Shown piece after piece: positions 1 through 45,479 of a stretch of 45,479 nucleotides of DNA. The stretch is from the IMG/VR virus record IMGVR_UViG_3300030098_007001, positions 1 through 45,479 of that record, one strand, 5' to 3'. The first letter of the stretch is position 1; the number at the start of each line of letters is the position of its first letter. Source of the stretch: a virus. The position numbers and the translations under genes were made by a program. Below the pieces are notes generated by a model that was not told the origin of the DNA, searched no databases, and worked only from the letters and a program-made list of their open reading frames with translations.

Positions 1-3000
1 GTTGTTGCTGTTAAACCATCTAAGCAATTAAACTCTGTACTTGTTACTCCTGTAGCTCTTAAGTCTTTGGCATAATTTAAATCAGCGCAGCTTCCAGTAA
101 AGCCATCTATTTTATTAAGCTCTGTTGTAGTTGCAGTAAGACCATCTAAGCAGTTAAGTTCTGCTGTAGTTGAAGTTAATCCATCAACGCAATTTAGTTC
201 TGTAGTTGTTGATGTTACTCCATCAAGTTTATTTAACTCAGCAGCTGTTGAAGTAACTGCTGTGCCATTAAGTACTAGCTTGCTGTTACCCATACAAACT
301 TCATCTGCAAAAGTTGCCCTTTGATTAGCAGCTAAAGTTAAAGCATGAGTATCATTAGTAAATATAACAACTTCGCCATCACTCTGACAAGATCCTATAT
401 AAAGACCGTCTCCTCCACCTCCACTGGTAGGATCTTGCGTTCTTATTTCATAATCAACAGTACCACTACTATTAATAAATTGAATATGATGATCGTCATC
501 GTCTGAATTATCTTGTAAAATTAAGACTGGAGAACCATCTACAATGCACAGCTGTTTCATGCATGCGGCGTTATTAAATAAAGCCTTACCAGCATCTGAC
601 ATGTCAAGTGTAAGAGCTGTTATATCAGATCCACCATCACTACCACAAAAAATTATATCGTTATCGTCCTGTCCAGATTTTATAACAAAATTACTTCCAC
701 TATTTTGAAAAGCGCCAATAATGGTTCCATCATCCTTAAACCTTATATCTGCACCATTAGCATCTAAATTTATATCGCTTTCAGCATCTATAACAACATC
801 GTCGGCACTACATATATTTAAAATTCCACAAGCATTATTTATAAAACCGTTCGCTCCGTTATGCTGTATTTGCATATCGTTACCGGTACCAAAACCAGCT
901 TGAACACCGTCCGCGTGTAAAGTACTCTTAAAATAACAAATACCACCAAAACCACCATCAACTGCAAAGTATGGTGTTGTCGCGCTACCATCACCGCAAT
1001 CTGCTGTAAATATAATATCCCCATCTGTAGCAGCGTTTTGTATACATAAATGTCTACTATTTTCTCTAATAATAGAATCTGCACTATCATTGACTATTTG
1101 TAAATCGCCCCCTGTACCAAAATAAGCATTTACATTATCACTAAATCGTACATTTTTATCAAATATTGTACAATTAGCACTACTATCAATATGTATATAA
1201 TTACCAGCAGTACCACTAGAGTTTTCAGCGCAGAATATTATATCATTACCATGATCGTAGTTATAAACTACAATATCACCATTATGACTTTCAAAGAAAT
1301 TATTAGTACCGTTATGATACATTCTCATGTCCCCATCGTTCCCCATACGAATGCTGCAGTTATCCGCGAATGTTACAGTACCAGCTGTGGGTCTTTGAAC
1401 ACCAAAACCAGTTGAGCCACCTGCAAAGTAGTTGTTACCGTTAGTAGCACTAAGACCACCATAAGCACTTATGTTACCGTTTACAGTTAATGCTGCATCA
1501 TTATCTGAAAATCCAATTTGTGAGCCGACACCAATAGATACCTTAGCTTCATTAGCATTGTTAGCTGATATTACTACGCCTTTAGTTCCTAGAAATGAAC
1601 CTAATCTTATACAACCATGGCAACCACTAGTAAGGCACACTTCACCAACATTTGAAATAAACTGAGCATCTACTTTTGAAGCAACTACACAACTAGTACC
1701 TCTTACGATCTTTCCTTGTACATTACAGCAAGTAGTACAAATATGACCAAGAGCGCTTAAGTTACCATGAACAGTTAGTTTTTCGTCAACCCCCGCGGTG
1801 CTACCACCAATAGCAACATTTCCACACCCGGCTCCATTAATACTAATATCCCCGCTCCCGTCACCCCCGCCGTCAATTCGTGCTACATTGCTAGAATTAT
1901 TCCATAAACGGAGTGATCTTCCACCACCGGTATTTACAACCGCGATTCCACCGGATGAAGTATTAGCATGTTGTTTAACATGTAACTTTCCAAAAGTTGG
2001 TTTATTACAACCTATACCAACTTTACAAGCAAAGTAATTATCCATCTTAGTAGCGCTAAGACCACCACAAGCGCTTATGTTACCGGCTACAGTTAATGCT
2101 TCCCCCGGATTTGTTTCACCGATGCCTACAAAAGAACCATTATGTAACAATGACATTCTTTCAACACCATCAGTAACTAGTGCCAATCTAGTAGGTGAAG
2201 TCGAAGCCGTATAACCCCATGTAGGCATATCGTGAAAAGAATAACCGCATGTAAGAGTGTGGCCAGCTCTAACTTGCCCATCTTGAACTTGGAGCGCTGC
2301 TCCTGGATTAGTTGTTCCTATACCAACATTACCCCCATCTTCAATATAGAAAGCAGATGTACCATCGTCTTGAAAGTCTACTACTGGTTGCGATCCAAGC
2401 TGATTTGCGAGTATTGCCGGACCAGTACCAGCATTTTGAACTTCAATAGCAGATGTAGTTTCTATTCGAGTATCAATACATGTTACTGTACCACGTACAG
2501 ATAAATTACCCATTAGAGTAGAATGTCCATCAATATCTAAATTACCAGTTCCACATATAGCCCCTGTTGCCTTTATACCATCATCCGTAGTCTCGAACTT
2601 CTTAGAGTCATTGAACCGCAGCTCCACCCTTCCATCTGGGACATACACCAACCCTTTATTGGCATTATGCCCTATTACGACATCATTTTCACCGTTATTT
2701 CTAATGAATAGATCACCAGTAGAATTATCTATATAAGAATGTTCACCGGTGTCACTGTGATATATTTGTAAATCTTCACCGTTACCAAATGTAGCGCAAA
2801 TGTTATCATCCCATTTGGTCTTTCTCTTCATTCGGATAGCGCACTGACTACTGTCTAGGATTACATAGTCAACCGCAGTACCAGATCCAGCAGAGGCTTG
2901 TAAGTAAATATCAGCATTATTTTGATTATGACTTATATAAAGACTACCTGTTCCCCCCTGTGCTATGTAACTATTATCACAATCATGGTAAATTTGTAAA

Positions 3001-3245
3001 TCATTACCGGTTCCAAACATTGCTTTAACGCAATCAGAATGCTTTACTGCATCTGCAGATTCATCAACTTGAAAATAACCACCATTATCAGTACATACAA
3101 GTAAGTCACCATTATCAATAGTAAGAGCGTATGCAGGTCTGTTTATACCAATACCTACATTAGAAGCAAAGTAATTATTTACTTGCGTTGAACTAAGACC
3201 GCCGAGAGCACTTATCCCCCCTGTTGATGTTATTTTTACTGACAT
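1..3245 (-). CDS. Giant modular tail fiber, partial (3' end beyond window)
   Basis: The frame starting at the ATG at 3245 appears open to the left edge, about 1081 codons; I checked several places in it, and the same frame is in use at positions 2051 and 20. The protein has repeated phage-fiber modules such as VGIG, LTVAGNISACGGLSAT and ELRFNDSKKFETTDDG. Near the left edge it turns into T-T-E-L-N-x-L-D-G repeats typical of long tail fibers. Many modules carry Cys where Gly or Ser is more usual. It follows the 2859-aa fiber gene after a 17-base gap that contains a TTAAATA element ten bases before the ATG. Role: structural adhesin or long tail fiber; the receptor is unknown. Confidence 0.8.
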   Translation of the reverse strand, partial: MSVKITSTGGISALGGLSSTQVNNYFASNVGIGINRPAYALTIDNGDLLVCTDNGGYFQVDESADAVKHSDCVKAMFGTGNDLQIYHDCDNSYIAQGGTGSLYISHNQNNADIYLQASAGSGTAVDYVILDSSQCAIRMKRKTKWDDNICATFGNGEDLQIYHSDTGEHSYIDNSTGDLFIRNNGENDVVIGHNANKGLVYVPDGRVELRFNDSKKFETTDDGIKATGAICGTGNLDIDGHSTLMGNLSVRGTVTCIDTRIETTSAIEVQNAGTGPAILANQLGSQPVVDFQDDGTSAFYIEDGGNVGIGTTNPGAALQVQDGQVRAGHTLTCGYSFHDMPTWGYTASTSPTRLALVTDGVERMSLLHNGSFVGIGETNPGEALTVAGNISACGGLSATKMDNYFACKVGIGCNKPTFGKLHVKQHANTSSGGIAVVNTGGGRSLRLWNNSSNVARIDGGGDGSGDISINGAGCGNVAIGGSTAGVDEKLTVHGNLSALGHICTTCCNVQGKIVRGTSCVVASKVDAQFISNVGEVCLTSGCHGCIRLGSFLGTKGVVISANNANEAKVSIGVGSQIGFSDNDAALTVNGNISAYGGLSATNGNNYFAGGSTGFGVQRPTAGTVTFADNCSIRMGNDGDMRMYHNGTNNFFESHNGDIVVYNYDHGNDIIFCAENSSGTAGNYIHIDSSANCTIFDKNVRFSDNVNAYFGTGGDLQIVNDSADSIIRENSRHLCIQNAATDGDIIFTADCGDGSATTPYFAVDGGFGGICYFKSTLHADGVQAGFGTGNDMQIQHNGANGFINNACGILNICSADDVVIDAESDINLDANGADIRFKDDGTIIGAFQNSGSNFVIKSGQDDNDIIFCGSDGGSDITALTLDMSDAGKALFNNAACMKQLCIVDGSPVLILQDNSDDDDHHIQFINSSGTVDYEIRTQDPTSGGGGDGLYIGSCQSDGEVVIFTNDTHALTLAANQRATFADEVCMGNSKLVLNGTAVTSTAAELNKLDGVTSTTTELNCVDGLTSTTAELNCLDGLTATTTELNKIDGFTGSCADLNYAKDLRATGVTSTEFNCLDGLTAT

Positions 3246-3262
3246 TCTATATACATATTTAA

Positions 3263-6200
3263 TTACATTTTACGGATCATCGCCTTAACTAAGTGTGAAT
3301 CTCCTGTACCAGCTTCCATAGATTGAGCTATAACAGAACCATAAATAGGATCAAGTGTTTTTCTACCGTGTCCCGGTTTATCAGATGTAGTTATATAATC
3401 ACCAATCTTTATGTCTCCAGTAACTAGAACAGGCTCTGCACCTAGAACTATTGGCTGACACACACCATTTTGCGTTACTCCAAATACTTTTTTATCATTT
3501 TCTCTTGTTGATTGTATTAAGTCTCCACATTCACCTATAACAACTAACGTACCAGTTGGGTAGCAAGCTAATTTATCATTAGCAGCTTTTTGCTCAAAAT
3601 AACCACCAGCTATGACACAAGCAAAATAACCATCACCAGAAGCACTTATGCTGCCTCCTACAGTAAGTCTCTCATTTGGCGTGAGGACGCAACCCGTGTT
3701 GTCGTTGCCTATACCAACAAAACCGCATGCGCAACTATCGGTACCTATGGTCATTCTAGGTGTTGTACCAGATACATCTATCTTAATATTACAATCACCG
3801 ATAACTAGATTATCAGAACTGTCCATCTTAACTGCATCAATCACACCACCACTAGCAGTTTCCGTTTGATATCTTCGGTTATTATCTATTCTTATATCTC
3901 CTCCACCGACATGGAGTAATGACTGAGGGCATGTTGTACCAATACCAACACAACCATCGGACGCAATAGTAGCTCTGACTACTCCTGCTGCTCCAAGTTG
4001 CAATGCCGTACTAGAAGCAGTAGATGCTAAAAGTGTAGCTCTAGCAATAGTGCCAGTTATATGTCCAGTGCCGCTTCCCTCTACTCCAAATAGACCTTGT
4101 GATGTCGCTGAGCTAGTTTTGACAAGCATACCAGTTACAGCAGAAGTGTCGTTGCTGCCTTTAACCTCAACTTGCCCACCAACAACCGTTAATTTACTTT
4201 CTGGACATGATGTACCAATACCCAGACAACCATCTATAGTAATTCCTGTATCGATAGCTGATATTACACTATCACCTAATGTACCTGTATCATTCCACTG
4301 TGGTATCTTAAACTTTGTACCTGACCCATCAATGGTACCGGATGATGTTGCGAAGATATCTGCTAAGTCTCTTCCTCCAGATATAAAGCCACCATAAGAA
4401 CTGTTACAAGCAGCAAAATGTTTCCCAGTACCAGCACTTATGTTACCAGCAAAAGTTGCTGATGCATTATTATTTTCTAAATATAGTATACTATCACCAT
4501 CGCCGTCTATAAACTTAAAACCGCTCCTACCTGCTACTCCGCCTGTAGATGCATTTGTTTTAAAATCTAATCTACCATAACCTGCAGCTGCATCACCTGT
4601 ATTTTCAACTCGTTCTAAAGTTGTAACAATATCAGCAGTACTTATTTTAAAATTATCAAAAGGAGTGCCACCAGCTAATCGGTTTACACATATACTACCA
4701 TTTGTTATTATACCACCGTTGGCACTAAGACCACCACTAGCACTTATGTTACCGGATACAGTTAGCTTTTGATTTGGTGTTGCAGTATTAATTCCTACGT
4801 TTTTAGTGCTAGTATCAGAATAAATTGTAGGATTACCAGATTCATCTGAAACATAAAAATCATTACCCGAAGAAGCAGGTTTTATTTTAAAGCTATTGCT
4901 ATAAGTCCCACCAGTTCCGTGTGAACCTATTCTCCATGTTTCACTACCACCAGGTTTAAATAATAAATGTGTATTTGTATCATAGCTACCATGTGCACTT
5001 TCAATAAATGCTAAACCAGCACCTCCATCATAATCTATACCTAAAGATACCGGATTAGCAGAATGAAATAACTCTAATGCAATAGTATTACCGGTAGTTT
5101 TTGATCCAATTCTTAACTCATTAGTAGCGGGTCCACCTCCACTACCTCCTATATAATAACCACAACTCGTACCATCTAAGCCTATATTTTTTGCGCTAAG
5201 ACCGCCACCAGCACTTACATTACCAGCTACAGTTAATTGTGTACAACTTTGACAAGCTATGCTGTTACCAATTGTATCTGCATCAGACCAAACTGGTAAG
5301 AAGTTTGCGGTTCCAGATCCATCAATGGTACCTGTACATGTTGTAAAGATGTCTGCTAAGTCGCGACCACCTGATATAAACCCTCCATAAGAGCTATTAC
5401 AAACCGCAACACGCTCTGCACTAAGAGTGCCTGTTGCGCTTATGTTACCAGCTACAGTAAGTTTTTCATTAGGTGTTGCTGTACCGATACCGACCTTACC
5501 CGTATCTCTAGGAATTATTATAACCGGATTATCATCTGACAACGTTGTATTATTATCAGCATGAACTCCTAATATAAAATTGTTATCAGCACCATCATAA
5601 TGAACATAACCGCCCATCCAATTTGCACTTCCTTCAATAAGACGAAGTTTTGATCCCTCATCGTCATTTCCATTACTCTGAATAGCTAATGTTGCTGCTC
5701 CGGATCGACATATGTGAAGTGGGTAACTAGGAGTAGTTAGACCAATACCAACACAATCTGCGTTGACCGTTAATTGCGGATCGTTGTTTATATTTAAAGT
5801 TAAAATTTGACCTGATTTTGAGTTTAACCCCGTTGCGCCATTTGCATTTTGCTTAACAGCATAATTAGCTGAAGTACCGTTATCAAAATGGGAAAAGTAA
5901 GCATTATCAGCTACATAATTACCTATTCTTGATTGACCAATAACAGCGTTTGTTGGTACATCTCCTCCAATACAGATGTTACTCCCGCTTATCAAACCAC
6001 GGTTAACAAGTGTTGAACTATTAAAATAAGCACAACTAGTACCAATCGTATCTGCATCTGTAAATTGAGGTACATGGCATGTAGTACCTGACCCATCAAT
6101 GGTACCTGTACATGCTGTAAAGATGTCTGCTAGGTCTCTACCCGCTGAAACAAAACCTCGATGTGTTGATCTAGCACTAAGACCTCTAAATGCAGTTAGT

Positions 6201-9200
6201 CCGCGATTTACAGTTGCTGCACGTACTTTAGCATCCCCATCAACATTTAAATCATTTGTAACACATTGACTACCGCATGTTTTTACCCCTGTACTTGTTG
6301 TCTCAAGTCTTACAGTACCGCCCTGTGATAGTTCTATTTTTTCTCCGCTACCTCCTCTAGCGCCTAGCATAATATTACCGCTATTAGCATCTTGTATATA
6401 AACACTAGCATCGTTAGTGGTTATATATAAATCACCTGTACCGTTTTCAGAAATATAAGAGTTAGCTCCGTCGTGTTGTAGTTGTAAATCATTGTCTTTA
6501 CCCAACTTTATTATACCGTCATCTATTAAGCATATGTTACCGCTAGTGCTGAGATTACCCTGTACAGTTAGTTTATCACCTGGAGTTATTGTACCTATAC
6601 CAACTTTATCAGTTCCAGCATTTGTAAACAACAAACTCGTATCTGTATCACCTTCAACTCTAAAGTCTATGTCCGCCCCAGCTTCATTAAAAGTGATTTC
6701 GTTTGAAGCATCCTGAGTAATATCTATAAAATTAACACCTCCAGCTTGAATATTAATATCATCATCTGTAAAATTAATGAAAGTATTAGTATCATCTAAA
6801 TGTACAATCTTACTACTTACATACAATAAACCATCTTGGTCAAGTTCCATTAACTCAGTATCACTGGCATTTTTCCATGTAAGATTATCATTTCCACCCT
6901 GTGATGAATCTGGGTCATTATAATTTATCCATTTTCTTGAACCAGCTTCTAACCATTCAAATCCTGGGTGATTACCGGCTGTTGCCTCCACTCTAATTCT
7001 AGGATCTACATCGCATGCGATTATACTACCAGCTACACCAACGCCGTTATTTGTAGCAGAAAGAGGACTATCGCCTAATGTATCAGTATCATTCCATTGT
7101 GGTATCTTGAACTTTGTACCAGTACCATCAACGTTACCAGATGTTGTTGCAAAGATGTCTGCTAGGTCACGACCAGCTGAAACAAAACCACCGTTGGTAG
7201 AATTGGCACTAACAGAACAAGCTTGAACTGTATTACAAGCGCTTATGTTACCAGCTACAGTAAGTTTTTCACCAGGAACTGTTTCACCGATACCAACATT
7301 ACCATCACCTCTTACCTCAAAATAATTAGTACCTGCCAAGCTACTTACCTCAAACGAAACATCTGAGGCATTAGAACCACCATCAACTTTTAATCCATAG
7401 TTAGCTCCGGCTGTTGCTTCTGTGTTAGTTATTCTAGTTACGTAATCACCATCTTGCTCAGCGCAAACATGAAGTTTATTGCTAGGGTCAGCCACGCCAA
7501 TACCTAATCGACCATCTATAGTAATTCCTGTATCAATAGCTGATATTACACTATCTCCTAAGGTATCTGTATCACTCCATTGCGGTATTTTAAACTTTGT
7601 ACCAGTACCATCAACGTTACCGGATGATGTTGCGAAAATATCTGCTAAGTCGCGACCACCTGATATAAATCCTCCATAAGAACTATTGCATACAGCAACA
7701 TGCTCTCCAAGACCAGCGCTAAGACTACCGGTAGCGCTTATATTACCGGATACAGTAAGTTTTTCGTTTGGTTCTTCTGTACCTATACCTACATTACCTC
7801 CATTAAAGTACGAGACTCCGTTTGTTTCTAGTCTTATAGTCTCTACTGCCGATGCATTAAAAATAGAAAATCTAGGATGATTACTATTAAATGCGGAGTC
7901 AAGAACCTTACGGTTAGAGTTATCCGTGTTTGTTATAGAAAATGGCGACTGACTATTTGTCGACCAGACTTCTAATCTAGATCCATCTAAAGTTCCATCT
8001 GCTTCACCGACTAGTAAATTACAATATACAATTGCAGTTGTAGAGTCAACTTTAAGAATATCATTTGTACCAAGAGTCGCGTTTCTACTTATCTTAAAGG
8101 TATTAGAGGCATTATCGTCAATACCTATGGAGTAATCAGATCCACTATCTAATTTAAAATGAAGAAAAGGATCTCCATTACCATTATCAGATTCTATTCT
8201 CAATTGAGACTCGCTAGAATTACTACTAACATGAAGAAGGCTTTCCGGTCTATTTGTCCCGATACCTACATTACAATCAAAATAACCGGCGCCTTCTGTA
8301 GCGCTAAGACCACCACAAGCGCTTATGTTACCAGCTACAGTAAGTTTTTGTCCTGGTGATGATTCACCAATGCCCAAATTTCCAGCGTTGGTGAGATACA
8401 TCCTTGAATCACCAGATGTATTAGCAGGTTCTGCCCCTGTGGAAAAATTAAGAGTGCCATTAAGATTGTATAAAGCAACTCCTTGACTAGCATTACCGGT
8501 AGAAAAGAATAAACGATTTGAAATAGAAGAACTTTCACCCTGAGATAGATCAATTCCAGCAGCACCAACACCATCTCCTGACACTTCGAGAATAGTAGAA
8601 GGTCTACAAGTACCAATACCTACATTACAAGCAAAGTAACCAACACCTTTAGTAGCGCTAAGACCACCACAAGCGCTTACGTTACCATGTATTGTTGTTT
8701 GTCCTGTACCAACTTCAAGTTTATAATCACCTGTATGTATTTCACTACCATCAGCTATTACAAAACTATCTGCAGATTGGTCCACCCCTGCCGCCCAGCA
8801 TTTTGTTCCTTGATTATATCTTATTTGAGGGTCAGCATTACTACCTAATATACTAACACATAGACCAGATGTGCCTATATCTCTTTCGAAAGTACCAAGA
8901 AGTGAAGCGCCGGTAACACATATACCACCAACTGAATCATCATCATTAACATGAAGAGGTTTACCTGGTCTATTTGTACCAATACCAACATAACAACCAA
9001 AATAATTATTCATCTGGGTAGCACTAAGACCGCCACAAGCACTTACATTACCAGCTACAGTTAGTTGCGTACTGCTTTGACAAGCTATGCTGTTACCAAT
9101 TGTATCTGTATCAGACCAAACTGGTATAAAGTTAGCTGTACCGGTACCATCAACATTACCTGAACTAGTTGCAAAGATATCAGCTAGATCTCTTCCAGCA

Positions 9201-11842
9201 GAAACAAAACCTCCATTGGTAGAGTTAGCACTAACAGAACAAGCTTGAACTGCATTACAAGCGCTTATGTTACCAGCTACTGTAAGCTTTTTATTTGGCG
9301 CTGTAGTACCTATACCAACTTTACCGGATGATGGCATTAGTACATTATAGGTTAATTGATTAACTCTAAATAAATGAGTACCGTTACCTGCTTCTACTCT
9401 TAATCCATCAAAATTACCACTTGAACCACCACCACAAAATACTGCTAAATCTCTATCAATTGTTTTAAGAGCCGATACTTGCAAATATGATGACGGTCGG
9501 TTTGTGTTAATTCCAACGTTACAAGCGAAAAAATTAGGAGCTTTTGTTGCGCTGAGGCCACCGCACGCACTTATGTTACCAGAAACAGTAAGTTTTTGTC
9601 CTGGGCTCGTACTACCTATACCTACATTACCATCTCCATTGAAGAACATCTCTCTACGACCATCGGTAGAGTTAAAAATAGTTAAGCCACCACCTAGATT
9701 TCTAAATTCGTATGTATCATCCCCAGCTCTTTGTAAAACAAAACCGTATTGAGTTCCCGAGCCTTCTACTTTTACACTACCATCTTTTACATGTAATGAT
9801 GTAGTTGGACCAGTAGTACCTATACCAACATTGCATGCAAAGAAATTTTTTGCTTCTGAAGCACTAAGGCCACCGCATGCACTAATATTACCTTTTACAG
9901 TAACATTGCTATTAAATGTAGCAGCTCCGCAATTAGACATATCAAGTCTTAAAGCTTCAAAATTTCCAGAAGAAGCACCACAAAAGACCATGTCCTTATT
10001 ATTAGATTTGGCATGTATTATTAAATTACAACTATTATTTGTAATTCTTCCATACTCAACACCATTATCTTTAAGTTTAATATTTCCGCCATCGCCATCG
10101 AGAATAATATCACCACCTGCATCTATAGTTAAATCACCTCCGTCAGATATGGTTGAATCATTTAGAGTTATATCATCTACTGTTAAAGAACATAAAGTAC
10201 CTAATGATGTTACACAGGGTTGTGCAGCAGTTTGTAATGTGCCAGTGATATTTGTACCAATAATATTTGTACCTTGAATATCACCACAAGCAGATATATC
10301 ACCAACAACAGTAAGTTTTTCATTTGGTGTTGCAGTGCCAATACCAATATTGCCTCCATCAGTTATAGCAATAAAGCCTCTTTCAATTAATCCGGTATTT
10401 AAATAATGACCAAACTTAGCTACATTATTACTTCTATCAAATCTTATAGCAGCATATCTAAAGTTACCATCAATTGCTGAAACACCAGCAAGGGAGTATC
10501 TATCATTTCCATCTGTGCTAAATGACAGAATATTTCCTACTGCCTGAAGTTGTGCAATACTGGACGGACTCGTTGTACCAATACCGACTTTACCATTTAT
10601 AGTAATGCCTGTATCAATAGCTGATATTACACTATCACCTAAAGTATCCGTATCATTCCATTGTGATATCTTAAACTTTGTACCCGACCCATCAACATTA
10701 CCTGAGCTTGTAGCAAAGATGTCTGCTAAATCTCTTCCAGCGGAAACAAAACCATTGTGTGTTGATCTAGCACTAAGACCATCGAAAGCAGTAATACCGC
10801 GAGATGTAGTTATATTATTAGAAAATGTTTTAATACCACCTATAGTTTGTGTACCAGTAGTTCGAACTACAGAACTATTAACACCAACGGTATTTGCATT
10901 TACAGTTATACCGTCACCAAAACCAACACCAAGGGAAACATCACCTGTACTTCCTCCTCCAGTTAACCCCGGTCCAGCAGTAACGCTAGTTATATCACCA
11001 ATATTAGTTGTAAATATATCTGCAAGATCTCGACCAGCTGAAACAATACCATTATTTGTTGATGTTGCACTTATTGAATTACCTACTAAAGTATTACTGC
11101 AAACTGAAGTTGTACCACATATAGCAGGGCTACAAACTGAAGTTGTACCGCATATAGCAGGACCACAAATTGCAGTTGTACCACATATAGCAGGACTACA
11201 AACTGAAGTTGTACCACATATAGCTGGACTACAAATTGCAACACTTGCGCTTAAAGACCCTGTGGTTCTAGTCATATTAGAACCACCACTTAGTAAACTA
11301 TCAGTTAGAACTGTAGATCCTGACCATGCTGGTATAAAGTTTGTAGTACCTGATCCACATACACTTCCAGAGGAAGCAGTAGTTACAAATATATCTGCAA
11401 GATCTCGACCAGCTGAAACAATACCATTATTTGTTGATGTGGCACTTAATGATAGACCTTTAATAAAACCTGTAGAACTTACATTACCAGCAATAGTAAG
11501 CTTTTCATTTGGTAATGCAGTATTAATACCTAAATTACCACTATCTGCAAAATTTATTACTCCCCCCTCTTGATCAACAAATTCTGCGATAGGTTGATTT
11601 GCACCTTTTTGTCTTACATATAAAGCTGGTCCAGTACCATTATTAATAACTGACAGAGCAGAAGTCGACGTTACAATAGTTTTCGTAAATGTGGCAGATG
11701 TTGCTTCAAACTCTGTTGCAGTTAATTTAGTAAACGTTGCGTTAGTACCAGTAAGAGCATTCAAGAAAGCATTACCACCCACAGACAAATCCTGTGTGAT
11801 AGTTGCACCATTCTTTACCTTAAAATCTTTGTTTAATGCCAT
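3263..11842 (-). CDS. Giant modular tail fiber, 2859 aa
   Basis: A very long repetitive structural protein. Its N-terminus (ALNKDFKVKNGATITQDLSV) is typical of T4-like marine phage fibers. It is followed by many copies of a module reading roughly VGIGT-x-x-P-x-x-KLTVAGNISA-x-GGLSA-x-x-YFACNVGIG, alternating with SGGRDLADIFATSSGNVDGTGT-type segments. The last ~110 residues (GDYITTSDKPGHG, then VKAMIRKM) form a non-repeated C-terminal domain seen at the end of such fibers. Cys is abundant, including a 33-bp tandem repeat near the N-terminus. Expected to be a trimeric fiber on the baseplate. It is transcribed with the 227-aa fiber gene upstream and the partial fiber downstream. Confidence is high for a fiber; receptor specificity cannot be read. 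Confidence 0.9.
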   Translation of the reverse strand: MALNKDFKVKNGATITQDLSVGGNAFLNALTGTNATFTKLTATEFEATSATFTKTIVTSTSALSVINNGTGPALYVRQKGANQPIAEFVDQEGGVINFADSGNLGINTALPNEKLTIAGNVSSTGFIKGLSLSATSTNNGIVSAGRDLADIFVTTASSGSVCGSGTTNFIPAWSGSTVLTDSLLSGGSNMTRTTGSLSASVAICSPAICGTTSVCSPAICGTTAICGPAICGTTSVCSPAICGTTSVCSNTLVGNSISATSTNNGIVSAGRDLADIFTTNIGDITSVTAGPGLTGGGSTGDVSLGVGFGDGITVNANTVGVNSSVVRTTGTQTIGGIKTFSNNITTSRGITAFDGLSARSTHNGFVSAGRDLADIFATSSGNVDGSGTKFKISQWNDTDTLGDSVISAIDTGITINGKVGIGTTSPSSIAQLQAVGNILSFSTDGNDRYSLAGVSAIDGNFRYAAIRFDRSNNVAKFGHYLNTGLIERGFIAITDGGNIGIGTATPNEKLTVVGDISACGDIQGTNIIGTNITGTLQTAAQPCVTSLGTLCSLTVDDITLNDSTISDGGDLTIDAGGDIILDGDGGNIKLKDNGVEYGRITNNSCNLIIHAKSNNKDMVFCGASSGNFEALRLDMSNCGAATFNSNVTVKGNISACGGLSASEAKNFFACNVGIGTTGPTTSLHVKDGSVKVEGSGTQYGFVLQRAGDDTYEFRNLGGGLTIFNSTDGRREMFFNGDGNVGIGSTSPGQKLTVSGNISACGGLSATKAPNFFACNVGINTNRPSSYLQVSALKTIDRDLAVFCGGGSSGNFDGLRVEAGNGTHLFRVNQLTYNVLMPSSGKVGIGTTAPNKKLTVAGNISACNAVQACSVSANSTNGGFVSAGRDLADIFATSSGNVDGTGTANFIPVWSDTDTIGNSIACQSSTQLTVAGNVSACGGLSATQMNNYFGCYVGIGTNRPGKPLHVNDDDSVGGICVTGASLLGTFERDIGTSGLCVSILGSNADPQIRYNQGTKCWAAGVDQSADSFVIADGSEIHTGDYKLEVGTGQTTIHGNVSACGGLSATKGVGYFACNVGIGTCRPSTILEVSGDGVGAAGIDLSQGESSSISNRLFFSTGNASQGVALYNLNGTLNFSTGAEPANTSGDSRMYLTNAGNLGIGESSPGQKLTVAGNISACGGLSATEGAGYFDCNVGIGTNRPESLLHVSSNSSESQLRIESDNGNGDPFLHFKLDSGSDYSIGIDDNASNTFKISRNATLGTNDILKVDSTTAIVYCNLLVGEADGTLDGSRLEVWSTNSQSPFSITNTDNSNRKVLDSAFNSNHPRFSIFNASAVETIRLETNGVSYFNGGNVGIGTEEPNEKLTVSGNISATGSLSAGLGEHVAVCNSSYGGFISGGRDLADIFATSSGNVDGTGTKFKIPQWSDTDTLGDSVISAIDTGITIDGRLGIGVADPSNKLHVCAEQDGDYVTRITNTEATAGANYGLKVDGGSNASDVSFEVSSLAGTNYFEVRGDGNVGIGETVPGEKLTVAGNISACNTVQACSVSANSTNGGFVSAGRDLADIFATTSGNVDGTGTKFKIPQWNDTDTLGDSPLSATNNGVGVAGSIIACDVDPRIRVEATAGNHPGFEWLEAGSRKWINYNDPDSSQGGNDNLTWKNASDTELMELDQDGLLYVSSKIVHLDDTNTFINFTDDDINIQAGGVNFIDITQDASNEITFNEAGADIDFRVEGDTDTSLLFTNAGTDKVGIGTITPGDKLTVQGNLSTSGNICLIDDGIIKLGKDNDLQLQHDGANSYISENGTGDLYITTNDASVYIQDANSGNIMLGARGGSGEKIELSQGGTVRLETTSTGVKTCGSQCVTNDLNVDGDAKVRAATVNRGLTAFRGLSARSTHRGFVSAGRDLADIFTACTGTIDGSGTTCHVPQFTDADTIGTSCAYFNSSTLVNRGLISGSNICIGGDVPTNAVIGQSRIGNYVADNAYFSHFDNGTSANYAVKQNANGATGLNSKSGQILTLNINNDPQLTVNADCVGIGLTTPSYPLHICRSGAATLAIQSNGNDDEGSKLRLIEGSANWMGGYVHYDGADNNFILGVHADNNTTLSDDNPVIIIPRDTGKVGIGTATPNEKLTVAGNISATGTLSAERVAVCNSSYGGFISGGRDLADIFTTCTGTIDGSGTANFLPVWSDADTIGNSIACQSCTQLTVAGNVSAGGGLSAKNIGLDGTSCGYYIGGSGGGPATNELRIGSKTTGNTIALELFHSANPVSLGIDYDGGAGLAFIESAHGSYDTNTHLLFKPGGSETWRIGSHGTGGTYSNSFKIKPASSGNDFYVSDESGNPTIYSDTSTKNVGINTATPNQKLTVSGNISASGGLSANGGIITNGSICVNRLAGGTPFDNFKISTADIVTTLERVENTGDAAAGYGRLDFKTNASTGGVAGRSGFKFIDGDGDSILYLENNNASATFAGNISAGTGKHFAACNSSYGGFISGGRDLADIFATSSGTIDGSGTKFKIPQWNDTGTLGDSVISAIDTGITIDGCLGIGTSCPESKLTVVGGQVEVKGSNDTSAVTGMLVKTSSATSQGLFGVEGSGTGHITGTIARATLLASTASSTALQLGAAGVVRATIASDGCVGIGTTCPQSLLHVGGGDIRIDNNRRYQTETASGGVIDAVKMDSSDNLVIGDCNIKIDVSGTTPRMTIGTDSCACGFVGIGNDNTGCVLTPNERLTVGGSISASGDGYFACVIAGGYFEQKAANDKLACYPTGTLVVIGECGDLIQSTRENDKKVFGVTQNGVCQPIVLGAEPVLVTGDIKIGDYITTSDKPGHGRKTLDPIYGSVIAQSMEAGTGDSHLVKAMIRKM
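11101..11232 (-). repeat. 33-bp tandem repeat, four units, inside fiber gene
   Basis: Four consecutive 33-bp units start at 11101, 11134, 11167 and 11200, with a few substitutions and a partial fifth unit. Each encodes an 11-residue peptide close to SVCSPAICGTT. The repeat keeps the reading frame and gives nine Cys in about fifty residues including the flanks. Confidence 0.9.
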
Positions 11843-11891
11843 ATCTACGAGTTCACTTTCCCCCGTAAATATATTTATGTTGCGTTATGAT

Positions 11892-12575
11892 TTAATAATG
11901 CGCAACACCATATATTGTTACAGTACAATTGGCTGTTGTTGTAATAACAAGATCTATTGTTGAAGAAATAGCTGTTGTTACTTCAGAAAGAAGAGATGTA
12001 GCTTGCGCATCCACTATACCATACGTCGTACCATCAGCTACACTTGCTCCATCATGTGTTACTAATATTTCAAAAGCTGTTCGCGCAGGTGTATTATTTG
12101 AAAGAGTAACTATGTATTTAGCAGTTTTAAAATCTGTTTTATTAAATGTATTTACAGTATTGACTCCAGTAGATAAAGGACCTGTAAATACACTTGTCTT
12201 TGAAAAAACAATATTATTTGCTGCATATTCAATAATATCCCCCCTTACAATTAAATCACCACTAACTTCATTATTATTAAAGGTAAAATCTTCCCCTGCG
12301 GTCATTTCATCCCACGTTGCATTACCGTCTCCTGTCGTCTTTAAAAAAAGACCTGCGGGCTGATTACTTGATTTTATATCAACACCCTCAACATGAACTT
12401 GCGAACTTGATAGTATATTACCGTTCCAAGAACCAAAGTAATCAACTGCAGAAACACTACCAGATAAAACACTTATATTACCGGCTACAGTTAGTTTTTC
12501 GTCAGGAATAATTCCTAAACCAACATTACCTTCAAAATAACTTCTTCCGTCGTATGTTCTTATGGGCTTAGCCAT
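11892..12575 (-). CDS. Short fiber or fiber-associated structural protein, 227 aa
   Basis: The N-terminal ~50 residues carry the same module as the giant fibers (YFEGNVGLGIIPDEKLTVAGN). The rest is a Ser/Thr-rich beta domain ending in VTIYGVAHY. Its ATG overlaps the stop codon of the upstream glycosyltransferase (TAATG), so the two are translationally coupled. It is probably a small fiber subunit or the proximal part joined to the 2859-aa fiber. It lacks the long repeat array of its neighbours. Confidence 0.7.
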   Translation of the reverse strand: MAKPIRTYDGRSYFEGNVGLGIIPDEKLTVAGNISVLSGSVSAVDYFGSWNGNILSSSQVHVEGVDIKSSNQPAGLFLKTTGDGNATWDEMTAGEDFTFNNNEVSGDLIVRGDIIEYAANNIVFSKTSVFTGPLSTGVNTVNTFNKTDFKTAKYIVTLSNNTPARTAFEILVTHDGASVADGTTYGIVDAQATSLLSEVTTAISSTIDLVITTTANCTVTIYGVAHY

Positions 12576-13351
12576 TAAACATATTTAATCGGTATGCCTG
12601 ATCTCTCAACAAATCCTCGTTGTTTGATATATGATGAGCTTGAAACTGCTAGATCGGCGCGTTTATCAGCAATAGGTCCAACTCGTGGCATATTTGGATT
12701 ACCGTAAAAATGATAAACATACAATATATCACTAATATGTTTAACAGCAGAATAATCACCATCTCTTTGTCTTAGTTTATATAATAATGGTAAAATATAA
12801 GCGTGGTCAGTTCCCATTTGAAACCATTTATTATCATGATCTAAAAAATTAGCTTTAGGAATTGATAAAAGAGCTTTTACTTTAAAGGTTGACATATGGC
12901 TAGTAATCCAATCATCTTTATATGGATCCCAATCTTTTGAAGGTATAGATTTCGAAATACCAGGTTTATCATCACTAGATAATCTATAGTTTGAATAAAC
13001 GTATTCTAATTTTGGATTTTCATCATATGTCTTTTTTACAATAGATAGAGCGTCTTTTTTAGCTAACCAATCATCACTATCAACTGCGCAAATAATATCT
13101 TCCGGATCTTTACTACAAGCATGATCAACAATATTTTTTAATCTATAATTTCGTGTTTCATTTTGAATTATTTTAATATATGAATTGCGATCTTTACACT
13201 TGTTTAATATATCTACAGTTTCTTGATCCGACATATCATCAACGATTATATGACTATCAGGTTGTAGCGTTTGTCTTTCAACGCTATCGATACAATTTAG
13301 AAGAAATGGACCGGGATTTCTCCCTGGAGATATAACATGTATCTTACTCAT
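12575..13351 (-). CDS. Family 2 glycosyltransferase
   Basis: 258 aa with a GT-A fold signature. The N-terminal beta strand and donor site read HVISPGRNPGPFLLNCIDSV, followed by QTLQPDSHIIVDDMSD and the metal-binding DSDDW (DXD-type) near residue 95. It transfers a sugar from a nucleotide-sugar donor; the acceptor is unknown. It lies between QueF and the fiber genes and overlaps both neighbours by TAATG junctions, so it may glycosylate fibers, a host surface component, or a modified base. I see no membrane segment. The family call is firm, the acceptor is not. Confidence 0.85.
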   Translation of the reverse strand: MSKIHVISPGRNPGPFLLNCIDSVERQTLQPDSHIIVDDMSDQETVDILNKCKDRNSYIKIIQNETRNYRLKNIVDHACSKDPEDIICAVDSDDWLAKKDALSIVKKTYDENPKLEYVYSNYRLSSDDKPGISKSIPSKDWDPYKDDWITSHMSTFKVKALLSIPKANFLDHDNKWFQMGTDHAYILPLLYKLRQRDGDYSAVKHISDILYVYHFYGNPNMPRVGPIADKRADLAVSSSSYIKQRGFVERSGIPIKYV

Positions 13352-14277
13352 TATTGTTTAGGAGTCTTAATATGAGGTACATCAACCATACTTAAAGTAT
13401 GATGCATAAGTCTTTCATGTGATACTCTTTCAGGGTTAATATCAAGACCACCTCTACGAGCATATAGACAACGAACAGCTAATTCATCAGGACTAATTGT
13501 ATCCATAAGCCTTTTATAAATAGCTTCACAAATTTCTTCATGAAAATGACATTCATCTCTAAATGAAACGATATATTGCAATAACGAGATAGGATCAACA
13601 GTATTTTTACCTTTCATATAGATATAAACATCACCCCAATCAGGTTGCGAAGTTACCCTACAGTTTGACTTTAGCAATGAACTATGATAATAAACCTCTT
13701 CAGAAGGTGCATCTTCAATCTCTACTAGTAAATCAGGATCTTCTTGATATACAGAAAACTCAATATCTTCTACAGGATAATCATCTTCAAGAGTAATATA
13801 CTTAGGGTGATTCCATTCTGCCTTAGCAGAAAAAATATTCGTATCACTAAGAACGTATTCGTTAGAATGAACTTTAACTTGAACTTCTGTTTCTAGATAT
13901 TTACTTAAATCACTAGCAGCGCGCTTACTAATTTCTTGTCTAACTTCTTCAGCAGTATCGCCAAGTTTAGTCATATTAAAAGAGTTAAAATATAACTTAA
14001 TAGATTTAGACTCAACAATATATTTACTAGAGCAAGGATAAACGCATTTAGCAACTCCTGTTACAGGAAGACCGTGATTAGTTAAAGCAGATACTTCATA
14101 CGCATTCCAAGTATCATAACCTAAGAAAGGTAGTTGATCGTCATCAATATTAAGATGAGTTCTATTAGACTGACGAGGCTCTCTAACTAAGAGTTTAGGA
14201 TCGTAAGTAGATTTATATTTAGAAATAGCACCTAGATGCTTACTAATATTACTATTATCAAGAATTGCGTTAGCCAT
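13351..14277 (-). CDS. queF: NADPH-dependent 7-cyano-7-deazaguanine reductase (QueF)
   Basis: 308 aa, the size of the two-domain E. coli type. QueF reduces preQ0 to preQ1 with NADPH. The family ESK-x-x-K-L-Y motif is at residues 89-95 (ESKSIKLYFNSFN). The catalytic Cys206 and Asp213 lie in LLKSNCRVTSQPDWG, FHE is at 245-247, and RRGGLDINP is conserved near the C-terminus. The start is ATG at 14277, two bases after the kinase stop codon; an in-frame upstream ATG would overlap the kinase gene. Next to a formyltransferase and, elsewhere, a transglycosylase-like gene, it more likely serves DNA base modification than tRNA queuosine, though a tRNA role cannot be excluded. Confidence 0.93.
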   Translation of the reverse strand: MANAILDNSNISKHLGAISKYKSTYDPKLLVREPRQSNRTHLNIDDDQLPFLGYDTWNAYEVSALTNHGLPVTGVAKCVYPCSSKYIVESKSIKLYFNSFNMTKLGDTAEEVRQEISKRAASDLSKYLETEVQVKVHSNEYVLSDTNIFSAKAEWNHPKYITLEDDYPVEDIEFSVYQEDPDLLVEIEDAPSEEVYYHSSLLKSNCRVTSQPDWGDVYIYMKGKNTVDPISLLQYIVSFRDECHFHEEICEAIYKRLMDTISPDELAVRCLYARRGGLDINPERVSHERLMHHTLSMVDVPHIKTPKQ

Positions 14278-14278
14278 A

Positions 14279-14875
14279 TTAAATTTTAATATCAAGGTTT
14301 AGTTTATCAAGAGTACTCTTAATAGTTTCTAATCTTTCTTTAACAGAACCTTCCAAGTATACTACTCGAGGTCCTTTCTCAATAATACTATACTGCAAGT
14401 ACATATCAAAAAGACCAATAATATCTTCTCTAAAATGCTTATCGATACTTCTTTCTCCATCATCTACTAACTCAACATCATCAGGACTAGTATAAAAAAT
14501 AACATCATACTCGTTCCTAAGCTTTCTATAGATAAGATCACATGCATCGTAAGTAGTTCTATTTATCTTTCCTTTATCTAAAAGATAATGACTATAAACT
14601 ATACCGTCTAAAGCGCATCTATCTAATATTTTATTAACACTTCTTATTAAATTATCCGTTCTACCTTTATAGATATTACGAATATGCTCAGTCATAATTA
14701 ACATCTGAGTCATATCATCCCCACCTTCATTAATAGGAACTTCGTATTCACGCTTTACTAATCTAGTTACTTCGGGAATAAATTCAAAAGAATGACTACC
14801 TAAATTTTTACACTTTAAATGCTCAAGTAAAGTAGTTTTACCCGTACTTTGAGCTCCAGTAAACGAAAAGATCAT
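14279..14875 (-). CDS. P-loop ATPase/kinase (AAA_28, NadR-like)
   Basis: 198 aa beginning with a Walker A motif (FTGAQSTGKTTLLEHL). An LID-like region and DRCALDGIVYSHYLL resemble NadR-type and nucleoside-kinase-like P-loop proteins common in T4-like phages. The substrate is unknown. The ATG overlaps the formyltransferase stop codon (ATGA) and QueF follows directly, so it may act in the same base-modification or nucleotide route, for example phosphorylating a nucleoside or cofactor. That link is inference from position. Confidence 0.75.
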   Translation of the reverse strand: MIFSFTGAQSTGKTTLLEHLKCKNLGSHSFEFIPEVTRLVKREYEVPINEGGDDMTQMLIMTEHIRNIYKGRTDNLIRSVNKILDRCALDGIVYSHYLLDKGKINRTTYDACDLIYRKLRNEYDVIFYTSPDDVELVDDGERSIDKHFREDIIGLFDMYLQYSIIEKGPRVVYLEGSVKERLETIKSTLDKLNLDIKI

Positions 14876-15435
14876 ATAGTATTATATAAACGTTCCTTTA
14901 AAAAACTATACCAAGCATTTAATGATGTTTTTCTTAATGCATTGTACGTATCATCTAACGTTAAAATACTAGCAGTTGAAGTCTCACATACTGTCTCTAC
15001 ATTACCGGCATCTACTTCTTCTACAACTTTATGAACTACACTACCAACTTTATAGTACTTATGAAGATCGTCCCACGCTCTTTTCTGCGGATCTTTTCCT
15101 TTTAGTTCTGGATACTTAGTAATAAGACCTGGATGACCATTATAGATATTATATCTTTCGCATTTATCTGGAGGGACTATTCTTAACCAACCATTAAGAG
15201 TTATAATAGTAGGTTCTATATCATCTACTACTTCGTCTAAAATATCTAAAGTTTTACTATCTTTACCAAAAGTAGTAAGCCATTTATATTCAACTCCTTT
15301 CAATATATTTTGAATTTTGCTAGGATGATTATTCGAAATAATTAAATCAGGTTTTCGTTGTATCTGTTCAGATATATCTATGATCTCTTGACCAGTTTGA
15401 GAAAACAATGCTATCCATTTATTATATTTTTTCAT
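14872..15435 (-). CDS. Formyltransferase, candidate dPreQ1 formyltransferase (DpdN-like)
   Basis: 187 aa with the formyltransferase core of the PurN/Fmt family. The catalytic Asn99 and His101 are in IYNGHPGLITKYPEL and the catalytic Asp142 is in EEVDAGNVE, the same N/H/D set as GAR transformylase. It would transfer formyl from 10-formyl-tetrahydrofolate to an amine. It is slightly short for PurN and diverged at the N-terminus. It is one gene away from QueF, which makes preQ1, an aminomethyl compound. A phage formyltransferase giving formyl-dPreQ1 has been proposed under the name DpdN. I infer that role from neighbours; a sugar-amine or purine pathway substrate remains possible. Confidence 0.78.
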   Translation of the reverse strand: MKKYNKWIALFSQTGQEIIDISEQIQRKPDLIISNNHPSKIQNILKGVEYKWLTTFGKDSKTLDILDEVVDDIEPTIITLNGWLRIVPPDKCERYNIYNGHPGLITKYPELKGKDPQKRAWDDLHKYYKVGSVVHKVVEEVDAGNVETVCETSTASILTLDDTYNALRKTSLNAWYSFLKERLYNTI

Positions 15436-15436
15436 A

Positions 15437-15619
15437 TTATCTATTCTTAAATATCCATCTATCTACCCAGAAGAAAATATTAGCACCTACAAACTGAAAA
15501 GCAATAACACTAGTAGCAATACTCCAATTTAAATAGTCTTGAAAAAACCAAAGACAGGGATAGCAAATTATAAAACCTAATTGCCATCTTATATTGTACT
15601 TAAGATATCTTTTTAGCAT
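15437..15619 (-). CDS. Small membrane protein, 60 aa
   Basis: Two hydrophobic segments (LGFIICYPCLWFF and TSVIAFQFVGANIFFWV) predict a two-pass membrane protein. It is placed between a DUF3307 protein and the formyltransferase with one- or two-base junctions. No family is recognised. Confidence 0.6.
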   Translation of the reverse strand: MLKRYLKYNIRWQLGFIICYPCLWFFQDYLNWSIATSVIAFQFVGANIFFWVDRWIFKNR

Positions 15620-16000
15620 CTATAGGTATTTTAACGCCGTAAAGTTAATAAGCAAGTGGATAGTATTATCACATGCAACTAAAAGCCATAAGGATAACCA
15701 TTGCGGGACGTCTTTATGATACCCCGTCTCTTTACAATCTTCCCATTTATGCCAATACTTTTTAGGAGCTAATCGACTCTTAGCAAAGACTACATAGCGC
15801 GCTAATCTAAACCGATCAATAAAAAAATGAGTAACGCATATAACTGCAAATGCTTCAGCAGAGGGACATAGAATTAAAAACGGTAACGAGTAAGTAACAG
15901 CATGTGCTGCAGCGGCTTTACTGCATTTCGTTTTATTGAGGGCCATCCAGTCGCTTTGAAGAAGATAGTCACCAATTAGATGTAATATCAATTGGAGCAT
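15620..16000 (-). CDS. DUF3307-like membrane protein, 126 aa
   Basis: The N-terminus LILHLIGDYLLQSDWMA and the following ITHFFIDRFRLARY-type region match the DUF3307 membrane family found in many marine phages. Three or four hydrophobic segments are visible. It is the first gene of the minus-strand operon and is divergent from the curli operon. Function unknown. Confidence 0.75.
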   Translation of the reverse strand: MLQLILHLIGDYLLQSDWMALNKTKCSKAAAAHAVTYSLPFLILCPSAEAFAVICVTHFFIDRFRLARYVVFAKSRLAPKKYWHKWEDCKETGYHKDVPQWLSLWLLVACDNTIHLLINFTALKYL

Positions 16001-16045
16001 TTATTTATTATTTTATACTCATACATCTAATTTTCAAGGTCTTTA

Positions 16046-16052
16046 TTAAATA
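16046..16052 (+). promoter_or_regulatory. Late-type promoter box TTAAATA
   Basis: TTAAATA, then five bases, then the GTG start at 16058. It would drive the whole curli operon. Confidence 0.7.
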
Positions 16053-16057
16053 ATTTT

Positions 16058-16339
16058 GTGGATGATTTTTTTAAATTAGTTACCGAGGTAGGCTTTCCAA
16101 TAGCTGGCGCTGTTGTATGTGGAACTTTTGTATTTATTATTCTTAAATTTATACTTAGTGAGATAACAAGCTCAGTTAAAGGCCTTGGTGGAATGATAAA
16201 ATCATTAGAAAATAGAGTACAAACTATGAATAATGATATAGTTAAAATAGATACATTAGTTTCTTATGCTTTTAATAAACACCCTAATTTAGATAGATTA
16301 GCTGCAAATGAAGGAAAGGAGGACGCAAGGAAAGACTAA
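16058..16339 (+). CDS. Small membrane protein with coiled coil, paralog 1
   Basis: 93 aa. One transmembrane segment (residues ~10-33, GFPIAGAVVCGTFVFIILKFIL) is followed by an amphipathic helix with regular heptads. GTG is chosen as start because it lies exactly five bases after the promoter box. It is related to the next gene: both have a (V/I)xLxxxxGFPI opening, one TM and a helical tail with M-x-N-D. It could be holin-like or a helper of the curli pore; function unknown. Confidence 0.75.
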   Translation: MDDFFKLVTEVGFPIAGAVVCGTFVFIILKFILSEITSSVKGLGGMIKSLENRVQTMNNDIVKIDTLVSYAFNKHPNLDRLAANEGKEDARKD

Positions 16340-16626
16340 TGACAGAAACAATAGTAAAACTTATAAATGATTTTGGATTTCCAATATTCGCTGCTTTTGG
16401 TTTAGGTTATTTCGTTTATTATACATGGAATTGGGTAGTAAAAGAAATTAAACCTGTATTAGAAGAATCTACTGGAACACTTATAGGCTTAATAGATAGG
16501 ATAAGAATGTTAGATAATGATATGATTAGACTTAATACAAAAATACAGATGATTCTCCAGGAAAAAGAGCAAATAGAAAAAGAAAATTTAAAAAGAAATA
16601 GACGTATTTTGGATACAAAGCTCTAG
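16339..16626 (+). CDS. Small membrane protein with coiled coil, paralog 2
   Basis: 95 aa, one TM segment (GFPIFAAFGLGYFVYYTWNWVV), then a long charged helix rich in Glu/Lys. It is a diverged copy of the preceding gene, whose stop codon overlaps its ATG. A purine-rich stretch with GGAGG lies about 20 bases upstream and GGAAAG about 5 bases upstream. Function unknown. Confidence 0.75.
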   Translation: MTETIVKLINDFGFPIFAAFGLGYFVYYTWNWVVKEIKPVLEESTGTLIGLIDRIRMLDNDMIRLNTKIQMILQEKEQIEKENLKRNRRILDTKL

Positions 16627-16644
16627 CAATATATATTAATGTAG

Positions 16645-16651
16645 GTAAATA
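16645..16651 (+). promoter_or_regulatory. Late-type promoter box GTAAATA before csgF
   Basis: GTAAATA, five bases, then the ATG of csgF at 16657. Confidence 0.6.
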
Positions 16652-16656
16652 GTGTT

Positions 16657-17130
16657 ATGAAATATATTTTATTGTTATTTCTTTTTTGTAGCAGCGCTTT
16701 AGCTGATCAATTAACGTTTAAGTTTAAGTCACCTTCGTTTAATGGTATCGGCTATAGCTCGCATAAAATTAATTTAGAGAATATTTCAGCTGCTAGAAAA
16801 AAGACTATAAAAGATGAAATTCGGTCATTACAGATTCAAGCTAATCTAGCTGCACAAAGAACTCCTTTGAATGTTTTTATGACTAATCTTCAGTCACGAA
16901 TTTATTCAGAGCTTTCTAAGCAAGTTACTGAGCAGTTATTTGCTGATACGGGTTCAGATTCTGGTTCATTTGATTTAGATGGGAATACTATTTCATGGTA
17001 TAGAATTTCAAATCAAATTAATTTAACCGTTACAGATACTGACGGTGACATTACTGAAATTTTGATTCCAATAGGATCGCTCTTACTGCCAGAGCCTACA
17101 ACTAATGAAGAAACTACTACTACTGACTAG
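16657..17130 (+). CDS. csgF: Curli assembly protein CsgF
   Basis: 157 aa with a clear signal peptide (KYILLLFLFCSSALA). The mature N-terminus reads DQLTFKFKSPSFNGIGYSS, the hallmark of CsgF (aromatic F-x-F/P-x-F-x-G). The C-terminal half (ISWYRISNQINLTVTDTDGD, then TEILIPIG) matches the CsgF beta domain. CsgF binds the outer face of the CsgG pore and couples secretion to nucleation of curlin. It overlaps csgG by 26 bases. A Thr/Glu-rich tail follows the usual end. Confidence 0.92.
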   Translation: MKYILLLFLFCSSALADQLTFKFKSPSFNGIGYSSHKINLENISAARKKTIKDEIRSLQIQANLAAQRTPLNVFMTNLQSRIYSELSKQVTEQLFADTGSDSGSFDLDGNTISWYRISNQINLTVTDTDGDITEILIPIGSLLLPEPTTNEETTTTD

Positions 17131-17902
17131 CTTAAGCTTATTGCTTTTAGGTGGTTGTAGTACTTTTCAAAATGGTCCAGATCAGCTTCCTATAGTAGCG
17201 CCTACTCCTCTTAATATAGAGCTAAATGAATTACCTATATTAGATGGTGATCCTATATATGTTGGAGTATCAGATTTTAAAGACCTTACTGGTCAACGTA
17301 AACAATCAGATAATTACGCGAGTTTTTCTTCTGCTGTTACTCAAGGAGCAGAAGCATGGTTAATTGAATCTTTATTAGAAACTGGTGATTGGTTTAAAGT
17401 TTTAGAGAGAGGTCAACTTGATAGTATTATGCGTGAACGCGCAGTAGTACAACAAACTAGAGAAGATTTTACTGATGATGATGAAACGGGACTTAAACCT
17501 ATGCTTTTCGCTGGGCTACTTATTCATGGTGGTATTATTGGATACGATACTAACTATGTTACTGGTGGTGTTGGAGCTTCATATTTAGGATTAGGAGCAG
17601 CTGAACAACATAGAAAAGATGTAGTAACTGTTTCTATAAGATTTGTTAGTACTTTAACAAGTGAAATTTTATTATCTTCAACAGTATCTAAAACTATATA
17701 TTCTACTTCATTAGGTAGCGATGTATTTAAATATGTTAAAAATGATATTAATCCGCTTGAAATAGAGTATGGATTTGCAAAAAATGAAATGGTCTCAGTA
17801 GCTACTAGAGCAGCTATAGATTTAGCTATTATTAATTTAATTAATAAAGGCGAAGAAAAGGGTATGTGGAAATTTATAAATACCCCAGCAGAAGATAATT
17901 AA
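17105..17902 (+). CDS. csgG: Curli secretion pore lipoprotein CsgG
   Basis: 265 aa lipoprotein with a lipobox ending LGGC (Cys18). The protein follows CsgG along its length: VGVSDFKDLTGQRKQ, then the loop region YASFSSAVTQGAEAWL, ERGQLDSIMRERAVV, IIGYDTNYVTGGVGASYLGL and a C-terminal SAIDxAIxNLINxGxxxGxW-like stretch. CsgG forms a nonameric outer-membrane channel for curlin export. By eye alignment, the constriction Phe (F56 in E. coli) is kept while Asn55 and Tyr51 differ. That may widen or change pore selectivity, which is inference. It is coupled to csgF. Confidence 0.95.
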   Translation: MKKLLLLTSLSLLLLGGCSTFQNGPDQLPIVAPTPLNIELNELPILDGDPIYVGVSDFKDLTGQRKQSDNYASFSSAVTQGAEAWLIESLLETGDWFKVLERGQLDSIMRERAVVQQTREDFTDDDETGLKPMLFAGLLIHGGIIGYDTNYVTGGVGASYLGLGAAEQHRKDVVTVSIRFVSTLTSEILLSSTVSKTIYSTSLGSDVFKYVKNDINPLEIEYGFAKNEMVSVATRAAIDLAIINLINKGEEKGMWKFINTPAEDN

Positions 17903-17917
17903 ATTACTGTTTTTTTA

Positions 17918-17924
17918 ATAAATA
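17918..17924 (+). promoter_or_regulatory. Late-type promoter box ATAAATA before curlin-like gene
   Basis: ATAAATA, CTTTT, then ATG at 17930. The same box-spacer-start string occurs at 31245-31259. It implies separate, extra transcription of the curlin-like gene inside the operon. Confidence 0.65.
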
Positions 17925-17929
17925 CTTTT

Positions 17930-18709
17930 ATGAAAACAAAAGTATTCCTTTTTAGTATACTTGCTTCAGCAGGCTTAACTCTGGGTAGTAATGAAATCTA
18001 TTTAGATCAAGTTGGAAGTGCAGGTATTTTTAATATATCGCAAATTGGTTCTTCTAATAAATTAGGTGAAGGAACTAATAGATCACGAATTGAAGGTGAA
18101 GAAGTTGTATTTAATGTTGCAACTATTGGTAATCAAAACTTAGTAGATATTGATTCTATTGGTAATGAAGAAGAAGTAAATCTTCAAGTTGAAGGTGATG
18201 CTAATGAATTTGTATTAGCTTTAGAAGGAGATCAAAATACTATAAATGCTTTTGTAGCTGGTGATTCTAATAATGTATTGATTGCTGGTAATCAAGAAGA
18301 TACACAAAAAGCTACTGTTAATAATGGATTAATTAATTTAAATGTTGAAGGATCTACAAATGATGTTGAGTTGCTTTTATTTGATACTTCATATACCTTT
18401 ACTGATTATTTTATAGGTGGTTCTTTAAATACTATTAGCTCATATCAAGAAGGTCACGGAGGTCTAATTGGTCACTCTCAATTAGTTGATGTTTTCGGAA
18501 GTAGTAATAATTTATTAGTATCGCAAGTAGGTTCCGAAAGTCAATTCTTAGAACTTTCAATCTTAGGTAATGAAAACAATTATCAAATATTCCAAACTGA
18601 TGGAGCGTTTGACCCAACATTTATGCCTGAGCAAACTGGCAACTCTGTTACTCCTGTTAATGAGTTCTCTAATCCAGATGGTCCCCCTCAGGGCAACGTT
18701 AATCCTTAG
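17930..18709 (+). CDS. Curlin-repeat protein (CsgA/CsgB-like)
   Basis: 259 aa with an N-terminal signal peptide (FLFSILASAGLTLGS), then curlin-like repeats of ~20-25 residues with the spaced Q-x-G-x-x-N pattern (YLDQVGSAGIFNISQIGSSN, VATIGNQNLVDIDSIGNEEE, ALEGDQNTINAFVAGDSNN, SQVGSESQFLELSILGNENN). These stack as beta strand-loop-strand in amyloid curli. The likely substrate of the neighbouring CsgG/CsgF pore. Repeats are more degenerate and more acidic than E. coli CsgA, and the C-terminus is a repeat-free Pro/Asn tail. A fiber, nucleator or adhesin role is inferred; amyloid formation is untested. Confidence 0.8.
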   Translation: MKTKVFLFSILASAGLTLGSNEIYLDQVGSAGIFNISQIGSSNKLGEGTNRSRIEGEEVVFNVATIGNQNLVDIDSIGNEEEVNLQVEGDANEFVLALEGDQNTINAFVAGDSNNVLIAGNQEDTQKATVNNGLINLNVEGSTNDVELLLFDTSYTFTDYFIGGSLNTISSYQEGHGGLIGHSQLVDVFGSSNNLLVSQVGSESQFLELSILGNENNYQIFQTDGAFDPTFMPEQTGNSVTPVNEFSNPDGPPQGNVNP

Positions 18710-19598
18710 TATACTTTGTTTATTTGTTAGTACTAGTTTAGCTAAAGTTGGTAACGTAACTGCTCAAACAAGAGCAGCTCAGATCACCCGTAAAGGTGAT
18801 AAGATTTTAACGGAAGTTGATACTCCTGTTGAAATGCGCGATCTTATACAGACGTTAAAAGGTAGAACTGATATTAAATTTGTAGACGATACTAAGGTAA
18901 GTGTTACTGAATACTCTAAGCTTATTATAGATGAGTTTGTTTATAATCCGGAAAAGAAAACTGGTAAATTATCTCTTAAGGCTGCTTTAGGTACTATAAG
19001 ATATTCTTCAGGTAAAATAGCTAGAAACTCTGGACAAAATGTAAAGATAAAATCTCCTACTGCATCAGTTTCGGTTAGAGGTACAGATTTTACTATGAAT
19101 GTTCAAGAAGATGGAGCAAGTAGTTTTATACTTTTACCATCAGTAGATGACTCTGGTAAAAGTTATGTAGGTTCAATTGATGTATCTACTCTGGGAGGCA
19201 AGGTTACTTTAAATCAAGCTTATCAAGCTACTACAGTAACTACTGCTATTGCTCCTCCTACTCCACCTCAAATTATAAAACAAGACGGACCAGGAGAGCC
19301 TAAGAAAAAAGATAATGTTGATAACGAAAATAACGCAGTAGAAAATGAAAATGAAGATAAAGAAAAAGATGATTTTGACGATATAAAAATTAAAAGAAAA
19401 GAAAAACAAATAATGAATACGTTTTTAAAAATGGAAGATGGTAGATATGTTTTCTTCTCTAAAGATAAAGATAATATGATATCATTAATTGTTGAAGATG
19501 GTAGTAATGTTACTGTTAATTATGATAATAAAGGTAGTGTTATAAACGCTAAGTTTAATTCTGGTAACAACGTTCAATTTAATATAAAACAGCAATGA
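18678..19598 (+). CDS. Secreted FecR-domain protein
   Basis: Start chosen at ATG 18678, overlapping the curlin gene by 32 bases, because it leaves a compact signal peptide (LRATLILSILCLFVSTSLA); an in-frame ATG 108 bases upstream would bury it. The FecR domain follows: KILTEVDTPVEMRDLIQTLKG, LSLKAALGTIRYSSGKIA and the signature TPTASVSVRGTDFT-like block (SPTASVSVRGTDFTMNV). The C-terminal part has a Pro-rich linker, a very acidic Asn/Glu/Asp stretch and a small beta region. FecR-domain proteins next to CHASE2 cyclases are a recurring pair in bacteria. It is probably periplasmic, sensing or binding glycans or curli. Confidence 0.88.
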   Translation: MVPLRATLILSILCLFVSTSLAKVGNVTAQTRAAQITRKGDKILTEVDTPVEMRDLIQTLKGRTDIKFVDDTKVSVTEYSKLIIDEFVYNPEKKTGKLSLKAALGTIRYSSGKIARNSGQNVKIKSPTASVSVRGTDFTMNVQEDGASSFILLPSVDDSGKSYVGSIDVSTLGGKVTLNQAYQATTVTTAIAPPTPPQIIKQDGPGEPKKKDNVDNENNAVENENEDKEKDDFDDIKIKRKEKQIMNTFLKMEDGRYVFFSKDKDNMISLIVEDGSNVTVNYDNKGSVINAKFNSGNNVQFNIKQQ

Positions 19599-21652
19599 AA
19601 TTTTTTAATATTAACAACTATGCTATATGCTTAGTTATAACAGTACTTTTAGCTTGTATAAGAATTCTTGATCCGTTTTTTATAGAAACTGCAAGACTAA
19701 AAGGTTTAGATTATTATCAAAATAAACAAGATAAAGTAAAATCTGAAAATATAGCTATTATAGAAATAGACGAAGATAGTTTAGATGAATATGGACAATG
19801 GCCTTGGAAACGAGATTTAATAGCTCAAGGTATTATAAAAGCTTATGAAAGTGGAGCTCAATTAGTTGTAGTGCCTATATTATTTGCAGAAAAAGATAGA
19901 CTAGGCGGTGATCAAGAGCTTATAGACTTGCTTGCTGAAGCTCCGGTGATTATAGGTCAATCAGCAAGTACTAAAGGTAAAGGTGAACCTGTACCTAGAG
20001 GATTAGCTACCATAGGTGAAAGTTTAGATGGTTGGTTGTATGACTATCCAGAAGCAATTGGCCCTGTAAAAGAACTCGGTGAAGTAGCCGCGGGAGTAGG
20101 AATGATATTAACAGCTCCTGAACTCGATGGAGTAGTTAGAAGAATGCCTTTAGTTATTCAAATTAAAGGAGAAGCTTATCCAACTATACCTTTAGAAGTT
20201 ATAAGGTTATTTGCTGGTGAACAGTCTTATCAAGCTAAGGTAAATTTAGCAGGAGTAGAAGCTATAAGAGTACCAGGTTTTGATCCTATAGTAACTGATG
20301 AAAACTCTAGAGTATGGATTAATTTTAAATATGAATTTGACAAAGTTTCATTTAAAGATGCTGATTGGTCAGCTGTGCAAGATAAGATAGCTATAATAGG
20401 TTTAACAGGAGAGGGTTTAGCAAATACTATAGCTACTTCTACAGGTATAAGTTATGGACATGAAGTTAATAGTCATGCTTTACAAATGATTATAGATGAA
20501 TCACGATTAGTTAGACCTGCTGAAGCTAAATTATTTGAAGTTGTAATTACTGCTGCTTTTTGCTCTCTTCTTATATTGGGAGCACTATTTTTATCATATA
20601 AATTTAGCTTTATAATTATAGTTCTTTCTTTAGCTGCTGGTCCTATAGCAGGAAATATTTTATTTGATAAACATGGATGGTTAATCGATTATACTTGGCC
20701 TTTTGCTTGTATTTTTATAGTATGGTCATGCGCTACTTTTCTTCGTTATATAGCTGAAAGTAAAAGTAAAAAATTGATTAAAAAGCAATTTGAACATTAT
20801 CTTGCTCCTCCTATAGTAAAGCTTCTACAAAAAGATCCTTCGCAACTTAAACTAGGAGGCGATACTAGAGAGCTTTCTATACTCTTTAGTGATCTAAGAG
20901 GATTCACTACTATTAGTGAACATTTTAAATCTAATCCGCAAGGTTTAACTGAGTTAGTTAATAGATATTTAACACCCATGACCGGTTGTGTAATCGACTA
21001 TCAAGGTACAGTAGATAAATTTATTGGAGATGCTTTAATGGCTTTTTGGAACGCGCCTTTAGATATAAAGGATCATAGAATTCATTCTATTCGATGTGGA
21101 TTAAAAATGTTTGATCTATTAGCTGAACTTAATCGTGAAGTAATGAATGAAGGTATTAGCGAGCTAAAAATTGGAGTAGGTATTAATACAGGTGATGTTG
21201 TAGTTGGTAATATGGGTTCAGAGCAAAGATTTGATTATACTTGTTTAGGTGATGCAGTTAATTTATCATCTAGATTAGAAGGCCAAACTAAAGAGTATAG
21301 AGTAGGTTTAATAGTAGGTGAAAATACTACATTAGGAATTACTTCTGTTTTTAATTTTGTTGAATTAGATAAAATAGCAGTTAAAGGTAAAAAAGAAGGT
21401 ATAAAAATATTTACAGTACTAAATGATACAGGATTAGCAGCTCATGGAGGCAATCCAAAAAAGCATAATATGTTTTTAGAATTATATAGATCACGTAAAT
21501 GGAAATTAGCTTTAGAAAAAGCTAATGAAAATAAAAAAACTTATCCTGAATTAGTAGACTATTATGATATGATGATTGAAAGGATAGAGCATCTTAAATT
21601 AGATGACCCTGGCAAAGATTGGGATACAATCTTTAGAGCTACTTCGAAATGA
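19595..21652 (+). CDS. CHASE2-domain adenylate cyclase
   Basis: 685 aa. TM at ~10-28, a CHASE2 sensor ~35-305, two or three TMs ~313-385, then a class III cyclase ~425-600. Catalytic residues are intact: metal Asp433 in FSDLRGFT and Asp479 in KFIGDALMAFW; Lys475 and Thr549 (FDYTCLG) favour ATP over GTP; Asn556 and Arg560 in AVNLSSRLEG. A short helical tail follows. It should make cAMP in response to a periplasmic signal. ATG overlaps the fecR stop codon. An intact sensory cyclase in a phage is unusual. The product is inferred from motifs. Confidence 0.93.
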   Translation: MKFFNINNYAICLVITVLLACIRILDPFFIETARLKGLDYYQNKQDKVKSENIAIIEIDEDSLDEYGQWPWKRDLIAQGIIKAYESGAQLVVVPILFAEKDRLGGDQELIDLLAEAPVIIGQSASTKGKGEPVPRGLATIGESLDGWLYDYPEAIGPVKELGEVAAGVGMILTAPELDGVVRRMPLVIQIKGEAYPTIPLEVIRLFAGEQSYQAKVNLAGVEAIRVPGFDPIVTDENSRVWINFKYEFDKVSFKDADWSAVQDKIAIIGLTGEGLANTIATSTGISYGHEVNSHALQMIIDESRLVRPAEAKLFEVVITAAFCSLLILGALFLSYKFSFIIIVLSLAAGPIAGNILFDKHGWLIDYTWPFACIFIVWSCATFLRYIAESKSKKLIKKQFEHYLAPPIVKLLQKDPSQLKLGGDTRELSILFSDLRGFTTISEHFKSNPQGLTELVNRYLTPMTGCVIDYQGTVDKFIGDALMAFWNAPLDIKDHRIHSIRCGLKMFDLLAELNREVMNEGISELKIGVGINTGDVVVGNMGSEQRFDYTCLGDAVNLSSRLEGQTKEYRVGLIVGENTTLGITSVFNFVELDKIAVKGKKEGIKIFTVLNDTGLAAHGGNPKKHNMFLELYRSRKWKLALEKANENKKTYPELVDYYDMMIERIEHLKLDDPGKDWDTIFRATSK

Positions 21653-21798
21653 TAAAGGAACAAATAGCCCATGCAGGACCTACTGTTAAAAATGTTCCAA
21701 GTATCCAAAAACCTAAGTATAACAAAAACCTCTTTAATGTACTATTTACTAAAGGAAAAAATTCCCTATCATTAGCTTTAGTAATAATCATTTGCTGA
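21649..21798 (+). CDS. Small ORF, 49 aa, C-terminal hydrophobic
   Basis: An ATG overlapping the cyclase stop codon (ATGA) opens a 49-codon frame starting MIKEQIAHAGPT and ending in a hydrophobic segment (SLSLALVIIIC). The overlap matches the junction style of this operon and supports a real gene. It may be a tail-anchored membrane peptide. No family recognised. Confidence 0.5.
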   Translation: MIKEQIAHAGPTVKNVPSIQKPKYNKNLFNVLFTKGKNSLSLALVIIIC

Positions 21799-21817
21799 TT
21801 ATCTTTCACTAATTTAT

Positions 21818-22630
21818 TTAATCTAAAAGAAGCTTTTTAAACTCAGAAGTATTATATAGAATATCTGCTCGCTGCTCTGCAGTAGCTTCAACTTTAATAA
21901 GATCAGCTAATAACACAGAAGGTTTATCTACTAAGCCAATACCTTTAAGATATCGTTCCCCAACAATACCAGCAACTACAGGGTTAGAAGTATCTAAAGA
22001 TCTTATACCTTTAATCCATTTATAATCTTTAAACTCACATGCTAGAGAACAACCAAGTAAATGATGAGGCTTATTATAATTCCATACACCATCTTCAGTA
22101 AGCATTTTAATAAGACGCCTTCTACCTTTATATTGCCTATGTAATATTTGTTGTTTATAACTATAACGAGATCCAGAAACTAAAGAAGCAACTCCTTGAT
22201 ACCATGAATAGTCAAAAGAGATAGCAATATAATCAGCATTTTCATTCATATACTTATAACAATCAACTATTTCTTGATAGGTAGTACCTTGTACAACACC
22301 TATTTTTAAACCAGGTAGATCAGGATAGTTAAGACAAAACTTATGAAAAGAAGATATGGTAGCTTGACTATCTTCTAATACATCAGGCACTACATAATAA
22401 GTAGGTTTAAGCTCTTCAACATACTCAGCAAATTTTTTAGAATCGAAGGCCTTTCCAAGCTCAAAGATAGAGTTATCAAGCAATACCTCTCTACCAAGAG
22501 TTAAAGAAACTTTAAAGAAGTTGTAATACTCAGGATATTTTTCAAATAGATGAACTAAAGCATAATCATAATCGTTATAATTACGCGATTCATCTAACAT
22601 CGAAATAGGAGATTCATGACTTACTAGCAT
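21818..22630 (-). CDS. Transglycosylase-like protein (TGT/DpdA superfamily)
   Basis: 270 aa. The order of motifs resembles guanine transglycosylases: LLDNSIFELGKAFD, VVPDVLEDSQATI, LKIGVVQGTTYQEIVDCY, ADYIAISFDYSWYQG, then HHLLGCSLACEF and IRSLDTSNPVVAGI. It lacks the zinc-binding Cys cluster of bacterial tRNA-TGT and is much shorter, as are phage DpdA enzymes, which exchange guanine in DNA for a 7-deazaguanine. With QueF and a formyltransferase in the same window, a DNA-modifying role is likely. The family call is by eye and subfamily is not assignable here. A TATAAT-like box lies five bases before the ATG. Confidence 0.72.
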   Translation of the reverse strand: MLVSHESPISMLDESRNYNDYDYALVHLFEKYPEYYNFFKVSLTLGREVLLDNSIFELGKAFDSKKFAEYVEELKPTYYVVPDVLEDSQATISSFHKFCLNYPDLPGLKIGVVQGTTYQEIVDCYKYMNENADYIAISFDYSWYQGVASLVSGSRYSYKQQILHRQYKGRRRLIKMLTEDGVWNYNKPHHLLGCSLACEFKDYKWIKGIRSLDTSNPVVAGIVGERYLKGIGLVDKPSVLLADLIKVEATAEQRADILYNTSEFKKLLLD

Positions 22631-22635
22631 ACCTT

Positions 22636-22641
22636 ATTATA
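22636..22641 (-). promoter_or_regulatory. TATAAT-type promoter box
   Basis: TATAAT on the minus strand, five bases before the ATG at 22630. It resembles the early-gene boxes near the right edge rather than the TAAATA class. Confidence 0.45.
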
Positions 22642-22666
22642 GGTACTTGAGTTAAAGATTCAACGA

Positions 22667-22673
22667 TTAAATA
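22667..22673 (+). promoter_or_regulatory. Late-type promoter box TTAAATA before baseplate genes
   Basis: TTAAATA, five bases, then the GTG start at 22679. Confidence 0.7.
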
Positions 22674-22678
22674 TATTT

Positions 22679-23440
22679 GTGAGTGGTTTTGTAAGAGGCT
22701 CTAATTTAGGAAATGAATATAAAAGAGATGAGCAATCTTTTTTTAAAGGCATTGTTGTAAAAAATAGTGATCCAGAGCAACTACTCCGTGTTAAGGTCTA
22801 TATTCCTGAAGTATCTAATCAACCTTTAGAAAATTGGTTAAAAGCATACGAGGATAGCAGTATTAATATTCGTTTTCCTGGGACAAATATTCCAGGATCT
22901 AGTTGGTCAGATACTAAAATTTTTGAAGACATATCAAAATTCTTACCTTGGGCTGAACCTGTTCTTCCAATTTTAGGGGAGAGTGGTCCTATGCGTTATA
23001 ACGGTCCATCTGAATTAGGTATAAATTCTGAGACAAATTATAAAGAAGGGTGGCAAACTAATGATGAAACACCACCTACAATAGAAGAAGGGTCGTTTGC
23101 ACCAGCATATGCTTATGAAAATCTTGAAACAAATATAGGCGATGCATATACAAATCCAACAGACAATTTTACAGTAAATAATAATCCCTATGGTCAAGAC
23201 TTTCAACCAATTAACTATACTAATGCACCAGCTGGTAATTATAGTATACCGAGAGTTGGAGCACATGTATGGGTATTTCACTATAGAGGTAATTTAAATT
23301 TTCCAGTATATTTTGGTGGAAGAGTAAGTTATAGAGATACTGGACCAATCTTTGCTGATGGACCAGCTCCGGAAGGAGGGGGACCTGCTCCAAGTCAAGA
23401 CTATCCAGATGAATTTGAAAATAAACCAGCAGTATCTTAA
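22679..23440 (+). CDS. Baseplate hub protein, gp5 OB-fold-like
   Basis: 253 aa. The N-terminus (FFKGIVVKNSDPEQLLRVKVYIPEV) and the later IPRVGAHVWVFHYRGNLNFPVYFGGRV form the OB-fold pattern of the T4 gp5 N-terminal domain, which connects hub and spike. No lysozyme domain is present, unlike T4 gp5. GTG is taken as the start because of promoter spacing. It overlaps the spike gene by TAATG. A Pro/Gly-rich tail ends the protein. Confidence 0.75.
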   Translation: MSGFVRGSNLGNEYKRDEQSFFKGIVVKNSDPEQLLRVKVYIPEVSNQPLENWLKAYEDSSINIRFPGTNIPGSSWSDTKIFEDISKFLPWAEPVLPILGESGPMRYNGPSELGINSETNYKEGWQTNDETPPTIEEGSFAPAYAYENLETNIGDAYTNPTDNFTVNNNPYGQDFQPINYTNAPAGNYSIPRVGAHVWVFHYRGNLNFPVYFGGRVSYRDTGPIFADGPAPEGGGPAPSQDYPDEFENKPAVS

Positions 23441-25209
23441 TGAGTAGACAAGAAGCATCAGAACAAGAATATAGAAATAAGTTTGTTTGGAAACAAAAAG
23501 GCGGAGCTATAGAGATAAACAACTCTGATAATAGAGAAGCAGTTAATATATCACATTTTTCTGGCTCTAATGTTAAAATTAACAATAACGTTAACAGTGA
23601 ATTAGCTACTAATAACAAACAAACTAAAGTTAATAATGATAGTTTTGAAACAGTATTAAATGATAAAAATGTATATACTGGTAAAGACTATATTGAAAGA
23701 GTTGTTGAAAATACTTACAAATATAAAGGCTTTAGTAATCAAGATGAAATTGATGCAGCAGAAGAATGGAAAGAATTATATAGACCTATAGCTGAAAATA
23801 ATGCCCAGTTTGAAATATTAAGAGGTGGTAAGAGTTACCCTAATGGAGTTGATACACCACAATCGGGAGGACGAGCTCCTAACTCTACAGTTCGTCAAGA
23901 ACATTATGTTATAAATGATAGGTACCCAGGTTACGGTCTTCCTCCTATAGTAGATTTTGAAACAGATCAAGTAGAAGGGTATACACCTGTATCTCCGACA
24001 GTTAATCCCGGGGTACTGTTTGGCGTTAACCCTACTATTGCAGATATTGATACAGGTTCTGGACCTGGTGGATATGCTTCAAACTCTGATGGTGTTGTAA
24101 AATATGGTCCAGCAGAAAATGCTGCTACAGAAGGCGGTGAATGGGCTTCAAACCCTGTACATACACGTTTACCGGATGATCTTCTAAAATTACAAGATGA
24201 TCTTAATCCTGTTGAACAACGAATGGGTAATGGTGGCGATGAAGAAGAGTTTACTTATAGAAATAAGCTCGAAGTTGTTGGTGCTTCTACTAACGATTAC
24301 CCATCAATACGTATTGATCCAGAAGGAAGATCTCAACCATCTGAAGTTAATGTAGGTATTGATACATCTTATGTTAATGTTGATAGTGTACCACATGTTG
24401 AGGAAGTAGATAATTCAAGCGCTTTTCCAGTTGGAAACTATACATTAAATGTTGGTAATAAGTATGACGTTATTGTAGGTTCAGGCGGTATACAGCTTAA
24501 AACTAGCGGGCCAATAGAGATAGGAGGTACGTCTTTAAAAGTATCTGCACATAAAATTAATTTACAGTCTGCTGCAGGTGTAAATATATCAAGTGAAAAT
24601 TTAGTAGAGTTACAATCAGCAAAATCTATCTCATTGAGATCGAATAGACAAATTTTAATTGAACCGGGATTAGGGGTAAAAAATAATACTGTTATAGGTG
24701 GTTCGACTTATACTGAAGGTGAAACATATTTACATCATGTTACAGCCCCAGCTGAAGTTCAAAGAACAGAAGAAACTATTGTCTTTTCAAAACTACTTAA
24801 AGATTTAAAATTTAAAGCTACAATAAAAGGATTTTCGCAATTAGAAGATCTCTTTACAGGTTCTACAACAGTTACAATTACTTTAAAAGAGGATAGTAAT
24901 GAAGGGTTTGTTGAAGCAGCACCGCATAGCCATCACTTTAAAAATTTACCATTAAGATTAACGGATGGTAATCGTAGTGTACGTACAATTGCACAAGGTG
25001 AAGGTATTAATATTAATGGGTATCAAGCGCAAGCGCAGCCTATTGTTCATGAATATAAAGAACCTACAAATGCACCGACACCGCCTCGCGCTTTAACAGT
25101 AGAAGATGCTTTTGTTGATCCACACGATAGAACAAGATTGGAACCGGAAGGTCAAATATTACCAGAGCCGGCTGATATACCAAAAGACGGAACAAATCCC
25201 GTTACATAA
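23440..25209 (+). CDS. Baseplate central spike protein, gp5/VgrG C-terminal-like
   Basis: 589 aa. A low-complexity N-terminal half rich in Asn, Gly and Pro is followed by a beta-helix-type section of short repeating strands (YTLNVGNKYDVIVGSGGIQL, LKVSAHKINLQSAAGVNISS, LVELQSAKSISLRSNRQIL) as in gp5 and VgrG needles. A His-rich element (PHSHHFKNLPLRL) occurs near the end and could bind metal at the tip; this is inference. It lies directly after the hub gene. Its 3' end overlaps the ClpP gene on the opposite strand by 8 bases. Confidence 0.75.
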   Translation: MSRQEASEQEYRNKFVWKQKGGAIEINNSDNREAVNISHFSGSNVKINNNVNSELATNNKQTKVNNDSFETVLNDKNVYTGKDYIERVVENTYKYKGFSNQDEIDAAEEWKELYRPIAENNAQFEILRGGKSYPNGVDTPQSGGRAPNSTVRQEHYVINDRYPGYGLPPIVDFETDQVEGYTPVSPTVNPGVLFGVNPTIADIDTGSGPGGYASNSDGVVKYGPAENAATEGGEWASNPVHTRLPDDLLKLQDDLNPVEQRMGNGGDEEEFTYRNKLEVVGASTNDYPSIRIDPEGRSQPSEVNVGIDTSYVNVDSVPHVEEVDNSSAFPVGNYTLNVGNKYDVIVGSGGIQLKTSGPIEIGGTSLKVSAHKINLQSAAGVNISSENLVELQSAKSISLRSNRQILIEPGLGVKNNTVIGGSTYTEGETYLHHVTAPAEVQRTEETIVFSKLLKDLKFKATIKGFSQLEDLFTGSTTVTITLKEDSNEGFVEAAPHSHHFKNLPLRLTDGNRSVRTIAQGEGININGYQAQAQPIVHEYKEPTNAPTPPRALTVEDAFVDPHDRTRLEPEGQILPEPADIPKDGTNPVT

Positions 25210-25828
25210 TTTCGTCAACTAATCCGAATTCTAAACACGTCTTGCTATCAAACCACAAATCGTGCTTTAAAATTTCACTTAGCTTTTTCATAGGTACGTT
25301 AGTATGTGCTTTATAAATGGATTTAATAGTCTCCATTAAATGAGTATTGTTAACCATATCATCTTCAAGCTCGTTGTACTTACCGTAGGTAGTCGAACTT
25401 AACTGATGTATAAGCATCTTTGAATATTTACCCATTGATCTTTTTTTACAAGCAACAGATATAATAGTTGCAGCAGATGCAGCAGCTCCTTCAATTATAG
25501 AATGTACATCACTTTTTAAATTTCTAATAACATCTACAGTAGCTAGACCAGCAAATAAAGACCCTCCATAAGAATTAATATGAAGATTAATAACAGGATT
25601 AATATCCAAAAATACATTTGTAATAACTAGTTTTTTATCTAATTCATTTAAAGTCGCGTTTAGCTCAAGTGCATTAGCTTCTGTAATATCACCGTAAAAA
25701 TAAATATTATTTTCTACTACTCTTGTTACTGCTCCAGAAGAAGCAGGAGCCGCGTTAATAATATATTGTGGTGATGATGAAGGCTGTTCTTCAGTTTCTT
25801 CTTCTTGATTTATATATTTCCATTTCAT
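25202..25828 (-). CDS. ClpP-like serine protease
   Basis: About 208 aa. ClpP fold with nucleophile Ser in EGAAASAATIIS, His in KMLIHQLSS and a candidate Asp in LWFDSKTCLEFGLVDEI, so the triad looks intact. PVINLHINSYGGSLFAG is the conserved oxyanion/Gly-rich strand. The start is ATG 25828, after the NrdA stop codon; a longer in-frame start overlaps nrdA. A Gln/Ser-rich N-terminus precedes the domain. It might process host or phage proteins, and a prohead maturation role is possible but unproven. Confidence 0.88.
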   Translation of the reverse strand: MKWKYINQEEETEEQPSSSPQYIINAAPASSGAVTRVVENNIYFYGDITEANALELNATLNELDKKLVITNVFLDINPVINLHINSYGGSLFAGLATVDVIRNLKSDVHSIIEGAAASAATIISVACKKRSMGKYSKMLIHQLSSTTYGKYNELEDDMVNNTHLMETIKSIYKAHTNVPMKKLSEILKHDLWFDSKTCLEFGLVDEIM

Positions 25829-25841
25829 TTTTAAAAAATTT

Positions 25842-27488
25842 TTAACCTTCACAGGAAGAACATTCATTCAATGAACGCGCTAGCTCTTGCGCAGGATTTG
25901 CACTTCGTTGATAGTATAGAGACTTAATACCATTTTCCCAAGCCCATACAATAAGTTCATTTACTTCTTTAGGTTTAGTCTTAGGTGGTACTTGCATATT
26001 AATAGATTGACCTTGATCAATATATGGTTGTCGTTGAGCTGCTTGTATAAGTATTTCTTTTTGAGATATCTCACCAAAAGTTTTAAATACCTCCTTTTCG
26101 TGATCTGTTAAAAATTTTAAATGTTGAACTGATCCTCCCTTTTGCAAAATACTTCTCCATGTAGAAACATCATCTTTTTCATAACTTTGAAGTACTTTAG
26201 TAAGTTCCGGATTTTTATAGGTAAATTTACCTTTAGCTAAATCTTTTGTAAAATAGTTACTATTAAGAGGTTCAATAGAAGGACTAATTTGACCCAATAT
26301 AAAAGAACTACTAGTAGTTGGAGCTACAGCAACTAAACAGCTATTGCGTAGACCATAACCTTCCATCAGAGAAGGTACTCCATACTCTATTGCCATTTCC
26401 TTTGAGGCTGCTGTAGTTCTTTCCTGAATAGTTTTAAAGATAAGAGAGTTTTGTAGTTTAGCTTCCATAGACTCAAAAGCAATATTTTCTTGCTGTAAAT
26501 ATGAATGCCAACCTAATACTCCAACTCCTAAAGCTCTTTGCGTTACTGCAAACTTATGAGGCGATTCCATATTTTTAACCCCTCTAGTTTTATTAATAAA
26601 CTCAGTCATAACCGCATCGAGAAAGTATGTTAGAGTTTCTATAGCATCAGTTTCGACAATCTCTTTCCATTTAGCAAGATTGAGAGAAGAGAGATCGCAT
26701 ACAAAAGATTCATCTTCTTCCGCAGATAAAAAGATCTCAGTACATAAGTTTGAAGCATGAATACGTTTGTCTTTATCTTTATATACTTGTGGAGCGTTGT
26801 TATTAGCATTATCGGAAAAAAATATATACGGGTATCCAGATTCATAACGCTTCTTTATAATTTTACCCCATAAATTACGCTTCTTTTTATCACCTGCTAT
26901 CATTGAATTCATCCATTCATCACTTACTGTAACTCCTATAGACAAATCTTGAATAGCATTACCCTCGCCTCTAATACCTAAAAATTCTTCTATATCGCCA
27001 TGATCAATAGGAAGATAAGCAGCAAAAGAACCCCTTCGTACATTGCTTTGTGAAATGTAATTAGTTAAGGCATCAAAAACAGTTAGTTGGTGATGTACTC
27101 CTGTAGATGTACCTCCTGTAGATATTTTAGCTCCTCTATGTCTTACATCTCCAAAATATGCAGATGTGCCCCCTCCCACTTTTGACATAGTGCCTACTTC
27201 AGCTATCTTACCTAAAATTTGTTCCATATCATCCGGAATGTAGGATCCAAAGCAAGAAATAGGCAGACCTCTATCTCTGCCAAAGTTTGACCAAATAGGA
27301 GATGAAAGAGAGTAGAAACCTCTATGCATATAATCTATAAATTTTTCTGCCCACCCATCAATACCTAAATATTCTTGCGCTTTGTACGCAATATCTTCTA
27401 TTCGTTTTTCGGGATCTTCACCGGGCAGTAAGTATCCTCTTTCAAGAAACTTACGAGAATCTTCGTTAAGCCAATATATGTCACTCAT
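25842..27488 (-). CDS. nrdA: Ribonucleotide reductase class I, alpha subunit
   Basis: 548 aa, short for the family because the ATP-cone is absent. Active-site residues are visible: Cys79 (LPISCFG), Asn247-Cys249-Glu251 (SNLCTEIFL), Cys264 (FVCDLSSLNL), the C-terminal Tyr pair (LYYQRSANP) and a terminal CSSC redox pair (543-546). With NrdB it reduces ribonucleotides to feed phage DNA synthesis. Loss of the cone predicts weak or no dATP inhibition. Confidence 0.95.
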   Translation of the reverse strand: MSDIYWLNEDSRKFLERGYLLPGEDPEKRIEDIAYKAQEYLGIDGWAEKFIDYMHRGFYSLSSPIWSNFGRDRGLPISCFGSYIPDDMEQILGKIAEVGTMSKVGGGTSAYFGDVRHRGAKISTGGTSTGVHHQLTVFDALTNYISQSNVRRGSFAAYLPIDHGDIEEFLGIRGEGNAIQDLSIGVTVSDEWMNSMIAGDKKKRNLWGKIIKKRYESGYPYIFFSDNANNNAPQVYKDKDKRIHASNLCTEIFLSAEEDESFVCDLSSLNLAKWKEIVETDAIETLTYFLDAVMTEFINKTRGVKNMESPHKFAVTQRALGVGVLGWHSYLQQENIAFESMEAKLQNSLIFKTIQERTTAASKEMAIEYGVPSLMEGYGLRNSCLVAVAPTTSSSFILGQISPSIEPLNSNYFTKDLAKGKFTYKNPELTKVLQSYEKDDVSTWRSILQKGGSVQHLKFLTDHEKEVFKTFGEISQKEILIQAAQRQPYIDQGQSINMQVPPKTKPKEVNELIVWAWENGIKSLYYQRSANPAQELARSLNECSSCEG

Positions 27489-27502
27489 AATAATTAAATC
27501 TT

Positions 27503-28486
27503 CTAGAATAGATCATCTTCGTCAAATGACTGACTTTTCTTAGAATACTCTACAGGACGAGAGTGAAAGAAATCAGTCATATTGTTACCGAGAAGCTCTT
27601 CTTCAAACCACATTGTAGCCTCTAGAAGTTCATTATCAACGTCAAATACAGGTTTAAATCCTATTTGTTCAAGAGAAGAATTAATTCTATTCTTTATAAA
27701 TTCTTTAACAGTTAGAGCATCAAGCCCAGGCTCTTTAATACCATTAATCATCCAATCAACTATCTTGGCTTCAGAATTATATGCTTCAACTGCTTCTCCT
27801 CTAATTCTTTCCTCTAGCTCTTCATCGAATAATTCCGGCATTTCATCTCTGATAGTATTAATAATTTTTATACCTACTAAAGCATGAATATTTTCTTCAT
27901 TACGGGTATACTTAACTTGCTGATCAGTATCTTTTAATACATTTTTAAATCTAGCAAACCAATTTATTACATAAAATTGAGAAAATAAAGAAACGTTTTC
28001 AACAAATAAAGTAAATAAAGTTAATGCATATAGATATTGCTTTTTAGAACTGCTATAAAACTTATGAGTATATTTTCTGAGATACTTAACTCGACCTTGA
28101 ATAAAGTCGAGTTTTAAATTTTCCTCAAAAATATCTTCCATATCAAGTACTGTTAAAAGTCTTTCATATGCATTGTTATGTATTACCTCAGTATTAGCCA
28201 TAACATAACCTAAATCTTGAAGAGCAGGGTGAGGTAAATTTTCACCTAACTTAGCCCAAAAACTTTTAACCGCAACTTCAATTTGACCAATAGCAGATAA
28301 TACTCTTACAATAATTTCTCTTTCTTGCTCAGAAAGCTGCGTTTTAAATTGTTGGACATCAGACGTAAAAGAAAACTCTTTATCGGTCCAGAAACCATTA
28401 TGCATAGCTTCAATAAATTGTTCTGTCCAGGGGTAAAGATTAGGCTTGCGAGATAGCTGCTCTGTGAATATAGTATTCCCGTCCAT
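27503..28486 (-). CDS. nrdB: Ribonucleotide reductase class I, beta subunit
   Basis: 327 aa. Metal and radical residues are visible: Glu70 (IGQIEVAVKSF) where many class Ia proteins have Asp, Glu100 and His103 (NTEVIHNNAYERL), and radical Tyr107; later Glu and His ligands lie in TRNEENIHALVG. An AGGA sequence ~9 bases upstream of the ATG is one of the few plausible Shine-Dalgarno sites here. It lies directly upstream of nrdA in the same transcript. Confidence 0.95.
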   Translation of the reverse strand: MDGNTIFTEQLSRKPNLYPWTEQFIEAMHNGFWTDKEFSFTSDVQQFKTQLSEQEREIIVRVLSAIGQIEVAVKSFWAKLGENLPHPALQDLGYVMANTEVIHNNAYERLLTVLDMEDIFEENLKLDFIQGRVKYLRKYTHKFYSSSKKQYLYALTLFTLFVENVSLFSQFYVINWFARFKNVLKDTDQQVKYTRNEENIHALVGIKIINTIRDEMPELFDEELEERIRGEAVEAYNSEAKIVDWMINGIKEPGLDALTVKEFIKNRINSSLEQIGFKPVFDVDNELLEATMWFEEELLGNNMTDFFHSRPVEYSKKSQSFDEDDLF

Positions 28487-28509
28487 TCTTAATATTCCTA
28501 TATTAAAGA

Positions 28510-28743
28510 TTAAACAGGTACTGTTGTTTTAAGACCACCACCAGGTAGAGAGAAGGTTTTTACTTGCTTTTTTCCTCCTGCGCTTTCTACCGTAACTGTC
28601 ATTAAATGACCCGACATATATGGTTGTGAAACTATATTACCACCAACAGTAATAACTCTATATAACTTCCCTGTTCCTGCTTCGAATATTTTTACTGTAC
28701 TATTCGAGCCCTGCTGTGCGATAAATTGTTTAGTCTTGTTCAT
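28510..28743 (-). CDS. Small hypothetical protein, 77 aa
   Basis: A beta-rich, Gly/Val-rich protein (YRVITVGGNIVSQPYMSGHL, VKTFSLPGGGLKTTVPV) without signal or TM. Its start overlaps the upstream gene by 14 bases. A TATAAATA sequence lies 12 bases before its ATG inside that gene. Could be a small virion or decoration protein; no family recognised. Confidence 0.6.
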   Translation of the reverse strand: MNKTKQFIAQQGSNSTVKIFEAGTGKLYRVITVGGNIVSQPYMSGHLMTVTVESAGGKKQVKTFSLPGGGLKTTVPV

Positions 28744-29098
28744 AGTTTCTGATATTATTTATAAAAGTAGTTACCTCAGGATCGGATTTATGTGTAGCAA
28801 AGTTTAAAGTATTTGAGATTTTTTTAGCAGTTTGCGATGCTTGAACTTTATGAAATTCAATAAGTTCTGCAACCTCGGGAGAATCTGCATTTGGAAGACC
28901 TTCAATATCTACATTTAATATATTTCTTATTTCTTGTATTGAGTATCCTTTATTCAAATAATTTTTTGCTTTCTGTGTTATAAAATATTTCTTCAAGTTT
29001 GCTTCGTCCGTATAATCAGATACTTTTTTATCATAGTAATCTTGACCATACGTATAACTCTTCCCAGTAATTAAACACGTAATTTTTCTACTAGCCAT
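28730..29098 (-). CDS. Hypothetical phage protein, 122 aa
   Basis: Begins MASRKITCLITGKSYTYG; start chosen at ATG 29098 with AAAGGT just upstream, rather than an earlier in-frame ATG that would overlap the phosphoribosyltransferase gene. Helical, with a Cys and several Tyr near the N-terminus. Similar short proteins occur in T4-like marine phages; function unknown. Confidence 0.6.
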   Translation of the reverse strand: MASRKITCLITGKSYTYGQDYYDKKVSDYTDEANLKKYFITQKAKNYLNKGYSIQEIRNILNVDIEGLPNADSPEVAELIEFHKVQASQTAKKISNTLNFATHKSDPEVTTFINNIRNYEQD

Positions 29099-29114
29099 AC
29101 CTTTATATTTTAAT

Positions 29115-29561
29115 CTATTCCCACGGAAAAACAATCCACTTGTCATCAGGTACTACCAGTCCATAATGATCTATCCTATCAGTATGTTTTTCTTTAGTAT
29201 AAATGCACGCTGTAGTATAGTTAATAGCTCCAAGTCCTAATCGTGTAGTAACTTCTTTCATAGTATCACCTGTATCACAAATATCATCAACAATAAGAAT
29301 ATGCAAATTATCATTGTTTTCAGATAGTTCATAGAAATTTATAGACTGGGTTAAATGAAAATTTTCAGTCTTTTTTGTACCTTCGTACGAGCTAATACCA
29401 TAAGATAAAAGAGGTTTATCTAATACATAACTAATTATTGTGGCTGGAATTAAACCACCTCTCGCAAGCCCAACAACGTGAGTAATGTTATCTTTCAGCC
29501 TTTCTGCTATTGTACGTGCATAAAAATTAATTTCATTATAAGAAACTAAAAATTCTTTCAT
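29115..29561 (-). CDS. Phosphoribosyltransferase, xanthine/guanine type
   Basis: About 148 aa. The PRPP-binding motif is ILIVDDICDTGDT, with an N-terminal GLARGGLIPATII loop as in XGPRT-type enzymes. It would join a purine base to PRPP for salvage, or could handle a deazapurine base. The start at ATG 29561 is preferred, preceded by an AT-rich TATAATT-like box. It sits upstream of the small genes and RNR genes on the same strand. Confidence 0.85.
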   Translation of the reverse strand: MKEFLVSYNEINFYARTIAERLKDNITHVVGLARGGLIPATIISYVLDKPLLSYGISSYEGTKKTENFHLTQSINFYELSENNDNLHILIVDDICDTGDTMKEVTTRLGLGAINYTTACIYTKEKHTDRIDHYGLVVPDDKWIVFPWE

Positions 29562-29604
29562 ATACAAATTATATTATTAACCTTTTATTTTTCAATCGTT
29601 TGCA

Positions 29605-29611
29605 ATAAATA
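29605..29611 (+). promoter_or_regulatory. Late-type promoter box ATAAATA
   Basis: ATAAATA, TATAC, then the GTG start at 29617. Identical box, spacer and GTG precede the lysozyme-like gene at 37369. Confidence 0.7.
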
Positions 29612-29616
29612 TATAC

Positions 29617-30009
29617 GTGAGCAACGACTTTGAAAAGATACAACAGATTTACGAAGAAGGCTTTCGAGGTCAATACGCACAGTTAAGAAACTATGGTCCA
29701 AATTTAAAATATACTCCTGGTGAAGCTCCTCCAGGTTATACGTTAACTAATACACCTGGGCACCTACCTTTTCAAAATCCTTACTCTGGTTATCAACGCC
29801 CTGCTGGTGGTGAAGGAGCGTTACAAGGAATAACTGCCCCTATCGATGAAGAAATTAAAGCAGTTCAGATCTTAAATAAAGATGTTATTCAAAAAATTGA
29901 AGAGTTACAAGAGGAAGCAGATGAAGATGGAATGGGCTATGCAAATATACTTTTAGGTAGATTAAAGGAATATATTAAAGATGATCTTACTCCGAAGGGT
30001 ACACCTTAG
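29617..30009 (+). CDS. Hypothetical, possible structural protein, 130 aa
   Basis: GTG start set by promoter spacing. The N-terminal part is rich in Tyr, Pro and Gly (PGEAPPGYTLTNTPGHLPF); the C-terminal part is a charged helix (ILNKDVIQKIEELQEEADED). Single-gene late unit; its 3' end overlaps the convergent membrane-protein gene by 23 bases. Composition suggests a virion-associated protein, but no family is recognised. Confidence 0.65.
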   Translation: MSNDFEKIQQIYEEGFRGQYAQLRNYGPNLKYTPGEAPPGYTLTNTPGHLPFQNPYSGYQRPAGGEGALQGITAPIDEEIKAVQILNKDVIQKIEELQEEADEDGMGYANILLGRLKEYIKDDLTPKGTP

Positions 30010-30265
30010 ATAATAATATACTATTAATAAGGTATAAAAAATAACAAGTGGCGCTACTGTATAAAGCAAATATTATACAATTATAATTAGTTAAAGTGCC
30101 TATACTTAACCCAGTCCAAAAACCTGTACATAACGAACAATTAAGTAAATTTTTAAAAAAAGAAATCTTACAAAGGCGATCTCTAAAAAAGTTTAAAATT
30201 TTACCCTCCATTAATATATAACAGAGGCCATAAGATGCAAAAGTATAAAATAATAAATTAGCCAT
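29987..30265 (-). CDS. Membrane protein, DUF1360-like, 92 aa
   Basis: Two or three hydrophobic stretches with NLLNCSLCTGFWTGLSIG, the Cys-x-x-Cys-x-G-F-W pattern of small phage/bacterial DUF1360 membrane proteins. Co-transcribed after the 66-aa gene and the amidase. Function unknown. Confidence 0.65.
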   Translation of the reverse strand: MANLLFYTFASYGLCYILMEGKILNFFRDRLCKISFFKNLLNCSLCTGFWTGLSIGTLTNYNCIIFALYSSATCYFLYLINSILLSKVYPSE

Positions 30266-30458
30266 TTAAGAGCTGTTGATCGTCGTCAATGGTATTAACA
30301 GCATCGCCCATAAGTTTGAGCTCTTCTTTTTTCACAACAATAGCATTACCATCATCATCAGTTACCTTATAGTGGTCGTCGTCAATTTTTTCAACAACCG
30401 GGCAACCAGACTTCCCGCAACATACTCTTACACTACTTTCTGTGAGTCTTTTAATCAT
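30258..30458 (-). CDS. Small conserved phage protein, 66 aa
   Basis: Starts MIKRLTESSVRVCCGKSGCP, then an acidic region (VEKIDDDHYKVTDDDGNAIV). Start ATG at 30458 is set by the five-base promoter spacing; an upstream in-frame ATG overlaps the box. The CC-x4-C cluster might bind a metal. Proteins of this look are frequent in T4-like marine phages. Confidence 0.65.
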   Translation of the reverse strand: MIKRLTESSVRVCCGKSGCPVVEKIDDDHYKVTDDDGNAIVVKKEELKLMGDAVNTIDDDQQLLNG

Positions 30459-30462
30459 ATAA

Positions 30463-31203
30463 TTATTTATTAAAAGCTGCTTGTAATGCACTTTTTATTC
30501 GATCTTCTGCACGAGAATCTACATCATCTTTTCTACCTGGAGAAATTTCTCTATGTGTAGTTACGGTTGATAAATCTTTAGGCCATCCCCATTTTTCAAA
30601 TCTTGGTACTAACCACTCAATAGCTGAAGCAACTTCATCATCAGTTAATTCCCTTGTATTAGTATTACCGCTAAATGATAACCCAAGTAAAAAACCATTA
30701 CAATTAGTTCTACCATTAAAATTAGATTTACCTGCGTGCCAACATCTACGATCATCATCAGCAAAAATTGTTCTTTCTCCATTTGTATCTATAATGCAAT
30801 GGTATGATACTTGTGACTTAGATTGACATATCCAGCTTACTGACCCAGCATAAGAACCAGATGAATGATGTAGTACAACTCCTTCAGGTCTAATTTTAGA
30901 GGAAGAAATATTAGGTGAGGGTTTACTTACTTCTGGATACGATCCATCAACAGCACTCGAGGTAATTTCTACAACAGCAGGTTTTTCAGTTAACCCTAGT
31001 GCTTCTAAAATAGTATTTGCTGTATTGGGTCCATAAGCTCCATCTACTAAAGAATCTGTTTTCTTTTGAATTATTTTTGTTAATTCTTCTTTTGTAAAAT
31101 TTAATTTACTAATAATTTTTGTAGCGGTATTTTTACCATACACACCATCTGCTGTCGCTCCAACAGCTTCTTGAATTTTTTTTGTTGTATCTTTAAGTGC
31201 CAT
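30463..31203 (-). CDS. N-acetylmuramoyl-L-alanine amidase endolysin
   Basis: 246 aa. Two N-terminal peptidoglycan-binding-like repeats (ATADGVYGKNTATKI and SLVDGAYGPNTANTI) precede an Amidase_2 domain with zinc-site and catalytic motifs GVVLHHSSG, RRCWHAG and THREISPGRKDD. It cleaves the amide bond between muramic acid and the stem peptide. No signal peptide, so release depends on a holin; the divergent holin-like gene lies 53 bases away. Confidence 0.9.
   Translation of the reverse strand: MALKDTTKKIQEAVGATADGVYGKNTATKIISKLNFTKEELTKIIQKKTDSLVDGAYGPNTANTILEALGLTEKPAVVEITSSAVDGSYPEVSKPSPNISSSKIRPEGVVLHHSSGSYAGSVSWICQSKSQVSYHCIIDTNGERTIFADDDRRCWHAGKSNFNGRTNCNGFLLGLSFSGNTNTRELTDDEVASAIEWLVPRFEKWGWPKDLSTVTTHREISPGRKDDVDSRAEDRIKSALQAAFNK
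30464..30470 (-). promoter_or_regulatory. Late-type promoter box ATAAATA
   Basis: Minus-strand ATAAATA, ATTAT, then ATG at 30458; the box overlaps the 3' end of the amidase gene. The amidase gene has the same box and spacer. Confidence 0.65.
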
Positions 31204-31208
31204 ATAAT

Positions 31209-31215
31209 TATTTAT
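31209..31215 (-). promoter_or_regulatory. Late-type promoter box ATAAATA before endolysin
   Basis: Minus-strand ATAAATA, ATTAT, then ATG at 31203. It is divergent from the box at 31245, so endolysin and holin-like units can fire together. Confidence 0.7.
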
Positions 31216-31244
31216 TTAACATGTTGTAAAATGTACTATTGCGG

Positions 31245-31251
31245 ATAAATA
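31245..31251 (+). promoter_or_regulatory. Late-type promoter box ATAAATA before holin-like gene
   Basis: ATAAATA, CTTTT, then ATG at 31257. This decides the start against an upstream in-frame TTG. Confidence 0.7.
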
Positions 31252-31256
31252 CTTTT

Positions 31257-31514
31257 ATGGATATGATACTTGACTTTATTAGTGAAAAGCCTTGGTTCGG
31301 TTTAGTAGCAGCTATTATTGCTGCTGCTGCTGCTTTTTGTGCTGCAACACCAACACCTAAAGAAGGTACTTGGGTTTCAAAAATTTACAAAGCTGTAGAA
31401 TTTTTAGCACTCAATATCGGTAAAGCAAAAGCAAAAGCCGCAGTAGAAGAAAAAGTTGAAGATACTGTAAAAGATGCAGTTGCTGACGCTGTTAAAAAAG
31501 CTACTAAAAAGTAA
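31257..31514 (+). CDS. Holin-like membrane protein, 85 aa
   Basis: One Ala-rich TM segment (PWFGLVAAIIAAAAAFCAAT), then a Lys/Ala/Glu-rich amphipathic C-terminal helix. It is next to the endolysin and spanin-like genes, so holin function fits by context. No sequence motif proves it. Confidence 0.65.
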   Translation: MDMILDFISEKPWFGLVAAIIAAAAAFCAATPTPKEGTWVSKIYKAVEFLALNIGKAKAKAAVEEKVEDTVKDAVADAVKKATKK

Positions 31515-31520
31515 TTAACT

Positions 31521-31793
31521 ATGGCTGGTGGTTTAATAAAAGGTGCTTTACGTGCCTTAGTAGCGTACTTTGAATTAAGAAATAGAACGCATTATCACCG
31601 AGTAGTTACTGAATCTAGAGACAAACAAAAAAAACTTATTAATGAAATTGAAACATTACGCACTGCTGGTGACGTCGATTCTAATGATAGGGCTGACATC
31701 TTGCGGGACGAGCTCCTCGACGAAAAGCGGCACCTTGAACATCTATCAGCCTTCTACCTTAAATCTGTTGAAGGGAGTTCCGATACAAAGTAA
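31521..31793 (+). CDS. Rz-like (inner spanin candidate), 90 aa
   Basis: A short, mildly hydrophobic N-terminus (GGLIKGALRALVAYFEL) precedes a long charged coiled coil (VVTESRDKQKKLINEIETL, then DILRDELLDEKRHLEHL), as in i-spanins. The TM is weak, so the call is tentative. A lipoprotein gene starts inside it in another frame, the arrangement seen for Rz/Rz1. Confidence 0.5.
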   Translation: MAGGLIKGALRALVAYFELRNRTHYHRVVTESRDKQKKLINEIETLRTAGDVDSNDRADILRDELLDEKRHLEHLSAFYLKSVEGSSDTK

Positions 31794-31893
31794 AGAAGGA
31801 GTTTACACTCCACAAACAGATGAAGTATGGCATTCTGATGCCCGATTTCGAAAGCTTGAAAGACAGCTTTATTTCGCACCTTCAGGTAAATAA
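31642..31893 (+). CDS. Rz1-like lipoprotein embedded in another gene, 83 aa
   Basis: Signal peptide with lipobox (LLVTSILMIGLTSC, Cys21), then a short periplasmic domain. The ATG at 31642 lies 121 bases inside the coiled-coil gene in the +1 frame, and 152 bases are shared. A lipobox preserved in an overlapping frame argues for a real o-spanin-like gene. It is longer and less Pro-rich than classical Rz1. Confidence 0.7.
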   Translation: MKLKHYALLVTSILMIGLTSCGTSSSTKSGTLNIYQPSTLNLLKGVPIQSKEGVYTPQTDEVWHSDARFRKLERQLYFAPSGK

Positions 31894-32093
31894 TGGGTAA
31901 AGGAGACAAACCTAGACCGTTATCAATAACATATAAAAAATATAGCGATAACTGGGAAGCTATATTTGGTAAAAAACAAGATGATGTTATTGAGGAAGAA
32001 GCTCTTTGGGATGAAGAGAAAAGTGAAAAGCGTATTGACATTATAGGTAAAAACGGTAATGACGGTCTTCATTATGATAAAATAGATGAATGA
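31893..32093 (+). CDS. Small hypothetical protein, 66 aa
   Basis: Starts one base inside the preceding stop codon (TAATG). Charged, hydrophilic sequence (ITYKKYSDNWEAIFGKKQDD, then acidic). Translationally coupled to the lysis genes. No family recognised. Confidence 0.6.
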   Translation: MGKGDKPRPLSITYKKYSDNWEAIFGKKQDDVIEEEALWDEEKSEKRIDIIGKNGNDGLHYDKIDE

Positions 32094-32289
32094 TTTAGAA
32101 GAGCTTATACTACCACAAGATCTTAAAATGTGGGCTAAAAGTGCAGGTCGTAAATTTTTAGAAGCGCAAGAAAAAATAAAAAGCTTATCTACAAAAAATA
32201 TATCTGCTAGTGCTTATTGGATTAAAGATAGTAATGTTGCAATTTTAACTGAAGATGGTAAAATGTATACGTATGGCAAAAAAGACTAA
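32086..32289 (+). CDS. Small hypothetical protein, 67 aa
   Basis: Overlaps the previous gene by 8 bases. Helical N-terminal half (LPQDLKMWAKSAGRKFLEAQ) and a beta hairpin-like end (DSNVAILTEDGKMYTYGKKD). No family recognised. Confidence 0.6.
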   Translation: MNDLEELILPQDLKMWAKSAGRKFLEAQEKIKSLSTKNISASAYWIKDSNVAILTEDGKMYTYGKKD

Positions 32290-32413
32290 CAGCACAACTT
32301 GGAAAGTAAACGATAAGAAACCCAAAAAAACACGCCAGGGTATAAGTAGAAATTCTAAGGGGCATAAAAAATATCGCGGTCAAGGAGGCCGGCCAAAACG
32401 AAGAAATAAGTAG
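32273..32413 (+). CDS. Small basic protein, 46 aa
   Basis: An ORF below usual size cutoffs that overlaps the preceding gene by 17 bases. It begins MAKKTNSTTWKVNDKK and ends in a very basic Gly/Arg/Lys stretch (YRGQGGRPKRRNK). The composition suits nucleic-acid binding. It closes this plus-strand operon just before a late-type promoter. Confidence 0.55.
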   Translation: MAKKTNSTTWKVNDKKPKKTRQGISRNSKGHKKYRGQGGRPKRRNK

Positions 32414-32432
32414 TTTTCTACGTTAAAGACAT

Positions 32433-32439
32433 ATAAATA
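32433..32439 (+). promoter_or_regulatory. Late-type promoter box TATAAATA
   Basis: Perfect TATAAATA (32432-32439), five bases, then ATG at 32445. It drives the DUF1549-DUF1501-pseudopilin unit. Confidence 0.75.
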
Positions 32440-32444
32440 TTGTT

Positions 32445-34187
32445 ATGGTTAAAGCTATAACAATATTTTTGTGTTTATTTTGTTCAAATATATTAGCTGA
32501 TCAATCTATTAACTATAGTAGAGAAATAGATAAAATAATTGCTAATGATTTAAGGAATAAAAAAATTGAATTGCCTGTTGTTGTTAATCCATACGTATTT
32601 GTTAGAAGAGCATATATCGATATAGCAGGTAGAATACCAACATATGAAGAGTGGAAAGCATTTTTAAAAAGACCTGATCGTAAAAAACTAATTGAGGATC
32701 TACAAAATTCAAAAGGTTATACAGAAAATATGTTTAACTTTTATGCTGATCTTTTAAGAATTAAAAGAAGGCTATCTAATAATATAGATGGTGATACGTA
32801 TATATCATGGGTAAAAGATGAAATAGCTAACAATACCCCATATGATAAATTTATTACCAAGCTACTAACAGCAAAAGGTAATATATGGAGTAATCCTGAA
32901 GTAGGTTACTTTCTTAGAGATGATGGCATGCTGCTAGATAATGTAAGTAATACTTTTCAAGCTTTTGCTGGTATGAATATAAATTGTGCTCAGTGTCATG
33001 ATCATCCGTTTGATGATTGGACGCAAATGGATTATTATAATATGACAGCATTTTTTACACAACTTAATACAAGAGGGGATAAAGAAAGTAAAAAACAATT
33101 TCAAAGGTTAAGAAAAGAAGCTGAAGTATTAGATAAATCAGGTAAACAAAAAGGAGCTATAAATAGAGTTGGTCAATTTTATAGACATGGTTATCAACCT
33201 ACTATAGTTGAAGATAAAAATAAAGAACTCAAACTTCCACATGATTATAAGTATAGAGATGCAGATCCAGGAGAAGTAGTTAAAGCAGAAACAGCTCTAG
33301 GAGATAGAGTAAAAGAAAAACGTAAAAGAGAAGGTCTTAGAGAAAGCTTTGCTGTATGGTTAACTAGTGAGAATCATCCTACATTCGCTGCTAATATAGT
33401 AAATCGTTTATGGAATAGAGCATTTGGATTTCCTCTTATAGATAATTTAAATGAGGTTGCTTTATTTGATGAATTAAAAGAAAGTCGTAATACAAGATTG
33501 ACAGAATATTTAATTCGTACTATAAAAGAAGTAAATTACGATATAAAGAAATTTAATTCAATACTTTATAATACTAAATTTTATCAAGCTAAAATAGATA
33601 CCGAAAATAAATTTCAAGGCCCGGTATTGAGAAGAATGACTAGTGCTCAATTATGGGATTCAATAGTTACTCTATATCAAGGTGATCCAGATAAATGGCA
33701 ACCAAAAGATAAAAAACAAGATTATATTAATTTATTCTCTAACTTAGAATCAATTACTGCTGAAGAAGCTCTTAAAAAATGGGATGAATATGGTAAGATA
33801 AAAGGAAGTTATTATAATGGTGCTCCAAAAATAAAAGGTCAATTAGTAGTTAGATCTTCTCAAATATTTGAAGGTAAACATTCTAACTTTATGAGAGAGT
33901 TTGGAAGATCAGATAGAGAGCTTATTGAGACAGGAAATGAACAGCCTAATATTACGCAAATTTTAAACTTAATGAATGGCGAAATAACAAAAGCTTTACA
34001 GGATACTAATAGTTATATTGCTAATCAAGCTAAAGACGTAGAGCGAGATATAGGAATGAATATTATTTTTGTATCTTATATTGGTAGAGCTCCTAATGAT
34101 AGAGAAAGAGAATTATTTAAAGATGCCACTTTTGCAGATATAGTATGGATATTAATTAACTCGCATGAATTTAAACTTATAAACTAA
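32445..34187 (+). CDS. Secreted DUF1549/DUF1553 protein with CxxCH motif
   Basis: 580 aa with a signal peptide (VKAITIFLCLFCSNILA). DUF1549 (~25-230) carries VRRAYIDIAGRIPTYEEW and the hallmark CAQCHDHPFDDW (Cys181, Cys184, His185), a c-type-heme-like CxxCH. DUF1553 (~285-575) has FAANIVNRLWNRAFGFPL, LRRMTSAQLWDSI and an SYIGRAPNDRERELF-like end. Such proteins are expanded in Planctomycetota and Verrucomicrobiota, usually next to DUF1501, as here. Function unknown; periplasmic. Shorter than most, with no extra N-terminal cytochrome domain. Strong indicator of PVC-group origin. Confidence 0.92.
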   Translation: MVKAITIFLCLFCSNILADQSINYSREIDKIIANDLRNKKIELPVVVNPYVFVRRAYIDIAGRIPTYEEWKAFLKRPDRKKLIEDLQNSKGYTENMFNFYADLLRIKRRLSNNIDGDTYISWVKDEIANNTPYDKFITKLLTAKGNIWSNPEVGYFLRDDGMLLDNVSNTFQAFAGMNINCAQCHDHPFDDWTQMDYYNMTAFFTQLNTRGDKESKKQFQRLRKEAEVLDKSGKQKGAINRVGQFYRHGYQPTIVEDKNKELKLPHDYKYRDADPGEVVKAETALGDRVKEKRKREGLRESFAVWLTSENHPTFAANIVNRLWNRAFGFPLIDNLNEVALFDELKESRNTRLTEYLIRTIKEVNYDIKKFNSILYNTKFYQAKIDTENKFQGPVLRRMTSAQLWDSIVTLYQGDPDKWQPKDKKQDYINLFSNLESITAEEALKKWDEYGKIKGSYYNGAPKIKGQLVVRSSQIFEGKHSNFMREFGRSDRELIETGNEQPNITQILNLMNGEITKALQDTNSYIANQAKDVERDIGMNIIFVSYIGRAPNDRERELFKDATFADIVWILINSHEFKLIN

Positions 34188-35389
34188 TGAAAAGAAGAAC
34201 ATTTATACACACCCTCGCAGCATCTACATACGGCTTAAAAGCAATAGATGCAAAAGAAGTTCCTATAGCTTCAAAAGCTAAAAATGTAATTTATATTTGT
34301 TTAGATGGGGGCATGAGCCATATCGATACTTTCGACCCTAAAGATGATAAAGATGTAATGGGTAATACTACAAAAATTAGTACCAATGTTAGTGGTATTG
34401 AATTAGGTAATCGATTACCAAAATTAGCTAATATAGTAGATAAGATGTCAATTATACGCTCTACTACCTCTAAGACAGGGGCTCACGAGCAAGCTCAATA
34501 TTTAAATAGAACTTCTTATAGACAAATAGGTTCTATAGTACATCCAAGCTTAGGGTCGTGGGTAGCACATATTCAAGATAGAGAAAGAGATATACCTGAT
34601 TATGTTTTGATATCAGGTTCATCAGCTCACCCTAACTCGGGCTTTTTGCCAAAAGTAAAGTCTCCTCTACCTATAGTGGATCCTCAGGGGGGTTTAAAAA
34701 ATAGTAAAGTAGATAGTAAACTTGAAGAGCGTATGCGTATACTACGAGAGCTTAATAGCAGCTTAAAGGCTCCGCTTGCTTCAGAGTATAATCAGTTCTA
34801 TGATAATACTGTTAGATTTTTAAAGTCTAAAGATTTAGAGCTATTTGATTTAACTAAAGAAAGTTCAGACATTCGTGCGAAATATGGGGATACTAGATTA
34901 GGTCAAGGTTGCTTACTAGCTAAGAGACTTATTAAAGGTGATATAAAATTTATAGAGATTAATAATGGAGGATGGGATACGCATGTTGATAACTTTACTA
35001 AGTTAGATAATAAGCTTAAAGAAGTAGATGATGCACTAAGCGCATTAGTTTTAGATTTAGATAGTGAAGGTTTATTAGATTCAACTCTTATTGCTTTAGT
35101 AACTGAATTTGGAAGAACTCCAAATATTAACGTTAATGAAGGTAGAGATCACCATCCTCAATGTTACTCTACTGTTCTTATAGGTGCTGGGGTGAAGGGT
35201 GGTTATATAGCTGGAGAAACTAATAAAACTGCTTCTAAAGTAACCAAAGATCCTTATACTATATCTGATATAAATGCTACTATAGCTCATTTACTAGGTA
35301 TACAAACTGAAGAAGATAGATTATCACCTAGTGGTCGTCCATTTAAAGTTGCTAATAAGGGGGATGTTATAAAAGATATATTAGGATAA
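34187..35389 (+). CDS. DUF1501 protein (alkaline-phosphatase superfamily fold)
   Basis: 400 aa with an N-terminal RRTFIHTLAAS Tat-like signal. Core motifs: VIYICLDGGMSHIDTFDPK with a putative metal-binding Asp, IRSTTSKTGAHEQAQYL, EINNGGWDTHVDNF and LVTEFGRTPNINVNEGRDHHP. DUF1501 belongs to the sulfatase/phosphatase-like superfamily; substrate unknown. Its ATG overlaps the stop codon of the DUF1549 gene (TAATG), so both are made together. Confidence 0.92.
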   Translation: MKRRTFIHTLAASTYGLKAIDAKEVPIASKAKNVIYICLDGGMSHIDTFDPKDDKDVMGNTTKISTNVSGIELGNRLPKLANIVDKMSIIRSTTSKTGAHEQAQYLNRTSYRQIGSIVHPSLGSWVAHIQDRERDIPDYVLISGSSAHPNSGFLPKVKSPLPIVDPQGGLKNSKVDSKLEERMRILRELNSSLKAPLASEYNQFYDNTVRFLKSKDLELFDLTKESSDIRAKYGDTRLGQGCLLAKRLIKGDIKFIEINNGGWDTHVDNFTKLDNKLKEVDDALSALVLDLDSEGLLDSTLIALVTEFGRTPNINVNEGRDHHPQCYSTVLIGAGVKGGYIAGETNKTASKVTKDPYTISDINATIAHLLGIQTEEDRLSPSGRPFKVANKGDVIKDILG

Positions 35390-35390
35390 T

Positions 35391-35633
35391 ATGAGGAAAG
35401 GTACAACGCTAATTGAAAATATAACTGTAATTTTATGTATTGCTGTTTTAATTTCAATTTTAGTACCTGCAGCAGGAAAAGTCTATTATATTTTTCAGCG
35501 TATGATGATTGATGATAAACTATATACAGATAAAGAAGATCCTAATAATTATATTAAAAGAGAAAGTGATGGTCTTTTTTATCACTTAAACTATCATAAT
35601 AAAAAAAGCGGCTTTCGCGGAGAAGGCTTCTAG
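35391..35633 (+). CDS. Prepilin-like (type IV pilin/pseudopilin) small protein
   Basis: 80 aa. RKG/TTLIENITVILCIAVLIS has the prepilin peptidase pattern: Gly at -1, Glu at +5 and a hydrophobic helix. The remainder is short and charged, without the usual C-terminal pilin Cys pair. It follows DUF1501 by one base. The last ~12 codons lie in a 39-bp tandem repeat related to the downstream terminator, so the C-terminus may be eroded or newly formed. Confidence 0.8.
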   Translation: MRKGTTLIENITVILCIAVLISILVPAAGKVYYIFQRMMIDDKLYTDKEDPNNYIKRESDGLFYHLNYHNKKSGFRGEGF

Positions 35634-35675
35634 TTCAATAAAAAAAGCGGCCCGCGAACGGACCGCTTCTAGTTC
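35598..35675. repeat. Tandem 39-bp imperfect direct repeat
   Basis: Copy 1 (35598-35636) and copy 2 (35637-35675) are adjacent and share both ends (AATAAAAAAAGCGGC at the start and CTTCTAGTTC at the end), differing in the middle. Copy 2 is a strong hairpin; copy 1 contains the end and stop codon of the pseudopilin gene. Confidence 0.85.
35640..35668 (-). terminator. Rho-independent terminator for the outer-membrane-like gene
   Basis: On the minus strand, a 10-bp stem (AAGCGGTCCG pairing with CGGGCCGCTT, one G-T pair) with a TTCG loop is followed by seven T. It sits 22 bases after the minus-strand gene ending at 35690. On plus the same hairpin lies after the pseudopilin gene but has a weaker T tract. 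Confidence 0.85.
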
Positions 35676-35689
35676 TTTATTGAAGTTAT

Positions 35690-36163
35690 TTAAAACTTAA
35701 ACGATACACCAACACGAAGCTCGGTATCATTATCGGACGCTTCAAAATCATAACCGAAGGTATATGTAGCAAAAACTGCTTTTCCTTCAGCGAAAGGATA
35801 AGAAACACCAGCACCGATACGAACGTCAAATCCGACATCATCTGTATCAATCCAGTTAAGTCCAACACCGCCTACAGCAGAAACAGTAGCTCCATAAACC
35901 TCACCAATATCGTAACCGACATTAAGGTCAAGAACAACATCATCACCGTTCCAACCAAGGACAGGCTTTAGATCGACTTCCACTCCAGCAAGAGCGATTG
36001 GAGCAGTTGCTCCAAGCGAGAACGTAAGATCGCCATCCTTTTTAGTGGCTCCAACGTTCCAGTCAGTTAGTTCAACACCTGCGACAGTTGCCGCTGTAGC
36101 AGGTCCAGCAAATGCCACAAAAGCGAAAGCCATTGCAGCAAGTAATGTAGTTACTTTTTTCAT
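35690..36163 (-). CDS. Secreted outer-membrane beta-barrel-like protein
   Basis: 157 aa from ATG 36163, chosen by promoter spacing and because the signal peptide starts there (KKVTTLLAAMAFAFVAFAGP, then ATAA). The mature part alternates polar and hydrophobic residues (GDLTFSLGATAPIALAGVEV, GVGLNWIDTDDVGFDVRIGA) and ends in Phe (RVGVSFKF), typical of small outer-membrane barrels. About eight strands are plausible. Possibly alters the host surface or blocks superinfection. GC is higher than in most neighbours, a possible sign of recent acquisition. Confidence 0.75.
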   Translation of the reverse strand: MKKVTTLLAAMAFAFVAFAGPATAATVAGVELTDWNVGATKKDGDLTFSLGATAPIALAGVEVDLKPVLGWNGDDVVLDLNVGYDIGEVYGATVSAVGGVGLNWIDTDDVGFDVRIGAGVSYPFAEGKAVFATYTFGYDFEASDNDTELRVGVSFKF

Positions 36164-36168
36164 ATACA

Positions 36169-36175
36169 TATTTAT
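36169..36175 (-). promoter_or_regulatory. Late-type promoter box ATAAATA
   Basis: Minus-strand ATAAATA, TGTAT, then ATG at 36163. The same box and spacer precede the gene at 43867. Confidence 0.7.
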
Positions 36176-36209
36176 TATAATAACAAAAAATTTATAGTCA
36201 ACTAATTTA

Positions 36210-36551
36210 TTACTTATTCGGAATAACATAGCTGTCATCTGCAACAGGAAAGCTTGGAGGATTAGTTATAACTGATTCAACTTGAGAATTAAACACATTA
36301 TCCCAACCACCTGATATAGTGCTTAAAAGAGTAATAAGCTGGGCTCTTGTCCAAGAGCTTTCCTTTTTAGGTACAAATGCACCAAATTCAGAATCAACTG
36401 CAGTAGATACAATATTAGAACTGAAAACAGATTCATAGAAATCAGCTTGTCCGGAAACAGAATTAGTATAGGTCATACCTAATTCCCATTCAACCACTTT
36501 ACCACCACTTAAATACGGTACTGCAACATTAAAAGTTTTTGTAATAGCCAT
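36210..36551 (-). CDS. Hypothetical phage protein, 113 aa
   Basis: Starts MAITKTFNVAVPYLSGGKVV; a beta-rich first half followed by helical segments (SWTRAQLITLLSTISGGWDN). Single gene with its own promoter. Similar short proteins accompany structural genes in marine myoviruses, but I assign no role. Confidence 0.65.
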   Translation of the reverse strand: MAITKTFNVAVPYLSGGKVVEWELGMTYTNSVSGQADFYESVFSSNIVSTAVDSEFGAFVPKKESSWTRAQLITLLSTISGGWDNVFNSQVESVITNPPSFPVADDSYVIPNK

Positions 36552-36556
36552 AAACT

Positions 36557-36563
36557 TATTTAT
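36557..36563 (-). promoter_or_regulatory. Late-type promoter box ATAAATA
   Basis: Minus-strand ATAAATA, AGTTT, then ATG at 36551; it overlaps the stop codon of the lysozyme-like gene. Confidence 0.65.
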
Positions 36564-37369
36564 TATTTACTAGCAAGTATACCAGCATTACGCTCCATTC
36601 TCTTTACTACACCATCTCTCCCTTTTGCTTTTCTTCTTTTATATTCTTTATGATCAAGATATTCATTAGCTGCAGCTTTGTTTTTACCTTTTTTAAGTAA
36701 ATCTACCCATTGCATTTTAGGGAGTAAATCACCTCGATAACTAATATCAACCAATACTGCTGCTTGCTCGTTACTTAAATTATCAATTTCAAATATATCT
36801 TTAACTCTATCTAAATGAAAAGAGAGTTGCTTATCAAATAGCTTTTCTGCAAATTGTGGAGATATAGAACTACCATACTTTTTTACCCACTTATTTTTAG
36901 CTGCTCTTGTACCATCACCAATTTTATGACCAATACCTATAGTATAAATACCCACATCATCTGTATAAGGTCTTAAAAATTTTCTATTTCTAGGGTCTCC
37001 TATATCTGTACCATAAATTTCAGACGGCTTGATTAAATTACTAGCTAAATTTTTTATCTTACTTTCTGATCTTTCCGGAGGCGCCTCTTGAATTTTACGG
37101 TTAGGTTTAACCTTAACAGGTTCAGGCGGTGTATCTTCTATCTGTTTAAGTTCAGCTTCATACTGTTTAAACACCCTATCTACTGCTCTTTTAAAACTCG
37201 GAGCTTCAATATGTTCATCAGCTACTTTTAACGCGGTTATTTTTTGCTCAATTGGAGCTGGATCGTTATTAAGAATATTTTCGATCTTTTGAGCCGAATA
37301 AGGAGCAGTACCTACTGCAATAAGTCCAAGAAGAATCTCTTTCATACCTTCATCAAATTGTTGAGTCAC
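36563..37369 (-). CDS. T4-type lysozyme-like (GH24) protein
   Basis: 268 aa from a GTG at 37369, set by promoter spacing; the longer reading frame would run into the tmRNA. An N-terminal hydrophobic stretch (ILLGLIAVGTAPYSAQ) could be a signal-arrest anchor. The domain has EIYGTD, LRPYTDDVGIYTIGIGHKIG (Asp/Thr as in T4 lysozyme) and DISYRGDL. It would hydrolyse the MurNAc-GlcNAc bond. A second cell-wall enzyme besides the amidase; it may be virion-associated. Confidence 0.72.
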   Translation of the reverse strand: MTQQFDEGMKEILLGLIAVGTAPYSAQKIENILNNDPAPIEQKITALKVADEHIEAPSFKRAVDRVFKQYEAELKQIEDTPPEPVKVKPNRKIQEAPPERSESKIKNLASNLIKPSEIYGTDIGDPRNRKFLRPYTDDVGIYTIGIGHKIGDGTRAAKNKWVKKYGSSISPQFAEKLFDKQLSFHLDRVKDIFEIDNLSNEQAAVLVDISYRGDLLPKMQWVDLLKKGKNKAAANEYLDHKEYKRRKAKGRDGVVKRMERNAGILASK

Positions 37370-37374
37370 GTATA

Positions 37375-37381
37375 TATTTAT
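37375..37381 (-). promoter_or_regulatory. Late-type promoter box ATAAATA, GTG start
   Basis: Minus-strand ATAAATA, TATAC, then GTG at 37369. Lies just past the tmRNA 3' end. Confidence 0.7.
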
Positions 37382-37398
37382 TATAAAGAGGTTCCTAT

Positions 37399-37809
37399 TG
37401 GTGGAGGTGAGGGGGATCGAACCCCTGTCCATTAAGTTATCATAATAACTTTCTACATACTTAGATATATTCTATTTTAAGGATATACGGTTATATCAAC
37501 CATCCTACATTTCTTTAAATTAGTAATGCTCTAATCTAGCTGTTTATTACGCTAATCGCTATATTAACAACTCATTTCGTTACCCAAACACTTTAATGAG
37601 AATCCATGCTTGTTTGTTATGCGGCGAGAAGCGCATCTTCTTGAACCAAGAACGCGTCTGGGTTGTTGAAGATGGCTTCTGCTTCCGCAAGAAGGTCTGC
37701 TTCTTCTTGTTCTGCAGTTAGGTTTTTAATCGGCTTTTAACGTGGCCAACCGATCAACCACGATATGCGAGCTATAAATCCTACATAATGTCGAATCCAT
37801 GGCACCCCC
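37399..37809 (-). ncRNA. ssrA: Transfer-messenger RNA (one-piece tmRNA)
   Basis: 411 nt. The 5' end GGGGGTG is followed by CCATGGATTCGAC, as in bacterial tmRNA. The 3' end has a T-arm with GGGGTTCGATCCCC, then CACCTCC pairing with the 5' end (one G-U) and an encoded A-CCA. The PK1 region reads CGGTTGGCC ... AAAGCCG like E. coli. The reading frame 37715-37617 encodes a tag of ~32 residues beginning AEQEEAD and ending QEDALLAA before TAA. It rescues stalled ribosomes together with host SmpB. One-piece form argues against an alphaproteobacterial source. The resume codon could be the ACT just before. Confidence 0.95.
37617..37715 (-). other. tmRNA proteolysis-tag reading frame, ~32 codons
   Basis: Codons run from GCA (37715) to TAA (37617). 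The tag ends ALLAA, close to the ALAA degron recognised by ClpXP. It is about three times the usual ~10-residue length, with internal hydrophobic residues (AEAIFNNPDAFLVQ). The exact resume codon is inferred from distance to PK1. Confidence 0.75.
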
Positions 37810-37816
37810 AAAAATT

Positions 37817-38200
37817 TTATTTCTTTTTGCTATCTTTTTTACCTTTCTTTCTTTCAAGCTTGGCGCGCTGCCCTTCAGGCTTTCTACCAGCTCTACGCTT
37901 TCTAACAGCCTCAGCTGCTGCTTTCTTTTCTTCTTCACAAAGCTTACCGTCTTTATTCTTATCAAATCTTTTAAGAAGCATTTTCTTTCTTGTTTCAGCT
38001 GCTACTTTTCGTTCTTCTTCGCAAAGCTTACCGTCTTTATTCTTATCAAATTTTTTGAGCCACTCTTTGCTAAAGGGTGCAGAAATACCAGGTTCACCTC
38101 TACTTTTTCTTTTTTCTTCTTTTTCTGGTGTTCCACTAGCCGTAGCGAGTCCTGCTGTAATTGCAATTAGAGCAATAAATTTACTTTTCATATAATACAT
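37817..38200 (-). CDS. Secreted EF-hand protein
   Basis: 127 aa with a signal peptide (KSKFIALIAITAGLATASG). Two perfect 12-residue EF-hand loops, both DKNKDGKLCEEE, lie in near-identical helices about 30 residues apart; the tail is Lys/Arg-rich. It should bind calcium in the periplasm or outside. A Cys inside each loop is unusual. EF-hand proteins of this plain form are common in Planctomycetota and Verrucomicrobiota. A TAAATA box lies nine bases before the ATG. It ends eight bases from the tmRNA. Confidence 0.85.
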   Translation of the reverse strand: MYYMKSKFIALIAITAGLATASGTPEKEEKRKSRGEPGISAPFSKEWLKKFDKNKDGKLCEEERKVAAETRKKMLLKRFDKNKDGKLCEEEKKAAAEAVRKRRAGRKPEGQRAKLERKKGKKDSKKK

Positions 38201-38223
38201 TATAACTACTATTTATAAATAAT

Positions 38224-38751
38224 CTACTTAAAAACTGGATCTAATAAGAGATCAACAAATCTCTTAATAGTCCGATATATTTTTGACTTAGTAGTAAACC
38301 CCCATCTTTTAGGAGCAGTAACTCTAATAAAAGATCTAAAATCTGTACCCATTTCTGATTGACGAGCATGCCAGTCACAAACCATCTCAGCAATCTGTTC
38401 ATCATTCATTGCTGTAATACCGTCCACATGATATTCAGGGTGGTGATCATTTGTTTGTTGATGTTGATGTATAGCTAGCTTTAGCGCACTTTCATCTTCA
38501 TCTCTATGCAGTGTATCCCACTCTATGCCTTGAAATTTAGATAAATCATGTCTACTGCATCGCTGAAGAAGGCGTCTAGCTAACTCTAAATCGTTTTTAG
38601 TTTCAGCATTATCTATAAGACGTGTAGATAATTTTACTGCAGCTGCTCTTACTGCTTGAGTATGCTCCCAAACAGAAAGTAATTTTCTTCTATATTCTTC
38701 TCTAACTTCCAACGGAAGGATAGATGGACCATCATTTTCATCTTTGTCCAT
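38224..38751 (-). CDS. DUF5662-like protein, 175 aa
   Basis: Contains a His/Asp-rich core (HDLSKFQGIEW, HQQTNDHHPEYH, MVCDWHARQSEMGT) that looks like a metal site of HD or DUF5662 type found in several phages. The N-terminus is acidic, then helical. It is downstream of the 114-aa gene with an 8-base gap. Catalytic activity, if any, is unknown. Confidence 0.7.
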   Translation of the reverse strand: MDKDENDGPSILPLEVREEYRRKLLSVWEHTQAVRAAAVKLSTRLIDNAETKNDLELARRLLQRCSRHDLSKFQGIEWDTLHRDEDESALKLAIHQHQQTNDHHPEYHVDGITAMNDEQIAEMVCDWHARQSEMGTDFRSFIRVTAPKRWGFTTKSKIYRTIKRFVDLLLDPVFK

Positions 38752-38759
38752 AACATAAC

Positions 38760-39104
38760 TTACCCATATTTAACTATGTCTCTTATGTCAGCGAGAGCTG
38801 CTGCAGCAGAAGCATCTGTTTCTGCTTCATCTATTAGCATCCGTATATACTTCATTGCTAATTTTGCAGTAGAATGCTCTTCAGCATCTTCTTCAACTTT
38901 AACAGGCTCCTCTTTATGTGGAGCACGAGGTCCTCGATAAAATTTTTCTCTCTGCGCTTCTTTATGCAAAAGACGCTTCCACCTTGGCATATCGTAATCA
39001 TGATCTTGATTATGTGCTTCTGTTAAAGGTTTTTCTTTACTAGCAGGATTATACATTTCAGTATAAATGTTTGCAAGGTTATTAACATACTGTGGATCAG
39101 TCAT
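38760..39104 (-). CDS. Hypothetical, possible head-internal protein, 114 aa
   Basis: Hydrophilic, helical; contains KPLTEAHNQDHDYDMPRWKR and an acidic region, then DASAAAALADIRDIVKYG. The LTE/A sequence resembles a T4 prohead-protease site. Late promoter with exact five-base spacing. No family recognised. Confidence 0.6.
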   Translation of the reverse strand: MTDPQYVNNLANIYTEMYNPASKEKPLTEAHNQDHDYDMPRWKRLLHKEAQREKFYRGPRAPHKEEPVKVEEDAEEHSTAKLAMKYIRMLIDEAETDASAAAALADIRDIVKYG

Positions 39105-39109
39105 ACTAT

Positions 39110-39116
39110 TATTTAT
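39110..39116 (-). promoter_or_regulatory. Late-type promoter box ATAAATA
   Basis: Minus-strand ATAAATA, ATAGT, then ATG at 39104. Confidence 0.7.
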
Positions 39117-39139
39117 TCATAATAGAATATTTTAGTAAT

Positions 39140-39478
39140 CTAACCCCATGGAGCAGTTGGTTTTATTTCAATCTCTTTTTCTACTATATTACCATCATCG
39201 TCTATTTCAGGTACTCCATCTTTTACCAACTCTACAGCTATTCGTATTCCAAAAATTGACATTAATGTAATAAAAGATATTACACATAGCAAAATAAATG
39301 CTGCAAAGCTTAAGGGTACAATAACGATACAAGGTATAAAAAATAAAATTGAAAAAATAGATCTAGTAATTAATTTTTCTTTATCTGAAGCAAGCATTGC
39401 TCCGAGTGTAGCAGCTAAAAGCAACGATGTAATAACCCAACAAACAACTCCAACAATAATACAAGTTTCAATTAACAT
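39140..39478 (-). CDS. Membrane protein, 112 aa
   Basis: Three hydrophobic segments (IIVGVVCWVITSLLLAATLG, ISILFFIPCIVIVPLSFAAF and the adjoining ILLCVISFITLMSIFGI), then an acidic tail. A TATAAT-type box lies seven bases before the ATG. No family recognised. Confidence 0.65.
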   Translation of the reverse strand: MLIETCIIVGVVCWVITSLLLAATLGAMLASDKEKLITRSIFSILFFIPCIVIVPLSFAAFILLCVISFITLMSIFGIRIAVELVKDGVPEIDDDGNIVEKEIEIKPTAPWG

Positions 39479-39509
39479 ACTCTTAATTATAGTATAGACA
39501 TAAGAAAAA

Positions 39510-40034
39510 TCAACATTGGTAAATTTGATTATGACGTCTATAGCATTGTTTTAATACTGTTTGCGCTACAGATTTTCCATGCCATTCACCAACTTCAACA
39601 AAACTATTATTTAAATCTTTATAATGCTTAAAAAAATAAGAAGCTATTTTTATAAACATAGGATCAATATCTTTCAATGATCTGTAGTTCCTTACATGAG
39701 AAGTAGGAGCGCCTAGTATTTTCCAATCCCTACCCCCACTATCAGTCATATCTAAAGCACCTATAATGTTACATTCAACTAAAGTTCCTCTATTAATAGG
39801 AGTTTCATTGTATATTAATATATCTAGAGGATCAGCATCTTCTGCTAAAGTAGAAGGAATAAAACCATAGGAACATGGATATACCATAGAACTCGGTAAA
39901 CATCGATCTAATTGGAACGTATCTATTTTTGGATTATATTCGTATTTAGCAGATGTTCCTTTAGGTATTTCTACTATAGCATTAACAATTTGAGGCGATT
40001 GTTTATGGGGTTCTATAAGTTCTAAGTTCCTCAC
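39510..40034 (-). CDS. ppa: Inorganic pyrophosphatase (family I)
   Basis: 174 aa from GTG 40034, set by promoter spacing. Family motifs: VEIPKGTSAKYEY, YPCSYGFIPSTLAEDADPLD with the D-x-D-P-x-D metal ligands (Asp66, 68, 71), and DMTDSGGRDWKIL. It hydrolyses pyrophosphate and could pull DNA synthesis forward beside RNR. Intact by eye and near the normal length. Confidence 0.93.
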   Translation of the reverse strand: MRNLELIEPHKQSPQIVNAIVEIPKGTSAKYEYNPKIDTFQLDRCLPSSMVYPCSYGFIPSTLAEDADPLDILIYNETPINRGTLVECNIIGALDMTDSGGRDWKILGAPTSHVRNYRSLKDIDPMFIKIASYFFKHYKDLNNSFVEVGEWHGKSVAQTVLKQCYRRHNQIYQC

Positions 40035-40039
40035 CTACA

Positions 40040-40046
40040 TATTTAC
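40040..40046 (-). promoter_or_regulatory. Late-type promoter box GTAAATA before ppa
   Basis: Minus-strand GTAAATA, TGTAG, then GTG at 40034. Confidence 0.6.
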
Positions 40047-40067
40047 TCATGTAAGTAAACATGTCAA

Positions 40068-40421
40068 TCATAGCTTTTCTCCTTTACCTACAGGAGGCAA
40101 TACAATATCTTCAGGGTTTTTACCTGACATAGTTTTAACTTGAAAAGTATTACTTGGTGCTGAAGAAGTAGATAAATGAACATCATCTTGGGCTATAATA
40201 ACACCTGGCTGTTGTTGTGGTGGTGCAACCGGTGCATGATGTCCGTTGCCAAATTTTACTTTAGCAGCAGTATGAGCTCCTACATTACCACCAACATATA
40301 TACCAAATACCCACTTCATCATATCTGCCCATCCTGTAAAGTCAGTATGGTTAGTAAAAACAAAAGCAGTAGAAGCTATAAACAAAGCTAAACCTGCTAT
40401 AAATTTACGTGACTTAATCAT
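40068..40421 (-). CDS. Membrane protein, 117 aa
   Basis: Two N-terminal hydrophobic segments (KFIAGLALFIASTAFVFTNH, MMKWVFGIYVGGNVGAHTAA), then a Pro/Gln and Ser-rich cytoplasmic or periplasmic tail. It overlaps the previous gene's stop codon (TAATG). Could be a small holin-like or head-vertex membrane protein; unknown. Confidence 0.6.
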   Translation of the reverse strand: MIKSRKFIAGLALFIASTAFVFTNHTDFTGWADMMKWVFGIYVGGNVGAHTAAKVKFGNGHHAPVAPPQQQPGVIIAQDDVHLSTSSAPSNTFQVKTMSGKNPEDIVLPPVGKGEKL

Positions 40422-40690
40422 TAGAGTGGTGTATCTTCGTCAACCTCTTTAAAACCTTCTGCCTCGTCAGTTATACCTATATCTTCTTTACCTTCAGCAT
40501 CTTCCGGCAAAGCAGCAGAAATACCTATAAGCTTATCTAAATTTGGACATCCCTCTTCATCTTCGATATCAGGATCTAACTCTGCCATAGGACCGGGCAA
40601 TTCACCTTCAGCATCGTAGGTATCGGCATCTGGATTTCTGCGCTCATTAATGAGAGCTCCCCAAATAAGCTTATCGTCGTCTTTAATCAT
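40421..40690 (-). CDS. Acidic hypothetical protein, 89 aa
   Basis: Very acidic (PGPMAELDPDIEDEEGCPNL, EDAEGKEDIGITDEAEGF), without TM or signal. Coupled by TAATG to both neighbours. No family recognised. Confidence 0.6.
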   Translation of the reverse strand: MIKDDDKLIWGALINERRNPDADTYDAEGELPGPMAELDPDIEDEEGCPNLDKLIGISAALPEDAEGKEDIGITDEAEGFKEVDEDTPL

Positions 40691-41130
40691 TAGTCAGTTG
40701 CGTGACCTTTTCCTGAGCCAGTGAAACCATGAGCTGCGCCCATCTTGTTCATCTTCTGCTCATATGACTCGTCCTCATGATGGCCTTCTGCATCTTCATG
40801 ATCTTTAGCTAACTTCCTTTCAGCAGCGCCATAAGCATCTCTTGCAAGAGCATCTCTTTCATGATCAGTAAGAGATCCTTCTTTTTTAAGCCGCTCTTTA
40901 GCAGCATCGATTAAACGATCACCAGCAGTGCCCATTCCTTCGACTTTCTTAAGAAGATCAGCATCTGACAGCTTACCTGTCTTATCATGTTCAGCGTCTT
41001 CTTCTGCCATATGGTCGGCAGCTTGTTGAGCTAATCCTCCCATACTCATGTGTGCTCCACCCATCATAGCGCCATATGCTTCGCTAAGTAGGTCTATATC
41101 TTTTTTGAAACTTCTGTGTTGTTTGCCCAT
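40690..41130 (-). CDS. Hypothetical, possible head-internal protein, 146 aa
   Basis: Opens MGKQHRSFKKDIDLLSEAYG. The basic start followed by a hydrophobic-x-E-A-Y element resembles T4 capsid-targeting peptides with a cleavage after Glu. The rest is highly charged, His/Asp/Ala-rich helix. A TATAAATA box lies eight bases before the ATG. Confidence 0.6.
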   Translation of the reverse strand: MGKQHRSFKKDIDLLSEAYGAMMGGAHMSMGGLAQQAADHMAEEDAEHDKTGKLSDADLLKKVEGMGTAGDRLIDAAKERLKKEGSLTDHERDALARDAYGAAERKLAKDHEDAEGHHEDESYEQKMNKMGAAHGFTGSGKGHATD

Positions 41131-41159
41131 AGTAATATTATTTATACTAACTGATTAAA

Positions 41160-41909
41160 TTATACAACTTTTTTTACAACTGCAAGTGCATAGTCACGAT
41201 TAAGCTTAGCTATATTAACAGCAGGTATATCTTTCGGGCATACAGCTTCACATTCATAATGGTTACTACAACCACCAAACCCTTCTTCATCCATAGCTTT
41301 TACCATTCTTATAGCTCTTCTATCTTTCTCAGGCTTACCTTGAGGTAGACTATTAAGATGAGTAACCTTAGCACTTACAAACAACATAGCACTAGAGTTC
41401 TTACAAGCAGCTACGCAAGCACCGCAACCAATACAAGCAGCAGATTCAAATGCATGATCAGCATCTTCTTTAACAATAGGTATACTATTAGCATCAGGAG
41501 CAGAGCCAGTACGTACGGAAACGTAACCTCCAGCTTGAATAATACGATCTAAAGCAGATCTATCTACAGCTAAGTCTTTTAATATAGGAAATGCTTTAGC
41601 TCTGAAAGGCTCAATCCATATAGTACTACCATCTTCGAAATGACGCATATGAAGCTGACAGGTAGTAGTAGCATGCTCTCTACTATGAGGTACTCCGTTA
41701 ATAGTTAACGAACACATACCACATATACCTTCTCTACAATCATGATCGAAATGGATAGGCATATCGCCCGAAGTAATAAGATCCTCGTTAACTATATCAA
41801 GCATCTCTAAGAAAGAACACTCAGCAGGTATATTCTTAGCATCGTAATCTTCTATACGACCTTTATCATCTGCGCTATCCTGGCGCCATACCTTAAGCTT
41901 CAGATCCAT
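41160..41909 (-). CDS. sdhB: Succinate dehydrogenase/fumarate reductase iron-sulfur subunit
   Basis: 249 aa, full length. All cluster ligands are visible: [2Fe-2S] Cys58, 63, 66, 84 ([14 protein letters not shown]); [4Fe-4S] Cys159, 162, 165, with Cys169; [3Fe-4S] Cys214, 220, 224 ([14 protein letters not shown]). The sequence resembles the type found in Bacteroidota, Chlorobiota and PVC bacteria. In the host it carries electrons from the flavoprotein SdhA to quinone. No sdhA or sdhC is in the window. Base composition matches neighbours, so it is not a very recent arrival. A TTAAATA box lies nine bases before the ATG. Confidence 0.95.
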
Positions 41910-41980
41910 AGCTAAACATATTTAATCATAAAGGATCGAAGATCACTCGGCAAAAAATTTCTCCTTTGGTCTCTTTGGTC

Positions 41981-41987
41981 TTAAATA
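41981..41987 (+). promoter_or_regulatory. Late-type promoter box TTAAATA before ferredoxin
   Basis: TTAAATA, five bases, then ATG at 41993; divergent from the sdhB box at 41919-41925. Confidence 0.65.
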
Positions 41988-41992
41988 TTTAT

Positions 41993-42223
41993 ATGGCAGA
42001 AAAAGAAAACAAATATGCAGATAATGTACCTGGCCCATATTACGTAGATGAAATGTGTATTGATTGTGATGCTTGCCGTCAAACTGCACCAGATAACTTC
42101 ACGCGAAATGATGATGAAGGATATTCATACGTATATAAGCAGCCAGTGAATGCTGATGAAGAAGAGCTATGCTTAGAAGCTTTAGAAGGATGTCCTGTAG
42201 ATGCTATAGGAAATGACGGTTAA
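41993..42223 (+). CDS. [4Fe-4S] ferredoxin, 76 aa
   Basis: Cys ligands in MCIDCDACRQTAPDNF (C-x2-C-x2-C) and a distant ALEGCPVDAIG, the single-cluster ferredoxin pattern. It has acidic surface residues throughout. ATG 41993 is set by the promoter; an upstream in-frame start overlaps it. It is a single plus-strand gene between minus-strand units and may carry electrons for host or phage redox enzymes. Confidence 0.9.
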   Translation: MAEKENKYADNVPGPYYVDEMCIDCDACRQTAPDNFTRNDDEGYSYVYKQPVNADEEELCLEALEGCPVDAIGNDG

Positions 42224-43194
42224 ACGTCAATAACTGTTTCAGATTGTCCTCCTAACTTAGCATAGGCGGCAACTAAGTCGTCGTATCTATCTGAACTACT
42301 ATCTAAAAGATACTCTACTGTTAATGGAGTATTATGATAATCTTTTACAGCCTTATCGTACTCTTTCTCAATCATGCGCATACCTCTTTGATATGGATGA
42401 TTACTCATAAAGTCTTCTAGCTTATCTATCTCATCGTTAAGCTTGTTCATCTCATCCTCTTTACCTTCTCTACGCGCCTTGTTACGATCCATACTTAATT
42501 TTGTCTTATTATATCTAGCTTCTCTATATGAGTCGTAATCATTCTCCCTTTTAAACTCCTCTGTCTCGTATTCTCTTTCTTTAGGTCTCTTCTTACCTAT
42601 ATCTCTATTAACAAATTGTACTAGCTTATTAGCAAAGTCCATAGCGTCTCTATCACTGCCTTCTCTCTGACCACCAATACCATGCTTATTGCTCATGTAT
42701 AAAGACATGTAAGAGTTATCATCTAAGATCTGTTTAATTGTCTTACCTTCTAAAGATCTAAGAAAATCCTCAAGGGTACCCCCTTTCGGTATTAGAGCTG
42801 TAGTTCTATCTTCTTCCATCTCACCATGCGTCTTATTAGATGGTGCACTAGGAGGTCGGGTACGTCTATATCTACCCCCAGAGCCATCTCTAGCTGCATC
42901 TACATTACTAGGTGCACCGCCTCTAGACATATCAAATGATTTACCTTTAGGTGCCTTCGATGTACCTTTCTCCCAATTCTCTTTTAAAAGCTTATCTTTA
43001 AGACCAAAGTCTTTTACAGCTTTCTGTATCATAAAGCAATTACAATGTGGACAATCATCACCGCATTTACACTCCATTACTGGAGAGCCGCAGCAATCTT
43101 TAGAACACATCAATACTCCGTTTACAGCCTTCTCTATAAGGAGCTTAGTATCGTAAGCTTCAGCTAAAAATCTAAATTCGTTTTTTGCTCTCAT
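42220..43194 (-). CDS. Cys-rich zinc-ribbon-like hypothetical protein, 324 aa
   Basis: Begins RAKNEFRFLAEAYDTKLL, again a hydrophobic-A-E-A-Y element. A Cys/His cluster follows (MCSKDCCGSPVMECKCGDDC, then PHCNCF), likely binding metal. The rest is charged and helical with a basic Gly/Arg linker. It starts right after the gene at 43195. Possibly packaged in the head; no family recognised. Confidence 0.65.
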   Translation of the reverse strand: MRAKNEFRFLAEAYDTKLLIEKAVNGVLMCSKDCCGSPVMECKCGDDCPHCNCFMIQKAVKDFGLKDKLLKENWEKGTSKAPKGKSFDMSRGGAPSNVDAARDGSGGRYRRTRPPSAPSNKTHGEMEEDRTTALIPKGGTLEDFLRSLEGKTIKQILDDNSYMSLYMSNKHGIGGQREGSDRDAMDFANKLVQFVNRDIGKKRPKEREYETEEFKRENDYDSYREARYNKTKLSMDRNKARREGKEDEMNKLNDEIDKLEDFMSNHPYQRGMRMIEKEYDKAVKDYHNTPLTVEYLLDSSSDRYDDLVAAYAKLGGQSETVIDV

Positions 43195-43479
43195 TTATTT
43201 GCCACTGGTTATATAATCCATATCTTCTGGGTCAAATATATCAGTAAGTGCCCCAACTAATTCTTTAAGTGCATCAGCTACTTCATTGACGTTAATATCT
43301 TCTGGGTGTCCATCGATGCGAAGCTCGTCTTTAAACATCTCTAACGCTTCATGAACCTTTTTAATACCCTTGGCATGATCTGAATCATATTCAGCATCTT
43401 CATCTTTATAGATGTTATCATAAGCTTCTGCCATTAAATGAGCTTCTCGGGCATTCTTATTATAAATTTTATCTGCCAT
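43195..43479 (-). CDS. Hypothetical, possible head-internal protein, 94 aa
   Basis: Start ATG 43479 by promoter spacing; the longer frame begins upstream of the box. MADKIYNKNAREAHLMAEAY repeats the M-A-E-A-Y element near the N-terminus; the remainder is acidic helix (VHEALEMFKDELRID). No family recognised. Confidence 0.65.
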   Translation of the reverse strand: MADKIYNKNAREAHLMAEAYDNIYKDEDAEYDSDHAKGIKKVHEALEMFKDELRIDGHPEDINVNEVADALKELVGALTDIFDPEDMDYITSGK

Positions 43480-43484
43480 AATAT

Positions 43485-43491
43485 TATTTAT
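43485..43491 (-). promoter_or_regulatory. Late-type promoter box ATAAATA
   Basis: Minus-strand CATAAATA, ATATT, then ATG at 43479. Confidence 0.65.
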
Positions 43492-43504
43492 GCTAATTGT
43501 TATT

Positions 43505-43867
43505 TTATTCCCAAGGTACAGCACATAAACCAATAGTTGGAGTTTGTCTGGTATCTTCTATACTACCAGTTAAGTAAGACATTAGAGACCAATAACGATT
43601 GGTAGCAAATAGGAACTGCTTACAATCATCTTCTGTTAAACCAGATAAAGGAACGAATCCCGCGGGAGAGGGAGGTGGTATCTCTATTGTAATATTATTA
43701 AGTGAATCACCAAAGGTTCCGTTCCAATTAGCACTAAGAGTACAATTGATACCTAATACAACGTTATCTAATTCCCCACTAGTTCTCCATTCCCCCATAT
43801 CTTTATTATAGAAATACTTAAACTGAACTTCTAGATCATATATATGAACTGATGTATTATACGCCAT
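43505..43867 (-). CDS. Hypothetical, probably structural protein, 120 aa
   Basis: MAYNTSVHIYDLEVQFKYF opening, then beta-rich sequence with a Pro-rich loop (IEIPPPSPAGFVPLSG). The promoter spacing selects ATG 43867 over an ATG six bases upstream that overlaps the box. First gene left of the structured intergenic region. Could be a tail or neck protein; unassigned. Confidence 0.6.
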   Translation of the reverse strand: MAYNTSVHIYDLEVQFKYFYNKDMGEWRTSGELDNVVLGINCTLSANWNGTFGDSLNNITIEIPPPSPAGFVPLSGLTEDDCKQFLFATNRYWSLMSYLTGSIEDTRQTPTIGLCAVPWE

Positions 43868-43872
43868 ATACA

Positions 43873-43879
43873 TATTTAT
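43873..43879 (-). promoter_or_regulatory. Late-type promoter box ATAAATA
   Basis: Minus-strand AATAAATA, TGTAT, then ATG at 43867. Confidence 0.7.
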
Positions 43880-43899
43880 TACTACCCCCTATATAGGAA

Positions 43900-44095
43900 C
43901 TTTCGCGGGAGCGCTAAAAAATTTTTTTGAGACATGTCAAACCCAAGGTTAAGGAACACCCTCTCTATATAACCAATCTGGAGCGCTGACTGTCTCTAGC
44001 AGGGGGTCTCTCTGAGAGGGGGGCACTCGAGAGGCAAGGCCCCTCTCGCTCAGTTGCCCGAAACGAGAGGGGTGTTTGTTATGCCGATGAGAAAG
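43900..44095. other. GC-rich structured intergenic region
   Basis: No convincing ORF. GAGAGGGG (around 44014-44021), CCCCTCTCG (around 44041-44049) and CGAGAGGGG (around 44065-44073) form two mutually exclusive perfect stems. GGAGCGCT occurs twice, near 43907 and 43981. No clear T tract follows either stem. It lies at the junction between late-type and early-type genes, so it may be a terminator/attenuator, a small RNA or an origin. Confidence 0.5.
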
Positions 44096-44100
44096 TTATA

Positions 44101-45006
44101 TTAGATCTTCTTCCATACTGCGTTAGAACCTCTGCCGTACTTCTTAAGCTTCTTATCATCTACTAGAGCCTTAAGCGCTACGTAGGTCTGACCTTTAGTT
44201 AAGTTGAAGGTAGACATTACCCGCTGCTCAGTAATATTAGGCGGGTCCATCTTAAGGATATTCTTTTTAAGTTCAGCCTTCCTATCCTTCTTAGACTTAA
44301 TCTTCTTACCAGTCGTTACCTTATCGCCGATATGGAAGCCTTTATGACCCATAATAGCCTGAACGTCGATACACTGACCGAACCTATTCTTCGACACCGA
44401 AATAATTCTCGTAGTGTCATCATCGTTCTCAAGGTCATGAGTAATCATCATATTGACATCTACACTATGCGGTACGAGGGTCGATCCCTTCAGCTGGCCG
44501 TTCTTAGTAAGATGCATAATAAAGATCAACACACACTCGGTCTCCTTAGCTTTATTACAAAGAGTACTGATAGCGTACTGCTCGAGCTGCCTACTATTCA
44601 TCTTAGTCTTAGTAGTCAGGGCCTGGAACGAATCGACGACCATCACATCGTTATCCTCCATAGCCTTAGCGATCGTATCGATATCGGTAACGTTAGCAAT
44701 CTTAACGTTCTTAACAGCAAGGCGCCTACAAGTAAAGGCGAGCTGGAAGCAGTTCTCCTCCCCGGAAGCATATCCAGTAGAGTAGCCAGCCTGCGACAAA
44801 TGCTCAAGAAGCTGCAGGGCAAAGGTAGTCTTACCGCACCCAGCCTGAGCCGTCAGCGTAATAGAGGCCCCGGGGAGTAACCCTTCGCCAAAAAGCTTAT
44901 CGAAGTCCTGAACTCCGGACTTCATCCGATTAAAAAAGATCTCAGGGATCTCGATCTTACCTACTGCGGTAAAATCAGTCTGGTCAATACCTAGTTTCAT
45001 CTGCAT
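44101..45006 (-). CDS. RadA/Sms-like RecA-family ATPase
   Basis: 301 aa. Walker A LTAQAGCGKTTFALQLLEHL, the RadA-type GEE motif (YASGEENCFQLA), Walker B DVMVVDSFQAL and the KNRFG motif characteristic of RadA. It lacks the N-terminal zinc finger and C-terminal Lon-like domain; instead it ends in a winged-helix-like tail (TEQRVMSTFNLTKGQTYVAL). Probably acts in recombination or replication as a DNA motor. Codons are more GC-rich than in the left part. TATAAT plus six bases precede ATG 45006. Confidence 0.85.
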   Translation of the reverse strand: MQMKLGIDQTDFTAVGKIEIPEIFFNRMKSGVQDFDKLFGEGLLPGASITLTAQAGCGKTTFALQLLEHLSQAGYSTGYASGEENCFQLAFTCRRLAVKNVKIANVTDIDTIAKAMEDNDVMVVDSFQALTTKTKMNSRQLEQYAISTLCNKAKETECVLIFIMHLTKNGQLKGSTLVPHSVDVNMMITHDLENDDDTTRIISVSKNRFGQCIDVQAIMGHKGFHIGDKVTTGKKIKSKKDRKAELKKNILKMDPPNITEQRVMSTFNLTKGQTYVALKALVDDKKLKKYGRGSNAVWKKI

Positions 45007-45012
45007 AACAAT

Positions 45013-45018
45013 ATTATA
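45013..45018 (-). promoter_or_regulatory. Early-type promoter TATAAT
   Basis: Minus strand GGAACTATAC-TATAAT, six bases, then ATG at 45006. The same upstream string is repeated before 45207. Confidence 0.65.
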
Positions 45019-45027
45019 GTATAGTTC

Positions 45028-45207
45028 CTAAAGCCAATCCTGGCACCTTGCCTCTTCGTGATCCTTCAGCGCCTTCTTCAGCCGCTCGTTAATAACCCTA
45101 TCATCGGGATTATTATTAGTATAACCAACAAGCCACATAAGCTCGTCTCTAAGTAGGGTAGCGGCTGAGCGCTCCTCCGTAAGTTTTTCAAAGTCTGTTT
45201 TCGGCAT
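45028..45207 (-). CDS. Small hypothetical protein, 59 aa
   Basis: MPKTDFEKLTEERSAATLLR, helical and charged, ending EEARCQDWL. Its TAG stop overlaps the GGAAC element of the next promoter. No family recognised. Confidence 0.65.
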   Translation of the reverse strand: MPKTDFEKLTEERSAATLLRDELMWLVGYTNNNPDDRVINERLKKALKDHEEARCQDWL

Positions 45208-45213
45208 ACTCTT

Positions 45214-45219
45214 ATTATA
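45214..45219 (-). promoter_or_regulatory. Early-type promoter TATAAT
   Basis: AGGAACTATAC-TATAAT, six bases, then ATG at 45207. Confidence 0.65.
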
Positions 45220-45228
45220 GTATAGTTC

Positions 45229-45387
45229 CTATTGAGTCAGTTTATCTTCCAAAACATTCAACATTATCTCACAATCTTCATTGATCGCTTCTGCCTCGGT
45301 CCTAGTCAATCCTTCGATCGTATCGATGAAATCAACGATCAGCTCGGCAGCCTTAATGACTTCTTTGTTAGTAATCTTCTCTCTCAT
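45229..45387 (-). CDS. Small hypothetical protein, 52 aa
   Basis: MREKITNKEVIKAAELIVDF, helical and acidic, ending VLEDKLTQ. Its TAG stop overlaps the next AGGAAC element. No family recognised. Confidence 0.6.
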   Translation of the reverse strand: MREKITNKEVIKAAELIVDFIDTIEGLTRTEAEAINEDCEIMLNVLEDKLTQ

Positions 45388-45394
45388 CCCTTTT

Positions 45395-45400
45395 ATTATA
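45395..45400 (-). promoter_or_regulatory. Early-type promoter TATAAT
   Basis: AGGAACTCTGA-TATAAT, seven bases, then ATG at 45387. Third member of the AGGAAC/TATAAT series. Confidence 0.55.
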
Positions 45401-45411
45401 TCAGAGTTCCT

Positions 45412-45479
45412 TTACCACTTCAACCTATCCTCTAAATTACACAACTGATTTTCTAACCTCTCACTCCACAATCCATCCT
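45412..45479 (-). CDS. C-terminal end of a gene cut by the window edge
   Basis: An open frame from the right edge reads DGLWSERLENQLCNLEDRLK and a final Trp before TAA at 45412. The stop is followed directly by the next AGGAAC promoter, as for its neighbours. Too short to identify. Confidence 0.45.
   Translation of the reverse strand, partial: DGLWSERLENQLCNLEDRLKW

Follow-up and report, generated by a model that had tools for sequence, protein, structure and literature searches.

What a phage gains from carrying curli genes has been debated since 2020, with proposals that include pores for lysis or for uptake, the capture of siblings and superinfection exclusion. A 45,479-nucleotide stretch of viral DNA (IMG/VR record IMGVR_UViG_3300030098_007001, hereafter the window) bears on this question: its operon at 16058-21652 encodes two small membrane proteins (TMa and TMb), the curli proteins CsgF and CsgG, a degenerate curlin, a protein with a FecR domain and a class III adenylate cyclase with a CHASE2 domain. 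We show late promoter motifs, part-by-part homology, a conserved gene order and intact cyclase residues for this ocean-phage operon, which probably makes the infected bacterium display an amyloid-like fibre on its surface, late in infection and with a cAMP report on the fibre.

Operon layout and components

The spacing of the operon is nearly gapless, with successive gene gaps of -1, +30, -26, +27, -32 and -4 nt, and its features are arranged as follows (coordinates, strand, feature):

16047-16052, +, T4-type late promoter core TAAATA, 5 nt ahead of the TMa start
16058-16339, +, TMa, 93 aa, one transmembrane segment and a coiled coil, GTG start (phrog_18771, 1e-27)
16339-16626, +, TMb, 95 aa, a TMa paralogue (phrog_18771, 3e-30; weak holin similarity, phrog_4898, 0.007)
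16646-16651, +, late promoter core TAAATA, 5 nt ahead of the csgF start
16657-17130, +, CsgF with signal peptide (PF10614, 2e-17)
17105-17902, +, CsgG outer-membrane pore lipoprotein, lipobox LLLLGGC (PF03783, 4e-47)
17919-17924, +, late promoter core TAAATA, 5 nt ahead of the curlin start
17930-18709, +, degenerate curlin-like repeat protein with signal peptide and 11-aa half-repeats (from repeats, model and family profiles)
18678-19598, +, FecR-domain protein with signal peptide and curlin-like C-terminal strand (...GNNVQFNIKQQ) (PF04773, 5e-9)
19595-21652, +, CHASE2 domain and class III adenylate cyclase (PF05226, 3e-36; PF00211, 5e-21)

The FecR-domain protein is better begun at the ATG at 18678, the mechanical open reading frame start at 18570 lying too far upstream. 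TMa and TMb fall within the region covered by the preliminary description of this DNA, but were unnamed in its text.

Across the window, 10 of 54 open reading frames have a TAAATA ending exactly 5 nt ahead of their start codon (0.055 expected), and the starts at 16058, 16657 and 17930 are among them. Because ATAAATA shows no enrichment when the entire window is counted (28 occurrences, 34 expected), the evidence for late promoters consists only of this fixed position ahead of the starts. The viral rather than bacterial-chromosome origin of the DNA is borne out by its IMG/VR virus record and by the T4-type Gp23 encoded in long relatives, and the operon proved to be what had first been described: a phage-borne unit with curlin, FecR-domain protein and cyclase behind late-type promoters, its five genes in the expected place.

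The CsgF and CsgG homologues are adjacent, and the CsgG family profile matches the E. coli CsgG structures at 7e-67. Identification of the curlin draws on several lines of evidence. Its half-repeats place G-x-x-N at spacings of 11, 11, 11 and 11, its predicted structure is an all-beta repeat model, and the broader family profile A3 reaches the curlin structures 8c50 (6e-13) and 8enq (1e-4), with profile A4 reaching 8c50 at 0.008 (a comparison of profile A6 with A3 is uninformative, because A3 includes the same sequences). The window curlin itself returned nothing significant in Pfam (Curlin_rpt, PF07012), PHROGs or NCBIfam searches, a profile built from its close clade matched no solved curlin, and a Foldseek search of the model against the PDB gave no match under 0.001. 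A VIA search with the model returned proteins with a beta-helix, SufB/SufD among them (Z up to 17), and a match list from which curlin structures were absent, a result that we read as suggesting the beta-solenoid class and nothing more specific. The preliminary assignment of the 17930 protein as a curlin is therefore sustained by its half-repeats, beta model, family profiles and synteny, although its own sequence falls below the Pfam threshold.

Gene order and exchange of the exporter

In viral contigs with enough sequence, the order CsgF-CsgG-curlin-FecR-cyclase is near-invariant: a survey found CsgF in 82/82 cases, the curlin in 77/77, FecR in 63/63 and the cyclase in 46/46, so that the five-gene unit described from the window recurs wherever sequence suffices. 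A CsgG record of 1.5 kb labelled 'Salmonella phage' probably stems from host DNA. The mention, in the preliminary description, of csgG/csgF pairs in pelagimyophages was incomplete, since the full module, CsgF-CsgG-CsgA/B-FecR-adenylate cyclase, was published for pelagiphages by Wittmers et al. in 2022 (PMC9599517). The operon is a further example of this published kind, and HTVC008M and Melnitz carry the same module.

Homologues of TMa were confined to curli phages among 50,697 phage records, and this small membrane pair is central to one account of the locus, in which CsgG and CsgF form a pore repurposed for lysis, depolarising the envelope at a late stage of infection while TMa and TMb act as holin and antiholin. 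Such a role was proposed for Melnitz by Buchholz et al. (PMC9004378) and agrees with the late promoters; the pair has holin-like matches (best phrog_4898 member, 1e-4; YvrJ, 0.21), and a phage lineage that does without it has a recognised holin (phrog_6384, 6e-8) about 1 kb downstream of the cyclase. However, these matches are weak, an endolysin is encoded elsewhere in the window, away from the operon (30463-31203), and the whole substrate set of curlin, tailed FecR-domain protein and cyclase is always retained.

A sister group of phages bears further on this point. In L112's contig and 20 others, CsgF, CsgG and the curlin are replaced by an OEP protein (PF02321, 3e-51), an HlyD_3 adaptor, a membrane protein and an adhesin, the last measuring 1,209-1,471 residues where complete and containing detectable cadherin repeats in L112. 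No ABC ATPase was found in this T1SS-like set, and CsgG is absent from the 148-kb contig and from another 11 complete contigs of the same type. The group retains both the cyclase (21/21) and the membrane pair (21/21), the FecR domain forms the N-terminus of the adhesin, and the cyclases make up one clade (SH-aLRT 99) that is sister to the curli-linked cyclases. We found no earlier report of such a swap in phages in the open-access literature. The exchange of a fibre exporter for an adhesin exporter, with cyclase and anchor domain kept, counts as evidence that the module serves surface display and opens the way to specific tests, whereas lysis does not explain it. Among the jobs listed in the preliminary description, surface coating or aggregation fits best and a lysis pore fits worse, because related phages swap the pore for a T1SS-like exporter and keep the rest; we consider the lysis device rather unlikely. 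A pore for nutrient or cofactor uptake into infected cells, suggested in PMC7029224 and PMC9599517 and in line with our not finding the CsgE gate, is very improbable, as it leaves the curlin, CsgF, the FecR tail and the replacement by exporter and adhesin unexplained.

The FecR-domain protein and the neighbouring cyclase

In the FecR-domain protein a signal peptide leads directly into the FecR domain and, unlike in FecR-type sigma regulators, there is no cytoplasmic anti-sigma part. Fold searches with the predicted model returned PupR (6ovk, Z 15.2) and the 'cell surface anchoring domain' 5ix9 (Foldseek probability 1.00; Z 11.1, rmsd 2.0, 73/76 residues); by sequence, 5ix9 matches an adhesin of the T1SS-like group at an E of 0.02 only. 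Tails ending in [IVLFM].[IVLFM].Q are found in 122/132 FecR proteins of curli phages versus 434/7128 open reading frames, a count in which related tails are not independent, and many tails have a second copy of the motif 21-22 residues upstream; the likeness is a motif statistic, with no Pfam match to the tail. The idea that this protein is a sensor in the classical sense finds no support, because it combines a signal peptide and a periplasmic domain lacking the cytoplasmic anti-sigma part with an anchor-like fold, which fits an adhesin anchor as well as PupR, and a curlin-like tail.

The same features weigh on the proposal of Wittmers et al. that FecR, the cyclase and an upstream 'histidine kinase' act as regulators, turning on the curli genes upon iron or other signals. 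This regulatory account has in its favour the FecR family name, the PupR-like fold and the control of csgD by cAMP known from model Gammaproteobacteria (as cited in PMC9599517). Against it stand the missing anti-sigma part behind the signal peptide, the phage late promoters of the operon genes, the absence of a kinase domain from TMa and TMb in the Pfam search, and the incorporation of the FecR domain into the adhesin itself in the T1SS-like group. We judge it quite unlikely.

The cyclase has the residues expected of its class (two metal Asp, the substrate Lys and a transition-state Arg/Asn): the catalytic D, K, D and R are invariant in 178/178 sequences, and the transition-state Asn is present in 139/178, including the window, where the purine position is a Thr. 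FecR-CHASE2 cyclase neighbours are also common in Alphaproteobacteria, where a FecR gene occurs no more than 10 kb from a cyclase of this type in 25 instances, about 1 being expected. Most alphaproteobacterial curli loci in our survey have no FecR and cyclase beside csgG, the exception being L192 (a Hyphomonas MAG, 705-kb contig) with csgF-csgG-curlin-FecR-cyclase, whose cyclase has no close relative among 104 other family members. L171-L173, L208 and L210 resemble phage contigs that ended up in bacterial genome bins, and we left them out of the bacterial evidence.

Proposed surface display and known systems

Our best reading of the locus is a surface-display module, in preference to a lysis pore or a FecR-type sigma regulator. 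In its specific form, a late surface-fibre display module with a FecR anchor and a periplasm-facing cAMP reporter, we hold it with about even confidence. CsgG and CsgF would export the phage curlin across the infected host's outer membrane, and the curlin would then form a fibre or coat on the surface. The FecR-domain protein, whose modelled fold resembles the domain that anchors a giant adhesin, may act as a periplasmic or outer-membrane-proximal anchor, and its curlin-like C-terminal strand could cap or nucleate the fibre, much like CsgB. The cyclase would face the periplasm with its CHASE2 domain, read the state of the anchor and set cytoplasmic cAMP, a FecR-CHASE2 contact being suggested by gene neighbourhood only. 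The PA14 domain on the second curlins of HTVC008M and L088 agrees with this reading. Several observations tell against it: Melnitz-infected cells did not clump (PMC9004378), the window curlin falls short of Pfam significance and its clade alone gives no tie to known curlins, no CsgE was found, and the T1SS-like set has no ABC ATPase. The likely benefit is an altered surface late in infection, which may bring aggregation or capture of neighbours, or exclusion of competitors.

Alternatively, the main use of the same machinery might be to shield the cell from competing phages, or to act as a decoy for them, more than to aggregate cells. PMC9599517 proposes superinfection exclusion, and late expression, as the promoter motifs indicate, and the PA14 domain on some curlins (the second curlins of HTVC008M and L088) are compatible with it; late timing is nevertheless late for exclusion, and the benefit overlaps that of surface display as set out above. 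We think this emphasis fairly unlikely. Returning to surface display, we propose tentatively, and with somewhat less than even confidence, that an interchangeable surface-polymer module is common to T4-like and related marine phages, with FecR anchor, CHASE2 cyclase and usually the membrane pair as its core, plugged either into curli export and curlin or into a T1SS-like exporter and adhesin. FecR would be physically part of the polymer (as adhesin fusion or curlin-like tail), and the cyclase would report display by cAMP in a Lap-like logic.

The closest published system, the pelagiphage T8SS/curli module (PMC9599517; HTVC008M, KC465899), has the same five genes in the same order in both myophages and podophages, but the window has one curlin gene instead of two, and its upstream pair lacks a kinase domain where a histidine kinase was reported; the published kinase may be the same genes as TMa/TMb under another name. 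The Methylophilales phage Melnitz (MZ577097) shares the whole gene order from TMa/TMb to FecR and cyclase, and differs by a second curlin; Buchholz et al. (2022) discussed csgF/csgG alone in proposing a lysis role, and observed no clumping of infected cells (PMC9004378). Enterobacterial curli (csgBAC/csgDEFG) share CsgG and CsgF homologues and curlin-type repeats, whereas CsgE, CsgD, CsgC and a separate CsgB were not found in the phage operon, which has FecR and a CHASE2 cyclase instead. Retention of LapA/MpIBP-type adhesins resembles our proposal in the adhesin anchoring-domain fold (5ix9) of the FecR model and in pairing a membrane second-messenger protein with a surface polymer, but the phage would export by CsgG and has a cAMP-making CHASE2 cyclase in place of LapD/LapG and c-di-GMP. 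Finally, the swap of exporters also suggests a role for the common, unexplained FecR-domain/CHASE2 cyclase pairing in bacteria. In Sinorhizobium meliloti, the CHASE2 class III cyclase CyaD1 adjoins the FecR-domain gene smc02177, as in the phage operon, and deletion of CHASE2 gives constitutive cAMP; this pair differs in being bacterial, with no curli reported alongside, and in serving infection control in symbiosis (PMC5498481).

Operon layout and late promoter motifs

In the window, an IMG/VR virus record of 45,479 bases, seven plus-strand genes lie within 16058-21652, separated by gaps of -1, +30, -26, +27, -32 and -4 nt:

16058 onward, plus strand: TMa and TMb, paralogous small membrane proteins (the TM pair), the first two of the seven genes
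Plus strand: CsgF (PF10614, 2e-17)
Plus strand: CsgG (PF03783, 4e-47)
From 17930, plus strand: curlin-like protein
From the ATG at 18678, plus strand: FecR-domain protein (PF04773)
To 21652, plus strand: CHASE2 class III cyclase, the last gene of the operon

This run, its Pfam matches and the IMG/VR virus record bear out the preliminary description, which had placed curli, FecR and cyclase genes on phage DNA. For the FecR gene, the mechanical ORF begins at 18570, and a signal peptide is found from the ATG at 18678, a start that agrees with relatives. Motifs of the late-type promoters proposed ahead of the operon genes were recovered as well: TAAATA stands 5 nt before TMa, csgF and curlin, which together with an endolysin and a baseplate-type gene belong to the 10 of the window's 54 ORFs in which this motif ends exactly 5 nt 5' of the start codon (expected 0.055). 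Such fixed placement is a T4-type late promoter signature, and because of it the operon is probably a late one with internal late promoters.

On the minus strand, a DUF3307 membrane protein lies directly upstream of TMa (15620-16000, kept in the window's clade) and a phrog_19058 protein just past the cyclase (21818-22630, kept in the window's relatives L004-L009). The same strand carries a tail-fibre-like ORF of 2859 aa (3263-11842, phrog_9942), a phrog_5949 "GTP cyclohydrolase" (13351-14295) whose product we take to resemble QueF of the deazaguanine pathway, the large and small subunits of ribonucleotide reductase (25842-28486; Rhodobacter/Ruegeria phage genes are nearest to the large subunit by tblastn) and a tmRNA gene for which a long tag is predicted (37399-37809; RF00023, 133.7 bits).

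The curlin-like and FecR-domain proteins

The curlin repeats ascribed to the 17930 protein emerged by profile search at the level of the family: the protein alone has no Pfam curlin-repeat match and a profile from its seven-member clade matched no solved curlin, whereas the profile of the family alignment (A3) matches curlin structures 8c50 (6e-13) and 8enq (1e-4). PF07012 matches 7 of the 13 family members in that alignment. The protein itself has G-x-x-N-type motifs at spacings of exactly 11, 11, 11 and 11, and was modelled as an all-beta structure of repeated strands (pLDDT 78.6; the alignments behind the structure models are shallow, at 21 and 29 sequences). From sequence and model we regard it, with moderate confidence, as a degenerate curlin. 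At two surveyed loci (L002:10638-11963 and L088:7570-8874) there is a second curlin in which a PA14 domain at the N-terminus is joined to curlin repeats.

The AlphaFold2 model of the FecR-domain protein (mean pLDDT 74; about 90 in the FecR part) resembles FecR-family periplasmic domains (6ovk, Z 15.2; 4m0n, Z 14.0) and 5ix9, a "Cell surface anchoring domain" (Z 11.1, rmsd 2.0, 73 of 76 residues) that is named "Antifreeze protein" in the PDB sequence data and presumably corresponds to the region by which the Marinomonas primoryensis adhesin is anchored. Retention domains of this kind take up their fold in the periplasm and keep the adhesin in its exporter (PMC12077191, PMC13090378). In curli phages a curlin-like strand, with [IVLFM].[IVLFM].Q as its last residues, closes 122 of 132 distinct FecR tails against 434 of 7,128 background ORFs, the tails being related rather than independent sequences and the 132 taking in the few T1SS-group and bacterial ones. 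The preceding residues score as curlin-repeat-like (mean 0.54 vs -6.3 in shuffled tails), and about half of the tails have a second copy of the motif 21-22 residues upstream, near the curlin repeat length. A Pfam search of the tail detected no curlin repeat, and the motif is absent from T1SS-group adhesins and from L192, a bacterial locus.

Conservation of the module and exchange of its exporter

Among the best 80 of at least 584 viral stretches with a relative in a CsgG-profile search, taken with nine earlier loci, the five-gene order recurs: where the sequence is long enough, the counts are 82/82 for CsgF, 77/77 for curlin, 63/63 for FecR and 46/46 for the cyclase (IMG/VR contigs being fragments, not independent samples). 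In 19 of 26 loci the TM pair is no more than 9 kb away, and two more have it further off on the same contig; it was not found in one lineage (L016, L017, L025, L027 and L045), where L016 carries a recognised holin roughly 1 kb downstream of the cyclase. An independent search for the pair gave 32 loci flanked on each side by 6.5 kb or more of sequence, and at 31 of them a curli or T1SS-like module adjoined it; of 50,697 phage records, only the six curli records contain the pair. A kinase domain was looked for in the pair and none was found; the literature's "histidine kinase" may be this pair.

A 148-kb contig, L112, carries TMa, TMb and the cyclase, and CsgG was not found anywhere on it. Upstream of its cyclase are an outer-membrane efflux protein (PF02321, 3e-51), an HlyD-type adaptor (HlyD_3, 2e-17) and a membrane protein that is similar to the membrane part of an ABC transporter and matches nothing in Pfam. 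The cadherin-repeat adhesin encoded there too is some 1,300 residues long and begins with a FecR domain. Because no ABC ATPase was found on this contig, the exporter is graded as T1SS-like, not as a proven complete T1SS. The adaptor search yielded 21 contig stretches, one being L112's own contig, all with the cyclase and TM pair and none with CsgF, CsgG or curlin. A CsgG profile that does match in curli contigs found no CsgG on another 11 contigs of this kind, each searched whole; on one of them (172 kb) no TM pair was found either. Efflux protein, HlyD, membrane protein, FecR-cadherin adhesin and CHASE2 cyclase are carried by L112 and L251-L271, viral contigs without curli. In the tree, this group's cyclases fall into a single clade (SH-aLRT 99) that is sister to the curli-linked cyclases, which is consistent with a single replacement.

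Because exporter and polymer are swappable while the FecR domain, the cyclase and usually the TM pair are kept, the simplest common function would be the display of an adhesive polymer on the surface, served by an anchor and a cAMP reporter. A lysis role was put forward by Buchholz et al. 2022 (PMC9004378), who reported infected cells without visible clumping; a dedicated lysis pore does not predict the exchange of exporter and polymer, and neither does an uptake pore. Candidate benefits of surface display are aggregation, sibling capture and competitor exclusion.

Cyclase, bacterial relatives and known phage modules

No variation was seen across 178 cyclase sequences in the metal-binding Asp residues, in the substrate Lys or in the transition-state Arg; 139 of the sequences have the transition-state Asn, and at the purine site they have Thr, Ser or Asp. 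Most probably the protein has adenylate cyclase activity. Among the matches listed for 385 alphaproteobacterial genomes, 25 FecR matches lie within 10 kb of a match to this cyclase type (about 1 expected), frequently on large ORFs. S. meliloti has its CHASE2 cyclase CyaD1 next to a gene for a FecR-domain protein, and cAMP becomes constitutive there when CHASE2 is removed (PMC5498481). Given these neighbour counts and CyaD1, the FecR-CHASE2 pair is a bacterial theme carried by phages. On a 705-kb contig of a Hyphomonas MAG (L192, 8456-14479), csgF, csgG, curlin, FecR and CHASE2 cyclase are consecutive in bacterial surroundings, so the unit may, on the thin support of one MAG, have been captured whole. 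According to published work, bacterial curli operons lack FecR and AC, which this run contradicts.

The csgG/csgF pairs that the preliminary description mentioned for pelagimyophages are indeed on record (Zaragoza-Solas et al. 2020, PMC7029224); the whole module has been published too, Wittmers et al. 2022 (PMC9599517) describing a full HK-CsgF-CsgG-CsgA/B-FecR-(CsgA/B)-AC arrangement in both podophages and myophages. Gene order is common to HTVC008M, Melnitz and the window, and, with that description, the module is therefore already known in type, the window adding another example.
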